A DNA stretch of 64,000 nt from Bremia lactucae (Eukaryota; Oomycota; Peronosporomycetes; Peronosporales; Peronosporaceae): assembly GCF_004359215.1 (NCBI RefSeq), contig NW_027152213.1, positions 1,114,535 through 1,178,534 of the forward strand. Reading direction: 5' to 3'. The translations under genes and the position numbers were made by a program. The notes below the pieces were generated by a model. It had not been told where the DNA came from. It made no database searches and was given only the letters and a program-made list of their open reading frames with translations. Shown one piece after another: positions 1-64,000 of this stretch. How positions within the stretch are numbered: the stretch's first letter is position 1; each line of letters begins with the position of its first letter.

Positions 1-1987
1 CGCTACCTCCACGTCGTCGGCTGATTCACTCACGTACTATCGAACGAAGTCTGGCCATGTAGTTGGAGTTCCTCGCGCCATGCCACATGCTCAGATTCAA
101 GAAATTCCAGGGCTTGTTGGCTCTGCTCGACCGACGCCTGCAGCATTTAATGCATCTCCTAGTGTCGTATTTACATTGGAAGCATGGAATGAAAAGATTC
201 GCAATAATTGTGGCGATGGCCATTCTTTGAAGACTGAATTTGGTCCTGTGCAGTACACCGAAGATTTGTTAAATTTCTTGCGCAGATCTCATGATTCGCT
301 TACGTTTGAAATGGAGTGTATGCTAGAAGAAATGATTACCCGATTTCGACCGGAGCCGGAAGAAGAGCTTCTCACCGCAGTCCACGCGCTTTTGCTTAAG
401 TGCTATCAGCTTCCAAAACTTACCAAGACAGAACCTGTCCCAAAGATGCTCGGTGCTGCGCTTGCCAGGGTATGCCGCAAACTTTTCGTGTTGCTCCCTC
501 ACCAGATAAATGAAAAGCACGAGGCTTTTGTAAACGAATATAAGCATGCGTTTGAGCGTGACTTTACTCCATTCAGGGAAGATGAGGTGCAGCCCCAAGT
601 CGAATCGGCCACGACACTGTATGAGATCATGGACCGCTTAAAAAGGTGGAAAAGTTTATTACAGATGCGTGTTAAAAAAGTGGGAAAACGCAACGCAGCA
701 AAACTATACTTAGAGGAGTGCAGTCGTCATCTAATGGAGCTTAGCAGCTCCAACATCGAGGTGCCGGGTCAGTACGTTTCAGACGGTGAACCGATTAAGG
801 ATCTACACGCACGTATTCAATATTTTAAAAGCACGGTCGATGTGCTGCTCCGTAATGGTTTTACTCAGCGTCGTGTAGCCATGGGCGGCAGCGATGGACG
901 CTCGTACTACTTTTTGGTCCAATATGCTATGACACACATAACTCGCACAGATGAACGGATGATGCAGATGTATCTACTATTAAATCGCCTACTGCTTCGT
1001 CACAAGGAAACAAAGAAGCGCAATACAGTATTTCACGTACCAAAGGTGATTCCACTAACACCTCGCGTGCGGCTACTCGAAGACAATCGCGACTTTGTCA
1101 CGCTTGGTGAGGTTTACGAGCTTGACTGCCAGATTGAAAATAAGGATCCGGATTTTCCAGTAGAATTGTACCGGAAGCGTATGAGCGAAGCGTACGCAGA
1201 GGCAGGAACAGAAGACGACTCGAAAATGCAGGAGGAAGAGCAAGTCGCACTGGCAAAGGCCCATGCTTTTCATGAAATATGTAATGAGCACGTTCCTGAA
1301 ACACTTTTAGCCAAGTATATCAACGGAATTTCAGCTCACAGCGACGCGTACTATCAATTTCGTAGCGAATTTACAAAGCATTTGGCTCTTTCAAGCTTTT
1401 TATCTTACGCATTGTTTATTGGAGACCGTGCTCCACACCGTGTGCTTTTCTCACGGCGCACTGGTCGCGTGGTGAGCACCGAGTTGCGTCCTGGATACGC
1501 GAGCAGTGGCATTTTGGAGGCTACGACGACTATGCCGTTCCGTCTCACGCGTAACCTTCACAGCTTTTTAACGCGTTCAGGTGTGCAGGGTCCATTTAGC
1601 ATTGCAATGACTGCTGCTGCTGAAGCTTTAACGAGCGAAGAGGATATTCTCAGTAATCAATTATGTCTTTTCTTCCGAGATGATTTACTGTCGTGGCATG
1701 CATCGAAGGCGCGAATAAACGCTCTTGAGTCACAAGCTTCAGGACGCACATCGTCACCTGGTGAGTCAGTAGGTCCAACTTCGCCAGCTCAGCGTCGCGT
1801 CGAGTCTCAGGTGCAGCAACGTGTCGAGGCAAATGTAAGTCTTGTACTTGAAAGAATTCGTGGTGTCTCGCTCAACAAGGAAAATGCCAAGATTTCGCGA
1901 GGCAAGAGCGTGCAAGAATTGGTGGCGATTGCTACTAGCGCAGAGCATCAACAAGAAATGTATCCAACGTGGCATCCGTGGCTCTAA
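1..1987 (+). CDS. TRRAP: TRRAP/Tra1, C-terminal part (5' end outside window)
   Basis: Scaffold and activator-binding subunit of the SAGA and NuA4/TIP60 histone acetyltransferase complexes; a PIKK-family pseudokinase acting in the nucleus. The frame is open from base 2 with no stop, so the gene continues leftwards. The visible 660 or so codons cover the end of the FAT region, the PI3K-like pseudokinase domain and the FATC tail. TRRAP-like stretches include VFHVPKVIPLTPRVRLLEDN, PFRLTRNLHSFLTRSGVQGP and the terminal WHPWL before the TAA; TRRAP orthologues end almost identically. The catalytic HRD and DFG motifs of active PIKKs are absent, as expected for this family. No intron is needed in the visible part. 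Full-length family members are about 3,700-3,900 residues, so roughly one sixth is seen here. The identity rests on remembered family sequence, and I am confident of it. Confidence 0.93.
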   Translation, partial: ATSTSSADSLTYYRTKSGHVVGVPRAMPHAQIQEIPGLVGSARPTPAAFNASPSVVFTLEAWNEKIRNNCGDGHSLKTEFGPVQYTEDLLNFLRRSHDSLTFEMECMLEEMITRFRPEPEEELLTAVHALLLKCYQLPKLTKTEPVPKMLGAALARVCRKLFVLLPHQINEKHEAFVNEYKHAFERDFTPFREDEVQPQVESATTLYEIMDRLKRWKSLLQMRVKKVGKRNAAKLYLEECSRHLMELSSSNIEVPGQYVSDGEPIKDLHARIQYFKSTVDVLLRNGFTQRRVAMGGSDGRSYYFLVQYAMTHITRTDERMMQMYLLLNRLLLRHKETKKRNTVFHVPKVIPLTPRVRLLEDNRDFVTLGEVYELDCQIENKDPDFPVELYRKRMSEAYAEAGTEDDSKMQEEEQVALAKAHAFHEICNEHVPETLLAKYINGISAHSDAYYQFRSEFTKHLALSSFLSYALFIGDRAPHRVLFSRRTGRVVSTELRPGYASSGILEATTTMPFRLTRNLHSFLTRSGVQGPFSIAMTAAAEALTSEEDILSNQLCLFFRDDLLSWHASKARINALESQASGRTSSPGESVGPTSPAQRRVESQVQQRVEANVSLVLERIRGVSLNKENAKISRGKSVQELVAIATSAEHQQEMYPTWHPWL

Positions 1988-4374
1988 AGGGAGGCCACTG
2001 AAATGTTGGCTGAAGCAGCAAAGCAATCACGATATAAGAGTGTTATTCCTTTTGTCTTAATATGTTTAATAGTCTAAAAGAATTGATATGCCTTTGTTTG
2101 CGCCGCGATACAGTTGCGTGTAGGCGCGATTACCGACGTCAGCAGTAAAAGGAATATAGCCATATCGTTGATTTAGGCTGAAGTTATTTCCAAATATACC
2201 AAACAGATAAGATAGCAAAAACTGCATCAGAAACCCAGCGGCACCACGTACGGTTCACTTATCTTTGGTGAAGTCCAAAGAAAAGTGAATTTCAATTGCA
2301 CAGTTTCAGTCTCAACACGAGTTACCGCTGCCTGGCGCAATAAAATAATGTCACTTCTTGAGAGAAAGACGCTAAAAATATGTAAAAAATTGCCAAGCAC
2401 ATGCGAATTATTGGCGGATTATTTTTGGTCAAACGCGAGCAAATATTGCGCGAGGCCGCAAGTTTAGCCATTTTCTCGTCTGTTGCTTTATTTCTTTTGA
2501 CTGTTGAGAAAAAGTATATTTGTATGAGCACCGAGCCCGCATACCTCGCAGCAAAGCTTCCCGTAAAAAATCTGACAATCGCAATCGGCTTCTTATTGCT
2601 TGCTGCACATCCGAAAAACCCGTTGGTAACTTCGATAGGTTCGACACGACACTTCCTGCAAATTAACCTCCTTCTTCGCTTTTGCTCTCGTAATCAAGCA
2701 TCGAAAATGAGGGTGCTGACAGAGCTTGAAACTATTTAGCTGCTCGTCCACACCCAGAGCGAATATATTGGGGCATATAATTTCGTGCCAGCAGACAGGA
2801 AACCTGAGACTAAGCTGATCGAAATTGTTAAAAATGACACAAGATTTGCTGCAATATGAAATGCCACGATGGAAATGCCCCACAAAACAGTAGTGTTTCG
2901 TAAAAGCCGTGCTCGATTGCGTGCAAGATCACCAGCCAGTCCCACCCCACCCACAAAGTTTAATATTCCACGACTGCTTAATCTAGCAACAGCAAAGTAC
3001 CAAACGGATGATTCTCAAGCTGCAGAAATTGTCTTAGCTCGTTAACTTGCTGCTAAATAGCGGAGTTGCTCTGCTTGCATTCGAGCCAGGAACAAAGAAA
3101 GCAACGAGATCGTGGTCCCACAGCTAGTTTGGCATGCATTCGGTAGATCTTCTTCACGCATTCTACTCCTTACTTCACGTTTTATTAGAGCTGTTTCGAT
3201 TCGTCTGCAGTAAAAGTCTCGGGATCAAATTTGAAAGAGGCTAAGTCTTAAAGCTTTTGTGCTTGGTCATCTCTTTGCTGATATTCTTCTGTGCTAATAG
3301 GTGCTCACGAAACCTTCTTTTGAAATTACACTGACGTCGCATTCACTCCACTTCGGCTGCAGAGGGGTCAGCGGGAGTAGTTGTTATCATGCACAAACTT
3401 TTAAATGTAGCTTTCGCGACAAGTCATAGATTTGTTCAGCGCCAGCAGTCAAATTGACCTGAGTCATTTGTCTATCTATAGCTTCTATACACCTTTGCTT
3501 TAGATCTCATTTTTTTGAAATTCTTTCGGCTCGTTCGCAGAAAGGGCAGAAGGGCTCAGCTTCTTTGCAAAAGTTTTTAAGCTGTAACAATTGTGCTTTA
3601 CAAAGCATGCTTGAGTAGCTGTACTCATTAAATCAGTGGCAATTTTACTCACAATCAAGTCTCTTGTTCGTTTTACAAGCTTCCGTATTCCTTGGTTTGG
3701 TTTGAATTTCAAAGCAAAGTGACCGCTCGCGCATCATTTAAATGTCGGCGTCTTATGTCTTTTCTCATCTTTCCATTTTCTTTATTAGCTATGATTTCGT
3801 CAAGCGATGGTGCCATCTTGTTGTCAGCGTTTCTGTTAAGTCCATCGCTTCAGTCGCTTACTCTCGCAGCAGTTGTAAGTTCTTAATGGCGCTTTGTGGC
3901 ATATGGTCACTCAGCTCGAATAATCAGAAAGAGGAGGCAACTTTCATTTATCATCGCGATTTTCGATACTTGACTTGGAAATAGCATTGAAAGCTCTTTT
4001 TAAAAGTCGATAGTACTAGTTTCGATCGTTTCCTTGATGAATGACAATCGTGTGCACAGTTGGGTACAAATGCGGATGCTCTTTTCCCTTTCATAGATTT
4101 TAGGTCTCATCGTGGACGCAGCCGATTGCAGTCAAATCCAAAATCGCCGAAGGCTTTATGCAAGCGAGCCATGTCTTGTCATTACTTTGAGGTTGTCCCG
4201 TCGGAAGGGCACTGAAAAAGAATAATGCCTACGAGCTAGACGAAGAGTTAACGATGTTCAATTATTTTATATCCAAAGCTTCGGCTTTCTATTTATTTTC
4301 AAGACTATTCACATTGTTTGTGCGCTCGAAAGGGCGCACACTTCTTTAAGGAAGACGCAAAGAACTGTTCTGTT
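1988..4374. other. intergenic region, no supported gene
   Basis: About 2.4 kb between TRRAP and the TRAPPC14-like gene. The longest ATG-started frame (2401-2739, 112 codons, two hydrophobic stretches) has no recognisable domain and no flanking splice logic. I see no LTR, terminal repeat or tRNA. It could hold an unrecognised or decayed gene. Confidence 0.5.
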
Positions 4375-6066
4375 TTATATTTTGATATATACCTCACAGT
4401 AGTCAGATATAAAGCAAGTACGTGTTAAACGATCGACTAGCACCAAGGGACCCAACCGACAATTGCCCGAACGGAGAAAAACAACATGTAAACTTTGCTT
4501 GATGCTCATATTCGGGCGCAGTAGTCTGCAAGCAGTCCAGAACATATATGTGTTTATCGTGAAATAAATAAAGCGAATAAAGTCTTACCCTAAGCGGTGT
4601 GAAGCCTCAAATCCCACAACGGCAGGTGTGTCACCTTCGATTCCACTATTTTCTTGCGAAGGCCACACAAGCGTCAAATCATAATCGACGTGTGCCGAGC
4701 GGTTCACTATTGTCACACAAACGACAGCGGCGGTCCCTAACGACACATCACATGTGAGTGGGGCCAGCGTAGCTTGCAGCACCGAGTCCGGAAAAAGCTG
4801 CACGCATTTAAAATCTGCCGAGGGCTTTGCCTTTCGCCTTAAATCACCCGTTTGCACATACGCCATGAGCTTTTCGATGTGTGGACGCCACTTGTTTCCG
4901 TCCATCAAGAGCGACGAAATTGAGTGCATGGGGGACCATACAACTGTACGGTCCTCCGTGATAGCATCCATAGCATATGCACTAGCTAGCCACGAGAGCG
5001 TCAATACTATTTGCTGCTGCGTCGGCACAATCGGTCTGGTTTCTATTGGCGGGCTATCTTTTATTGTAGTTTTGTCGTCACCACTTACACACTTTAATGA
5101 CTCATGGTGTTGGACGTCTCTGAAAGGTTCGAGCACAAAAAGAAATTTATAGCGCTCTTGCGGCTGTAACACAACAGGAAATAGTACTGTTTCAACGCTT
5201 ACGACGCAAAAGCGAGTCAGATCTCCCGTATTAGACGCATTTTGACGTGACAATTGCTCCAGGTGAATATCTAGATCTTGTACTGCCAATGACAAGGTCA
5301 AATGAGAATTAAATACGCAAGCCGTTATTCCTACACGTCGCCTCCCCAGCATTCGACTGTCAACCTCAAGCTGCATCGGCTTAGTTACGACAATGTCGTG
5401 CTCAACACAACGAGTGATCATTGACATTGGCTCCAATTGTTCCCTAGTAAGTGAAAGAAGTTGGGACAACGCCCACTCGTCTCGTAGTAACGAGGTCGAT
5501 AATGATTTAAGCTCCGAAATTGCAAGCTTTCCATCAATTCCTGGAGCAGTCACTATTGTGCTATTTGGCGTGATGTTCAAAAGAAACCGTAATTGTCGAC
5601 CCAAAAATTCGTGACGGATCTTGAGGTCAAATTGAGCCTCGAGCGTCACAGACGAGACGACTTCATTCTCTATATTGTCCACTGATACGTGTAAGAGCTG
5701 CGTCTCCTGGCAAAACAACGGATTGAAGGATGATGAAGAGCTGTCCGCGTGAAGATCCGTTTTTAAGACTTCTCCAATTTGAATTTGCACTTGAGCACCT
5801 TCACAATGCGATTGCCAGCGTTGTAGTAATTGCTCTGCGCTTTGACAGTCGTATTTGGAAGTCGTTGTCATTACGTCTGCATCTACTCTTACAGTGATCT
5901 TCTCTCCTAGCAACAATCCAATTGATTTTTGTATAATTTACATGCACTCCAACCTACACCATCACTACGTTACAGACCAAATGCCTCGCTCACCTAGAAA
6001 TAGCTCATCATCGCGGAGAGCTATGTGCAGTCGCGCGCATCTCCATTCGTCACACCAAGCCTTCAT
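4375..6066 (-). CDS. TRAPPC14 (MAP11)-like protein, three exons
   Basis: Hand-built model: exon 1 6066-5994, exon 2 5906-4589, exon 3 4525-4375; introns of 87 and 63 nt with GTGAGC...CTAG and GTAAGA...CAG borders; 513 residues. Phases match at both joins, which supports the model. The N-terminus after the first splice reads DDELFLGEKITVRV, resembling the LYLGETVRF start of the metazoan TRAPPII subunit TRAPPC14 (C7orf43/MAP11). Further matches are RYKFLFVLEP, a conserved TLVWPSQ segment, and a C-terminal beta-rich tail (GPLVLVDRLTRT). In animals this subunit links TRAPPII to Rabin8 and early ciliogenesis. The role here is inferred from family resemblance only. Another TRAPP C-terminal Ig-like subunit, such as TRAPPC13, is the main alternative. 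The start codon is the ATG giving MKAWCDEW; no upstream exon was identified. Confidence 0.6.
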
Positions 6067-7087
6067 TGGTGAACTAATCCGAGGCAGTATGCGCCCAGTA
6101 AACGTTATGCAGAAAGTGACTTGTGGTATTGAATTTATAAGAATACTGTATCTTAAAACCGATCTACAGTGGGCCGAGTGGTTGTGCACTAGTATTAGTA
6201 CCGGGAGGTATGTGGATCGATACCCGCGGAGGGCGGAATGATGACACATTGCCGGAGATAGGCTTATAAGCAGACGAGCAACCATCGATTGGATTGCCGC
6301 CTTGCCAACCCGCACCGAAGTGGTGTGATAGTTGGGTGGAAGGGGCTTTTAGCCGAAATTTTCCATAATGTAATGAGGGTGCGGTTCCAATCGTCAAAAT
6401 TAAATTTCTAAAAGGAAATTAATTTTTTTTTAAAAGTGACAAAAAAAAAATATTTTTCAGGAAATAACTTTTTAAATAAAAACCGTACCCTAAACCGACA
6501 CAGGTGAATAGGTCGAGTAGACTAAGGTGAATGGGGTTCCGTTGGAATTTTTGCCAAGAAACAACATAAAACTTGATATTTCGATTAAAAAATGCATATT
6601 TTGTAAGACGGTAATATGAATTAAATTCTTACTTAAAATTACATAATGTTTCTAATTAAATAATTAATTAATAAATGATTAATAAATACCCAAAAATTTC
6701 AAACTAAATCTAAATTTAAAGCAGCTTTTGATGAAACAACACCTAAATCAAAATGGTCAATCTAAGCGCGTTAATTGCGCATTGGCTTAGTGGAGGAGAC
6801 GTTGCAGATCGGCTTGCTGATCTCAGCCCTGTCACTGTTCGAAAAAAGGTTAGCGAGTTTCTCGCGACGCACTTAAACATGGCTTTTGACATGTGTGGTG
6901 GAATCCGTTTTACTTCAATGGTCCATGAGCGAGGACGCTCGCACATCTCTTGTGAGATGCGCGAAATATTGAAAACATCTAAATCTTTTACAAGCGCGGG
7001 GAGCGCTCGTTCTCTGATGGACCCCTCCGTCGTGGAGGATGGGTGTCGTACGAGATTCGGTACACCCATCATCACTTGGGTACGAGG
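6067..7087. other. AT-rich spacer with unassigned reading frames
   Basis: 6067-6740 is AT-rich with poly-A/T tracts. A + strand frame starts with ATG at 6753 and runs about 165 codons, but its second half is antisense to the adjoining Gypsy fragment and its first half matches no family I know. I do not call it a gene. Confidence 0.4.
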
Positions 7088-8710
7088 TTCAATCCGAGTC
7101 TTCTCATCAGCTGCTGAGAAACCGTTCGTTCCCAGGACATTCTATTGCCGACCGAATATCGGCCATGTACTTGTTATCTGTGACAAGTACGCATATCTGC
7201 TTGACTTTGCCATTACGCAGATCACACAAGAACCGTTTCAGTTCTAGCGTTGGCAATTGAGTTATCTCCGAAGTTAACTTTGGAGGCACTATCAGATCAA
7301 GTGTATAAGCGTCTACACTTGATCCGTTGTTTACCAAAACATTCAATGTATCAGTATCCTCTTTAGAGCTTATTTCCAAGGTACCTGGTAACTTTTGACT
7401 ACAGGTTTCTGGGGACGTATTTTTGGGAACTATTTCCCTCAAGTTTTATTTGGGAGTAACCTCCCTAACTACCTCTAGCTGTGGTTGCGCAACCACAGCG
7501 ATATCCTCTACGATCGACTCTCCAGTCGATCTAGGACTTTCGCATTGTCTATTATAGACAGGCGTTTCAAATTTTCTTAGATTTTTTCTTCGTGGCAAGC
7601 ATCCTTGTTTAGTACCACTTCAACTAATTTGAGTGTTCGAGCTTCGACGCTGCCTGTGCTTGTGCGTATCCGTCGGTAACTATGTCCACGTCTCTATGAT
7701 GTTACCTTCGATGCTGCCAGTGGTTATGCCCAGCCGTTGGGATCTAATTCTGTTTGATGGGTCGTCATACTGAGGTTTTGTGCAGTCGTGCTGACGACCG
7801 TACCACAAGTGAGGTCATTAAACTCACTCGTAGGACATCCACACGCTCGTGGACGCTCGAAGACGTTCATCAGATGAACATCTGGTAAACGAGAGGCAGG
7901 CATCACCACGGCTTGATGCTGCCAGTTTATGCATGGCTCGAACTTTCTGAGCCATGGTTATCCAGTGATGAAATCAAATTTGTCATCCAACTTTAGAACA
8001 GAATAATTATCATCGTACTGTGCACCCTGTAACGTGTATTGGATACCATTAACTCGTTTCTTTACTGTTACAGATGCGCCTGTTGCTAAGCGCACTGTCA
8101 TCCTCGTTAGAGATATATTGCGCTCAATGAATTAAAGCCTGCGATCTTCTAGCGATTGGCGTCGAATGAAATTGTTCGACGCTCCAAAATCGACTTGGGA
8201 CTTAAGTGGCAATAAAGTTTGCCACAATAATATTCATGGTGATAAGTTGACCTCATCACCTGGGGCAATTATACACAATGTTTGTGAAGGTGGAGCAACT
8301 TTCGTCAGAAATGCCTGCAAATTCTTTTGACGTTGCTGAATCAGCCTCTTTTTTTTACCTTAGTACAGGCTTATGGTAGGGCGCTCCACATCCACAGAAC
8401 CTGTCCATTTTTTACGGTCCGCCTCGCCGTTTCGATTTCGTAATGTAGTCGGATCCACGTTCTCCGCACTTCCTAGCAAGAGGTCGATCGTATCGCTCAG
8501 TGATTCTAGGCACTAAGCGTACTCATAGGCGTATTGGCCCGTCTTTTGACATCGATTAATTTTTTGCAATTGATTGTAATTTGAAGAGCGAGGTTTCTCG
8601 TTCACGGAAGGCCTATAGGTTCTGGTCCTCCGTTTTCTTGTCGTCTTGGAGGATAAGCTAAAGAGTGGACGAAGCCTGCTTCAGGCTGAAGTCCTCTAGC
8701 CGTGTATAGA
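7088..8710 (-). pseudogene. Ty3/Gypsy family A fragment: pol N-terminus, protease, gag end
   Basis: Decayed minus-strand fragment. Reading from high to low coordinates it passes from the end of gag (about 8.7-8.2 kb), through the aspartic protease region (about 8.2-7.45 kb, including a counterpart of the conserved NVFERPRACGCPT stretch), to the linker before reverse transcriptase (7442-7107, with NERFLSS). The same order and words occur in the copies at 48-49 kb and 63-64 kb. Many stops and frameshifts are present and no LTR is attached. It still carries the short inverted repeats typical of the family, including a 22-bp palindrome at 7478-7499. Confidence 0.7.
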
Positions 8711-9339
8711 AGATCGTTAAGAAATAATTCGATATATTAATACAGTTTTACCTTTTCCCCTATTCGAAGTCTTAGTAGCTAAGACTCTTAGCTATTTCAA
8801 ACCTTCCTCGTTATGTCGTGTATGTGAAGTAATCGAGGCACCCACCTTCACTGTAATCAGTGCAGTTGACTAGTACTGTTGTTAGTACTAGCAAAAGGTG
8901 CCCTTACAAGGTCCACGACTTAAGGGTCATGTCCTTACGCATACATCTTACTAATGCATAGACAGTTATTCCTCTCATATCTTATAGCCCCGGTGGCAGG
9001 CAAATTCTATAAAGTAGTGGAAATTATAAAAGTTCAATACTAGATTTGAATTTTGTTAGCATAACAATATCCTCTTGTTGATCAAAGGGGGGTCACAGTT
9101 TCCTCACCAATTTGTAATAAAACTTTACCGCTCCTGCTAAAAAATTTCATTGAAATATAGTAGACGATGGTGATGACCAAATCCATAAAGTAACAGAAGC
9201 GGGGATAAGATAGCTGAGAAATGACTGTAATACAAACTCATCCATCGTGTATCCATATACTCCTTATCAAATGGGACTGAACACACTGTTACCGAACGAT
9301 ACAACTTATAAGGTATCGTGATTCATTCAACATATAAAC

Positions 9340-9460
9340 AAACACAGGTGACGGTATTTATTAAAGATCTTGCAGACGGTCCTGTTATAACTCATCTGTT
9401 TCGGCTCGAACAAGAGTCGCTCGATTAAGCGATTTCTGTAGCGAAACATTAATATAATAA
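9340..9460 (+). pseudogene. short Gypsy gag scrap, + strand
   Basis: About 40 codons encode a gag segment (DLADGPVITHLFRLEQESLD), closely matching the DGPVRTHLFRLELDTLEEA segment of the family A gag at 26.6 kb. It lies opposite to the neighbouring minus-strand fragment and has an in-frame stop. It is a rearranged remnant. Confidence 0.6.
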
Positions 9461-12154
9461 TAACTAACTATGCAATGCAATGCGCCCCTTGCGCACCGCC
9501 TGATCGTGTCTTGTAACGAGTGGAGGGAAATTTACGCTTAAACAACCAGTCAATAGAACTAATGTCTTATTTCGTCAATATTACTAACTATGGCAATACT
9601 GAAACTATTAAGATAAAATTAATAAAAAAAAAATGTACTTCTTTATTTATTTTCTCTTTAAAAGAATTATATTTATTATTCCTCTTATAGGAAGTAATAT
9701 TTATGTAACGGGACACCAAATTTCACAGTCGGTAAATAGGACAAGCAGGGATAGCTAAGAAAAGAAAATTACACCATTACTTCTGTGAGTCGCTCTTATT
9801 GCTATCTGAATAAGGTGCATTTTGCAATGGCGGATAGGCAAGACAAAAAAAAGAATAAGCGGATGCTTACGGCAGAAGCTATATTAGTCTTATGCGGTCG
9901 GTGCCCAAGTATATCTAAAGGTTTAGAGCCTACCTGCAAATGTAATGTCCGTGGTCTTAAAGACCAAAGTGCATTCACGCTTTATCGGACCATTCACGTT
10001 ATCGAATGTTTGAGTAATTATTTCGTATATTTAAAATGCCAATCGATTACCCGTAGCGTCTTCGATAACGGCGCTAAGGCACCACGTTGGGCAAAATTGC
10101 GTATACATTCACTTTGTGACATCCACTAGGACTCCTTAGCGCAAAAGTATGTCTATTTTTCTTCGTTGCCGTCCTCTTCAACGCCATCCTTTTCATGGAA
10201 GTTGTCATCGCAGATTTACTCTAAGTATTTAGCTCTTACAGCAACGTAGCCTTCAGCATCAAGCGAGTGGTACAGGTCAAGTTGAAAAAGCAGCTGGGGT
10301 ACAGATGACTGGCAAGTCCGTTTGACATTGAAAGTTTTTGTATCGCTAAAGGTGACCCATCACAGAGATCAGCAGATACTAAATTGAATTCAATCGCGCC
10401 AAAATACATAAAATTTTCCGTCAGGACCATTTGCATGTATACAGTGATCAATGATACAATACATCAAAATTTGATAGAATTTATTCTGAAACTCTTGAAG
10501 GATACCTTCATCCAGCGGCTGCCGAAGTGGCGTGTTGCTTGGAGGCCATAAGGTTACACAATCATTGCATACCTCGTTGCGTGACCGATTGTTTGTTAAA
10601 TAATAGAAGAAGTAAGGAATATGCAGGCTTTAATGATAAAAGTACTAATTACTCGCGCTGTCTTCTACAAAATGATTAGAAGGGGGTGCTTTTTCAGTCG
10701 ACACCACGAAAACTACGCAGTGCCCTGGCCTTGTTGATCATTATAGGAAACAAATTATCAATGCCATCGAGCTTGCACGCTAGCCTTTCATTTAGCTACC
10801 ACTTCCGATGTATTTTGCTTTGTCGGGCTTGTGAAAGCAGTGCGTTTAAGACAATTTATATTGTACCGTGACCTGGCTGTTTTGTTTCAAACTTGACTAT
10901 GTATCGAAAACGTAAGTTTTGGTCCACGCGACTGCCACTCCTACATAGGAGCTTGATGGGTTCAACGTGAAGAAGCCGGCTCTTATGTGGTATAGAGCCC
11001 GTAAAATTGAAAGCGTAAGTTACTTTAAGTTAGTAGATGTAAATGCTGCAATTTTGTTTTCAAGTAAATTAAAGTTTACCCATCAAATGCATTTGCAGAA
11101 AAATTTAAACTCGAGCAGATATTAAATTTATCGATAGGTGATATATATCGGAATCTTCTTTATCCAGTCAAGCTGGAAGACACCGAAAGGATCCCGCAAA
11201 ATAAGTGGTTTCAAATCGATTTGGACGTCGGCGCAGGTTTGAAACTCCAGCTGCTTGAGCGTATCTCTTCTCCCAAAAACTTGCCAATTTTGTCGCCGGC
11301 TACTTACTATAGTACCCATTGACCGACTAAGCTGAAGAAGGACAGGCGCCTGAGCCAGGCATGTATGGACAGGGTATAAATAGCGGTTTTTGGAGAAGTG
11401 TACACCACATCCGGTCTTAACGCTCCTTCTTTGTCACCTAAAGAGATGTCAGATGAGCGATAACGAAAGCTGGTCTTGCAGGCATTTGATTGGAAAGATC
11501 TATATAATGGACTTTAAAGTGGAATTCTCGAATGGTGTAAGGCGTTCGTTCGCCAAATGGACTTTTTAAGCGCGTGTAGATTTTTGTGGCCCGAGGATAT
11601 CTAGGTCGATGTTCTGGGACAACACCTTGCGAGTACTGCACGGAAGGACTACCGTCGACAGGTAAAATCTTTGTGGTCAAAAAGTCAAACCCTGTAGAAT
11701 GCAATGCTGAGGTCACTTTAGAATTATGCTACTACCAAGTTAACCCCCGCCCAAATTATTAAGCTGTTCACGGCGGAGAAAGCGGGCCATGAGATGGAAA
11801 AAACATTTTTTTCGTATATGACAGCTGTTACCATTGCGCGTGGAGGCGCAGACAATCTCGTTTGGATAATATCGTTCATTTTTGCGGATTCCAACGAGGC
11901 GATGACGACGTTGTCCAGGATAAATATTCACCGGTCGGATTGTCTTCATCATACAGAAGAATTGTGCCAATTCACAAAGCTGCCAACATTGAGCCACACA
12001 CTAATAACTTCGATGGCGACGTACAGAATGCTGTCGATTCACCAAAAGAATAATGTCAAGGACAAGGTTGACCACGCAGGCTTTAAAAAAGTGCCACCGC
12101 TGTGGTCAAACAGATTGACTGAAGGCTGAATGCCCTCGAGGAAAAGAGTGCTTT
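9461..12154. other. unassigned region between Gypsy fragments
   Basis: AT-rich in the first 300 bp, then mixed composition. A + strand frame of 114 codons (9785-10129, lysine-rich start MADRQDKKKNKR if the internal ATG is used) and a minus frame of about 90 codons (11716-11438) are the longest. Neither shows a domain I can name, and neither has a splice partner. Probably old mobile DNA, but that is a guess from context. Confidence 0.35.
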
Positions 12155-14520
12155 TACAGGACCGAGTTGTTGATGGCAAATTCTGCAAACGGCAAGAACA
12201 CAAATTGACTAGTAGACGAGTGAACGTATCCTCGAAGTATCTCTTCGAGGATACGATTTAAATGCTCTGTCTGACCATTTTTTCTTAGAATAATCAGATG
12301 CTAAAACCTGTTACCGTGTTCCAAGTGAACTGAACACGGATTGCCAAAGTCTGTCGTAGACCAGGGATTTTCCAACCGAAATCAGTTTACTGGGTTACCC
12401 GTCAAGTCGAAATAGCGTGTCGATAAAGACACGAGCCAGTTTCTGGCTGTGATCGGCTTTGGGGCTCAATCTTTTAAATGACTTACAAACACAAGAATAT
12501 CTGTATTATTGTGAGCGGCTTCGGGAAACCCGAAAACGAAGTCCATTGATACGGACTGCCAGCACTCTGCCGAAGCAGGCATTTATTGAAGCAGGGGATG
12601 AAGGGCTAGACTTCCCTGTTTAAAATCTTGCAAGCACGTATGTACTCACCCACGAACTTATACTGGCAGAGCCAGCAAAAGCCGCACTCTGATGTCCGGC
12701 TTCTGACGTCCACAACGCCCACTTATTGGTGCATCTTGACACTCATGCATTATTCGCAAGCGGAAATCTCTATGAGTTGACGACGACGCATGTGTTTCGC
12801 CGGAAATGGCTGCATAATAGAGTTACCCGTTGCGTGTTAAGTATCGGTACGACAAAGATCAGTACAATGTCGGCAACCCTTGAAGGATCATTGTGCTGGA
12901 TTTGAGGCAAGGACTTCTTTGTCGTGCACTGAGTAAACACGCTCAGCTGGTTGCAGCTGAAGCGACTGATAGCACGCTTTGCGCCGTATGTGTAATTTTG
13001 CTTGAGATCACAGCCTATAGTGAAGTCGCTGGCGTGTCAGAGCACATGAAATGGCCTATCTTGATCAACAATCGCCAAGATCCGCAATTGCATTAAGCTT
13101 GGCCTGATACCTTTAAAAGGAGCGCTGACAATCAGCCTTCCATGACCACTTCATCTTTTCTCTTAAGTAGACAAGAAAGATACACTGTCCTTACAGCACA
13201 GATGCGCGAGTATTTGTGCTAGTACGCTGCCAAGCCGAGAGAATTTCGAAGTCCTTCGACATCGACTGGCAGGTCATTCCCGACTTTCCTTTCATTGCTC
13301 GTCTATGAACTAAGACAGCATCGAAATAACTCCGTGCAAAATCTCGCACCGATCTCAACAGATTAATAGCACATCTGTTAAATGTTGCAGGGGCGTTACT
13401 AAGGCCCTGTGGTATCACTAGTCATTCCCAAAGCATATCGCTTGGGATGCTCATTGCTGTACAAATGAATATCCTGTTCACTCAGAAGGATCTTATAAAA
13501 TTCATCCATCAGATCAATTAACGAAAATCGATGGAACTGTTTGACATACCGTCAATGATTACGTCTTTTCTCGCTATCGGCTTTCGAGCCGGTAGCGTTG
13601 CAGCCTTAAATCTATTAAATGCATGCACAATTTGCCACCATTCTGTTGCCCTATGCACACAGAAGATCGGATAGCTATGTGGGGGGGGTGACTCCCTCGC
13701 ATGCCCCGCGGCTAAGCGCTCAGCACAGAACTTGTCGATCGTTGATACTTATTTAAGATGCAGTGACCACTGCTTCATGACACAGTATTTAAAATCTGCT
13801 ATCAGGTCAATCTAGTGTCGAGAGCCTTCATCCTCAGGCTCCTTGCATGGTTCCGATTCAGAGAACAGATACTTGCATTTGATCAAATCCTAATATAAAG
13901 AATATGTTTTTTTCAACGACTCCCAGGATTGAGACGTTAAATGGTTAATCGAGTCTTCTCATCGAGGACACTATCGTCAATGGGTAAGCTGCTGAGAGCC
14001 CATTGGTTATGATGAAATACTATGGGCGACCGAATATCGACCACGTACTTGTCAACAACTGACTAAGTGTCGTGTATGCTGGGCATACTTGTGTAAATCA
14101 CGCTTGCCCTGCTTCAAATCCAGGAACTCTGCTCGAGCCCAGACTTCGGGAAGTGGCAACTTGAACGCTTCATTGGGCCGGATCTTATCGTGAAGCTTGA
14201 GCTCTAAGGCCCATAAATTTGCACGCCCAGCCAAGTTGGCCATGCCGAATTTTACTTCCGACGCAAAACCTCAATACGACGAGTAATAATCGCATCTCAA
14301 GCTCGACGAACCATCGCAACAAGGAGTCACCTTCGACTGCCTTGACTTTATAGATTTTGATCTTCAAACTTTCGTGTCGACGCGTGCGCGTCAGCCCGGC
14401 AGTAGCATGTGTATGCTGCCGTCTCAACAGTGTCAACTTTCGTGAGCCTTGCTGCTGATACGAAGTTACTTCTCACGGGCCGCGTCGGGTTAATGTTGAA
14501 TAAACTCGGCGATAGCCCCA
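12155..14520 (-). pseudogene. Ty3/Gypsy family A fragment: integrase, RNase H, RT and gag remnants
   Basis: Minus-strand relic. Integrase sequence (12159-12760) matches the copy at 46.1-46.7 kb. RNase H (about 12780-13180) follows, then reverse transcriptase near 13418-13191, where PQGLSNAPATFNRC and a degraded RSYFDAVLVH (normally containing the catalytic YFDD) are readable. Gag sequence (about 14520-14052, AGRANLWALELKL) then follows directly, so the protease segment is missing. Stops and frameshifts are scattered throughout and no LTR is recognised at either end. The first CCTCGAAG...CTTCGAGG hairpin of the integrase region is still perfect. Confidence 0.72.
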
Positions 14521-15756
14521 TATTGATCGCATTTCTGAAGAGCGAACAACAGTGCGCTGGCGGCAGGCCCGCCTACGGTCACAGGTAAATATATATATGT
14601 AACAAGCTTTCCCGTTGTACATTGTCGGCTCGACTGCTCTAGGGTGACAAATGGCGAATTAATCGATTAGAATCAAATATAAGGCCAAGCAGTACCTTGA
14701 TCTTTTTCAAAAATATTACAGCAACAGTTGTCAGACTTAAGGATTATTCGATAAGATATAGCAAGTGGCTTTTTTTAGATTACAATGTAAAGGTAAAATT
14801 CAACTGCGACAGTAAGAAGCGTTAGTAAAATCAATGGTTAGGAGGTTACGTAAATTTGAGGATATTGATATCCAACAAATTTATGTTAAAAAATCTTTTA
14901 TCCTGAATTTAAACAAACCGCTCCTACTTAAATTATTGCTCCTACAACTTTTATTTACAAAATTATTATTTTTTAAATTCGGCAACTGAAATTGGTATTT
15001 CCACAACTTCTGTAAAATTCTAATTGTTATAGTCACAACGCCGCAAGTAAAATTTATTATGAAAAAAAATCTAAAGAGGAAAAATCTATGAAGAAAAAAT
15101 TGATGGGGAACATTTTCTGGTTTATTACTAATGCTTATTTTCGATCTGAGCTAGCCAAAAGTCGCGTTCCTCACTGGTGGAGTGGTACTGCCAAATTGCA
15201 TCAACCCGAGGTAAGTCCTGTCTGCAGTTAAACAGCTTGCCAGTGGTACTGTTGACATGCAAAAGTATTAAAGCATTTCCTTTTGCTACTGTGGTGTGTG
15301 GCCTAAAAGGAAGTTTTGAATCCATCACCAGTCAGAACAACCATTGGCCTTAAATAGCAGGTAGCTACAAGAATAGCACACTCGGAGAAGCAAACCAATT
15401 GTTTACTGATATTGGTCCATTGCTTTCCCATTTCAGCTGGATTTCCTTTTCATCAAAATCGTTTTGAAAAATCCGTTGCTAGATCACTTAGCTGAATAAG
15501 CATCCTTTAAAAAGACAAGGAATACTCTCGGCATTGTGGCATTAATCTACAATTAAAGAATGTATGTATTAGCCAATCTAAGCCGAAACATAATATGTAT
15601 TAGCCAGTGCTAGTTGACCATTTTCTGTATTAGCCAACCTCAGGTGAAACATATAATGTGTATTGGCCATTCGGCATTTTGGATTGAAACCCCAAATTAA
15701 TATTCTTACAGAAATTGTGAGAATAACAATTTTTGTTTGCAAATTTAAATTTAGAG
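14521..15756. other. AT-rich region without recognisable gene
   Basis: Mostly AT-rich, with homopolymer runs around 14.7-15.1 kb. A repeated phrase resembling TGTATTAGCCAAtct occurs several times near 15560-15670. No coding similarity was seen; the longest frames are under 70 codons. Confidence 0.4.
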
Positions 15757-16437
15757 AGCTGCTATCCGGACACCCCCTTTGCTCCACTTCACATATCATA
15801 TATTTACGGGAACCGTTTAGCTCCACCCCTTGAATATCTACCACGGTATTTATGAGAGTAGTTCAATGGTAGCAACTACTTGATAAATATGCACTTCCGC
15901 AAAATTGGAAGAAACTAAAGGTATAAAATTGCATCGTTAGCCTAACCTCATAAGTCAACATGCATGTGCAAGAGCGCACCTTTGACAATTGTCGCCTCAA
16001 CTTCTCTCTCGTGCTCGATTTGCTGCCCTTTCTTATCGCTTTTTTTATGACTTGCCAATCAAGTGCGGGCGCTCTTGGCCTTCTCTCAACTGAAATTTTT
16101 ACATCGACATGAGAGTAGTGTAATGGGTGTGACTGCCTGTGGGAAGTCACTACTCTCACGTGGTTAATTATGGTTTACCCTTTAGTAATTAAGGGTGTGT
16201 GATCTATCTATCAAAAGCTAAAGGGCGATCTAAAGACGATTCTAAAGGAATAACTGCTGATTTTGCGATGCAGTGGAATGACGCATACAAAGAAAATATT
16301 TTATGTGTAGTTTTTTTCAATACAACAAGCGGACGGTGAGGGGTATGGCAATGGTGTGTGGCTTTACGGTTCCCTTAACATATATGATATGGGATGTCCA
16401 GTTAGCAATGGAGGGGGGAGGGTCCGGATAGCAGCCC
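15757..16437. repeat. inverted 14-bp boundary pair around a small repeat element
   Basis: GCTGCTATCCGGAC near 15757-15770 is repeated as its exact reverse complement near 16422-16435, each beside a run of C or G. The pair brackets the 15852-16159 repeat and may be the ends of a miniature inverted-repeat element. No clear target duplication was found. Confidence 0.45.
15852..16159. repeat. MITE-like element, copy 1 (inverted relative to copy 2)
   Basis: Begins ATGAGAGTAGTTCAATGG. Its right side carries a terminal hairpin (ATGAGAGTAGTG at 16109, CACTACTCTCAC ending at 16159). The interior, including the stretch around ACTTGCCAATCAAGTGCGGG, is the reverse complement of the interior of the element at 17697-18248. 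No coding capacity. Confidence 0.65.
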
Positions 16438-17690
16438 CCTAAAATTACTTATTTTACTGTAAATATAAGTTGTGAGAGCAATATAATTTAAGTAGGAGGG
16501 ATTAATATAAATTTGAAATGAAAGATTATCTCCAGAAATAATTGTTGGGATATCAAGCATATATGGCTCCCGCTATTAAAATAAGATCGTCATGTTCCCA
16601 TAAGGTCAATTAGCGTTGAAAGACTCACAACTCACAAAGCAGCTCGCTATGGCGATGTATACATACAATTGACGCATTAGAGATTGTGCATTTTGCTTAA
16701 TCGAAAGCGTACAAGCCGATGATCAACTAACCTTTGGGCTTTTACGCGTTTTCATGTTTCGGAGACCTATAAGCCCTTGTACAGGTTATCTCGTTGCCAC
16801 CGATTTTATCGGCGGATAACAACTCCGTTGCATAGAAATAATTGAATGCAACACATCCATTGATAACGATCAGTATTCAGAATATATATAGGGAAATGTT
16901 ATGTTCACCCCCTTTTTCCTTAAATTCACATCCTCTCCGCAAATCATTATAATCACACCCCTCTAGTATGGATCACCAGGGACGGGGTGATTTTAAGGAT
17001 CACTCCGAACGTAATGTTAGCGTTAACCTCAACGTCAGCCAATGGGAGAGGGACCGCATTGTTTTGCAGTTTGCCCGGGTAGGAATCATGTCATTGTGTG
17101 GTGATGCTGTTGATGAGGACGGCACAGGAAATGACAAAGGAGATGTGAATGTCGCGAGAGACGAAGCCATGATAGTGGTGTTAAATGGGTGGTTTTATTG
17201 TTATAGAAAGAAACGGTCTAGTGAGCGGAAAGTGGTCAGTACTGGTATGCAGATGGCTACCGGGCGATGACCTCAGGAATGATGTTGTTTCACCCCTTGT
17301 TTCACCCCTGACAATATCCCATGCGACCAGTCATAACTCCTACATACATAAGGACAACGTATTACGCTATAATTAGCCTATCACGTGACTCGCCTCCCTC
17401 GCACTGTAAATTCAAAATTAAGATGGGTGGGACTTTAAGGAAATAGGGTTTGTTATAGCAATTCTATATATATATAGTACACCAGTATAGCCCCACACCC
17501 CTTTTGATATTGCCACACCCCCTCCCCGTCTTTATTGAATAAAAACGTCATATAAATAATTTCACTGTATGGGTCATCCAAAAATCAACAGTTATTCCTT
17601 TAGAATCGTCTTAGATCGCCTTTCGGCCTTTGAAACGTCACCCCCCCCTTAAATTACATTAGGGAATCGCTAAAGCCACACACCCTAATT
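16190..17690. mobile_element. element flanked by long imperfect inverted repeats
   Basis: The left flank at about 16190-16400 and the right flank at about 17490-17690 are imperfect reverse complements. Both ends contain the phrase GGGTGTGTG/CACACACCC, and a segment of about 45 bp (16219-16264 versus 17585-17630) differs at only a few bases. A third, single-ended relative lies at 18256-18430. The roughly 1 kb core contains one 100-codon frame. This looks like a foldback or TIR DNA transposon of unknown superfamily. Confidence 0.5.
16968..17270 (+). CDS. hypothetical 100-residue ORF in the inverted-repeat element
   Basis: ATG-started frame, charged and Asp/Gly-rich in the middle, basic near the end (YRKKRSSERK). 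I recognise no transposase motif or other domain. It is the longest open frame in the core between the inverted repeats, which is the only reason to list it. It may be chance. Confidence 0.2.
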   Translation: MDHQGRGDFKDHSERNVSVNLNVSQWERDRIVLQFARVGIMSLCGDAVDEDGTGNDKGDVNVARDEAMIVVLNGWFYCYRKKRSSERKVVSTGMQMATGR

Positions 17691-17696
17691 ATCTAC

Positions 17697-18248
17697 ATGA
17701 GAGTAGCGTAATGGGTGTGACTGCCCCTGGGCACATCAGAAATAGTGTTTTCGTTTGACAAACTGTTTTTAACAGGTGAGAAAAAGCTAAGAGCGCCCGC
17801 ACTTGATTGGCAAGTCATAAAAACAGCGAAAGGAAAGGGCAGCAAATCGAGCACGAGGGAAAAGTTGAGCTGGATTTAAGCGACATGGGTCGGAGGTGCG
17901 CTCTTGCGCATGCATGTTATTAGTTTTAGGAGGTCAAGCTTACGATGAATTTATTTAACTTAAGTTTTACCAACTTTTGCGGAAGTGAATACTTATCTTT
18001 CAAATATGCGAATCTTAGGGCTCTTTTCTACCCACCATGAGCGCAAGCAGGCCATGACTTTTTTTTCAGTATTTGTTGGCTTTCGCTCGAAATTCCTTCA
18101 TTAAAAAGCATCTTGCAAAGAAATTACGCAAATATTGCAAAGTCTTTTAGCAGGCCTTTCGAGCTGCTGAAGCTGGGAAGGCCTGCTTGAAGGTTTCCCA
18201 ATATATATTCTTGTTAAAAACAAGCTACTACCATTACGCTACTCTCAT
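17697..18248. repeat. MITE-like element with perfect 18-bp terminal inverted repeats
   Basis: Left end ATGAGAGTAGCGTAATGG, right end CCATTACGCTACTCTCAT: an exact 18-bp terminal inverted repeat bounding 552 bp. The interior matches copy 1 in inverted orientation, with an extra internal segment near the right end. No ORF of note. It sits immediately right of the inverted-repeat element and left of its single-ended relative, suggesting insertion into that family. Confidence 0.75.
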
Positions 18249-18728
18249 AGATACAGAGTTAAATTATTATGGTGTGTGGCTATATCGATTCCCAAATGTA
18301 ATTTAGGGGGGAGGTACCAAAGTCCAAAAGGGGATCTAAAGACGACTATAAAGAAATAATTGTTAATTTGGCGATTTAGGGAAGGGAGTGTGGCAATACC
18401 AAAAGGGGTGTGTGGCTATATGGCTTCCTATATACAGTCTAACCTCTGTTAAATGATATTTTCCGTGGACAACAAAACCATCAATTATCGGAGGATATCA
18501 GATACGTAATGTACTTCTCATAGTTGATAATTTATCGAACAGATGAGGCACGCACTCTAATTGGCTGGAAGTACCATGTGCCACAAAATCAAAACAAGCG
18601 CCAAACTGCTCTTCCTCCTTCCGACCAAAAATACAACAAAAATAACATCCCAATACCCCTAATCCCCCAAGTAGATTCCCCTTAAAGAAAGTTAGCTCTT
18701 AAAATCTCACGATCAAAAAAAGCTTAAA

Positions 18729-19150
18729 ATCTGCCAAAAGCATGATGAGTTGCCACGCTTGACTGAAGCTGCTCTTTGTGCTTGGGCAAAGCATGAATTT
18801 AGCCTACCAATGCCTCCTACATAAAGCACAATAACCTCCATTTTGAAAAAGCGATGCGAATATGAAGCTATGGGCTCAACCAGCCTTGAGGTAAGGTAGA
18901 TTGCTATTCGAATTTTTCTTATTTACACAAATGGCTGCTGAGATGTATATGAACTTTGTAGCGCACTCGCACTGCCAAACACTCCGAACTAGATCAAGGC
19001 TTGCAGAGGGGTCTCTTCAACGCGAAGCCCGGCTTACAACAGAGCTTATCAAGTCAAAAGGTGAAGCGTTCGCAGAGCGCCTAAATATCGAAAACGCGCC
19101 ATCCGTCTCAAATAGATGGATTAAGAAGTTTAAGTCTCGCCAGGCTTCAA
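18729..19150 (+). pseudogene. pogo-type transposase, N-terminal DNA-binding part
   Basis: Two DNA-binding modules are readable. The first is a psq-type helix-turn-helix (LTEAALCAWAKHEFSLPMPP followed, after a stop, by STITSILKKRCEYE). The second is the end of a CENP-B-type HTH (FAERLNIENAPSVSNRWIKK). The reading frame is cut at 19150 by the left LTR of the nested Gypsy element and resumes at about 27790. Stops and frameshifts make it non-functional. Confidence 0.75.
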
Positions 19151-19589
19151 TGTAACGGGGCACTACTGACTTGTTCTGCTTCAGTACAAGTCCACTCCGC
19201 ACTTCCTCAGTGCGAGTGGTGCCTCAGGTCACTTCACGTACACTAGTACGTGCAGAGGAAGACTCTCTTTAAAGCACTTGCTTTATAGAGAGTTAAAAGA
19301 AAATCTGTATTTAATGTAATTTAAGTTCTTCTGTTTCTATCTATTTTATACTAACTTAATTATAAACTAATACAAAACATGTCATAAAGCCTTATCTGTC
19401 TCTCTCTTTGCGAGCGTCCAGCGCTGACTGGCGGAGAAAATAGGTATAATAGTCTATATCTACCAATGGATAAGCTTTTAGAATATTTATATGTAAAGTA
19501 ATATTCTCCAAATAGTATCTACCTTTTAGATAATACGTTAATTAACAACCTTTAAGTGTTTTTTTCATGTAACGATACACCCCGTCACA
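19151..19589 (-). repeat. family A LTR, leftmost (3' LTR of the composite)
   Basis: 439 bp, starts TGTAACGGGGCACT and ends CCCCGTCACA, matching the LTRs at 22605 and 27349. A GA-rich polypurine tract lies just inside it at 19590-19605 when read on the minus strand, which fixes the element orientation as minus and this as a 3' LTR. The left flanking pentamer is TTCAA; the right flank of the composite is TCCAA. Confidence 0.85.
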
Positions 19590-19605
19590 TCACCCCTCCC
19601 TTAAA
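19590..19605 (-). other. polypurine tract of family A composite
   Basis: On the minus strand this reads AAGGGAGGGGTGA directly before the LTR, the expected position and composition of the plus-strand DNA primer of an LTR retrotransposon. The equivalent beside the LTR at 22605-23044 lies at 23045-23058. Confidence 0.75.
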
Positions 19606-19721
19606 AGACAATCACTCTGACTGTCATTGGGTAGAGTGGTCACTATAAGAACACTCAGTTAAAAACGATGTTGATTGGTCAGAACCATCATTTTGAATTT
19701 TAGTGCATTGTTAACAAGTCC

Positions 19722-20251
19722 ATGCGGTATGCGAATAGTGCGGCGCCTTCGGCTGCGGCTCATGCAGCCGCGGGCGACGCATTATTGTCGCATGCGGCAG
19801 ACGTTCCGTGTGTCGTAGTGTCATCTTCTCCCGAACTTTATATGTTGCGAGTGCACGTGGTGATACACCACGTGAATGCGACCCCTCTTTGGAGGTCGAC
19901 TACGATTGCGAGTCGGACGAAATGGCCGACTCGGGGAGAACAGAACAGTCGCCTGATCATCGTCAGGCAGCTGACAACGAGCCTTCGAATGAGGGAGCTC
20001 ATTCGGGTAGACGTGCTGGTAGCATCCGCTACAGCTTGTTCGGTTCCGACGATGAGGATGATTCCTCATCGCCAGCTCCGTCTCCCGTGCCGTCACCCAC
20101 ACATATTTCTGTGCGTGCTGATGACGATGGCGTAAGCTATCGTAATAAAAGTTCTTGTGGTACCCCTGCTTCAGTGGGTACCACTCAGGGGATCGTAGAC
20201 ACTAATATGTCTCGTCTTGCCCCTGAGAAGAAGCCGTGGCTTTTGCCCTAA
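19722..20251 (+). pseudogene. antisense ORF of family A, frameshifted copy
   Basis: Second copy of the ORF at 23159-23704, about 90% alike by eye. The upstream ATG of the other copy is ATT here, and a single-base deletion near 19834 breaks the frame, so the remainder continues in the next frame to the same C-terminal PWLLP and stop. It lies on the strand opposite to gag-pol. Confidence 0.6.
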
Positions 20252-20434
20252 CAGTTAATCAATAGCTAGTCTGGAGAGACTACTCCTCATAATAAATATC
20301 CCTTATTTATTGCGACAAAGCTACATGGCCTTGATCCCAGCGCGAAGAACTTTCGCGCTGAGGAAGGTTTTTATCTCGATGCTTTTTTAAGCATCGATGG
20401 TATACTGGCAACAATAAGCGAGATAAAATCTCGC

Positions 20435-20815
20435 TTATGCAAGCCTGGAGGGTGTCTGGTCTTGCATGAAAATTTTTATATCTTGCTGAATCTGTCTACA
20501 AAAACAAGGATTTCCATTGTTTTTGTGATCGTCTTTCGGAAATCCAAGGACGAAGTCCATAGATACGGACTGCCAACATTCTGCCGGAAGTGGTAGAGGT
20601 TGGAGAGGTGCACGGGGTGAAGGGCTAGGCTTCACCCGTTGACATACCTCGCAAGCACGAATGAACTTGCGCACGAATGTACTTGCGCACGAACTGATAC
20701 TGGCGGGGCCAGTAAAAGTCGCGACTTACTGTGAGATAAGTTTTCTCACGTCCACGATGTCCACTTGTTGGTCTTTGGGCACTCATACATGATGCGCAAG
20801 CGCGAATCATTGTAC
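20435..20815 (-). pseudogene. family A integrase N-terminal remnant
   Basis: Contains the end of the integrase zinc-binding region (CEVCQRVKPS) and the start of the catalytic core (SVSMDFVLGFPKDD), then breaks off. Near-identical to 23888-24302. It joins abruptly to family B gag at about 20815, so the left half of the composite is a chimera. Confidence 0.7.
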
Positions 20816-21990
20816 AACTTTGAGCTTAGGGGTAGCTTCAGAGTCCGCATCATTAGGGCATTTCGACCCTACTGCACTTCTGCATTTCCCGACCCCTCAG
20901 TCGTTGATGCAGAACTCAGGCATCTCGCACGCAAGTTCTTGCCGTCGCCCTTTGGGTAGGGAGTCCTCTTGCTGGGCGTCTTCGCCCCAACAGGGACCCT
21001 GGCATAGCAAAGAGCCATCATATGGCCGCGCTTGCCCGCATTTTAAACAGACCACGTCTGCATTGCCCAACTTCAAGGGAGTGGCATCTGACCTCTCGGC
21101 CGACGGCTTATACCAAGCTATCGCCGAGACACAGCTGTAGGATTGCTCCTCAACTAAGGCAATTTGGATTGCCTTTTCCATCGTCGATGGCACCTTTCTG
21201 AAAAGGACCTGTTGCGATGGGCCATGCCGTAGTTCGTTCAAAAACATGGGCACCTTAATGTGCTCCGGGATCTGACCTACAGTAATGGACGCCGACAGCG
21301 AGCGCATCTCTTGCACATACTCTTGCAGAGATCGCTTCGCCTGTCGCGGTCCAAAGAGGCGCGCCTGAAGCAACACTTCGTTGTTCGGCGGCTGGTACAT
21401 GGCGCGAATGTTTTTTTTTAAGATCGCCCATGTAGGGAACGCCTTTCTGTCCGCCATAAGCGCCGAGTAAGCCCACTCTGAGGCCTTACCACGCAGATGC
21501 GACATGGCGTACGACACCATCCGTGATGAGATGCGCGACACCGCATTGCTCCACAGCTAACAGCTTGTGAACATTCGTGTTCGCTGCAGTTCCATCCGAA
21601 TGGGCCTCAGCTGATGCGGCCGGCAGAGAGCATCTTAACAGTCCTGATAAGAGCCTCGCTCCAAGCTTGCTCATGCCTCAGCTCATCCTGAGTCTGAGTG
21701 ACGGACTCCGCCGCAGCATGGCTATGTGCCACGGACACGGCTCTTCGCTGTCCGAGCACGAATGTCTCAAACTTCTCCAACTGAGAAACATGTTGCTCAA
21801 AAGTTTGGCCAGGGCTTGTTCACCAAGTCCCTGCGCCAAGTGCCCTGCCACCTCCCGATGATTCTCGGAGAGGTGGGGAAACGAGCCCAATCGATGTTGA
21901 GGCTCATCCTCACGTACACACGCAGAGATGCGGGTCGTGGGAAGGATATCAAGCGCTACGAAGTGTAAGCGGCACGTCTTATTATGGTAA
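20816..21990 (-). pseudogene. Ty3/Gypsy family B gag
   Basis: Minus-strand gag of a second Gypsy family. The main open segment (21541-20897) carries the retrotransposon gag signature (RLFGPRQAKRSLQEYVQEMR) and one half of a zinc knuckle (VVCLKCGQ). The N-terminal part continues in other frames up to about 21990. The + strand copy at 54.4-55.2 kb matches closely (ARQAKRSLLEYVQEMRSLSA). Pol is absent, replaced by family A sequence at the low-coordinate side. Confidence 0.72.
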
Positions 21991-22102
21991 CGCTCTACTT
22001 AGACACACACCATAGCATAGCGAGGACGCGGTTAAACCGTCTTCTCTTGCGTGCAGTGAGGTAGTTGTGGTGGGCGCCTTAGAGACCTCACCCAACGCAC
22101 TT

Positions 22103-22166
22103 AAAAGTGTCGTCACGGGAGCGGTGATCCGGCTCCTCGGATTATCGCTCCCGTGACGACACTTTT
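22103..22166. repeat. 21-bp perfect inverted repeat (hairpin)
   Basis: Arms 22103-22123 and 22146-22166 are exact reverse complements with a 22-nt loop that itself contains ATCCG/CGGAT. It sits at the inner edge of the family B LTR. The corresponding part of the other family B copy (near 54.32 kb) keeps only one recognisable arm. Confidence 0.8.
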
Positions 22167-22167
22167 A

Positions 22168-22512
22168 CCGCACTTACCAAGTTGGAAGCAGCTTTCAGAA
22201 TGACATAAATCTAATCGTATTAAATTTATGTACCTATTTTTACCAATCAGAAATGTCATCGGTGTGGATAATTCTATTATGTATGGCTAGCTTATCTTTC
22301 TAGATACCTCGCGCAACGGATGACGCTAGCCGTCATCCCTCCTAATGTGAATGCACCTATGTGCATCACATACACATGAGCTGGTCACAAATGTGAATCA
22401 CACCCGAGTGGTGGGTCTAATTACTTAATTTAAGTAATTGACCATCCCCTTAAGTACACCAAGTGTACTTAACGGGGATTGTGTAACATTCGGGCAACTT
22501 TAGCCCGTTACA
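22168..22512 (-). repeat. family B LTR (minus orientation, inner boundary approximate)
   Basis: The outer end on the minus strand is TGTAACGGGCTAAAGTTGCC, matching the TGTTACGGGCTAAAGTTGCC start at 54020. Shared internal words include the GGATGAC...GTCATCC hairpin and GTGATGCACATAGGTGCAT. 22513-22604 between it and the next family A LTR is unique-looking sequence. Confidence 0.7.
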
Positions 22513-22604
22513 GAATTGGTCAGAGAATTCTCAAGCGCCAGGAATTAACGCTGAGTACTTTATCTAGGAGGCGGAATACAAGAGATGTTTGATATGAGCA
22601 AAGT

Positions 22605-23044
22605 TGTAACGGGGCACTGCTGACTTGTACTGCTTCAGTACAGGTCCACTTCGCTCTGCCTCAGTGGGAGTGGTGCCTCACGTCACTTCACCAACACTTG
22701 TACGTGGAGAGGAAGACTCTCTTTAAAACACTTGATATAAAAGGGTTAAAGATTACTGTATTAAATATAATTAAGTTCTTCTCGTTTTATATCTATTTAT
22801 GCTAACTTGTTTATATACTAATAATAAATATGTAATAAAAGTCTTATCTGTCACTCTCTTTGCGCGCGTCCAGCGCTGACTGTACCGCGGAGCAAGTAAA
22901 TACAATGGCCTAAATCTACCAATGGATAAACTTTCCGAATATTACTTTGTAAAGTAATATTTCTTAATATTCTCTACCTTTTAGATAATATATTGATTAA
23001 CAACCTTTAAGTGTTAATTTCATGTAGCGATGCACCCAGTTACA
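22605..23044 (-). repeat. family A LTR, middle
   Basis: 440 bp, TGTAACGGGGCACT to CCAGTTACA, followed inside by a GA-rich polypurine tract on the minus strand (23045-23058). It serves as the 3' LTR of the more complete family A element whose 5' LTR is 27349-27789. The left flank AAAGT does not match the right flank TCCAA, so this element has no target duplication of its own. Confidence 0.85.
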
Positions 23045-23158
23045 TCACTTCTCCTTAAAAAGACAATCACTCTGACTGTCACCGAATAGAGTGGTCACTA
23101 TAAGAACACTTATAAAAACGATGTTGATTGGTCAGGACATCATTTTTAATTCTATCGC

Positions 23159-23704
23159 ATGGTTAACAAGTCCATGCGGTATGCGAATAGTGCGGCGCCT
23201 TCGGCTGCGGTTCATGCAGCCGCGGGCGACGCATTATTGTCTCTTGCGGCAGACGTTCCGTCTGCCGTAGTGTCATCTTCTCCCGCAACTCTAAATGTTG
23301 CGGGTGCACGTGGTGATACACCACGTGAATGCGACCCCTCTTTGGAGGTCGACTACGAATGCGAGTCGGACGAAATGGCCGACTCGGGGAGAACAGAACA
23401 GTCGCCTGATCATCGTCAGGCGGCTGACTATGAGCCTTCGAATGAGGGGGCTCATTCGAGTAGACGTGCTGGTAGCATTCGCTACAGCATGTTCGGTTCC
23501 GACGATGAGGATGATTCCTCATCGCCAGCTCCGTCTCCCGTGCCGTCACCCACACATATTTCTGTGCGTGCTGATGACGATGGCGTAAGCTATCGTAATA
23601 AAAGTTCTTGTGGTACCCCTGCTTCAGTGGGTACCACTCAGGGGATCGTAGACACTAATATGTCTCGTCTTGCCCCTGAGAAGAAGCCGTGGCTTTTGCC
23701 CTAA
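23159..23704 (+). CDS. antisense ORF near the 3' LTR of family A (181 aa, unknown)
   Basis: Intact ATG-to-TAA frame on the strand opposite to gag-pol, starting 114 bp inside the LTR. The protein is low-complexity: an Ala-rich start, an acidic middle (CESDEMADSGRTEQ), a Ser/Asp/Pro tract (FGSDDEDDSSSPAPSP) and a C-terminal PWLLP. No membrane segment, signal peptide or domain that I know. The LTR upstream could act as promoter on this strand. Plant Gypsy elements of the Tat lineage carry antisense ORFs at a similar place, but I see no sequence likeness. A 12-nt palindromic style (for example CACGTGGTG/CACCACGTG at 23307-23327) runs through it, so the open frame could be a by-product of hairpin-rich DNA. 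Confidence 0.45.
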   Translation: MVNKSMRYANSAAPSAAVHAAAGDALLSLAADVPSAVVSSSPATLNVAGARGDTPRECDPSLEVDYECESDEMADSGRTEQSPDHRQAADYEPSNEGAHSSRRAGSIRYSMFGSDDEDDSSSPAPSPVPSPTHISVRADDDGVSYRNKSSCGTPASVGTTQGIVDTNMSRLAPEKKPWLLP

Positions 23705-23759
23705 CAGTTAATCAATAGCTAGTCTGGAGAGACTACTCCTCATAATAAATATCCCTTAT

Positions 23760-23890
23760 TTATTGCGACAAAGCTACATGGCCTTGATCCCAGCGCGAAG
23801 AACTTTCGCGCTGAGGAAGGTTTTTATCTCGATGCTTTTTTAAGCATCGATGATATACTGGCAACAATAAGCGAGATAAAATCTCGCTTA
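23760..23890. repeat. run of three perfect hairpins after the antisense ORF
   Basis: Three consecutive 9-bp-arm inverted repeats: CAGCGCGAA/TTCGCGCTG, TCGATGCTT/AAGCATCGA and AAGCGAGAT/ATCTCGCTT. The block recurs at 20.33-20.44 kb and 44.51-44.65 kb with arms largely kept. The function is unknown; RNA structure near the 3' end of the element is one possibility. Confidence 0.75.
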
Positions 23891-26090
23891 TGCAAGCCTG
23901 GAGGGTGTCTGGTCTTGCATGAAAATTTTTATATCTTGCTGAATCTGTCTACAAAAACAAGGATTTCCATTGTTTTTGTGATCGTCTTTCGGAAATCCAA
24001 GGACGAAGTCCATAGATACGGACTGCCAACATTCTGCCGGAAGTGGTAGAGGTTGGAGAGGTGCACGGGGTGAAGGGCTAGGCTTCACCCGTTGACATAC
24101 CTCGCAAGCACGAATGAACTTGCGCACGAATGTACTTGCGCACGAACTGATACTGGCGGGGCCAGTAAAAGTCGCGACTCACTGTGAGATAAGTTTTCTC
24201 ACGTCCACGATGCCTTTTTTGTTGGTGCATCGTGACACTCATACATGATTCGCAAGCGCAAATCGTTGTGAACGGCGACGACACGTGGAGTGTCGCCGGC
24301 AACGGCTGTGTAATACAATAAGCCGTTGCGTGTTGTGTATCGATCGGATGACGATCGATATAAAGCCGGTAAAGCTTTAAAAGATTTATCGGATGAATTC
24401 ATCGGATGATCCATTATACGCAGAAAGACCTTATCTTCTGCGTAGGCTTGCTTTATGTCTTCAAACAAGGTTGATGACGGAACACTTGAAATGAGTTTTG
24501 CAACAGTGGGATTAATTTCACTGTTGGGGTGCACTGCTGACTCGAAATCGGGTCGGCGTGATAACGCATCAGCGACGACATTAAGTCGTCCTGGTTTATA
24601 TTCGGCGGGGAAGTTATACTCCGCGAAGAAGGATAGCCACCTCGCCATTCTTTGCGAGAGGTGTGGGCTATTTACGGCCGTGCGTAATGACGCATGGTCC
24701 GTATATACGATAAACGGTCTATCTCCGAGGAGATAGACCCTAAACTTAGCCAGTGCAAAATACATGGCAAGGAGTTCCTTGTCATGCACTGGGTAGTTGC
24801 GTTCAGCTGGTTGCAGCTGACGCGATTGGTAGCAGACGACGCGCTCTGCGCCGTCTGTATCGTATTGCATTAACGCACAGCCGATTGCGAAATCGCTGGC
24901 GTCACAGACCACATGGAATGGTCTGTCTTGATCGCAATCGCCAATGTGTGCGATTGCATCAAGCTTTGCTTGATATCTTCAAAGGAACGCTGACAATCAG
25001 CTTTCCATAGCCATTTCTCGTCTTTTTTCAAGAGACGAGAGAGATGAACTGTCATCTCGTCATAATTGCGGGAGTACTTGTGCAAGTACGCCGCTAATCC
25101 AAGAAACTTTCTAAGTCCCTTGACATCGCCCGGAACTGGCCAGCCGGTAATTGCCTTGATCTTTTCGGGACCCAAGAAGTGGTATTTCGCTTGCAGCGAA
25201 TATACACTTCTTTAGATAAGTGTAAGAACCTGACGAACGTGAGTTTTATGAGCTTCCACGTCCGTCTTTCCGTCCATGGCCCGGCTATGGACGAATACAT
25301 CGTCAAAACCCCTGCAACATTCAACAGATTTGTTATGCATCTGTTGAATGTTGCAGGGGCGTTACTAAGCCCATGTGGCTATACTAGCCATTCCCAGAGC
25401 ATCGCACTGGGAGTGCTCACTGCTGTGTACGGGATGTCCTGTTCACGCTTAAGGATCTAATAAAATCCATCCATCATATCCATAGACGAAAAGATGGTAC
25501 TCTTAGACATACCATCTATGATTACGTCTTTTCTAGGTATCGGCGTTTGAGCCGGTACCGTTGCAGCATTCAGTTTATTGAATGCGTGCACTATCCGCCA
25601 CCCTCCTGTGGCCTTTCGCACACAGAAGGTCGGAGAGCTATGTGGGGAGGTTGACTCCCTCACATGGCCCGCTTTTACTCGATCGGTAAAGAATTTATCG
25701 ATCGCAAGTACTTGTTCACGAGGCAGTGGCCACTGCTTCATGACACAGTACTTCGAGCCCGGTTTGAGCTCGATCTCATGTCGAGTGCCTATATCCTTAG
25801 GCAACTCGCATGGAAATGTTTCAGGGAATGCATCCCTGAATTCAATCAAATCCTTGTAAAAAGGATTTGAATTAAGTGGCCTTCAGGATTTAGTAGTATG
25901 TCTCTCAATCCAAGTTTTCACATCGAGGACACTTTCGTCTATCGATGAGCTGCTGAGAACCCGTTCGTTCTCTGCAAAAATTCCCGCTGACCGAATATCG
26001 GTTTAATATTCGTCCTCTGTGATGAGTACGCAGATCGGCTTGATTCTTTCACTATGCAGATCTCTCAAGAACCGCTTGGGTTCTGGGATA
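23888..26090 (-). pseudogene. family A pol: RT, RNase H, truncated integrase
   Basis: Minus strand. Reverse transcriptase starts in 25849-25457 (RHEIELKPGSKYCVMKQWPL, the HSSPTFCVRKATGGWRIVH fingers and STIFSSMDMMDGFY). Thumb and connection follow (25175-24870, GLRKFLGLAAYLHKY). RNase H is at 24912-24199 (SDFAIGCALMQYD, FIVYTDHASLRTA), then the integrase zinc-binding region and the first core strand (24302-23888), where it is truncated. Stops and frameshifts separate the pieces, including one in the region of the RT catalytic YxDD. The protease is deleted upstream. Confidence 0.82.
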
Positions 26091-26269
26091 CCTCATCACC
26101 AGGTGCTGAGACACATAATGACTGTGTGTCTGGAGCAACTTTAGTCAAGAGATTTGCAAATTCTCTTGAGGTTGCTGGACCAGTAGGGAGTTGCGCCCCT
26201 ACTGACCCCGACCGTTTTTTGGCGGTCCGCCTCGCTGTTGCAATTTCGCAACAACATCGCACCCGCGAC

Positions 26270-27298
26270 CGTTGCCCTTTTAGGCATTCGGTCCAGAATT
26301 ACGCTCAGTACCTCTCGGTACTGGGCGTGGGGCACTACACTCATGAGCGTAGTGTCCTAACTTTTGACAGCGATTGCATTTCTGCAATCGCTTGTTGCTC
26401 GAAAAGCGAGGTTTCTCGCTTTCGAAATAAGAGAGGTCCATCGGTTCTGGACCTTCCAGTTCGTGTCGTCTTGGAGTACGATATGATGACGAACTAGCTT
26501 GAGCCTGTCTCAAGCTTAAGTCCTCCTGTTCCGCAACGGATATTGCTTCTTCAAGCGTATCCAGTTCCAAGCGGAACAGGTGGGTCCTTACGGGACCATC
26601 CGTAAGACCTTGCATTAACACCGTAATCAACGTCTGTTCGTGGAGTGGGTTGTTTGTGATACAACTCGCCACGAGACGTATATGCTGGGCATAAGTGTGC
26701 ACATCACGCTTGCCTTGTTTGAGTTTTAGCTCTCATCGAGCTCTCAACTCAGCCCTAGGCGGTTCAAACGTCTGTTTCAGCCGGGCTTTAAAAGCCTCTA
26801 GCGACCCAAAGGCATATTGGTCGAGCAACTTAAGGCCTAGTGCCCAAGTTTTGGCACGACCTGCCAAATCTGACTGAGCAAATACGACTTGCATTGGCTC
26901 GTCGACGATGTGACAAGCCCTTATGGCATCGCTCAACTCGACAAACCTACCTAAGAGGTAGTCTTCTTCGACTCCCCTATACTTATAGATGTCAATCTTC
27001 AAGGTTTCGGGACGACGCGTGTGCGTCATCCTAGGTACCTCAACAGTTCTGCATGTTGAGAGCCTTGCTGATTAAGCCAGGCTACCTTCTCCTTCGCCTC
27101 GTCAAATTCATGTTGTATGAACTTGGCGATGGCTGAATGGAGGGCATCTCTGTCCAAACCGGACAGCATGGCCAAGATGGCAGCGATTCCTACGGTCGAA
27201 TTTATTCGTTCGACCGCACTCCTTTCTATGTCACTTAGAAAGGAGTAGCTATCACGCGAAACGTGATGCGTATTTCCATTATCATCTAACATGTCCAC
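26270..27298 (-). pseudogene. family A gag with CCHC zinc knuckle
   Basis: Three frame segments: N-terminal (27298-27026, MDMLDDNGNTHHVSRDSYSF), capsid-like retrotransposon gag (27029-26733, WALGLKLLDQYAFGSLEAF) and C-terminal (26702-26280) with an intact CX2CX4HX4C knuckle (CNRCQKLGHYAHEC). Two frameshifts break it. The zinc-knuckle codons form a perfect 10-bp inverted repeat (26369-26378 with 26383-26392). Confidence 0.82.
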
Positions 27299-27333
27299 GT
27301 TAGATGATGAAACTGTGGTCCTTGGACGGACTA

Positions 27334-27346
27334 CAAAGTGCTACCA
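27334..27346 (-). other. primer-binding site candidate of family A
   Basis: Two bases inside the 5' LTR the minus strand reads TGGTAGCACTTTG, starting with the TGG complementary to a tRNA CCA end. The + strand copy has TGGTAGCACTTT at 62075-62086, at the same spacing. The matching tRNA was not identified. Confidence 0.65.
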
Positions 27347-27348
27347 GG

Positions 27349-27789
27349 TGTAACGGGGCACTACTGACTTGTACTCCTTCAGTACAAGTTCACTCCGCAC
27401 TGCCTCAGTGCTAGTGGTGCCTCACGTCACTTCGCGTACACTAGTACGTGCAGAGGAAGACTCTTTCTAAAACACTTGCTTTAAAGAGGGTTAATTACAA
27501 TCTGTATTTAATGTAGTTAAGTTCTTCTGTTTCTATCTATTTAATACAAACTTAATTATAAACTGATACAAAACATGTAATAAAGCCTTATCTGTCTCTC
27601 TCTTTGCGCGCGTCCAGCGCTGACTGGACCGCTGAGAAAGTAGGTATAATGGTCTTTATCTACCAATAGATAAGCTTTTAGAATATTACCATGTAAAGTA
27701 GTATTCTCCAAATATTATCTACCTTTTAGATAATGTATTAATTAACAACCTTTAAGTGTTAATTTCATGCAACGATACACCCCTTTACA
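27349..27789 (-). repeat. family A LTR, right (5' LTR)
   Basis: 441 bp, TGTAACGGGGCACT to CCCCTTTACA. Right flank TCCAA compares with TTCAA left of the LTR at 19151 (4 of 5 bases), so the target duplication belongs to the whole 19151-27789 composite rather than to the inner element. Confidence 0.85.
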
Positions 27790-28500
27790 TCCAAGGCTTT
27801 CAAGTCGCATGGTGAGAGCGGATCTGCTGACATAAAGACGATCGAAGAAGCGCTACCAACCCTGAAAAAAAACCTACAGAAATAAGAGCTACGCGACATT
27901 TACAATGTCGATGCGATTGGTCTATTCAATCGAATGCTCCGGACAAAACAATTGTGCGCACGCGAATCGAAGGCTCAAAGAAAGATAGAACAAAATTTAC
28001 TCTTGGCTCCACAGCAAATGCAGATGGTTCCCATCGGCTCAGACTGTTCATCATCGGTCACGAGCGAAAACCTCGAGCATTTAATAAAAAATCTGACGAG
28101 CTGGGAAGGCAAGCAAATTCTTCCAAGAGCGGCTAAAGCGCTATAACGATGAAATAAAAAACAAATTGACAAGTCGCACTTCTGTACGATATGCGCCTTC
28201 GCACATCGTTGGGGAATTTCTAATGTTGAGTTGATCTCGCTCCCGCCAAATGCAACATCAAAGATTCAGCCTATGGATGCTGGAATCATTGCAGCTTTAA
28301 CGCCGCTATTGTCGCTAACAACTGCAGGACGCGCTAGAAGGGGAGGAACAAGGTGCTACCAATATTTACAAAGCTGACCAGCTTACGGCAATGCGCTGGA
28401 GCAAAGCTGCATGAGAAAAGCTGCCAGAATCGGTCATCGCTAATAATTGCTTTATACACACTGGACTATTCGACAATCTAATTCAAGCGGCACTGAAGCG
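27790..28500 (+). pseudogene. pogo-type transposase, DDE catalytic part
   Basis: Continuation of the transposase interrupted at 19150. Readable in shifting frames: the IYNVDAIGLFNRML counterpart of the first catalytic Asp motif (the usual following E is A), NADGSHRLRLFIIGHERKPR, the region before the second Asp, LPPNATSKIQPMDAGI, and the C-terminal AMRWSKAA / NNCFIHTGLF. Several stops. Together with the N-terminal piece this identifies the pogo/Tigger lineage. Confidence 0.82.
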
Positions 28501-29059
28501 GACCTCGACACAGAAAAATTAGCAATCGAAAACGAACTTCAAGATGCGTTCGACTCCCTTCATATTCGCCATCCCATGGCAGTCGCGAGCCTTTTAGTTC
28601 TAATCGAGGAAGCGTAGGGGGCGCACGTTGAGCTGACGGACAACGAGCTGATAGAATTGCTGTCAGGCAACGTAGGCAAAACAGATCCCGAGGTTTCCGA
28701 CGATGACGACGAGTCAGACGAAGTAAGTTTGCAAGTTTGCTAATTTCAGTGCAGCTGACTGCTGCGTGCGTTATGGGGAAAATGATCAACGTTGATAACG
28801 AGATCACACAACAGCGCTGAAGGTCCTGCGTAATCTACAACGCAAAATTGGCGCACAAAAAGCACGCCAGACATTCCTAGATGGTTGGTTTACAAGATAT
28901 ATATAGACCTTTTCTAACATAATATCCTATTAGAAATTTTTCAAATATCAATTAACAGAGGATATAAGTTATGGCCATAGAAACGGCATTAATAAACGTA
29001 AAAGTATTGGTTATCAAAGGATATTGCTTTTCGGAGGATCATTATCGGAGGTTAGACCG
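28501..29059 (+). other. 3' part of the pogo-like transposon
   Basis: Decayed transposase tail and untranslated end, finishing in the terminal inverted repeat. No separate gene seen; a 109-codon minus frame here matches nothing I recognise. Confidence 0.5.
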
Positions 29060-29105
29060 TATGTTAACAATACCGTCAAGTCTTGCATATCAAGTGCATA
29101 AATTG

Positions 29106-32100
29106 CTAATTGGCCTCAAATTTCCTAAGCTGGTCATAGATTAGTCTAAGTGGCTGCGTTGCCTCTTGGTTGTCCGGAAAAAAACTTAAGAAGTGTTCAA
29201 GCTGGCATACCCATGGAAGTAGCAAGCGCGGGAGTGCAACAGCGTCATTTTCGATCCCTACAACGCTCAGAAATGACCGAAAGACCTCGTGATTAAATAC
29301 AACACCGTAAGCCAAGTCGGCAAGCGCCAGACTGTGGCGCACTGCATTCCCTCGCACACCATACCATACCAACTCATCTGTGATATAGTAGAAGTCAAAG
29401 TACAATGCTCGATAAGACTGCACTAGCTGATGTAGGTCGTCTCGACTTGGTGTCATTTCGACGCCTTCCGCTTCGTCAAAGACCTTCGTGGCTGCTGGGA
29501 CAAGATTTCGAGGGCTTAATGGAGACACTAAATCAAGCGCGTTTTCAAACTTATTCAAGACTTCAACCAGAGATGACTGGCTGGTAGAACGCATTGTTGC
29601 TACGAGCGTCTTTTCATAGTACGACATTAACCATTTCCATGTGTGCTCATAGTTCTAAAGCGATACAAAAGCGTTTAGCGTTGCCACTTCATTCATACCT
29701 TATTTACGAACCTGGAGAAACTTGGCAACAACATCTTCTAACGCCGAAATGGGGTAGCTCTCACTTATATTTGGTGGGATATAGAAGCTTGCGACACTGC
29801 TGTGGCATGCACAAATGCGTAAGTAAATTAAATTCAAGAAAATAGTGTCCATACCTGCAAGTGAAACACAGTGTCACTTGATAGTGCTCCGCAAACTGTT
29901 TAATATTGTAAAGCGTGACGTGCTCCTTGATGCTTTGGTCCCAAAGCTGGTGAAATTTCCTGAGCGCCGCGACGTCCGGCTTTACTTGAAATACTGCTGC
30001 ACTCTGCGGCTGGATAGTCACTAGTAATGTTGGTCTCCGCCCAGCGCATACTCCATGGTCAAGCAAGTCAATCGAGGAGGCACCTGGCGTGGACAAAGTT
30101 TCGTCAATCACCACACTAAAAAAGACGCTGTCGTTTCGTAGAGCAAGCCGAGCTTGCAAATCACTTCTGGTATTTCGTACAACAAGATACTTGTGCATTC
30201 CATCGATAGCTTCTGTTGACAGATCAAGGTTAGAGATTGCTGATTCCAGCATAGGAAAAACCAAGCCTAGAAACGGTGACTGGGCCGAAAAGTACGTATC
30301 CGTTCGTGAAGGAGAATCAAGAGCTTCACCATTTGCAACATCCACCATCAGCTGAGGCTGACTGCATATTGCGCGGATAAAAACAGTTTCCCTAAAATCT
30401 TTCACTAGCCGGCAGCTCACATACACTTCAATTTCCCGCACCCAAGGCTCATTTACTTGAGTCTCCGACAATACGTTGCTAGATAAGGTTGGAAGTACAA
30501 CTTGTTTCGGCTGAGGACGAAATTGCAAGAAAACTTGTATGCTTGCATGAGACCCAAGAGTGACTGTATTAATCTCGTTCAAGGACATTGGCGAGGCTGA
30601 AAAGCTGACCTCTTGTGGCTTAGCATTTGTCGACAAAATAAAGTCTAGACTTAGTCCAGATGAGTTTTCAATCATGATTGAGTGGTTTTGGTAGACCTTA
30701 TGGTAGTAGACCTCACCAATATCGATGTTCAGTCTTGAAGCACCAGCAACGCTTTTTTCTGGAAATATCACAATACTAGACCGCCGTGAACGCTTGGGGC
30801 TGCTGTGATTTGATACGAGTACGCGAAACAAGTTTTTTCCTGGATCTAATCCAGAGGACATTCCGCGAAGCGAGTTTAAATCCGCAATGACTTCCAATCT
30901 CACATGTATCACCTTAAGGTCGGACGGGTTCACCAAGTTTTGAAGCACCAAGAATGTCGAGTACACTCCCACCACTCCTCGAAGGAAGTAAAGAACTACG
31001 CTTTGATAGCTATGCGCTCGATCGAGTGTTCCTCGTTCACGGCTAAGTTGCAACCACGACCGGGCATTCTTGTCAACAAGCATCAGGCGATATTCCACTG
31101 ATTCAATAATGGCTAGATCTACGGCACTGTAAATGCTCTCAATCGTAATTTCCCACTCCACCTCTCCACCATTGCGAACAGTATGCTGACCCGCGTCGAT
31201 AAGGTATCGAGTATTTTCTAGCGACGAATATTCTGCCGGTGTGCAGCCACGTATGGATAAAATAGGTAAATGATTTTTACGCCCCACGAGTCCTGAGCGG
31301 ATCAAAGAAACGTCAAATTCCTCAAACTTATCCAGCTCCGATAATTTCGCTTGCTCATTTTGATCAACCTTCAGATGATTTTCTAATGGCGGACTAAGGT
31401 GCAGCTTACGAGATTGCGTCAATCGCTTTTGGCGAGCCTCGAACGCTGCAATAATCAGCGGTATGTCTAGTACGACACCTCCTTGCTTCGCTGCATCTCC
31501 AACCGATCTTTGTTGCTGCAAAACGAGTGCAATTCTGACTTCAGTTGACTTTCCAGTGTCCACGTTTGAGTCTCTATCTTGAACAGTCAATACCATGTGG
31601 TTCAGACCACCTTCATTTGCCACTGGCTCTTGTCCATCCGCATCCCACGAATTACTCCGCCATTGGCGCATCTTACGCATGGAGGCTTCTTTATCAGCGA
31701 TGCCTACTTCAAAACTATTACGAATCGGAGCCATATTTAACGATGTAGTAATTAAATCCATTGATGCTTCCTCAAGATGCACCGTGATTTTCAAGGATTC
31801 CCCTGGTGTAACTGTGCCCGAAGAAGGAACAGCTATCGCCTGAATCCATTCCACCATTGCACATATTTCCGACTCTGTTGAACCCTCAACTAGGCATAAG
31901 CCAGGCAGGTACATGGACACTGGACTGATGACAAAATTTAGGTTTTCCAAGGTTGACGGATTCCTTACCCAAAAGCTTTCGTTGGAGTTTCGTAGATGAT
32001 GCACAACAGAAGCAATTATTCGAGGTGACGCAATTGGTGGCGTATTCGAGGAAGATTCCCTCATTGTTCCCGCCTTTAGCCTTAAAGGCGGTGGCAGTTG

Positions 32101-35100
32101 ATCAATTTGTAGATCAGGTGGAATCTCAATCGCTGTTGCGAAAAAATGAAGGCTATCGGCGGACAATACTAAAGTTTTACCAGGCAGCAGCTGTCCTTTG
32201 ACGTGAATTTCTTCGCGCTGGGCGGCATCCTCCACGTTATGAATATTTATGTGAAGCTGGATTCGTCCCAGATCAAACATATTTAATGAGGTGTCATTAC
32301 TCCCAGTTGGCCACGTGTCTGCCAGAAAGCGAGCAGACGGAAGGACAAGACACACAACGCGAATATCTACCGATTCACCCGGTGCAATTACAAGCGAATT
32401 TAATGGTGTGTTCGCAGAACGTAGCATTACGAGCAGCTCAAGTGTACTACAATAAATGATATGAGCGAGTTTTAGGAAACAAAATGGAAACAATTTAGGA
32501 ACATACCGGTCGAAAGAGTTGTGTGCTTGTGATAAAATTTTGACACTTAACTCGTCGTCGTAAACGTTTCGAAGCGAAAACCAGAAGCTTGAACGGTGAC
32601 GAGGACTTTCTTGTGGCGTCGGCACTGTTACTGGAGGAAGAAAAGCAACGTGCTTTTCCTTTATTGTAGTCATCTCTCTTCCGTCTTGCAAGCTTTCAGG
32701 ATCTATCACCAACTCGGCGTATCTTGAAATTACTTGAGCTCGGACTAGTACGTTCTCATGATTGCATGGATTGCTTAGATTATAAAAATTAAGTGAAAAT
32801 TCGTGCGTGCCTGCTGTCAAAGACTGTTGCGGCAGAACAAATTAAAACAAATATATAGTCAGTCCATATCGATAAATTTCTGACATGTCGACGTGAAATA
32901 GAAGAATTAATTAGGTACCTCTTTCGTCCGCACAAGCTCCATCTCAAGCAAACATGAATCCCTCGGCTGTATATTCCACGCGGCCCAACCTGAAGTATTT
33001 CTTCTTTCCGTAGATTTCCCAGCACGGAGTGCAAGCAATCGAAGTGAAGGGACATGAAGCATAGGATCAAGAGCCGCGTCATCAAGCAATTGTAAACGAT
33101 TACCGCCACGAGCATCGAGAACATGAAGGCAAGGGGGAATGTTGCTCATGACGATGGGGACAGATACATCAGACATATTTTTCACACAAATTTGAAACGT
33201 TGATGATTTCCAGCCAATACCATAGCCAATTTTTCCGAGCGAAAATAGTTTTTCTTCAATATCGAACAGCGGCTCGCAATAAGAACCTAAAATGTTAACA
33301 GCTGCCAAGGTGCATACCTCGTCGAAATCGGTGTCTTTGGCGCTTTCAAGGCTCTGAATTGCAATTATACCTTGGAAAGGGCACAGTTTCCCATTACCAA
33401 CTGTGTCAGTAAGTAATGGTGTAGTGGCAAAGTCCGCAAATCCAAACGATAGCAAATACGAGCTCTTCGCCCGCAAAACATAAGGTTTCCCATAATAATA
33501 TTGCAAACAGAGCGGCGAGAATGAAGTGCGTGACCTTTTTGGGCTGGTAACTAAGATGGACCGAGCCACCAAATCGCTCTTCTCAGAGATAGCTTCGACC
33601 ACCTCACCTTTCCATTCAACAGCCAATGGCAATGTACTGAACGGACGCACCACTATAGATTGCTCTGTTGTGTTTGAGATCATAAGATTTTTTGAGGTAA
33701 GTTGTGCGTCCGGTGGTGACATCAATTGAACTGATCTGCAACTCTCCATTTCAACAAAGTGACCACTGCTATGCTCTCCATAAATTCGGTATTTTCGACT
33801 TGCGGATTCGTGGTCCCCTCCAAATGGTGCACATCCGTCCGTCAACTCGTCCTCTAGCCTAATCACATTAACACATCCAATATCTACGCTTTGCAGGGAT
33901 TCACGAGCCATATCAAATCTTTGTCCGTGTAGGATCATTTGTTCGGCTGCCGCAGCTGCTACATCACATTTCAATATTCCACTATCAACGAAGAGCACGA
34001 CGTCGACAAAGCTAAGTTTTCCCGGATAGTGGACATTTTCCACCATGATACGGCTCCGAAAAAGTCCATTTGTATATGCCATTACACGAAACTCAACAAG
34101 TCCAGTTTCACCGGGCAAAATTTCACCCTTCTCGTGCTTTAGGGATATGTGAAGGGAATCGTCATCGTCAGAGTAGTTCTCTGTAGCACTCGTCAGAAAA
34201 ATTCGGTATCTGAACGGTAGTGCCTTGCTCAAATTAATTAGTTCAAAGCTAGCTTCATGCGTTTGACACATTTGCAGCTGGCCACTATTATATTCCACCC
34301 CGAGGTCAATTATTGAAGGAGTCACTCGAGCGATACTTGCACCAGCGATGCCGACAAATTTGACGGTAAATTCAGCCACCATGTCGCTTTTCTCTTCTTC
34401 TTGTTCGTCGGAATTCAGCTGTAGCCCAAATAGCTGTACACGAATACCACCAAAAAGGTCGCGCGTCGAACCTGATTTTATAGCATCCAAAGATACCCGC
34501 GGACGTATTGCAACGTATAGATCAATTGATTGTTTTCCTTTCATGTAAACACGAGTTGCTTCATGATGCAGGCGTGCGTCTTCGTAGACATAGCACTGAG
34601 TCCTCAAATTTGATGAAGCACATATTATCAACGGATCTTCAACCTGACTCTGTAACGTAAGCTTGTGCACTTTACTAAACCTACACGAGGCAAAGGGGCT
34701 GTCCACAGCAGTGTCTTGCATCTCGGGTGTTACATAACATGGACCTAAATCGAGAATTTCTAGCTGGCCTGTTGATTGCGGGTCCAACTCAGGAACTCTA
34801 ACATATACTGGCCGTGAAATCCGAACTGATATGACCGCAACCGACGTATCAAGGCGGTCTCCATTAAGGTTTCGTAAGAAAATTTGCTCAGTGTGTTGTC
34901 CAGGCGCACTGCCTCTGTACACAAATGTAGCTCTTACGGAACAGCCTGCTTCTATGGTTCCTGTTGCGTTGTCAAACGTCATCTCACCTCCGACAAGATA
35001 AGGAGGACTGAATGACGAAGTACTTACACTGCCTTGATCACGAGACCCAGCCAATAAAACATATTGAAGAGCTTGATGTGATCTATTATAAAAAACAAGA

Positions 35101-38100
35101 TGGCTCCTAACATCCTCACCCAGCTGATGCTCACCCAAATCGAAAGTTTCCATTTCAAAATACAGTGATCTATGAGTACCCTTAGCCATTGCTACGCCCA
35201 CGGACGAAAGCAAAATAGGCATCGTCTGGTCGAGATTATCTTGCGGTGAGCTGCTTGAGTGGTAAAGAAAATCAATCTGACCGGCACATAATTCCGTGGA
35301 TTTCGATAGATTTTCCAAAATTGATCGGCCCACACAAGACGCCAATGGGGTTGATGACGCGAAGCCTGAATTGCTGGTAAAACACCACTTAAACTTCAGG
35401 TTGATTGTGCGATCAGGAAGAGCTTTGAACTTTAGCGGAAGCATTGTTCGCAGATCAGCACCCTCACTCGATTTAGTAGCAATCGACATTGCTCTTGGCG
35501 TACAACAATTATGACGAAAAAAATCACAAGTTAAAGCGAGCACAGATTTGAAATTTCCTGTGGGAGTCCATTTCACCTCTACAATTCCGGAGCCCTTATA
35601 CGATGGTGACCCAAGCGACAACGTCACCATCCATCCACGGGTGTTTATTGGTGATTCTTCTGCAAAGACAAGTAAAGTTGAACTTTCGGGGGATACACCA
35701 TATTGATCGGGAATATGCAAATCCAGCTTTTGTATTGTGTTACGGCAGTCAGGAATTTTTACTGTCAAATTGCGACGATGCTTCATTATAGACAAGTCAG
35801 TACCATAAAGTGCAGCCAAGGATGACAACGCATCGTCATGGCGTACGACCCCGCCACTTTCATGTGCTTTCCTTATACGGCCCTCTGTAGAATTATCGTA
35901 AGAAGACGCCTCTCCGGCGTTTGGATGCGGGGGAAGCACTGACAAAGGCTTTCGACCAACGGCACGGTAAAATGCAGTTTCTCCAGCAGGCGTCCGCAAA
36001 AATATTTCTGCATTGTATTCTAGCTCCTTGACTACGTCCTTATTCTGCTGCTCAAAAAGCAAAAACTTACCAGACCCCACCATAGGAATAGTATTCCGAC
36101 GTAGTAGTCGCTTTTCCATTCTTTGGCTTTTGTACACCCTTCTTTTATGATCATTGTCTGTATGATGCGAGTTATCGCCAGATCTCAATGGATTAAAAAT
36201 TGCATAGGCCACTATTCGTCCTGTTGCCTCAGCTCCAAGGGAAAAGTGCAACGTGTTCGTACGTGATGACCCAAAGCCGCTCTTTGCATCAGCAACGGGG
36301 TGATCAAATTGATTTGATCGTCGCCATCGCGAATGCGAGCTTAACTCTGACCCTGACGATTCTGAGTCACTATTAGCACTGTCGTATGGATCGAAATCTC
36401 CTACCTCTTTATTTTTGCCTCTCGGAATGGTTGTCATTTTCGGAGTACTACCACCTGATATTTCTGGTTCTCCTGCAACCTGCTCACCTGATAGTAATGC
36501 CTTGACATGCGAAATTTTAGCATTCAACTTGATAATTTTGTCCGACTTCTTTTTCGTAACTGCAATACGCAGCTTGTGTTCTAATTTTTCAAGCTCTTCG
36601 TCCAGCTTCTTCTCCTCAGCTTGAGTTATGACTTTAGCTGGAGTTTCATCAACAGAGAAATATATTGTCGGCCGCAACATTGGAGGCGTAAAGATAGAAT
36701 CCACTTGGATAACGTATTCACGCTTCTTGCGACTGGTGTTACGGATGGCAATTTTTACCTCCTTTGTCTTTTCCCCGACAAGGTACTTTCCGAATTCGAT
36801 TTTTTGGCCTTAATGAAATTTGAACAGGTATGTGGCCCCCTATTAGTACAGCGTTACTTTACAATATGAACATAGAGACATGTACCTGACTGAAGAAGCT
36901 TGAATGTTTCACGCTTGACAACCTTCGCCTTAATAGTGACTGACACTGAGTTCGCTGGATCTTGAACATTTATAATGTTCAGCTTTTCTTCGAACGGTCC
37001 AGCCAGGGTTGGCTGAAACTCAAAGCGAATTTCTTTTGTGCCAAACGTCTTAACTACTCCGACTTCTCCTTCCTTGATCTGAAGAAAGCCTGATGATATC
37101 GATCCTGTTTTTTCTACACTATACACTAAAGGAGTAGCAGACATGTTCTGCACAATAAGTCGTTTCGAGCTCTTTGAAGACGTGGCGATGCGCCCAAAAT
37201 TAATATTCTTCTGGTTCACATTCATTATCGAGCGACATATTCGACTCTTAAGCAGCAATTCTCTGACTGAAGCGCGCATATCAAAAGGATGAGTTGACCC
37301 AGCCCAAACTGATCTGCGGAGATTCAAATTATCCCCATTCGCTACAGCTTTCTTGTTTCCGCCAGGCGGAAGTGTAATCAGGATCTTATGCTTTTCTACT
37401 CTGGTCTTCGCAACATTCTTAGGAATGGCCGTCTCAGTAGCAATTGGACTAAATACCGCGACAATGCGTTGGCGCGCCTTTGCCGGGATGCGCAGATTGT
37501 AGTCTTTGTTGAAGCTTAACGGTATCAATTTTTTCTCCGCGCAAAGAGCCTGAAAGCGCTTTAATCGCTCTCGGACCAGCGACACAATTTCTTCTTCTTT
37601 TTCCTTTGACGGGATTGAACTGTGGCAAAATGCATCACACTCGGAACGAGACTTCGCAAAAAGCTGCAGCAGTGCTGAAACTTCTTCGGATGGACTTTCA
37701 TTGACTCGAGAAGTCTTTAATTCCGGCGATAAACCAGAGGCAGAAATATCAGGGCTCCTTTTCTTATCGTCTCCTGTGACTAACAAGATTTTTTTTTTGC
37801 TTTCTGTATCCCCAGCACTGCACTGGGTATGGCGACCTAGGTCACTTTCAAGATACTGACTTGAAACTGACCTGGGAATACTATATAAACTAGGTATGGT
37901 AGTTGGCGAAATTCCGACTTGAGCTGCTGATACCGCGGTCAGCTTTTTCGTCAAAAGTCCTCGAAGTGCTAAGGATTTTTTTTTTTTCGAGGTCACTTTA
38001 CCGTCACTAATTTCCGACAAGCTGCCAAATGATCTACGACGACGGATCGGCCGTCCAAGTGGCGGTTTGTATTTTTGCATTGAAGAAGTATTTGGATTTC

Positions 38101-41088
38101 CACAACCTGCACTATTCTGCAAATTCATCGATGAAAAAAACGGTTGGTTGCCGACTTGACAAACATTTGAAATGTTCGTCAAATCGCTGAATGGGTGTCT
38201 GATGCAGTATAGATGCACTTTTAATGGCGCAGAGCTTTGTATGTTCAAGTGAAGCGGAGCGTTGGTGATGTTATCCAAATCAAATACTTGAATTCCGACA
38301 GAATTTGCTGTAACATGCTCAAAGTTCAGAAATGCAGACCTTGACTGGGTCAGTAGCTTGTAAAATAGTGAATGATAAATTACGAGATGTGCATCCATAT
38401 TGCTGGAACGGACACAAATTTGTGGAATGTTGCTTTTGTTCTTCAAGTTGATGATCGAGATAAGTCTTGTGTAATTCTGATTTGTCTTGCGTGGTATAAT
38501 TTCAATTTTCAGCTCGGCCGACTGCTTCGGACCGAGTATCATGTCATCGTTGGGTACCGTCGAAATCACTTTAGAAGTGACTAATGGCTTTACAACGGTC
38601 GGTAACTCCGAGTGATTTGTAAGCATGCATACGCTGCTTCTCAGCTCACCAATATTGCAATCTCCCAAATGCAATATTGAAGGCGTTACAGTTACCACAG
38701 AGGTACATGTGCGGGCACGAATATGAATTGTTTTGCCAAGAGTCCGGTCATATACACGCGACTGAGCTTGTTGCCATGCGCCTTGCATGAAAAAACATCG
38801 AAACGACACTCGGAATGTTTGCTTCGTGAGACGAGTAGCCTTGAGATCCACTGCTTCAGAAGTCTCGCCACATAAGTCTTCCAAATTGCTACCAATAGGG
38901 GCTGGAGAGTACCATATTATTATGGTCCGCTCGACACCAGGAGGCAGGTCAATGATTTCGACGAGAAAGTTTGAGGCACTGCTGTCTTCCACTGGAGTAA
39001 TATAACGCTTCTTTGTTTCAGCTTGCAAGCGTTGTTCAGGAGAAGATGGCAAACTATACAAAATACATAAATTGAAAGTCACAAAAAAAATACAAAATAC
39101 AAAATTTAAAACTTTGTCAATATTGCTCAAACTTCCCACCTGTCTATACCGATATCATACGTGAGCCCTCTCATTCGAGGTGAAGCCATTGAAGATTTAG
39201 TAGCTTTAGATCCATATATGTTCTTTCGTGGGTCCATATCACCGCGTGGAACGCGCAGCTTTGAATCATTCTGAGGACTTTCCGGAAGTTCACGAGACTC
39301 CCTGTCAAATTCAAAATCGTCATCGATATCCTCACTATCAAGCTCAAAAGAAGTCTGTTTCAATTGCTTTGTATCATCATCATAAAATTCTACCTGTTGA
39401 GACATAAGCGTTTTTAATTTTTATGTCGATACTCTGTCAATACATAGTGCACCAACCTCATTATCATCGTTTTCATCAACATCTTCATCACTCTCGAGTC
39501 CGTACGATTCCATATTCGAAAAGACTACTGAAGATTTTGTTTTGTCAGAAGACAGCTCGCCCTTAGAACTTGCGCCGTCGTTAGAATAGGAATGAGAAAG
39601 AGGCTCATCGGGTTGAGGGGATCTTGGTACACGAGATCGATTTGGCTGCAGCTTGAGCTCAAAAGTAACTTCTTTTGGTCGGTCGCTACTCAACTCCACA
39701 TGTAAGGCCACCTCCGTCATATTTCTTAATAAAATAATTTTCGAGCTTGCAATTTCAGTGTAGCAATCCCCGAAATCAAGCCGACTTCCACTCATGAGGT
39801 ATGATCCGTCCGGCTCTTTTATCGACAATCCTTCTCTATTAAAATTATGACGGCAACAAGATTTCAATAGGTGGCACACAAGATTTTTTATACATTTGCG
39901 TTTACCGATGGTGTTCCTGATTCGTGACGGCATGGATTTTTAATGTTTTTACGTTTCTGGAATCGTGCAAATTATGAGCTTGAATTTCGAAAAATTGTTC
40001 TCCGACCTAAACGCTTAGGCAAAATGTTTTTACAAAATGCAATGCAACAAAGCAATTATTTAAAAGCTTACATCCATTGGGCGATAAGTGACACGAATCC
40101 GCACGTGTCCATAAGCGGCAGCTTGAAGCGTTTTGTTTCCAATGATGTATCCCGAATTATAATCCGTACAAACGAGCACATCGTTATTGTCACCCCACGG
40201 TGTCAGCGGCGACACGAGCTTAAACAATAGCTGTATTTCGGACCGATTCCACACGGTAAAATCCTTCACAAATGACCCTTTGGGTATGCAATCGTCAAAA
40301 TGTAGCTCCTTAACATCCAAACGTAACAGTGAGCGGCACACTTGAGCTTGCAGTGGTACCAACATCTCTGAAAGTCCTACTCTTCCCATCGCACTTCCGT
40401 CAACAAATGATGGCTGCAAAATTAGTCTTCCTGACAATACAAAGCATGATGTCTCACACAGATGTGCGCGCTCCTCTTCCGACGAGTCCTCCGCAACCCC
40501 ATACGAAAGATTTACCGGTGCATTTTGATGCGGCGATAGTTTGGTACATAAAGTAAACATGATTTGTTTCGTCTCGTTGGGTAGCAGCAAGATCTCGTTC
40601 ACAGTCCCAACATAATTAAATAATTCGTTGTAACCATCACAAAGATACACATTTTCGGCGCAAAGATTGGCTTTTGACGAAGAGCGCAGCACTGAGAAAG
40701 GCACGTGATTGAACTCGTCTGAAGAAACGGAGCAATTCTTTGCCTGCTGCAGCTCGCGCTGCATGACACTGACATTTTCGTTCTCAAATTGAAAGTACCA
40801 TTGGCTGCTTTGAAATGGTTTACGAAGCTCCGCTCGGAGCTGCAGCTTCACTTTGTGCGCTATTAAATTGGTCACCTCAAACATAAAAATATTAGAAAGA
40901 TCGTTCAGGTAAATTTCGCCCAAGCTCAGGAGCTCGCCCTTGTCACCGCGGTACTCGATACGGCTCTGTTCCGCCTTACTTAGCATGGCAACAGCCACGG
41001 CTGAAGGTGGTATTATCCCATCGGGATGCAACGATCGATAATGTGAGGCGGAGTCATTTTTGCCTGAAATTGGCGCACCGCGCTCCAT
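29106..41088 (-). CDS. giant ASH/MSP-like Ig-repeat protein, nine exons, about 3,803 aa
   Basis: Exons by hand: 41088-40072, 40006-39906, 39835-39457, 39393-39140, 39053-36886, 36808-32919, 32823-29855, 29796-29712, 29654-29106. All eight introns (57-95 nt) have GT donors and AG acceptors and all phases agree; total 11,412 nt ending in TAG. The 39456 donor (GTTGGT) has an alternative at GTATCG and the 36809 acceptor is AAG. The protein repeats beta-sandwich modules of the ASH/MSP type (lxxGdxxx...lxNxs...l.f), for example INFGRIATSSKSSKRLIVQN, SRLDFGDCYTEIASSK and PSIIDLGVEYNSG. A basic, charged coiled stretch (EEKKLDEELEKLEHKLRIA) starts exon 6. No CH domain or membrane segment was seen. ASH repeats are typical of ciliary, centrosomal and transmembrane-trafficking proteins (HYDIN, CFAP47/65, TMEM131). 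I cannot assign it to any of these. Divergent from CSN5. Confidence 0.75.
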
Positions 41089-41195
41089 CGGGAAAGAATG
41101 AAATGAAATTTAACAATGCAACAGGATTGGCTTAAGAAAATAATCTGAAAAGTAGCTTATCACATTGAGTATTTTTCCAACATCTTCTTAATTCC
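41089..41195. promoter_or_regulatory. 107-bp bidirectional promoter region
   Basis: The whole space between the start codons of the giant ASH gene (-) and CSN5 (+). It holds an inverted CCAAT box (GGATTGGC, about 41123-41130) and a pyrimidine-rich patch just before the CSN5 ATG. Such short shared promoters are usual in oomycetes. Transcription starts are not visible from sequence. Confidence 0.5.
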
Positions 41196-42275
41196 ATGGA
41201 GGAGGCTAAGACTTTGACGTCCATGTCGAACGCCGCGTATGCATTTGACGAGGAGGTGCTTAAGGACGTGCGGAACAATAAGGTCTGGACACAAGACCCG
41301 AAATACTTTAAGAAAGTAATTATTTCGCCCGCTGCCACGATGAAGATGCTCAATCACGCCAACTCTGGGGTTGAAAAGGGCATTAAGGCTGGCGGCAAGC
41401 CCGTGGAGATCATGGGCCTCATAATGGGCCGGCCGTCTACTGGTACAGATCGAGATGCTGGTGACGCACATACGCTCGTGGTCACCGACTGCTTTCCACT
41501 GCCTATTGAGGGTGCCGAAACGCGCGTACTGGCAGACGACGCCGAGGTTATTAATTACATGATCTCGTTGGGCGAGGCTGTGGAGCAGACGCGTAAAGAA
41601 AAGTTTATGGGCTGGTACCACAGCCATCCTTTTGATGTTGAGGTACACAGCCACTGCTTTCTCTCGGCCACGGACGTCAGCACGCAGCTACAGTGGCAGC
41701 GCTCGGAAGATCCACACGGCAATCCGTGGCTCGCCATTGTGCTAGATCCACTGCGCTCACTGGCGAAAAAGCGTCCGGAAATGGGCGCATTTCGTGTGTA
41801 CCCTCCAGAATTTGCTGCTCCTGTAAACGAGACACCCGATGGGTCCATCGTTACAGATGAGAGTGCGCGACTTGAACGCTGGGGCAACTGTTGGAATCGC
41901 TACTACACGCTAGAGATTAATTATTTTATGAGCTCTCTCGGCTCTCAAGTTGTCAGCATTCTTTCTGAAGAATTTCTGTGGATGCGCACTCTAAGCTCGA
42001 ACAGTATGCAAGAACGCGAGAATCGCGACCGATTCTCCGAGCGAATTCAGCTGCTGGCGAACAAGCTGGATGGGTGTGAGGCGCATCTCATGCCACGCAC
42101 CGGACGCGGCGCTTCACGTATTGGTGAATATTATGTGCCCGAAAAGCAGCAACCTCACAAAGAGTCCGAGGAGTCGGCTCTTGACAAGATATCACAAGCA
42201 GCGAAAGAACTTGCTATTGAAAATTCGCTCGGCCAGGGATTACAGGTTACTAAGAAGGCTCTTTTTAATGACTAA
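41196..42275 (+). CDS. CSN5: COP9 signalosome subunit 5 (JAMM deneddylase)
   Basis: Metalloprotease subunit of the COP9 signalosome; removes NEDD8 from cullins and so controls cullin-RING ubiquitin ligases. Single exon, 359 residues, similar to the roughly 335-355 residues of other CSN5 proteins. The MPN+ domain shows the catalytic Glu (VEIMGLIMG, E71), the zinc-binding His pair (GWYHSHP, H142 and H144) and Asp (DVSTQ, D160). The spacing between HSHP and the Asp is five residues longer than in animal and plant CSN5 (FDVEVHSHCFLSAT instead of GYGCWLSGI), and there is an extra insertion after DVSTQ (SEDPHGNP). The C-terminal half (RYYTLEINYFMSSL) matches CSN5, not the proteasomal Rpn11. Start chosen as the first ATG, 107 bp from the divergent neighbour. 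Confidence 0.93.
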   Translation: MEEAKTLTSMSNAAYAFDEEVLKDVRNNKVWTQDPKYFKKVIISPAATMKMLNHANSGVEKGIKAGGKPVEIMGLIMGRPSTGTDRDAGDAHTLVVTDCFPLPIEGAETRVLADDAEVINYMISLGEAVEQTRKEKFMGWYHSHPFDVEVHSHCFLSATDVSTQLQWQRSEDPHGNPWLAIVLDPLRSLAKKRPEMGAFRVYPPEFAAPVNETPDGSIVTDESARLERWGNCWNRYYTLEINYFMSSLGSQVVSILSEEFLWMRTLSSNSMQERENRDRFSERIQLLANKLDGCEAHLMPRTGRGASRIGEYYVPEKQQPHKESEESALDKISQAAKELAIENSLGQGLQVTKKALFND

Positions 42276-42345
42276 GCAGTGTAGTATTGCACCTTTATTG
42301 GACAATCAATAAATATGTATTCCGTAGATAAATTTTCCTGCCGCT

Positions 42346-44170
42346 CTAAAATAATTTTGTCGAAATCCTTCCTTCTCCCATCGCAAATAGCTCCTCCGCA
42401 ATTCGCTCTTGCGCTTCCATGACTTCTAGACTCTCCTGTAGAGCTTTACATTCCGCATTATCGACTATACTAATAATTGTCCGCTGAGGAAATAACGAGG
42501 TTGTCGAGGAGCCTGAGCCGCATCCGTTGCCTTTCTTAAAGCGCTTAAAGTTCTCCAAACCGCTTCTGTCTTTCTTATTTGACTGATCCGGCTCACTTCT
42601 CTTTACAATCAAGGAGCAACTAACGACAATCGGCTTACGAATGTCATCTGCCTCTAATTTCACATCGCGTGACTGCAAATCACATGAAGATTTCCAAGAT
42701 GACGCTAATTCATCATTACGTTTACGAATCGGCATCACAAGCTCACTTTCTCGCGATACTAAAGCTACTTCTGCATTACAAGAAAGAGGTTTGCTTAGTA
42801 TCAAGTGGCGAGATTGACTTAGGTGATCGCCGTACCTTGACTTTCATCAGGAATGCGAGTCTTACACAAATTACCTTTGCCGTCCTTAGACATATGAACT
42901 TTGACCTAAGCAGAATGAGCAGTCAATATTGTTACAATGGCGATAATTAAGAAGAAAAACGTACCGTGTCGTTGTGAGGGCCTGTGATTTGTTCAGAGCT
43001 TTTTTTGCACGTCCCAACGGTATCCTCGACGATTTTCATTTGCTTCGATTTTACGTTCGCGCCCTTGTGATTGCCTTCGTGCCACGCGATTATGTTCTGG
43101 ACTTGCGAATCCGCGTAACTTGCAAGACTGCTGCTAAATGATGGGCTGTTTGATGTTGAAGGAGGCTTCACGAGGATCACACTTGCCGCTAGTTCTTGAA
43201 CACTTGTAAAAATGCCGCCTATTGACAGTAAGAACTTTGCTCGCTGATCTGCATTCTCCGCAAAACACGGCGAATCGACAGTAGCTTTTGACCGCTGTTT
43301 ATTTTGGCCGCCAATACCAGAGAAGCCTGATTCTTGTGAGGAATCTACAAGTAGCAAGCGCTTATGCTTTGCTAGCAAAGCCAGCTGACGAAGAAAATCA
43401 CTTATCTCTCGAGGATCCTCGTAAGCAGCAATTACCACGCCACCCATTGCGGCAATGATCTCCTGTATAAGCTGCGGGGTGAAAAACACCACACCATATC
43501 CTTCAAAGAGTGTTTTGCGAAGCGGGTTTGGCAAGTAGTTACTCTCTTTAGAAGGAGCCGACGAATTTGCAGGCAAAAAATCTTCACATCGTGGCAAAGG
43601 CTCTGATAAATTTGATCGGTTTAAAATTGCGTAGATCCATGGCGTGCATACCACTGGCTGGTTGTACACCAGCGCCCAAAGCATCTTAATTGTCGCAACG
43701 ACGTGTCCAGGGTCCATTATACAGTGGGTAGCATTCTTACTTTCCATTGCAATTATATGCATGCCAAGGCATTGGCACGCGTCATTTAACTTGGCGCGGT
43801 TGGCCCGACGGATGCGTGAGGCCACGAGGATAAATATTTGGTAACGCAGGCGCAGCACAGTCGTTTTGGCCCCGAATGATATCTCGTCACCATGCTGCAA
43901 GGAACGCGTTCCAATTATCTGCTGCTGGTTTACAAACGAGCCAAAGCGCGAGTTTTTGTCCACTAGCTCTAGTGTCGGACGGGTCGACGGATCTTCCAGC
44001 TGCTTAGAAGACAGCGCCCCTACACGAATTAGTGCGTGCACGCGCGAGATGGACAAGTCCGCGTAAAAGCTGAAGTGGCAGTTCTTGCGTCCGACGCTCC
44101 ATTCACCAGCCGCTAGGTAGAAAGTCGTCTTTAAATTGCCATCACTTGACTCTGCATCTAAAACCCACAT
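42346..44170 (-). CDS. NBN: nibrin/NBS1, MRN complex subunit, three exons
   Basis: Exons 44170-42965, 42905-42836, 42770-42346; introns 59 and 65 nt (GTACGT...TTAG and GTACGG...GCAG); 566 residues, phases consistent. NBS1 is the FHA/BRCT regulatory subunit of the MRE11-RAD50-NBS1 DNA double-strand break complex and recruits ATM. The FHA domain fills the first 110 or so residues (MWVLDAE start as in vertebrate NBS1, then GEWSVGRKNC, SISRVHALI, NSRFGSFVN). A BRCT pair follows (THCIMDPGHVVATIKMLWAL; then GVVFFTPQLIQEIIAAMGGV). The C-terminus has the Mre11-binding-like NFKRFKKG and an ATM-binding-like RIAEELFAMGEG. Convergent with CSN5, 70 bp apart. A truncated family A LTR begins about 85 bp upstream of the start codon. 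Confidence 0.88.
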
Positions 44171-44253
44171 GGGAGGCACAATTCTGATAGTACCTTTTCG
44201 CCGTACTGAAACACCTAAAATGCATTGTATTTGTGCAAATGCCGTGGAGGCAC

Positions 44254-44508
44254 TGGAAGTCTTCTCTTTAAAACACTTGCTTTTAAGAGGGTTAATTAAA
44301 ACCTGTATTAATATAATTAAGTTCTTCTTGTCTATCTACTTAATACTAACTTAATGATAAACTAATACAAAATATGTACTAAAAGTCTTATCTGTCTTTC
44401 TTTTTGCGCGCGTCCAGCGCTGACTGGACCGCGGAGAAAGTAGATATAATGGTCTATATCTATCAATGGATAAGCCTTTAGAATATTATTATGTAAAGTT
44501 ATATTCTC
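44254..44508 (-). repeat. truncated family A LTR
   Basis: Matches the middle of the 440-bp LTRs (CTTTAAAACACTTGC through the CGCGCGTCCAGCGCTGACTG motif to GTTATATTCTC). It then jumps directly into internal sequence (TTATTTATTGCGACAAAGC), losing the LTR end, polypurine tract and antisense ORF. The outer LTR end is missing too. Confidence 0.75.
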
Positions 44509-47500
44509 TTATTTATTGCGACAAAGCTACATGGCCTTGATCCCAGCGCGAAAACCTTTCGCGCTGAGGAAGATTTTGATCTCGATGCTTTTCTTAAGCA
44601 TCGATGGTATAGTGGCAACAATAAGCGAGATTAAGTCTCGCTTATGCAAGCTTGGAGCGTGTTCATTTGCAATGTCAAAGACATTGGACGCGAAGCCTGA
44701 ATTCAAAGATTTAACGCGATTCGCGTAAAGTTTGAGAAACGAACTCCAACCGGTGCAAGGTATATATTGCATCGGTTGTCACGTGAGGCAGGACTTCCAT
44801 GCCTCACGTGGGGTGATCTCTGTCCGTGTTGTATTGACAACACGAAGCGAGTAAAAGGAATTGTCTATTTCCTTTCTTCGCCCTGAGGAAGGGCTCGCAT
44901 CTCTATCGAGATGCGCGATGCGATTGACGTTTTGCAATTGATTTACAAGCGCCAGTAGCGCATGTTTTTCGATCGACCTTCTGATCCGTCGGATAGGTCT
45001 CGTCATACTGACGGACGAGGCACTCAATGTCAACAATCAGCTGGGAACGAGGTTCCCAGCTGTCATGTGAAGATGGATAACCGCGCCAGCGAACAAGATA
45101 ACTCGTTCGCTGCCCCTTCACATCACGATGGTTTTGGATACGTTCCACAAGGAAACGTTGACCACCGTGGGAATCCACCAGTGGTTGTGGCGGAGAAAAA
45201 AATAGAACTATGTGCCGGAACTAGAGTCGAAGATCGACAAACTCGATCGCTTTCACCATGAATTGGAGGAAGGGATCACGAGCGCGGTCAGCGTCGCTCG
45301 TTAGAGCAGACGGTGCAGGCTCATCATATCGAACGGTTGGAAGACCGTTCAAAGAGTGCGTACTCCATGTTGGAGTACGAACGGAATTATCACGCTCTTC
45401 GTGATGAGCTGTCGTCACCTCAATGCGGGTTCGAGGATCTTCGGACCCGACATGAGAATTTCCAGATTCAGCATGAGAATCTGGTTCGTGACCACAAAAA
45501 TCTTGTAGGGATTCTTGACAAGGGTGGTCAGATCCGTCCTCGGGATGGTACGGGCGGAGCCGACCAACGTAAAGCGTAGGATGCGTTCGCATCCTACATG
45601 GCAATTCTCTTGTGTACGCATTGCCTCTGCGATGCAGTTTATGGAATGGCCCAATAAACTTGGGTAGAAGTGTACAGCTACCCGCATTAGTGCCTACACG
45701 CTTAGGTAAGTTTACCGTAGACAGTAGTACTAGGTCAAAAACTTAAAATGAAAGAACGTTTGCTCTTCGATGTTTGTATGCGCTCCGTTTCTATTGGTCC
45801 ATCGCGATAGCAATGAAAATCTGTACGAAACGGATTACAGATTCTCAAGTTAGCAGAAACTCTTCTGCTGACTCATTTGTTTGTCTTTTTCAGTACGCTT
45901 TGTGCGTACAGCCATGAGATCATTCTCATCTTCGATGAAGATATCTTCGACATCGACATCACTCGCGTCGTTGTTAACTTCGACGCGTGATGAGCATGAG
46001 CCAGAATTGGATTTGCTCGCGCGAGTCCACCCCCCCCCTAAGCTAGAGGGTCCCTCTAATTGGGTGGGTATACGTGGATGGCGTAAGCCATTCACGAACA
46101 ACGGTGTATACGTTGTAGACGCATGGACCGAGTTATTGATGGTGAATTCGACCATCGGTAAAAACTCGCTTCAATTCGGATACGATTGGACGTAACCTCG
46201 AAGTATCTCTTCGAGGACGCGATTTACGCGTTCCGTCTGACCATCTGCCTCTGGATGATCAGAAGTTGACATAGTCAGCCGTGTTCCGAGAGATCACAAC
46301 ACGGATTGCCAAAACTCCGCCGTTAACCGTGCATATCTATCCGAGACCAGTTAACGGGGCACACCGTGGAGTTGGAATGTCGATAAAGACGCAGGCACAA
46401 CCCGGAGCCGTGATCGACTCTGGTACTGCATCAAGATGTACCATCTTGCTGAATCTGTCTACAAAAACAAGAATTCCATTGTTTTTGTGATCGTCTTCCG
46501 GAAATCCGAAGACGAAGTCCATAGATACGGACTGCCAACATTCTGCCGGAAGTGGTAGAGGTTGGAGGTGCACGGGATGAAGGGCTAGGCTTCACCCGTT
46601 GACATACCTCCCAAGCACGAATGAACTTGCGCACGAATGTACTTGCGCACGAATGTACTTGCGCACGAATGTACTTGCGCACGAACTGATACTGGTGGGG
46701 CCAGTAAAAATCGCGACTCACTGTGAGATAAGTTTTCTCACGTCCACGATGCCCACTTGTTGGTGCATCGTGACACTCATATATGATGCGCAAGCGCAAA
46801 TTATTGTGAGTTGGGACGACGACACGTGGAGTGTCGCCGGCAACGGCTGTGTAATACAATAAGCCGTTGCGTGTTGTGCATCGATCGGATGACGATCGAT
46901 ATAAAGCCGGTAAATCTTTAAAAGATTTATCGGATGGATTCATCAGATGATCCATTAAACGCAGAAGGTCCTTATCTTCTGCGTAGGCTTTCTTTATGTC
47001 ATCAAATAAGGTCGATGACGGAACACTTGAAATGAGTGTTGCAACAGTGGGATTATTTCCACTGTTAGAATGCGCAGCCGGCTCGAAATCGGGTCGGCGT
47101 GATAACGCATCAGCGACGACATTAAGTCGTCCTGGTTTATATTCGACGGAGAAGTTATACACCGCGAAGAAGGATAGCCACCTCGCCATTCTTTGCGAGA
47201 GGTGTGGGCTGTTTACGGCCGTGCGTAATGACGCATGGTCCGTATATACGATGAACGGTCTATCTCCTAGGAGATAGTTAGCCAATGCATATTTCATGGC
47301 AAGGAGTTCCTTGTAATGCACTGGGTAATTGCGTTCAGCTGGTTGCAGCTGACGCGATTGATAGCAGACGACGCGCTCCGCCGTCTGTATCGTATTGCAT
47401 TAACGCACAGCCGATTGCGAAATCGCTGACGTCACAGACCACATGGAATGGTCTGTCTTGATCTGCAATCGCCAAGATGGGCGATTGCATCAAGCTTTGC

Positions 47501-49379
47501 TTGATACCTTCAAAGGAACGCTGACAATCAGCGTTCCATAGCCATTTCTCGTCATTTTTCAAGAGACGAGAGAGATGAACTGTCATCTCGGCATAATTGC
47601 GGGAGTACTTGTGCAAGTACGCCGCTAATCCAAGGAACTTTCTAAGTCCCTTGACATCGACTGGAACTGGCCAGTCGGTGATTGCCTTGATCTTTTCGGG
47701 ATCAGGGCGCACGCTGTGTTTACCGACGATGCACCCAAGAAGTGGTATTTCGCTTGCAGCGAATATACACTTCTTGAGATTTGCGTACAACTTATGCTTT
47801 CGCATAAGTGTAAGAACCTGACGAACGTGAGTTTTATGAACTTTCACGTCCGTCTTTCCGTCCATGCCCGGCTGTGGACGAATACATCGTCAAAATAACT
47901 CGGTGCGAATTCTCGCACCGGTCTCAACAGATTCGTTACGCATCTGTTGAATGTTGCAGGGGCGTTACTAAGCCCCTGGGCATTACTAGCCATTACCAGA
48001 GCATCCCAATGGGAGTACTCACTGATGTGTACGGATGTCCCGTACACGCATAAGGATCTGATAAAAATCCATCCATCAGATCCATAGACGAAAAGATCGT
48101 ACTCTTAGACATACCATCTATGATTACGTCTTTTCTAGGTATCGGCGTTTGAGCCGGTACCGTTGCAGCATTCAGTTTATTGAATGCGTGCACTATCCGC
48201 CACCCTCCTGTGGCCTTTCGCACACAGAAGGTCGGAGAGCTATGTGGGGAGGTTGACTCCCTCACATGGCCCGCTTTTACTCGATCGATAAAGAATTTAT
48301 CGATCGCAAGTACTTGTTCACGAGGCAGTGGCCACTGCTTCATGACACAGTACTTCGAGCCCGGTTTGAGCTCGATCTCATGTCGAGTGCCTTTATCCTT
48401 AGGCAACTCGCATGGAACTGTTTCAGGAAATACATCCCTGAATTCAATCAAATCCTTATAAAAAGGATTTGTCTTAAGTGACTCCCAGGATTGAGTAGTA
48501 TATCTCTCAATCCGAGTCTTCACATCGAGGACACTTTCGTCCATCGATGAGCTGCTGAGAACCCGTTCGTTCTCTGCAAAAATTACCGCTGACCGAATAT
48601 CGGTTACGTGTTCGTCCTCTTGACGAATACGCAGATCTGCTTGATTCAACCAAGATGCAGATCTCTCAAGAACCGCTTGGGTTATAGGGTTGGTAATTGA
48701 GTCATCCCCAAAGTTAACTCCGGACGCGCATACATAAAGAGTATAAACGCCTACTCTTGATCCGTCATTAACCAAGACATTAAATGTCTCGGTTTCTTCC
48801 TGGATATATCCACAGGCTGCCAAGGAATCAATCCCTCGGGATGCTGAAGTCTAGTCACTTCAGCATTAAATATTTGAGGAGATTTCTCCCCAAGTACGTG
48901 GACTTATTCCTCAACGTCTCCGACTGCGATTGCGCTATCACAGTCGGGTAGACTCTCTACTCGACCTAGGATCATCGTGTTGTCCATTTCAAACAACCGG
49001 CATCTTCCTTGAATGTCGCCCGCTAGCCGTACAATCATATCTCAATCCACTCGACTTATTCGAGTGGTGGACCTTCGGCGCTGCCTGTGCATTCGCACAG
49101 CCACCGGCAGCTGACTCCACAGGTGAGTAGTAAAAACAATATGATCTTGTGCAGTCGCACTAACGACCGTACCACAAGTGAGGCCATCGCACACACTCGA
49201 AGTACATCCACACGCTTGTGAACGCTCCAAGACGTTCATAAGAGAGCCATCTGATGAACAAGTGGCAGGCATCTTTACGAATCGATGCTGCCAGCTGATC
49301 CTTGGCTCATATTCGCTGAGCCAAGGTAAACCTAGGATGACATCAAATTCGTCATCCAATCCAGCACGATGAAATCATC
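44509..49379 (-). pseudogene. family A pol with integrase and chromodomain, up to an assembly gap
   Basis: Minus strand. From high to low: protease (49359-49042, FDVILGLPWLSEYEPRISW), linker, RT (48823-47844, HSSPTFCVRKATGGWRIVH; PATFNRCVTNLLRPVREFAP with YFDDV), RT end and RNase H (47865-46431), integrase zinc and core (about 46800-45850, MVEFTINNSVHASTTYTPLF), integrase C-terminus (45604-45221, HPTLYVGRLRPYHPE), and a chromodomain (45178-44903). Frameshifts and stops separate the frames. It is the most complete pol in the window and shows that family A is a chromovirus. Gag is lost in the gap. Confidence 0.85.
44903..45178 (-). pseudogene. chromodomain at the C-terminus of family A integrase
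   Basis: RFLVERIQNHRDVKG followed by SYLVRWRGYPSSHDSWEPRS and VRQYDE is a canonical chromodomain with its aromatic cage positions (F/Y, W, and W of DSWEP). Chromoviral Gypsy integrases use it to direct insertion to marked chromatin. The open frame here is intact over the domain although the polyprotein upstream is broken. Confidence 0.85.
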
Positions 49380-49479
49380 NNNNNNNNNNNNNNNNNNNNN
49401 NNNNNNNNNNNNNNNNNNNNNNNNNNNNNNNNNNNNNNNNNNNNNNNNNNNNNNNNNNNNNNNNNNNNNNNNNNNNNNN
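49380..49479. other. assembly gap (100 N)
   Basis: A run of exactly 100 Ns, the conventional placeholder for a gap of unknown size. It lies inside a family A element between protease and the 5' LTR, so the missing sequence should contain gag and the primer-binding site. Confidence 0.95.
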
Positions 49480-49794
49480 GGGTCAAATGAAAACTGTATT
49501 AATATAATTAAGTGTCTCTCTTTCTATCTTGTAATTTCTAACTTAATTATAATCTAATACTAAACATGTAATTGAATTCTTATCTCTATCTTATCTGTAA
49601 CTCTCTCTTTGATTACTCCTACAGCTGATTAGTCTGCGGAATAAATAGATATAATGGTCTATACCTATTTATGGATAAGAATTCTGAACATTACTATATA
49701 AAGTAATATCCTGCAAATATTATCTACCTTTTAGATAATATATTAATTAACAGCCTTGAAGTGTTAATTCCATGTAGCGATACACCCCGTTATA
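49480..49794 (-). repeat. family A 5' LTR remnant after the gap
   Basis: The last 315 bp of a diverged family A LTR, ending TACACCCCGTTATA where other copies have GTTACA. Same orientation as the truncated LTR at 44254, so the two bound one element of about 5.5 kb or more. Confidence 0.75.
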
Positions 49795-50188
49795 ATTAAA
49801 GTCAATGAATATTAATTCAAGGAATTCAGGGGTTCGTAGAACCAGTGGCAACTAGCGCCCGAGAGTATGTACCTTAGAAAGGCTTCTGTCTCTCACAGAT
49901 CAATGCGCAAGCCTTAGGAAGGCACTAGGCGCTTTAACATCAAAAATGGGAACTGCACTTTTTCTAATTGTTTAAATCTAAAAAATTACCCTTGCTAATT
50001 TATAATAGATTTCGGCCGCCGGCAATGTCGTTTTGCTAAAATGGTAAAATGTTTCTTCAAACTGTAACATTCAACCGGGGGCTCGGCATTGGGTGATATC
50101 TCGACAAGGTCCACTAATTTATTGCGAACGCGAAGCTACCAAACAGTAAAATTTGAGTGCCACACTTTTAGCACAAGCAAACGCCGGT
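49795..50188. other. upstream region of the GPALPP1-like gene
   Basis: 394 bp of unique-looking sequence between the LTR remnant and the start codon. It presumably holds the promoter and 5' untranslated region. No core element could be assigned with confidence. Confidence 0.4.
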
Positions 50189-51915
50189 ATGGCTGAGAAC
50201 AAGCGGCTTAAGCGGCAAAATGATGACGATACGATTAAGCGCAAGCGGCACAAGCGGAACTGCAATGACTTCAAGAAGAAACGACACAAACAACACAAAC
50301 AACACAAGTACAACACGCAAAAGATTCATCGGCGCCACAGAGAAAGCGCTCACGGCAGTGAGAATGACGGCGAGAACGAATATGCTCCTGTCCCAGACTT
50401 CATTCGGGCCAGGAAAGTGCTGTGCGAGCTACTTACGGAGACACCAGAGTTAGTTAATGACCTGCTAACATTAATGCAGATGCTGGACGATGGAGAAATT
50501 GCCGTTATCGGGGGCATTAAGAACCGGCGTATCCGTCATAAGCTCAAAGACCTCTTCCCTTTGCTTGGACTAATAAAGGTTTGTCAATACTATATTGTGA
50601 CGATGTCGAACACAATTCTGACCGATGAGAAATGGCTCAGCTAAAAGAGCCGAAAGGGGCATTTGCTAAGAAGAAGAATGAGGAAGAGCCCAGTCTTATG
50701 AACGTATTGAAACATATGCTGACTGCAGACAGTGATAAGGTCGGTTAATTCAGGATTGAACGGATCATGCAAAAGGTCATTCTTACAAATTTTGGTACCG
50801 CTTCAGCTAGGAGCAAAAGAGTACGAGAATACTAAATTAAAACCAGCTAAAGCTGAAGACACATCAACGATACATAGACCGATAAAACGGGACTTGCCCA
50901 TTGGTCCAGCACTGCCTTCTGTTTTAGTAAGAATTTCGAATACTGGTGTTCAGAGTGATGATGAAGAGGACTTTATGGGTCCAGCACTACCTGGTATGAA
51001 GGGGTTCCGCGCAGCAGATGAAAGCACAGAGCTGAAGATGGCACAGCAGGCAAATCTGCTAGAGACGGAACAGTGGAAACTTGCACGTGCTGGTGACAGA
51101 GGTTTAGCGGTCAAAGAGGCAGGAAATACGCCAATGAGGCGAGAAGCATGGATGACCATGATGTTTGAAAACTCTACATTACAGGATGCTCTCGGGCCAC
51201 AGAGCAAGTTGTTAACTGGCAAATCCGTTGCATTTCGAAGGTAAGGCTTAAACTAACAATGAGCTCCAGCTGTCGAAAAGTGCGCATGCTGACTTCTGTA
51301 CGTGTCATCTTCTAGTAAGGATCCTGCGGCAGTGGATAAGACATGGTTCGATTTACCGGAAGAAAGGGAACGTGCGAATCGCGCTAAGCTTGACATGTAC
51401 AAAAGAAGTGTCTTAGACTGTTGTACTGCAAGAGATTGATCACACCCTTGCCTATTTTTTGTAGGGAGCTACTTGGCTACGTTCGCCAAGAAAATGCATC
51501 AAGTGATTCAGCTGCTAGATCTATTGGAACCTCTGCCACAGCACAGTCAATCGTAAACGAATCGATCCTTCCAGTTGCAAATCCGAAGCAAGATGAAGAA
51601 ATGCGCAAGCAAATGGAACAATTGCTAAAATCCCGTGGCCCTTCATTGTTAGAGCAACATCAGCGCAAGCAAGCCGAGCAGGCAAAACTTGAAGCCGGAC
51701 GTAGTCAGATAATTAATGGATGGAACAGGTATTGTGAAAGTGCTTTTGCACATATAAACCTTAGGTCTTTAACGGCCTTGCTATCTTGATATAGGGAGCG
51801 CGATCTAACGGCTCGCCGAGGAATGTCTCAAGATGACGCTGAGCGCATGATCTCGGCGGCGAAACAGATTAATTCGAAGTTCACTGCACCGACAATTTCA
51901 CGACAGTTCCTGTAA
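50189..51915 (+). CDS. GPALPP1-like (DUF3752) nuclear protein, six exons
   Basis: Exons 50189-50578, 50641-50739, 50807-51240, 51316-51396, 51465-51728, 51795-51915; introns 62-75 nt, all GT-AG with matching phases; 462 residues. The N-terminal 60 residues are extremely basic (KRKRHKRNCNDFKKKRHKQH), like a nuclear localisation signal. Two GPALP motifs (PIGPALP, MGPALPG) and the C-terminal DUF3752 block (MRREAWMTMM; GPSLLEQHQRKQAE; WNRERDLTARRGMSQDDAER; SKFTAPTISRQFL) identify the GPALPP-motif family. Its molecular role is poorly known; plant and fungal relatives are nuclear and some are linked to splicing. The start is the ATG of MAENKRLKRQ; an in-frame upstream TTG is not used. Confidence 0.82.
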
Positions 51916-52622
51916 CTATTTCATGAGCATGCATATTTTAGAAAACTTCCGTACTTTTTGACTTATTCGCGCATTGCGGAGAGGCCGCATGAAGGATCGT
52001 TAGCAAACAGTTGCGGATCTGGAGGATGTAACGAGTGGATCGTCAGCTTCCTTGGAAGCATGTTGATTAAGGATTGTTTGCTTAATGTATGTAATGCCAC
52101 TATTTCTTTTTTATTTACTATTCTATACATACTTTGGTAGTGTAATGAGCTAGCTCTCTAAAGATAGAGGTTACGGGATATTTGATACCAGCGTTCCGAA
52201 AAATTGATTGAGAAGACTAAGACATGTGTGGTGCCGGCATGAGCTATTAGCAATAAACACACCAAATTAAATCTTGGCGCTAGTGAGAAAGCTGTGGTGC
52301 TATTCAGCTTGAACTTCTTTTACCGAACGCACGTACCATGCAGCAAAGTTGATAACACGCAAGTTGATTGCGCGAGAGATATGAAAATATATGTGAATAT
52401 GTAATGAACAAGATCGTAGTTTATAATAATACCAAGCATTATTATTAAACTTAAAAGCTTTTCACTTTGGCCCTCTCGCACGCTCTTAAAGTGCCTTAAC
52501 ACAGTTGATTGTACACAAAGCAATCGATACAACGCTCAATTTATTATTTTTTTTATCCATTATCGTCTCGTAAACTAGCAAATGCAAGGCCACTGCGATG
52601 AAATCTCATGTGTTCATGTCCT
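51916..52622. other. intergenic, convergent 3' ends
   Basis: About 700 bp between the stop codons of the GPALPP1-like gene (+) and EI24 (-). AT-rich around 52.1-52.55 kb. No gene or repeat recognised. Confidence 0.5.
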
Positions 52623-53986
52623 TCAGCTTCTTTCGATTCGCTTTTGTTTATTTACCGCTCTCTGCTTTTTCGTCTTCAACCCAGTTGATTTTCCGATTCG
52701 ACGAAGCAACTGCAAAGTCCACCACCGCGAAAAGCTGTATCCAGTGTGCATGTTGGCATTTTAATACGATATTTTGTACGTGAGCAAGGCCTGAAAGCTC
52801 AACTTACTGAAAGATTGGTAGTTTCTTGAATGCTTCATTGCCTTCAGAAATAGGGTCACATGCTATCGCTAGCAGCATAAACTAAAAACATTCACATTCG
52901 CAGTCAATAAACTGAAAGTTGATTTTGATCTAGAAGTAAGACTAAAATACAACATACCACCGGAAAGAGCAGTGCAAATATGCCCTTGCTCACAAAATTT
53001 GGCACGAAGAATGTAGCCAGAGTAAAAGGGCTTCCAAAACCTGCAAAATAAGCCCAATTTTGCTCCAGATGTGCCAGTCTTCGCTCAAGACTCCATCCAG
53101 CGAGGGACCATTTGTACTCAAAGCAATAGAGTGCATACAGCCAGCTTAGATGAATGAAACTCGTCGCAGGACCGATGACTGGGATCAAGTACGACAAAAC
53201 CGTCTGCAAAAGAAAAAAGGCCACAAGGATTGCACGATATAGCTCATCGCTTGAAAAGCAGTCAATAATTAGAATCTCGAAAAAATATTGACCTTTTTCA
53301 GTATTTACCGTATCATGTCGGACACTGGGGTCGGCGACGGCTTGCCATGAAGCTGCACGTATGCTAATCAGAATAATCTTCGTAAAATATTTTAAGTCAC
53401 ATGCATTGAAGAAAGCTCTATGTACCATCGTCGGCAATTTCTTGGTACCAAATTGTATTCAGAATGAAACTGATGCAGTAAATCGGATACATCCACAGCA
53501 CCTACGATAAATAAAAATATCACAAGTCTGCAGAAACTGAGATCAGAGATCTTATTGTCATTGTCTACCTGGTATAGTAAAAATACGAAACCATCCACCC
53601 GATCCCGCACATCATCAACTTCAGTTGCAGTGCTACAGCCATCAAGAGTTAGATTACACATTAATGTAAGCGTGGATAACCCACCCATAGGAAAATGAAC
53701 GGTACAGTAGCTCTCCAAACATGTGGATCACAGGAATGACTGCTTTGTCGAAAAAGTAAATGCTCCCCAAAAAAATCAGGCCATTCAGAACAAAGCACTA
53801 AACGGGCAAAGAAATCTGATTTGGGATTGTTGTTGCAATAGAACACAATTTGGACGCTCTCACCTTCAGGCTTGACACACAAACGAGGCGCGATTGAACA
53901 TAGAATAGAAGGATCTGGTGAAGGGACACGGCGTGTTGCACACCGCCGCAAAATTCGCGAAACCCAGCGCTAGCGGCTTTCGACAT
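52623..53986 (-). CDS. EI24: EI24/EPG-4 homologue, eight exons
   Basis: Multi-pass endoplasmic reticulum protein that in animals acts in autophagosome formation (EPG-4) and p53-induced cell death. Exons 53986-53864, 53797-53685, 53632-53569, 53501-53426, 53363-53309, 53249-52958, 52881-52808, 52734-52623; introns 52-76 nt, all phases match; 302 residues (human 340). Family landmarks in order: CFVLNGLIFLGSIYFF, PIYCISFILNTIWYQEIAD, GKPSPTPVSDMIRDELYRAI, the EI24 core SWLYALYCFEYKW, LEQNWAYFAGFGSP, and FKKLPIFHFSRWW near the end. A basic tail follows. Several hydrophobic segments, about six, fit the known topology. A family B LTR starts 33 bp upstream of the start codon, so its promoter is likely displaced or LTR-derived. 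Confidence 0.9.
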
Positions 53987-54019
53987 TAGGCCCAAATTTA
54001 CGTGATTTCTGTGTGTGAG

Positions 54020-54345
54020 TGTTACGGGCTAAAGTTGCCCTTTGTTACACAAACCCGTTAAGTGCACTTGGTGTACTTCAAGGGATGGTCAGTGAAGGGC
54101 CAATCGGGTGTGGTTCACATAGTGTCCCACCCTTGTGTATGTGATGCACATAGGTGCATTCGCATTAGAAAGGGATGACGGCTAGCGTCATCCGAAAACG
54201 CTCGCAATGTAGGGCTGCACATCTACAGAGGTGGATTATTAATTAGATAGAAGGTTTTTGATTAAATATAAATAAGTCTTAAAACTTCTTCCTAGCTTAC
54301 AAGTGCGCACTGAAGTCGAATTACCGCTTCCGTGACGAAAATTAG
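54020..54345 (+). repeat. family B 5' LTR (right boundary approximate)
   Basis: Starts TGTTACGGGCTAAAGTTGCC and shares words with the minus-strand LTR at 22168-22512, including GGATGACG/CGTCATCC around CTAG. The inner boundary near 54.34 kb is uncertain because the following GAC-rich segment differs between copies. Confidence 0.7.
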
Positions 54346-54389
54346 CCTAGGGTACAAACTTCGTTGGGTGTGTTAGTGAGGATGAGCCT

Positions 54390-55370
54390 GAATATCGATT
54401 GGGGGGCTCATTTCCCCCACCTCTCCGAACATCATCGGGAGGTGGCAGAGCACTTGGCGCACCCGACTCTTGGGCAGTCATCCTGAGCAACATGTTGCTC
54501 AGTCGTAGCCGTTTAAGTCGTTCGTGCTTGGACAGCGAAGGGCCGCGTCCGAGGCACAGAGCTACGCCGCGGCGGACTCCGTCACTAAGACTCAGGATGA
54601 GCTTAGGCGTGAGCAGGCCTGAAGCGAGGCTTTTAACAGGACTGTTGAGATTCTCTCTGCCCGGCCGCATCAGCCGAGGCCCATTCGGATGGACTCGCCT
54701 AAGTTTGATGGAACTGCAGCGCACACGATTGTGCACTGGTTGTTAGCCGTGGTGCAATGCGGTATGGCGCAGCTCATCGAGGACGACACTCGAATGGTGT
54801 CGTATGCCATGTCGCATTTGCGCGATGGAAGGCCTCAGAGTGGGCGTACTCGGCGCTTATGGCGGATGATAAGGCGTTTCCTTCATATGCGATCATTTAG
54901 ACAAAAATTTGCCATATATCAGCCGCCGAACAGCGAAGTGTTGCTTAAGGCGCGCTTCTTTGAAGCGCGACAGGCGAAGCGATCCTTGCTAGAATATGTG
55001 CAGGAGATGCGCTCGCTGTCGGCGTCCGTTACTGTGGGTCCGATACCGGAATGCGGCACGGCCCATCGTGACATGCCTTTTTTTAGAAAGGCGCCGTCGC
55101 CGATGGAAGAGGCAAATCAAAATGCCTTAATTGAGGAGCAATCCTTCAACAGTGCCTCAGCGACTGCTTGGTATAAGCCGTCGGCCTAGAGGTCGGATGC
55201 CACTCCCATGGAGTTGGGCAATGCAGACGTAGTCTGCTACAAGTGCGGCAAGCGCGGCTATATGATCGTTCGGTGCTATGCCAGAGTCCCTGCTGGGGCA
55301 AAGCCTCCTAGCAAGAGGACTCCCTACCCGAAGGTGATGGCAAGAACCAGCGTGCAAGACGCGTGAGTTA
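54390..55370 (+). pseudogene. family B gag
   Basis: Broken into several frames. The clearest (54689-55189) contains the capsid-like EARQAKRSLLEYVQEMRSLS. A zinc knuckle follows at about 55220-55275 reading CYKCGKRGYMIVRC, with Tyr in place of the usual His. An in-frame TAG separates the knuckle from the capsid part. Confidence 0.7.
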
Positions 55371-55549
55371 GGCATCAACCGCTGAGGGTTCAGAAATGCA
55401 GAAGCGCAGTAGGGGGGCTACTGACGCGGACTGTGAAGCTACTTCTAAGTTCAGAGTTATCAAAAATGCGTAGCACAGTCCCAGAGGTCTCGAAGATTCG
55501 GACCTCAACCGTGCTGGTCAATAGCGCTTGAGTACGAGGCTATGTCCAT

Positions 55550-56570
55550 GTGATGACCCTTCTCGTGGATTCAGGTGCATCAAAGAATTTTTTAAAACTT
55601 GCGGCTCTAAGAACGAGGCCGGCGATGTATGAGTCGCTTTGCCAGGATGGCAAGCGAGAAGAGGCGACCGTTCGTTTAGCGAACGGCGCGCTCGTTAAGT
55701 CTGATGGCGTCCAAGTTGAACTCGCCTTCAGCTTTAGTGATTTCATCTGTCGAGAGAAGCTCACAGTGCTAGGCATGCAGAGTCCGTATGACCTCATCCT
55801 ACGCATGCCATGGTTGGCAAGACATCAACCATGGGTAGATTGGCGTACACGCAAAGTTGCTTACTCTACGCAGGACACCGGAAAGGATGTGCTCCTGCGA
55901 GAGGCATATGCAACTACTGTCGTGTACAACGCAGTTGAGGGTGCATTGGCAGGGCGTCAGACGTCAACAAGTCCAACCCAGCTCGGCGAGACTGGTGCAG
56001 TGAAAAACACGATGACAAGTAGTCACGCGTCCAATGGTCCTGCACAGAGCCGAGAGCCTGTGGCAGTAGACAGCGAGCTGACAAGAAGTCAAACATCGCA
56101 AGAACCGGCACAGAGCCTAAAGCCTGGTGCGGTTGGAAGGGGTGCGTTAGCCGAGAACGCAACGGCACCCTCTTCCCCGTCAAAGGTCGTGGCGACACGA
56201 AAAACGTACCTGACAGAAAAGTATGATCAAAGGCACGTCAAAACGAATGACCTTTGGATCAGTCCCGGTAAAAAGAGACGGGCCTTCGAAAGAGGTGGTC
56301 GAGGCCGTCGAAGAAAAAATGGTGGAGGCATCTTCAGTCGAGGTGCTCCAGCACGTCTTGAATTCCGTTGAGGAGATAGAAAATCTCCGGGAGATGTCGT
56401 GGGATCTGTTCCTGTCCGAACTTAAGGATAGAAAGATCCAAGAGGTAGTCGCACCAGTTCCAGAAGAGATTTTTGTGGACTGTTGCGCGTCGTCTACAAT
56501 GCACCAGAGCGTCCTAGAAAAGGACAAAAAGAAACAAATCGGACTGTCTCTTAAGGCATTCCAGCCTTGA
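55550..56570 (+). pseudogene. family B aspartic protease and linker
   Basis: A 273-codon open frame begins with the retropepsin active site LVDSGASKNF and continues to YDLILRMPWLARHQPWVDW, where the usual ILGMPWL has R for the first G. The Ser/Thr/Pro-rich linker then runs into a second frame (56223-56570) ahead of RT. The active-site triad DSG is intact, the downstream frame is shifted. Confidence 0.75.
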
Positions 56571-56574
56571 GCAG

Positions 56575-56740
56575 ACAGCCCGTTTTTTGAGATTCTGTGG
56601 AACAATCGTGATGTGTTCCCAGAAGAAGTGCCGCGCCGCCTACCTGCATATAGGGGCATCGGGCACGATATTGATCTAGAACCTGGCACCAAGTATTGTG
56701 TGGTGTCGGATATACCTATACGTCCTCGGCTGTGATGAAG
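56575..56740 (+). pseudogene. family B RT N-terminal stub
   Basis: FFEILWNNRDVFPEEVPRRL and HDIDLEPGTKYCV are the standard start of a Gypsy reverse transcriptase. The similarity stops right after this, at about 56.72 kb. Confidence 0.72.
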
Positions 56741-57970
56741 TAGATATCCGGCAATGTGGTACTTGCGATCTGGGGCATACGCGCGGCACGGTGGTGTGCC
56801 AAGCGCTCGCGTCAAAGCCGAAAAGGAAGATGACTTAAGAGCTCCGAGATGTTTTAAAACCTCGGCGTGAATGATAAAAGACTGTTCGTGCTAAGACTCT
56901 AGCAAGCCATGTACGGACTAAAACAGTCTTACTAATGTGCATACTTTCGGGCACTATCTGCCATTCGATTCTGCAAATCACTCAGTCCCTTGACCCGGAC
57001 TCAATAAGCTCTACGAACTTTTACAACTCTTGGGGTTGTTTACTAATTATGTCTATAGAACGAAACCGCTCTTTGAATCGATACGTCTTTCTCTGACTTA
57101 AGGAGCGATGTCACTCCACTACACCTGGTAGCACTAGTCAGCAATCTACTCCTATGTCCTTATAGACTGGTCCTCTGTGATAGTCAATCTATTCCGAACC
57201 TCTTAGCGTTTTAATAACTTAAAGCCTCGGTTGGGCAGGAGCAAATGTCTCAGGGCCAGAGGTCGGCTCGGCGCCTTCATGCACTTCGACCTCACTCTTA
57301 TTAGACAAAATCATGACTATTTAGCGTCATCCTTGTCGGGTCGGTGCGTTCCAGTAGCGTAAGGCTCCCCACCCTCTTTTCTTAAGACATATGAGGGCAA
57401 ACACGGAGAAACCCTCCTTTCCTGGATTGGAGAGGGTAAAATGGCCATGACCTCGGCTATACTCAAAACAGAGTAACAGCGAGATAGCATGGCCATCTCC
57501 AACTCGGAAGAAGAGCCAGAGGATGGTTCTCATACACATAAAGTCTGTATACGTCGCTTTTCCCAAGTGGGACACGCTAAAACAGCAATTTTCTCGCATG
57601 CTTGCCCCATTTAGTCAGGCTAATCGCGTGCGCTCACGCTTCTTTTCTTTCCGTTAGGGGAGACAAGACCAGAAAAACTATTTCCTAGAGTTTGCAAACT
57701 CTTATTGTTGCTTTTAAGCTTGAGCCATTGTCAAAAGCGGTTCTAGTAACCATTTTATGGAAGCTCCTAGTACGGGCGTGGCCAGAACGGAAGTTTTTAA
57801 GTCCACCCGGTAAAATCATAGCGACTGTTAATGTTGCGTTATATGCTGAGCTTAACTATAGGCCGCTCGCTACGGCACGCTAGTCTATCACGCTTGCTCG
57901 GCGCATCTACGATTATCTAATATACCATAATAAATAAACCTCGGCCATGTAGAAGAAGAAGATTCAAGCT
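56741..57970. other. mixed mobile-element debris
   Basis: A nine-residue QAMYGLKQS near 56910-56940 (+) resembles the Ty1/Copia RT motif ALYGLKQA, preceded by an in-frame stop. Otherwise only short frames. I consider this a fragmentary Copia remnant at best. Confidence 0.35.
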
Positions 57971-58640
57971 GTGAAACAGCAACGAAACATCCGTGGATAT
58001 TTCGTGTGCGGTATCACTGGGTAATTGCATCCGGTGTGTCAATTGCGCAACCTGCAAAAAGCTCGAAAGAGCAATCTTCCCGCATCACACCAGAAATCTG
58101 GCACGGTGCAGGAAAGCGCCAATTCTCGTTGGCGCGTGGTACCCGACGAGATAAAATTAGGCTCTGTCGCACCTCTTGAATGTAAGGATAAACAGGGCTT
58201 GGCCCCACCAAAATCTGCGCTTGTTATTCGCACAGGCCACTTAACAGCGTCTTGTAACTATGTTCGCCCTAAAGGGAGTCAGCGATATGCCGAGTCTTCG
58301 AGCGCATGAAGGTAATTCGATATCTGTTCGCTTAGCGACTAGCACTCGTGTCGCCGTGCCTGAAGCCGTTGAACTAAGGTATAAAGATTTTGGACTTTGA
58401 CAGCATGTAATGCTGTCTTGTCCTTGATTAGATTCGAGGTATGATATAATATTTGGTATGGCTGGCTTGAACGCCATGAACCATGGAATTGATGTAAGGC
58501 CTACGCAACGCACAAGGTTTCATACAAAACTTTGGCAAGTTATGAACCCGCCTGCAGTCGCCCCAGGGCAGAGCGACAATTCTGCGAAGGGGTTAGCCCG
58601 TGTACGTTTGCAAGACAGCAAAAGCGCTGTTTGCTCGATC
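57971..58640 (+). pseudogene. Gypsy-like gag-protease remnant
   Basis: Near 58300-58510 the + strand reads ISVRLATSTRVAVPEAVELR and, after stops, RYDIIFGMAGLNAMNHGIDV. This is the order and spacing of VRLATGASI...FDVILGLPWL...ISW in the family A protease at 63.6-63.9 kb. The sequence is strongly diverged, so it belongs to another Gypsy family. Many stops. Confidence 0.45.
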
Positions 58641-60600
58641 CACTGATGGAAAGTGTCAGTGTGCTGTACCGTAATGTATGAGTTTGTTAACTGCAATGAT
58701 GTAAGCATTCGGCTCGAGCGTGGCTCATTGACTGTTTGTGAAACAGCACAAATTCCATCGAGTGACACTCATTATGATGACGAATCACTAAATGCTGAAA
58801 GCATTGTGGGTCTAGGGCCGAAATTTTGAGGGTGTGAAATCTCTACGAAGCACGTAAAGTGGCAGGTGCAATCCACCGAGTAAGGTCGGCCGTTATGGCA
58901 CCACACTGAATGTCAAAATTGACATTGTTTGCGATACGCCAAGGCATAGGCCCGTTTAATGCACGTGGAGTGATACGTAATCGCTCGCCGAATAATAAAA
59001 CCGAGTTTTTAAACTCACCATTAGATGTCGAAGTACACATCGCCTCGCGTATAGAGCAAAGAGGTGGAAGAATTTGTTAACCTTGGGATCATAGCTGTTT
59101 CAGTCCCTATGAATCGAATAGTCCCTATTTAGGTGTTAAGAGTAAGAAGCGTGACAGAGCGCGCGTTTAAGGTTAATTTCATCTCTCATTTTTTAATTAG
59201 TTTTCATCTACTTAGAAAGCCACTCAAATAAAGGTCGAAATTTTACTGGCTGAAAATGAATATGAACCCCACTTATCAGCGTAAAGATATACGACGCGCT
59301 GCGTCCGCTATCTTGGGTACAGCGCATACCTAATTATGTATTATTGTGTACTCAGCGAATGATCCTTAAGCGAGACTCGCTAGATCGCACTAGCATGCTG
59401 CATAACGATACACACCGTTACACCATCTCCTCACAAGATAGCACATGTGGTAAACATATCGAAGAATCACACGATTATGAACAGCAACAGCATCCAAGCC
59501 CAGTCACCCGGCCAATAGATCGGTGCCTAACAATCTGCGCTCCTACGCGGAGAGTCTTCGCGTCTTGGAATTGTACGACTGCAGCGGCATTGAACGCTCG
59601 CGTGGTGATGAAGAGATACGCAGGATGTGGTGGCGGTGACGTCATACACAAAGCAAGCCCACCTCGGCTACAAGTGCCGTGACGCAGGCTTCGCTGGACG
59701 AGTCTTGGACTGCATTCGTCCAAGTCCACCGAAACGTCCGTCGCCGAACTTGAACCGTTGCGCGAGCAGCGACGCCGATGCTATGGCCTCGACGAAACCC
59801 GCGAAGTCGTATCCGAGCTGTCTTGATGTTTGAGCTGCTTGCACTGTACACTGGCGGGAATGTTGTCGGAGCCGCGAACGAAACGGCATAGCGCGGCCAA
59901 GCCGCGCTCAATGAGTGACAATTCTCGATGACTATCCGTTGTCGGAAGAAGAGTATACTTGGATAGGAGGTATAAGAGAAATCGCGATGAACTGTAGGGC
60001 GCATAGGCGGACTCTGACGATCGTGGAGAATATAAGGAGCTCTGTACCGATCCCAACTCGTTCGCGATCTGCGAGTCCTCCAGCATTGCGAGTGTGTGTG
60101 CTTGGCACTAGCACTCACACACTCGCAATGCTGGAGGACTCACATCCACGATCCACTCGCCTCGCTGTCATAGTTGGTGACGATATCCGGAATGTCCGCG
60201 AAAAGGGTGCGAAAGGTTCCCATGAATTGCTGTCCAGAGGACTACTGAGCCAGCGAGCGCGATAGTGCGGCGTTTTCGGGACAGCACTTAACCGAACTCG
60301 AGCAGCGCCACGACCCAGCTGTGGCGAGTTACGATGTTCAAGATACGTACGACAAGCCAGCGTCGATTCCTAGCACTATCAACTAGCGGAGGAGGAGCGT
60401 TGCGCAGGAACGTCGCCCGAGGTGCCGAAGTTTGATAGACACGGTGCCGAATCCAGATGTTTCGATCGAGGAACAACTCCAAGCTGTGGATCGTCGGATG
60501 ATATTTGTTGTTGATGATGCCAGCCAAGCACGTGAGCTAACGAAAGCTGCAGAGACTCTCGCTAAAGAGGCTTTGTCCCCAATTACAAATATTGTTGCGA
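58641..60600. other. unassigned region
   Basis: Several frames of 60-160 codons on both strands overlap one another, none with a recognisable domain. It contains a 26-bp-arm inverted repeat (60073-60141). Context suggests old mobile DNA. Confidence 0.35.
60073..60141. repeat. 26-bp perfect inverted repeat (hairpin)
   Basis: Arms 60073-60098 and 60116-60141 are exact reverse complements (starting GAGTCCTCCAGCATTGCG), separated by a 17-nt loop. It lies in non-coding DNA between mobile-element remnants. Confidence 0.85.
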
Positions 60601-60608
60601 CGCCTGGA

Positions 60609-61810
60609 TCATTTGGAACAATCAAACGTTTCTCTTCGCCAAGCCAACGCGGTGTTGCGTGGGGCTTCACCAGCCCGATCGACTAAGATTTCCGTGTCAC
60701 AGGAGACCGTGCTACGCACCCGCTCCTGATCCATCTCCGACGGGAGGACCGCCGGCCAGTTACGCTTGAGGCGACGAGCGTAGAAGGTGAGATATAGACG
60801 CATAGACGAAGAAATGTTTAGCTCGTAGGCACCCTCTATCACCTTAGTAACTTTAAAGGGACCAAAATACCGCGGTGCCACTTTTAATACACCGAGTTCG
60901 TCACTGATGCATCTTGAATCCCCGATGTCGATAACAGCACAAAATCACCAACCTTAAAATTCACGAGGTTCTTGCGTTCGCACTGGTCTGCGGACGCCCT
61001 CTGTTTGACGACCGGTACCGATAGCGTCATGCCCGAATTGCGCGACCGACTGATGTTTGGTTTCGAAGTCATAAATTGCCTTTTTCGATAAAGGGAACAT
61101 TGGCGGAGAAGTTGTCACATCGGAACACCCGGAGGCAAGTGGCAACGCGACGATGGAAAGAATTGGACAGCACGATGATTAATAATGGAGTCAGCCCCCT
61201 ACCGAGTTGCCGCAACAGGTGCATCTGGAACTGGGTGCGTGAATGCGCAACGCGCAATTAATCGCTAAATTGCTTTCGCAAAACTTTCTTTCACACCTAA
61301 CAATCCGGTGTTCCTCCTTCAACAAGAGTAGAAGAACCGGTCAAGCCAAGAAGAGCTGGTGCCCGCGGGAGTCGTGCGTTAATTACATAGAAGGGAGTCA
61401 ATTCGGTCGCGTTGTTCAAAGCGAAATTGGTCATGGGGAGGAACTCCTCCGTGACGTAAATGAAGTAGCGTTACTGCCCAACACGTCCTCCAATGCGCGG
61501 TTGACTCTCTCAGTCTGTCTGCCCATTTCTAGGTGTGCGGAGGTTGACATTATTAGACGGGTGCCGAGAATTTCGAACGGCCGCGACCAAAATGTGGTCG
61601 TGAATCGAGATATCTGATCGGATAAAATCGTGGCAGGTATGCTATGATGTCAAATACCATGTTGACGAAGAAAGCCGCAGTTTTCTATGGCCGAATTGGA
61701 AGCAGCACCAGAAGCAAGATGCAACATCTTACTAAACCTGTCCATGATCACTAATGCGTCGTTGCGACCCTGCGCCCCGCTGGAAATCCAGGCACGAATT
61801 CCATGCTCAG
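60609..61810 (-). pseudogene. integrase of a third Gypsy family
   Basis: Minus strand, from high to low: LVIMDRFSKMLHL, then SDRDIRFTTTFWSRPFEILG and MGRQTERVNRALEDVLGS (catalytic core region), LPMTNFALNNATELTPFYV, VGDFVLLSTSG, and the GPF module (MAPRYFGPFKVTKVIEGAYE). This is a typical order for Ty3/Gypsy integrase. The sequence differs clearly from families A and B, and frameshifts and stops break it. The tail past the GPF module shows no chromodomain that I can recognise. Confidence 0.75.
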
Positions 61811-61816
61811 GGAATT

Positions 61817-62072
61817 AAAGAGAGAGACAGATAAAATTTTACTACATGTTAAGTATTAGTATTTAAGTAAGTAAGTATATAAGATAGAAAACAGAAGAAC
61901 TTAACTATAATAAATACAGCTTACTTTTAACCCTCTTTATAGCAAGTGTTTTAAAGAGAGTCTTCCTCTGCACGTACTAGTGTACGTGAAGTGACGTGAG
62001 GCACCACTCGCACTGAAGCAGTGCGAAGTGGACTTGTACTGAAGCAGTACAAGTCGGCAGTGCCCCGTTACA
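61817..62072 (+). repeat. family A 5' LTR, 5'-truncated, + orientation
   Basis: Reverse complement of the first 256 bp or so of the other family A LTRs, ending CAGTGCCCCGTTACA. The primer-site candidate follows two bases later at 62075-62086. The 5' part of the LTR is missing, with the junction at AAAGAGAGAGAC. Confidence 0.8.
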
Positions 62073-62117
62073 CCTGGTAGCACTTTCCGTCCAAGGACCA
62101 CAGTTCCGTCATCTAAC

Positions 62118-63480
62118 ATGGAAATATTAGATGATAATGGAAATACGCATCACCATTCGCGTGATAGCTACTCCTTTCTGAATGACAAAGAAAGAAGTAC
62201 GGTCGAACGAATTAGTTCGACCGTAGGAAATGATGCCATCCTGGCCATGCTGTCCGCTTTGGACAGAGATGTCCTCCATTCAGCCATCGCCAAGTTCGAA
62301 CAACATGAACGTGACGAGATGAAGGAAAAAGTAGCCTTTCTTAATCAGCAAGGCTCTCAACACGCAGAACTGATGAGGTTACAGCAGGTACAGACCCCTG
62401 TACCTGGGATGACGCAAACGGGTCGTCTCGAAACTTAAAAGATTGACATCTCTAAGTATAGGGGAGTCGAAGAAGACTCCCTCTTGAGATGGTTTGTCGA
62501 GTTGGACGATGCTATAAGGACGCGTCACATCGTCGACGAGCAAATGCAAGTCGCATTCGCCCAGTCAAATTTGGCAGGTCGTGCCAAAAACTTGGGCAGA
62601 TGCGTCAGCCTGAAAAAACGAAAGAGGGCGTATTTTCAAATGGCAAGCAAGAACAGGGCCTTGCCGGAGATCGAATCCGGGACCTCTCGCACCCTAAGCA
62701 AGAATCACACCACTACACCACAAAGCCAACAACCCGACCACAGGTACATTTATCTTTCATCGCACATACATGCGCACTAGGCCTCAAGTTGCGCAACTCA
62801 GCAACTCATATGGATTTGGCTCGCTAGAAGCTTTTAAAGCCCGGCCCGAACAGACGTTTAAGCTGCCTAGGGCTGGGAACAGAGCTCGATCAGAGCTTTT
62901 GAAGCTGAAACAAGGCAAGCGTGATTTTCACGCTTATGCCCAGCATATACGACTCTGAGCGAGTTGTATAACAAATAACCCTGTCCATGAACACACGTTG
63001 ATTACGGTGTTCATGCAAGATCTTACGGATGGTCCCGTAAAGACCCATCTGTTCCGCTTGGAACTGAATACGCTTGAAGGAGCAATATCCGTTGCGGAAT
63101 AGGAGATCTTTAGGTTGATACAGGCTCAAGCTAGTTCGTCATCGCATCGTCCTCCAAGACGACACGAGCTTGGAGGTCCAGAACCTATGGACCTCTCTTA
63201 TGTCGAAAGCGAGAGACAACGCTTTCTGAACAATAAGCGATCGCAGAAATGCCATCGCTGCCAGAAATTAGGACACTACGCTCATGAGTATAGTGTCCCA
63301 CGCCCAGCACCGAAAGGTACTGAACGTAATTTTGGACTGATGCCAAAAAGGGCAACGGTCGCGGGTCCGACGTTGTTGCGAAATCGCAACAGCGAGGCGG
63401 ACCGCCAGAATACGGTCGGGTTAGTAGGGGCGCAACGCCCTATGATCCAGCAACCTCAAGAGAATTTGCAAATCTCTTGA
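62118..63480 (+). pseudogene. family A gag, interrupted by a tRNA-bearing insert
   Basis: N-terminal gag (62118-62438, MEILDDNGNTHHHSRDSYSF) and the start of the capsid-like part (RWFVELDDAIRTRHIVDEQM) are followed by about 200 bp of foreign DNA carrying a tRNA gene (62605-62785). Gag then resumes (62785-63080) and ends with a zinc knuckle region (63115-63480). The knuckle reads CHRCQKLGHYAHEY, its last Cys replaced by Tyr. Stops and frameshifts are present. Confidence 0.8.
62656..62727 (-). tRNA. tRNA-Pro (anticodon AGG)
   Basis: 72 nt, no intron. Acceptor GGCTTTG pairs with CAAGGCC (one G-T), discriminator base C as in tRNA-Pro. The anticodon arm is CTTGC-TTAGGGT-GCGAG with anticodon AGG, and the T arm CCGGA-TTCGATC-TCCGG is perfect. 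A-box (TGGTGTAGTGG) and B-box (GGATTCGATCT) promoters are present, and a T6 run (pol III terminator) lies about 45 nt downstream on the minus strand. It looks functional although it sits inside a broken Gypsy gag. Confidence 0.92.
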
Positions 63481-64000
63481 CTAAAGTTGCTCCAGACACA
63501 CAATCGTTATGTGTCTCTGCACTTAATGATGAGGTATCCCACATCACCTTGAAGTTAGAAGTGACAAATGACTTGTCACTCAGAGCCCTAGTGGACTGCG
63601 TAGTGTCGAATAACTTTATTCGTCGCCTGTCACTAGAGGGTCGTGGGCTCAAATATGTTGAGTGCGACATCCCTCCAACGAGGATGACGGTGCGTCTAGC
63701 GACAGGCGCATCGATAACAGTAATGAAACGCGTAGTGAAATTTCACTACACGTTAAGAGATTTACAGTATGATGATGATTTCATCGTACTGGATTTGGAT
63801 GACAAATTTGATGTCATCCTAGGTTTACCTTGGCTCAGAAAATACGAGCCAAGGATCAGCTGGCAGCATCGATCCGTAAAGATGCCTGCCACTTGTTCAT
63901 CAGATGGCCATCTGATGAACGTCTTGGAGCGTCCACAAGCGTGTGGATGTACTACGAGTGAGTGCGATGGCCTCACTTGTGGTACGGTCGTTAGTACAAC
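63481..64000 (+). pseudogene. family A protease region, runs off the window
   Basis: Continues from gag: RALVDCVVSNNFIRR is the protease active-site region with DCV in place of the usual DSG, so the catalytic Asp is kept but its neighbours are changed. Then come VRLATGAS and the conserved FDVILGLPWL, and ISWQHRSVKMPATCSS. The frame is open from about 63480 to the right edge; RT would follow outside the window. Confidence 0.75.

What the first reader, a model, noticed from the sequence alone, without database searches (positions are those of the whole stretch)
22605..27789. Family A retrotransposon DNA is tiled with short perfect hairpins across its coding sequence
Between 24274 and 25212 (RNase H and RT coding) I find about 15 perfect inverted repeats, one every 60 nt or so. 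Examples (left arm / right arm): 24300-24307/24321-24328, 24339-24346/24352-24359, 24418-24425/24436-24443, 24501-24508/24519-24526, 24716-24726/24729-24739 (11 bp), 24934-24941/24950-24957, 25016-25023/25033-25040, and nested 25174-25181/25205-25212 around 25186-25191/25195-25200. For arms of 8 bp or more with loops of 2-15 nt, random DNA should give about 0.2 per kb; I count seven. The same style occurs in gag (26369-26378/26383-26392, 10 bp), in the antisense ORF (23247-23255/23259-23267, 23307-23315/23319-23327, 23610-23618/23629-23637) and in the LTR. I did not notice it in the host exons. Possible causes are selection for genome-wide RNA structure, or repeated template switching by reverse transcriptase that turns near-palindromes into perfect ones. 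I know of no description of this in Gypsy elements.
Basis: partly seen in the sequence, partly recalled or inferred. Interest (0 to 1): 0.87.

Follow-up and report, generated by a model that had tools for sequence, protein, structure and literature searches.

The report
Retrotransposon tiled with flipping perfect hairpins
A family of jumping genes in a downy-mildew-like genome is packed with perfect DNA hairpins whose loops sometimes appear flipped between copies, which suggests that copying errors during the element's own replication keep creating and repairing hairpins.

Summary
All 13 listed inverted repeats are exact. The element at 22605-27789 holds 38 perfect stems (arm 8 bp or more, loop 2-15) against 0.6 in dinucleotide shuffles; the host stretch 28001-44000 holds 7 against 2.4. 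Synonymous-codon shuffles of five open-frame stretches from other copies give 0.5-0.7 against 8-13 observed.

The better-supported cause is mutational rather than selection on RNA. Between copies, hairpin loops are inverted in place at about ten sites. Multi-base changes match a nearby reverse complement 28 times, against 3 (reverse) and 1 (complement) as controls. Mismatched pairs show no G.U excess on the sense strand (46 G.U, 52 A.C), and arms diverge as fast as spacers. Hairpins fade as inserted copies age (rho -0.61), so they are made or kept in the active lineage.

This is the known template-switch signature (arm homogenization, spacer inversion), here at very high density in a Ty3/Gypsy lineage. 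Linking it to reverse transcription is inference; generic selection for structure is not excluded.

The parts
22605..27794 (-). Ty3/Gypsy-type element copy A1 (coding strand is -), 38 perfect stems
27349..27794 (-). 5' LTR of A1 (84% identical to the other LTR), 3 stems
22605..23046 (-). 3' LTR of A1, between A1 and the neighbouring copy A2, 1 stem
26280..26732 (-). gag fragment with zinc knuckle (E 5.7e-4, just under Pfam's cut-off); holds stems 26369-26392, 26403-26422, 26496-26516
25322..25807 (-). reverse transcriptase part, by 75% amino-acid identity over 162 residues to the RVT_1 frame of L079
24199..24978 (-). RNase H frame; 8 stems, 10.3 per kb
23047..24198 (-). 3' region (holds the antisense ORF 23150-23704 +), 13 stems, 11.3 per kb
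25309..25359 (.). 21-bp stem, loop 9; one arm is new relative to other copies and equals the reverse complement of the other arm
24716..24739 (.). 11-bp stem, loop 2; 21 of 34 core sequences carry one C.A pair (sense strand) here
24417..24444 (.). 9-bp stem; in copy L055 the same hairpin has its 10-nt loop inverted and its arm extended to 14 bp
24338..24360 (.). 9-bp stem; loop inverted (with one further change) in L055
24934..24957 (.). 8-bp stem; loop inverted in L050 and L070/L071
24299..24329 (.). 9-bp stem with a two-sided pair change (C-G to T-A) between subfamilies
24501..24526 (.). 8-bp stem with a two-sided pair change between subfamilies
26369..26392 (.). 10-bp stem in gag
23247..23267 (.). 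9-bp stem in the 3' region; two pairs are broken or wobble in A2
23307..23327 (.). 9-bp stem in the 3' region, identical in A2
23610..23637 (.). 9-bp stem in the 3' region, identical in A2
19151..22601 (-). copy A2, in tandem with A1; its 3' part (19854-20637) is hairpin-rich, its different gag ORF (20897-21556) holds 1 stem
44255..49792 (-). copy A3 (= L047), hairpin-rich (44001-50000: 39 stems against 0.6)
61817..64000 (+). copy A4, opposite orientation, hairpin-rich (62001-64000: 17 against 0.3)
7030..8900 (-). related family C (66-82% identical to A in the aligned parts), also hairpin-rich
12159..14039 (-). old relic B (70-76% identical to A): no stem of 8 bp in 12484-14039, two in 12159-12483 (12225-12255 and 12314-12339), both with counterparts in family A

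Best explanation
In this Ty3/Gypsy lineage the replicating strand repeatedly folds back or jumps at short near-palindromes, copies the opposite arm (or the opposite strand) for some 10-30 nt, and returns. This turns imperfect inverted repeats into perfect ones, lengthens existing stems, rewrites both sides of a pair together, and flips loops in place. Perfect short-loop hairpins therefore act as attractors: point mutation erodes them, template switching renews them, and in the active lineage the renewal wins, giving about 7 perfect stems per kb. Shown: the density; loop inversions and a clear arm rewrite between copies; excess two-sided changes; no sense-strand wobble bias; fewer hairpins in older inserted copies. 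Inferred: that the switching happens during the element's own reverse transcription rather than host replication, that it made most of the hairpins, and that no selection for structure is needed.
For: Density against shuffles and codon-preserving shuffles. Loop inversions in place at about ten sites, each in one or a few copies: 10 nt (L055), 6 nt (L068), a 15-nt interval (L050), 8-nt core (L051), 5 nt (L061), 4 nt (L074; L048 and L052), about 5 nt (L050, L070/71), a second 5-nt loop in L055, and L058 against L078 across families. In L055 the same hairpin shows both an inverted loop and an arm extended to 14 bp. The 21-bp stem of A1 replaces the sequence seen in other copies by the reverse complement of its own other arm. 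Scan of 4574 multi-base clusters: 28 reverse-complement matches nearby, 3 reverse, 1 complement. Pairs with a two-sided change: 23 of 238 column pairs, shuffle mean 10.9, maximum 18 of 300, slid controls 7-18. One-mismatch stems: G.U 46, A.C 52 hairpin families; 13 and 13 in the core alignment. Stem loops concentrate below 16 nt. Stem count falls with private branch length (rho -0.61, p 2e-4, 32 copies) roughly along a neutral simulation. Hairpin sets partly turn over while density stays.
Against: Two-sided changes and persistence are also expected under selection. Loop inversions show that switching occurs, not that it made every hairpin; only one large arm rewrite is unambiguous. A second loop test with a different grouping gave 9 reverse-complement, 4 complement and 0 reverse among 829 loop pairs, a weaker contrast that includes 4-nt loops. 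Some hairpins are long-lived: A4 and L078 (82% identical) share 4 of 4 by position, one of which is not the same hairpin, and relic B keeps two hairpins known from family A. Nothing here separates reverse transcription from host replication directly. The four copies near 8% divergence keep slightly more stems than the neutral simulation (4, 5, 5 and 6 against 2.7, sd 1.5), and A1 and L047 have 9 where the simulation, started from L060 with 7, gives about 5. Only one other Gypsy family could be sampled (1 kb of L079: 3 stems against 0.26), so how far the effect reaches is unknown.
Confidence: 0.6

Rival explanations
1. Selection for secondary structure: many local hairpins in the element's RNA (or single-stranded cDNA) are favoured as such, for example for packaging, stability or escape from host silencing, and loop inversions are a by-product that occurs at any strong hairpin.
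For: RNA folding z-score -13.4 sense against 0.08 and -2.20 in two host stretches; excess two-sided changes; hairpins present throughout copies with open frames; some hairpins shared at 75-82% identity.
Against: Antisense strand folds nearly as extremely (z -11.1); no G.U excess over A.C on the sense strand, though mismatches private to dead copies say little and shared ones are few; arms diverge as spacers do, 0.081 and 0.082; many hairpin positions are not kept between families (A3 against L079: 0 shared of 5 and 2).
Confidence: 0.25
2. Host DNA replication or cruciform-based events, not reverse transcription, cause the template switches, with these repeats as hot spots.
For: The same signature is reported in yeast genes and RNA genes (PMC8604942, PMC8794818; abstracts and passages); some inversions are private to diverged copies such as L055 and L050; the host stretch has a weak excess, 7 against 2.4.
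Against: Copies with longer private branches have fewer hairpins; relic B has two stems in 1.9 kb, both shared with family A; 28 of 30 loci from the reverse-transcriptase family search have 0-2 stems, near their shuffles, and the two exceptions carry A-like LTR sequence.
Confidence: 0.12
3. Assembly or sequencing artefact at repeats.
For: The genome has many N runs, and these repeats are hard to assemble.
Against: Stems occur at the same place in up to 32 of 34 core sequences, inside long open frames; 28 of 30 loci of L009-L038 from the same assembly lack them. That the arms are far shorter than reads or assembly words is inference.
Confidence: 0.03

Closest known systems
Template-switch mutations between inverted-repeat arms in yeast genes (Abraham and Hazkani-Covo 2021, PMC8604942; abstract and passages seen)
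   Same: Arm homogenization and in-place spacer inversion at perfect inverted repeats with short spacers; one reported case combines both, as in L055
   Different: There 39 protein-coding genes across S. cerevisiae strains and ten spacer inversions; here one mobile-element lineage is dense with hairpins. A word search of the main text finds no 'transpos' or 'retrotranspos'
Template switching creating and maintaining RNA hairpins (Monttinen and Loytynoja 2022, PMC8794818; abstract and passages seen)
   Same: Perfect stems made in one event, multiple linked two-sided changes, loop inversions
   Different: Studied in RNA genes; a word search of the main text finds no 'transpos' or 'reverse transcri'
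Hairpin loop flips in chloroplast genomes (small inversions; search listing only)
   Same: Loop inverted between conserved arms (recalled)
   Different: Scattered hairpins in plastid DNA (recalled), not a tiled coding element
Genome-scale ordered RNA structure of RNA viruses (recalled; search listing only)
   Same: Structure spread along the whole genome (recalled)
   Different: No sense-strand wobble bias here; stems perfect and nearly as extreme on the antisense strand

Membership tests
Ty3/Gypsy LTR retrotransposon | Paired LTRs | tested here: met
   22605-23046 and 27349-27794, 84% identical
Ty3/Gypsy LTR retrotransposon | RT and RNase H upstream of integrase | tested here: met
   A3: RT_RNaseH and RNaseH_2, then Integrase_H2C2 downstream in one frame; RT by similarity to L079. 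A1 itself lacks part of this region
Ty3/Gypsy LTR retrotransposon | Gag | tested here: inconclusive
   A1: zinc knuckle E 5.7e-4, just under Pfam's cut-off; A2: Retrotrans_gag E 4e-13, but of a different gag
Template-switch mutation signature | In-place loop (spacer) inversion | tested here: met
Template-switch mutation signature | Arm homogenization | tested here: met
   A1 25309-25359 and L055; few unambiguous cases
Template-switch mutation signature | Excess over reverse and complement controls | tested here: met
   28 against 3 and 1 of 4574 clusters; weaker (9 against 0 and 4 of 829)
Template switching by reverse transcriptase | Events tied to retrotransposition | not testable with these tools
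   only indirect: fewer stems in older copies
Selected RNA structure | Strong folding of the sense RNA | tested here: met
   z -13.4 sense, but -11.1 antisense
Selected RNA structure | G.U favoured over A.C at imperfect pairs | tested here: not met
   46 against 52; 13 against 13; cells 165 against 229; most of these mismatches are private to single copies
Selected RNA structure | Arms more conserved than surroundings | tested here: not met
   0.081 against 0.082; loops 0.106; not separated by synonymous sites

The most novel reading that the evidence does not exclude
Reverse transcription in one oomycete Gypsy lineage works as a hairpin-making mutation engine: template switching between complementary strands outpaces point mutation, so that the element's genome settles, without selection for structure, at a steady state tiled with perfect hairpins that are continually renewed, moved and flipped.
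Probability: 0.4. Interest if true: 0.87.

Novelty: new variant of a known kind. Interest (0 to 1): 0.74.

Why it matters
Perfect stems and two-sided pair changes are usually read as a sign of selected RNA structure. Here is a natural case, in a family with many copies in one genome (3774 first-look candidates, 40 scored), where both can be weighed against a mutational cause, and where loop flips give an independent mark of that cause. If the cause is confirmed, elements of this kind become a direct way to measure template switching per replication cycle, and covariation in mobile elements needs a mutational null.

Tried and rejected
Microsatellite or low-complexity origin: rejected for the element (5 stems at 6396-6451 are of that sort). 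Codon or dinucleotide composition: rejected. Effect of decay of dead copies: rejected, since copies with open frames carry the hairpins and copies with longer private branches carry fewer. A general property of retroelements in this genome: not supported by 30 loci from the reverse-transcriptase family search; 9 of the 30 were scanned for domains, all show RVT_1 and one also an endonuclease domain, so their type is mostly unassigned; one other Gypsy family, L079, shows a smaller excess. Relic B as evidence on whether the ancestor had hairpins: none lies in 12484-14039, but two just beside it (12225-12255, 12314-12339) have counterparts in family A, and long neutral decay would erase others; so B does not tell how rich the ancestor was. 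First core alignment failed because loci lay in contig orientation; redone. A long alignment of flanks was too gappy and was not used. DNA of relatives in other species: none found in viral or prokaryote contigs; protein relatives are listed from Peronospora, Phytophthora and Bremia (best 120 of 977 shown). Literature: searches listed no paper whose title or shown start of abstract describes hairpin tiling or loop inversion in LTR retrotransposons; one search showed 10 of 37 papers and one search showed 8 of 1989, only open-access papers are held, and PMC8755829 (microinversions, human and chimpanzee) was seen in listings only.
Full report
What is there. The window lies in a 115.9-Mb assembly of 220 contigs. 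Size, N runs and a Bremia lactucae protein 85% identical over 54% of the query fit that downy mildew, whose paper describes an initial 115-Mb assembly with 24 Mb of gaps and 53 Mb of Gypsy elements (PMC6570648, passages seen); the identity is not proven. The element at 22605-27794 is a Ty3/Gypsy-type copy with its coding strand on the minus strand: LTRs at both ends (84% identical), RNase H by Pfam, RT by similarity, a gag zinc knuckle just under the curated cut-off. Its frames are interrupted, and it lacks a segment of about 1.76 kb that copy A3 (44255-49792) has beside its integrase.

The observation. 13 of 13 listed inverted repeats are exact. The element has 38 perfect stems of 8 bp or more with loops of 2-15 nt; 10 dinucleotide shuffles give a mean of 0.6. 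Density by part is 11.3 per kb in the 3' region, 10.3 in RNase H, 4.6 in 24979-26064, 6.2 in gag, 2.3 and 6.7 in the LTRs. Other element blocks of the window are rich too: 39 against 0.6 at 44001-50000, 17 against 0.3 at 62001-64000, 17 against 0.2 at 19001-22604. Host stretches are near chance, with a weak excess at 28001-44000 (7 against 2.4). Loops concentrate below 16 nt. Codon-preserving shuffles were run on 12 loci; 6 gave only a 7-codon frame because they lay in the other orientation, and L047 gave 71 codons (1 stem against 0.07). The other five, stretches of 340-482 codons in L048, L057, L060, L069 and L072, have 8, 12, 12, 11 and 13 stems against means of 0.69, 0.54, 0.54, 0.51 and 0.58 (maximum 3-4 of 200).

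Which sequences have it. Family A loci L001-L008 hold 14-31 stems in 3.8 kb, five of them with large N runs; L047-L076 hold 2.5-9.2 per kb outside N. Several of these loci cover the same copy, and L070 and L071 are near-identical. Of 30 loci from the reverse-transcriptase family search, 28 have 0-2 stems; L022 (6) and L025 (4) contain A-like LTR sequence. Nine of these 30 were scanned for domains: all carry RVT_1, one also an endonuclease domain, and none a Gypsy-type RNase H or integrase hit at E 1e-8. They are probably mostly non-LTR elements, but that is not shown. One other Gypsy family (L079, 75% identical to A's RT over 162 residues) has 3 stems in 1 kb against 0.26. Family C (window 7030-8200) and its relatives L077 and L078 are rich too (7, 4 and 9 stems in about 1 kb each). 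Of eight arbitrary 5-kb stretches, one was all N, one held a family A copy (21 stems), and the other six had 0-5.

Marks of template switching. In the alignment of 34 core sequences hairpins recur at the same place with loops reversed and complemented in place. The clearest are a 10-nt loop in L055, where the arm is also extended to 14 bp; a 6-nt loop in L068; a 15-nt interval in L050; an 8-nt core in L051; 5 nt in L061; 4 nt in L074 and in L048/L052; and about 5 nt in L050 and L070/71. A second loop in L055 is inverted with one further change. L058 and L078, from families A and C, differ by one more. The longest stem, 25309-25359, has an arm that is new relative to A3, L002 and relic B, and equals the reverse complement of the other arm. 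A scan of 4574 multi-base difference clusters found 28 with a nearby reverse-complement source, 3 with a reverse and 1 with a complement source (some of the 28 are the same event seen in several pairs). A different test on loops grouped by arm gave 9, 0 and 4 (reverse-complement, reverse, complement) of 829 loop pairs, a weaker contrast that mixes in 4-nt loops.

Selection or mutation. Pairs with two-sided changes exceed shuffles (23 of 238, mean 10.9, maximum 18 of 300) and slid pairs (7-18), as both views predict. The strand test differs: selected RNA tolerates G.U but not A.C, yet one-mismatch stems show 46 G.U and 52 A.C hairpin families, 13 and 13 in the core alignment, and of the three one-mismatch pairs shared by five or more copies two are A.C and one is G.U. 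Cells in stems show 165 G.U and 229 A.C. Caveat: mismatches private to dead copies are neutral and would be balanced under either view; the shared ones are few. Arms diverge like spacers (0.081, 0.082) and loops slightly more (0.106; 16 overlapping comparisons, not independent, and partly under protein constraint). RNA folding is extreme on both strands (z -13.4 and -11.1), against 0.08 and -2.2 in two host stretches.

Turnover (perfect stems in aligned parts). Shared stems: A3 and A1 at 89%, 11 of 21 and 15; A4 and A1 at 85-87%, 4 of 12 and 9; L077 and L078 at 86%, 2 of 4 and 6; A4 and L078 at 82%, 4 of 4 and 4 by position, one of them not the same hairpin; C and L078 at 81%, 3 of 6 and 9; C and L077 at 80%, 2 of 4 and 4; A3 and C, 1 of 3 and 3; A3 and L079 at 68%, 0 of 5 and 2. 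So hairpin sets change with divergence while density stays high, but some hairpins last: relic B keeps two that family A also has.

Where it happens. Across 32 copies the stem count in a fixed interval falls with private branch length (rho -0.61, p 2e-4, relatedness not corrected), roughly along a neutral-decay simulation started from L060. Against that fit, the four copies near 8% have 4, 5, 5 and 6 stems where the simulation gives 2.7 (sd 1.5), and A1 and L047 have 9 where it gives about 5. Relic B, 70-76% identical to A, has two stems in 1.9 kb. So hairpins are made or kept in the replicating lineage and lost after insertion.

Relation to what is known. Arm homogenization and spacer inversion by template switching are described for yeast genes (PMC8604942; abstract and passages) and for RNA genes (PMC8794818; abstract and passages). 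By word search of the main texts neither mentions transposons. Eight literature searches listed nothing on hairpin tiling of LTR elements; two of the lists were capped and the library holds open-access papers only. I therefore call this a new variant of a known kind: a known mutational signature at a density and in a setting not described in what I could search.

Noticed in passing
19151-27794: Copies A2 and A1 lie in tandem around a middle LTR (19151-19591, 22605-23046, 27349-27794); A2 matches A1 at 92.6% over 1.67 kb while A1's own LTRs are 84% identical, and A2 carries a different gag.
   Followed up: partly
23908 in A1; 44662-46419 in A3: A1 and A2 both lack about 1.76 kb that A3 has beside its integrase, at the same junction, so the deleted form may have spread as a non-autonomous element.
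   Followed up: no
23150-23704 (+) and 19739-20251 (+): An antisense frame of 184 codons in A1 has a counterpart of 170 codons in A2; the A1 frame has no Pfam match.
   Followed up: no
L047 and A1, core alignment columns 1069-1138: A 16-nt tandem repeat next to a hairpin varies in copy number between copies (one in most, more in A1, L002 and L047).
   Followed up: no
12159-14039: Relic B has no relative above 77% among the 40 candidates scored, yet keeps two hairpins that family A has.
   Followed up: partly
28001-44000: Host genes (HYDIN/CFAP-like, CSN5-like, FHA) show a weak excess of short-loop stems, 7 against 2.4, possibly ordinary template switching.
   Followed up: no
L079:1-1001: A second Gypsy family has 3 stems in 1 kb at places different from family A.
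   Followed up: partly
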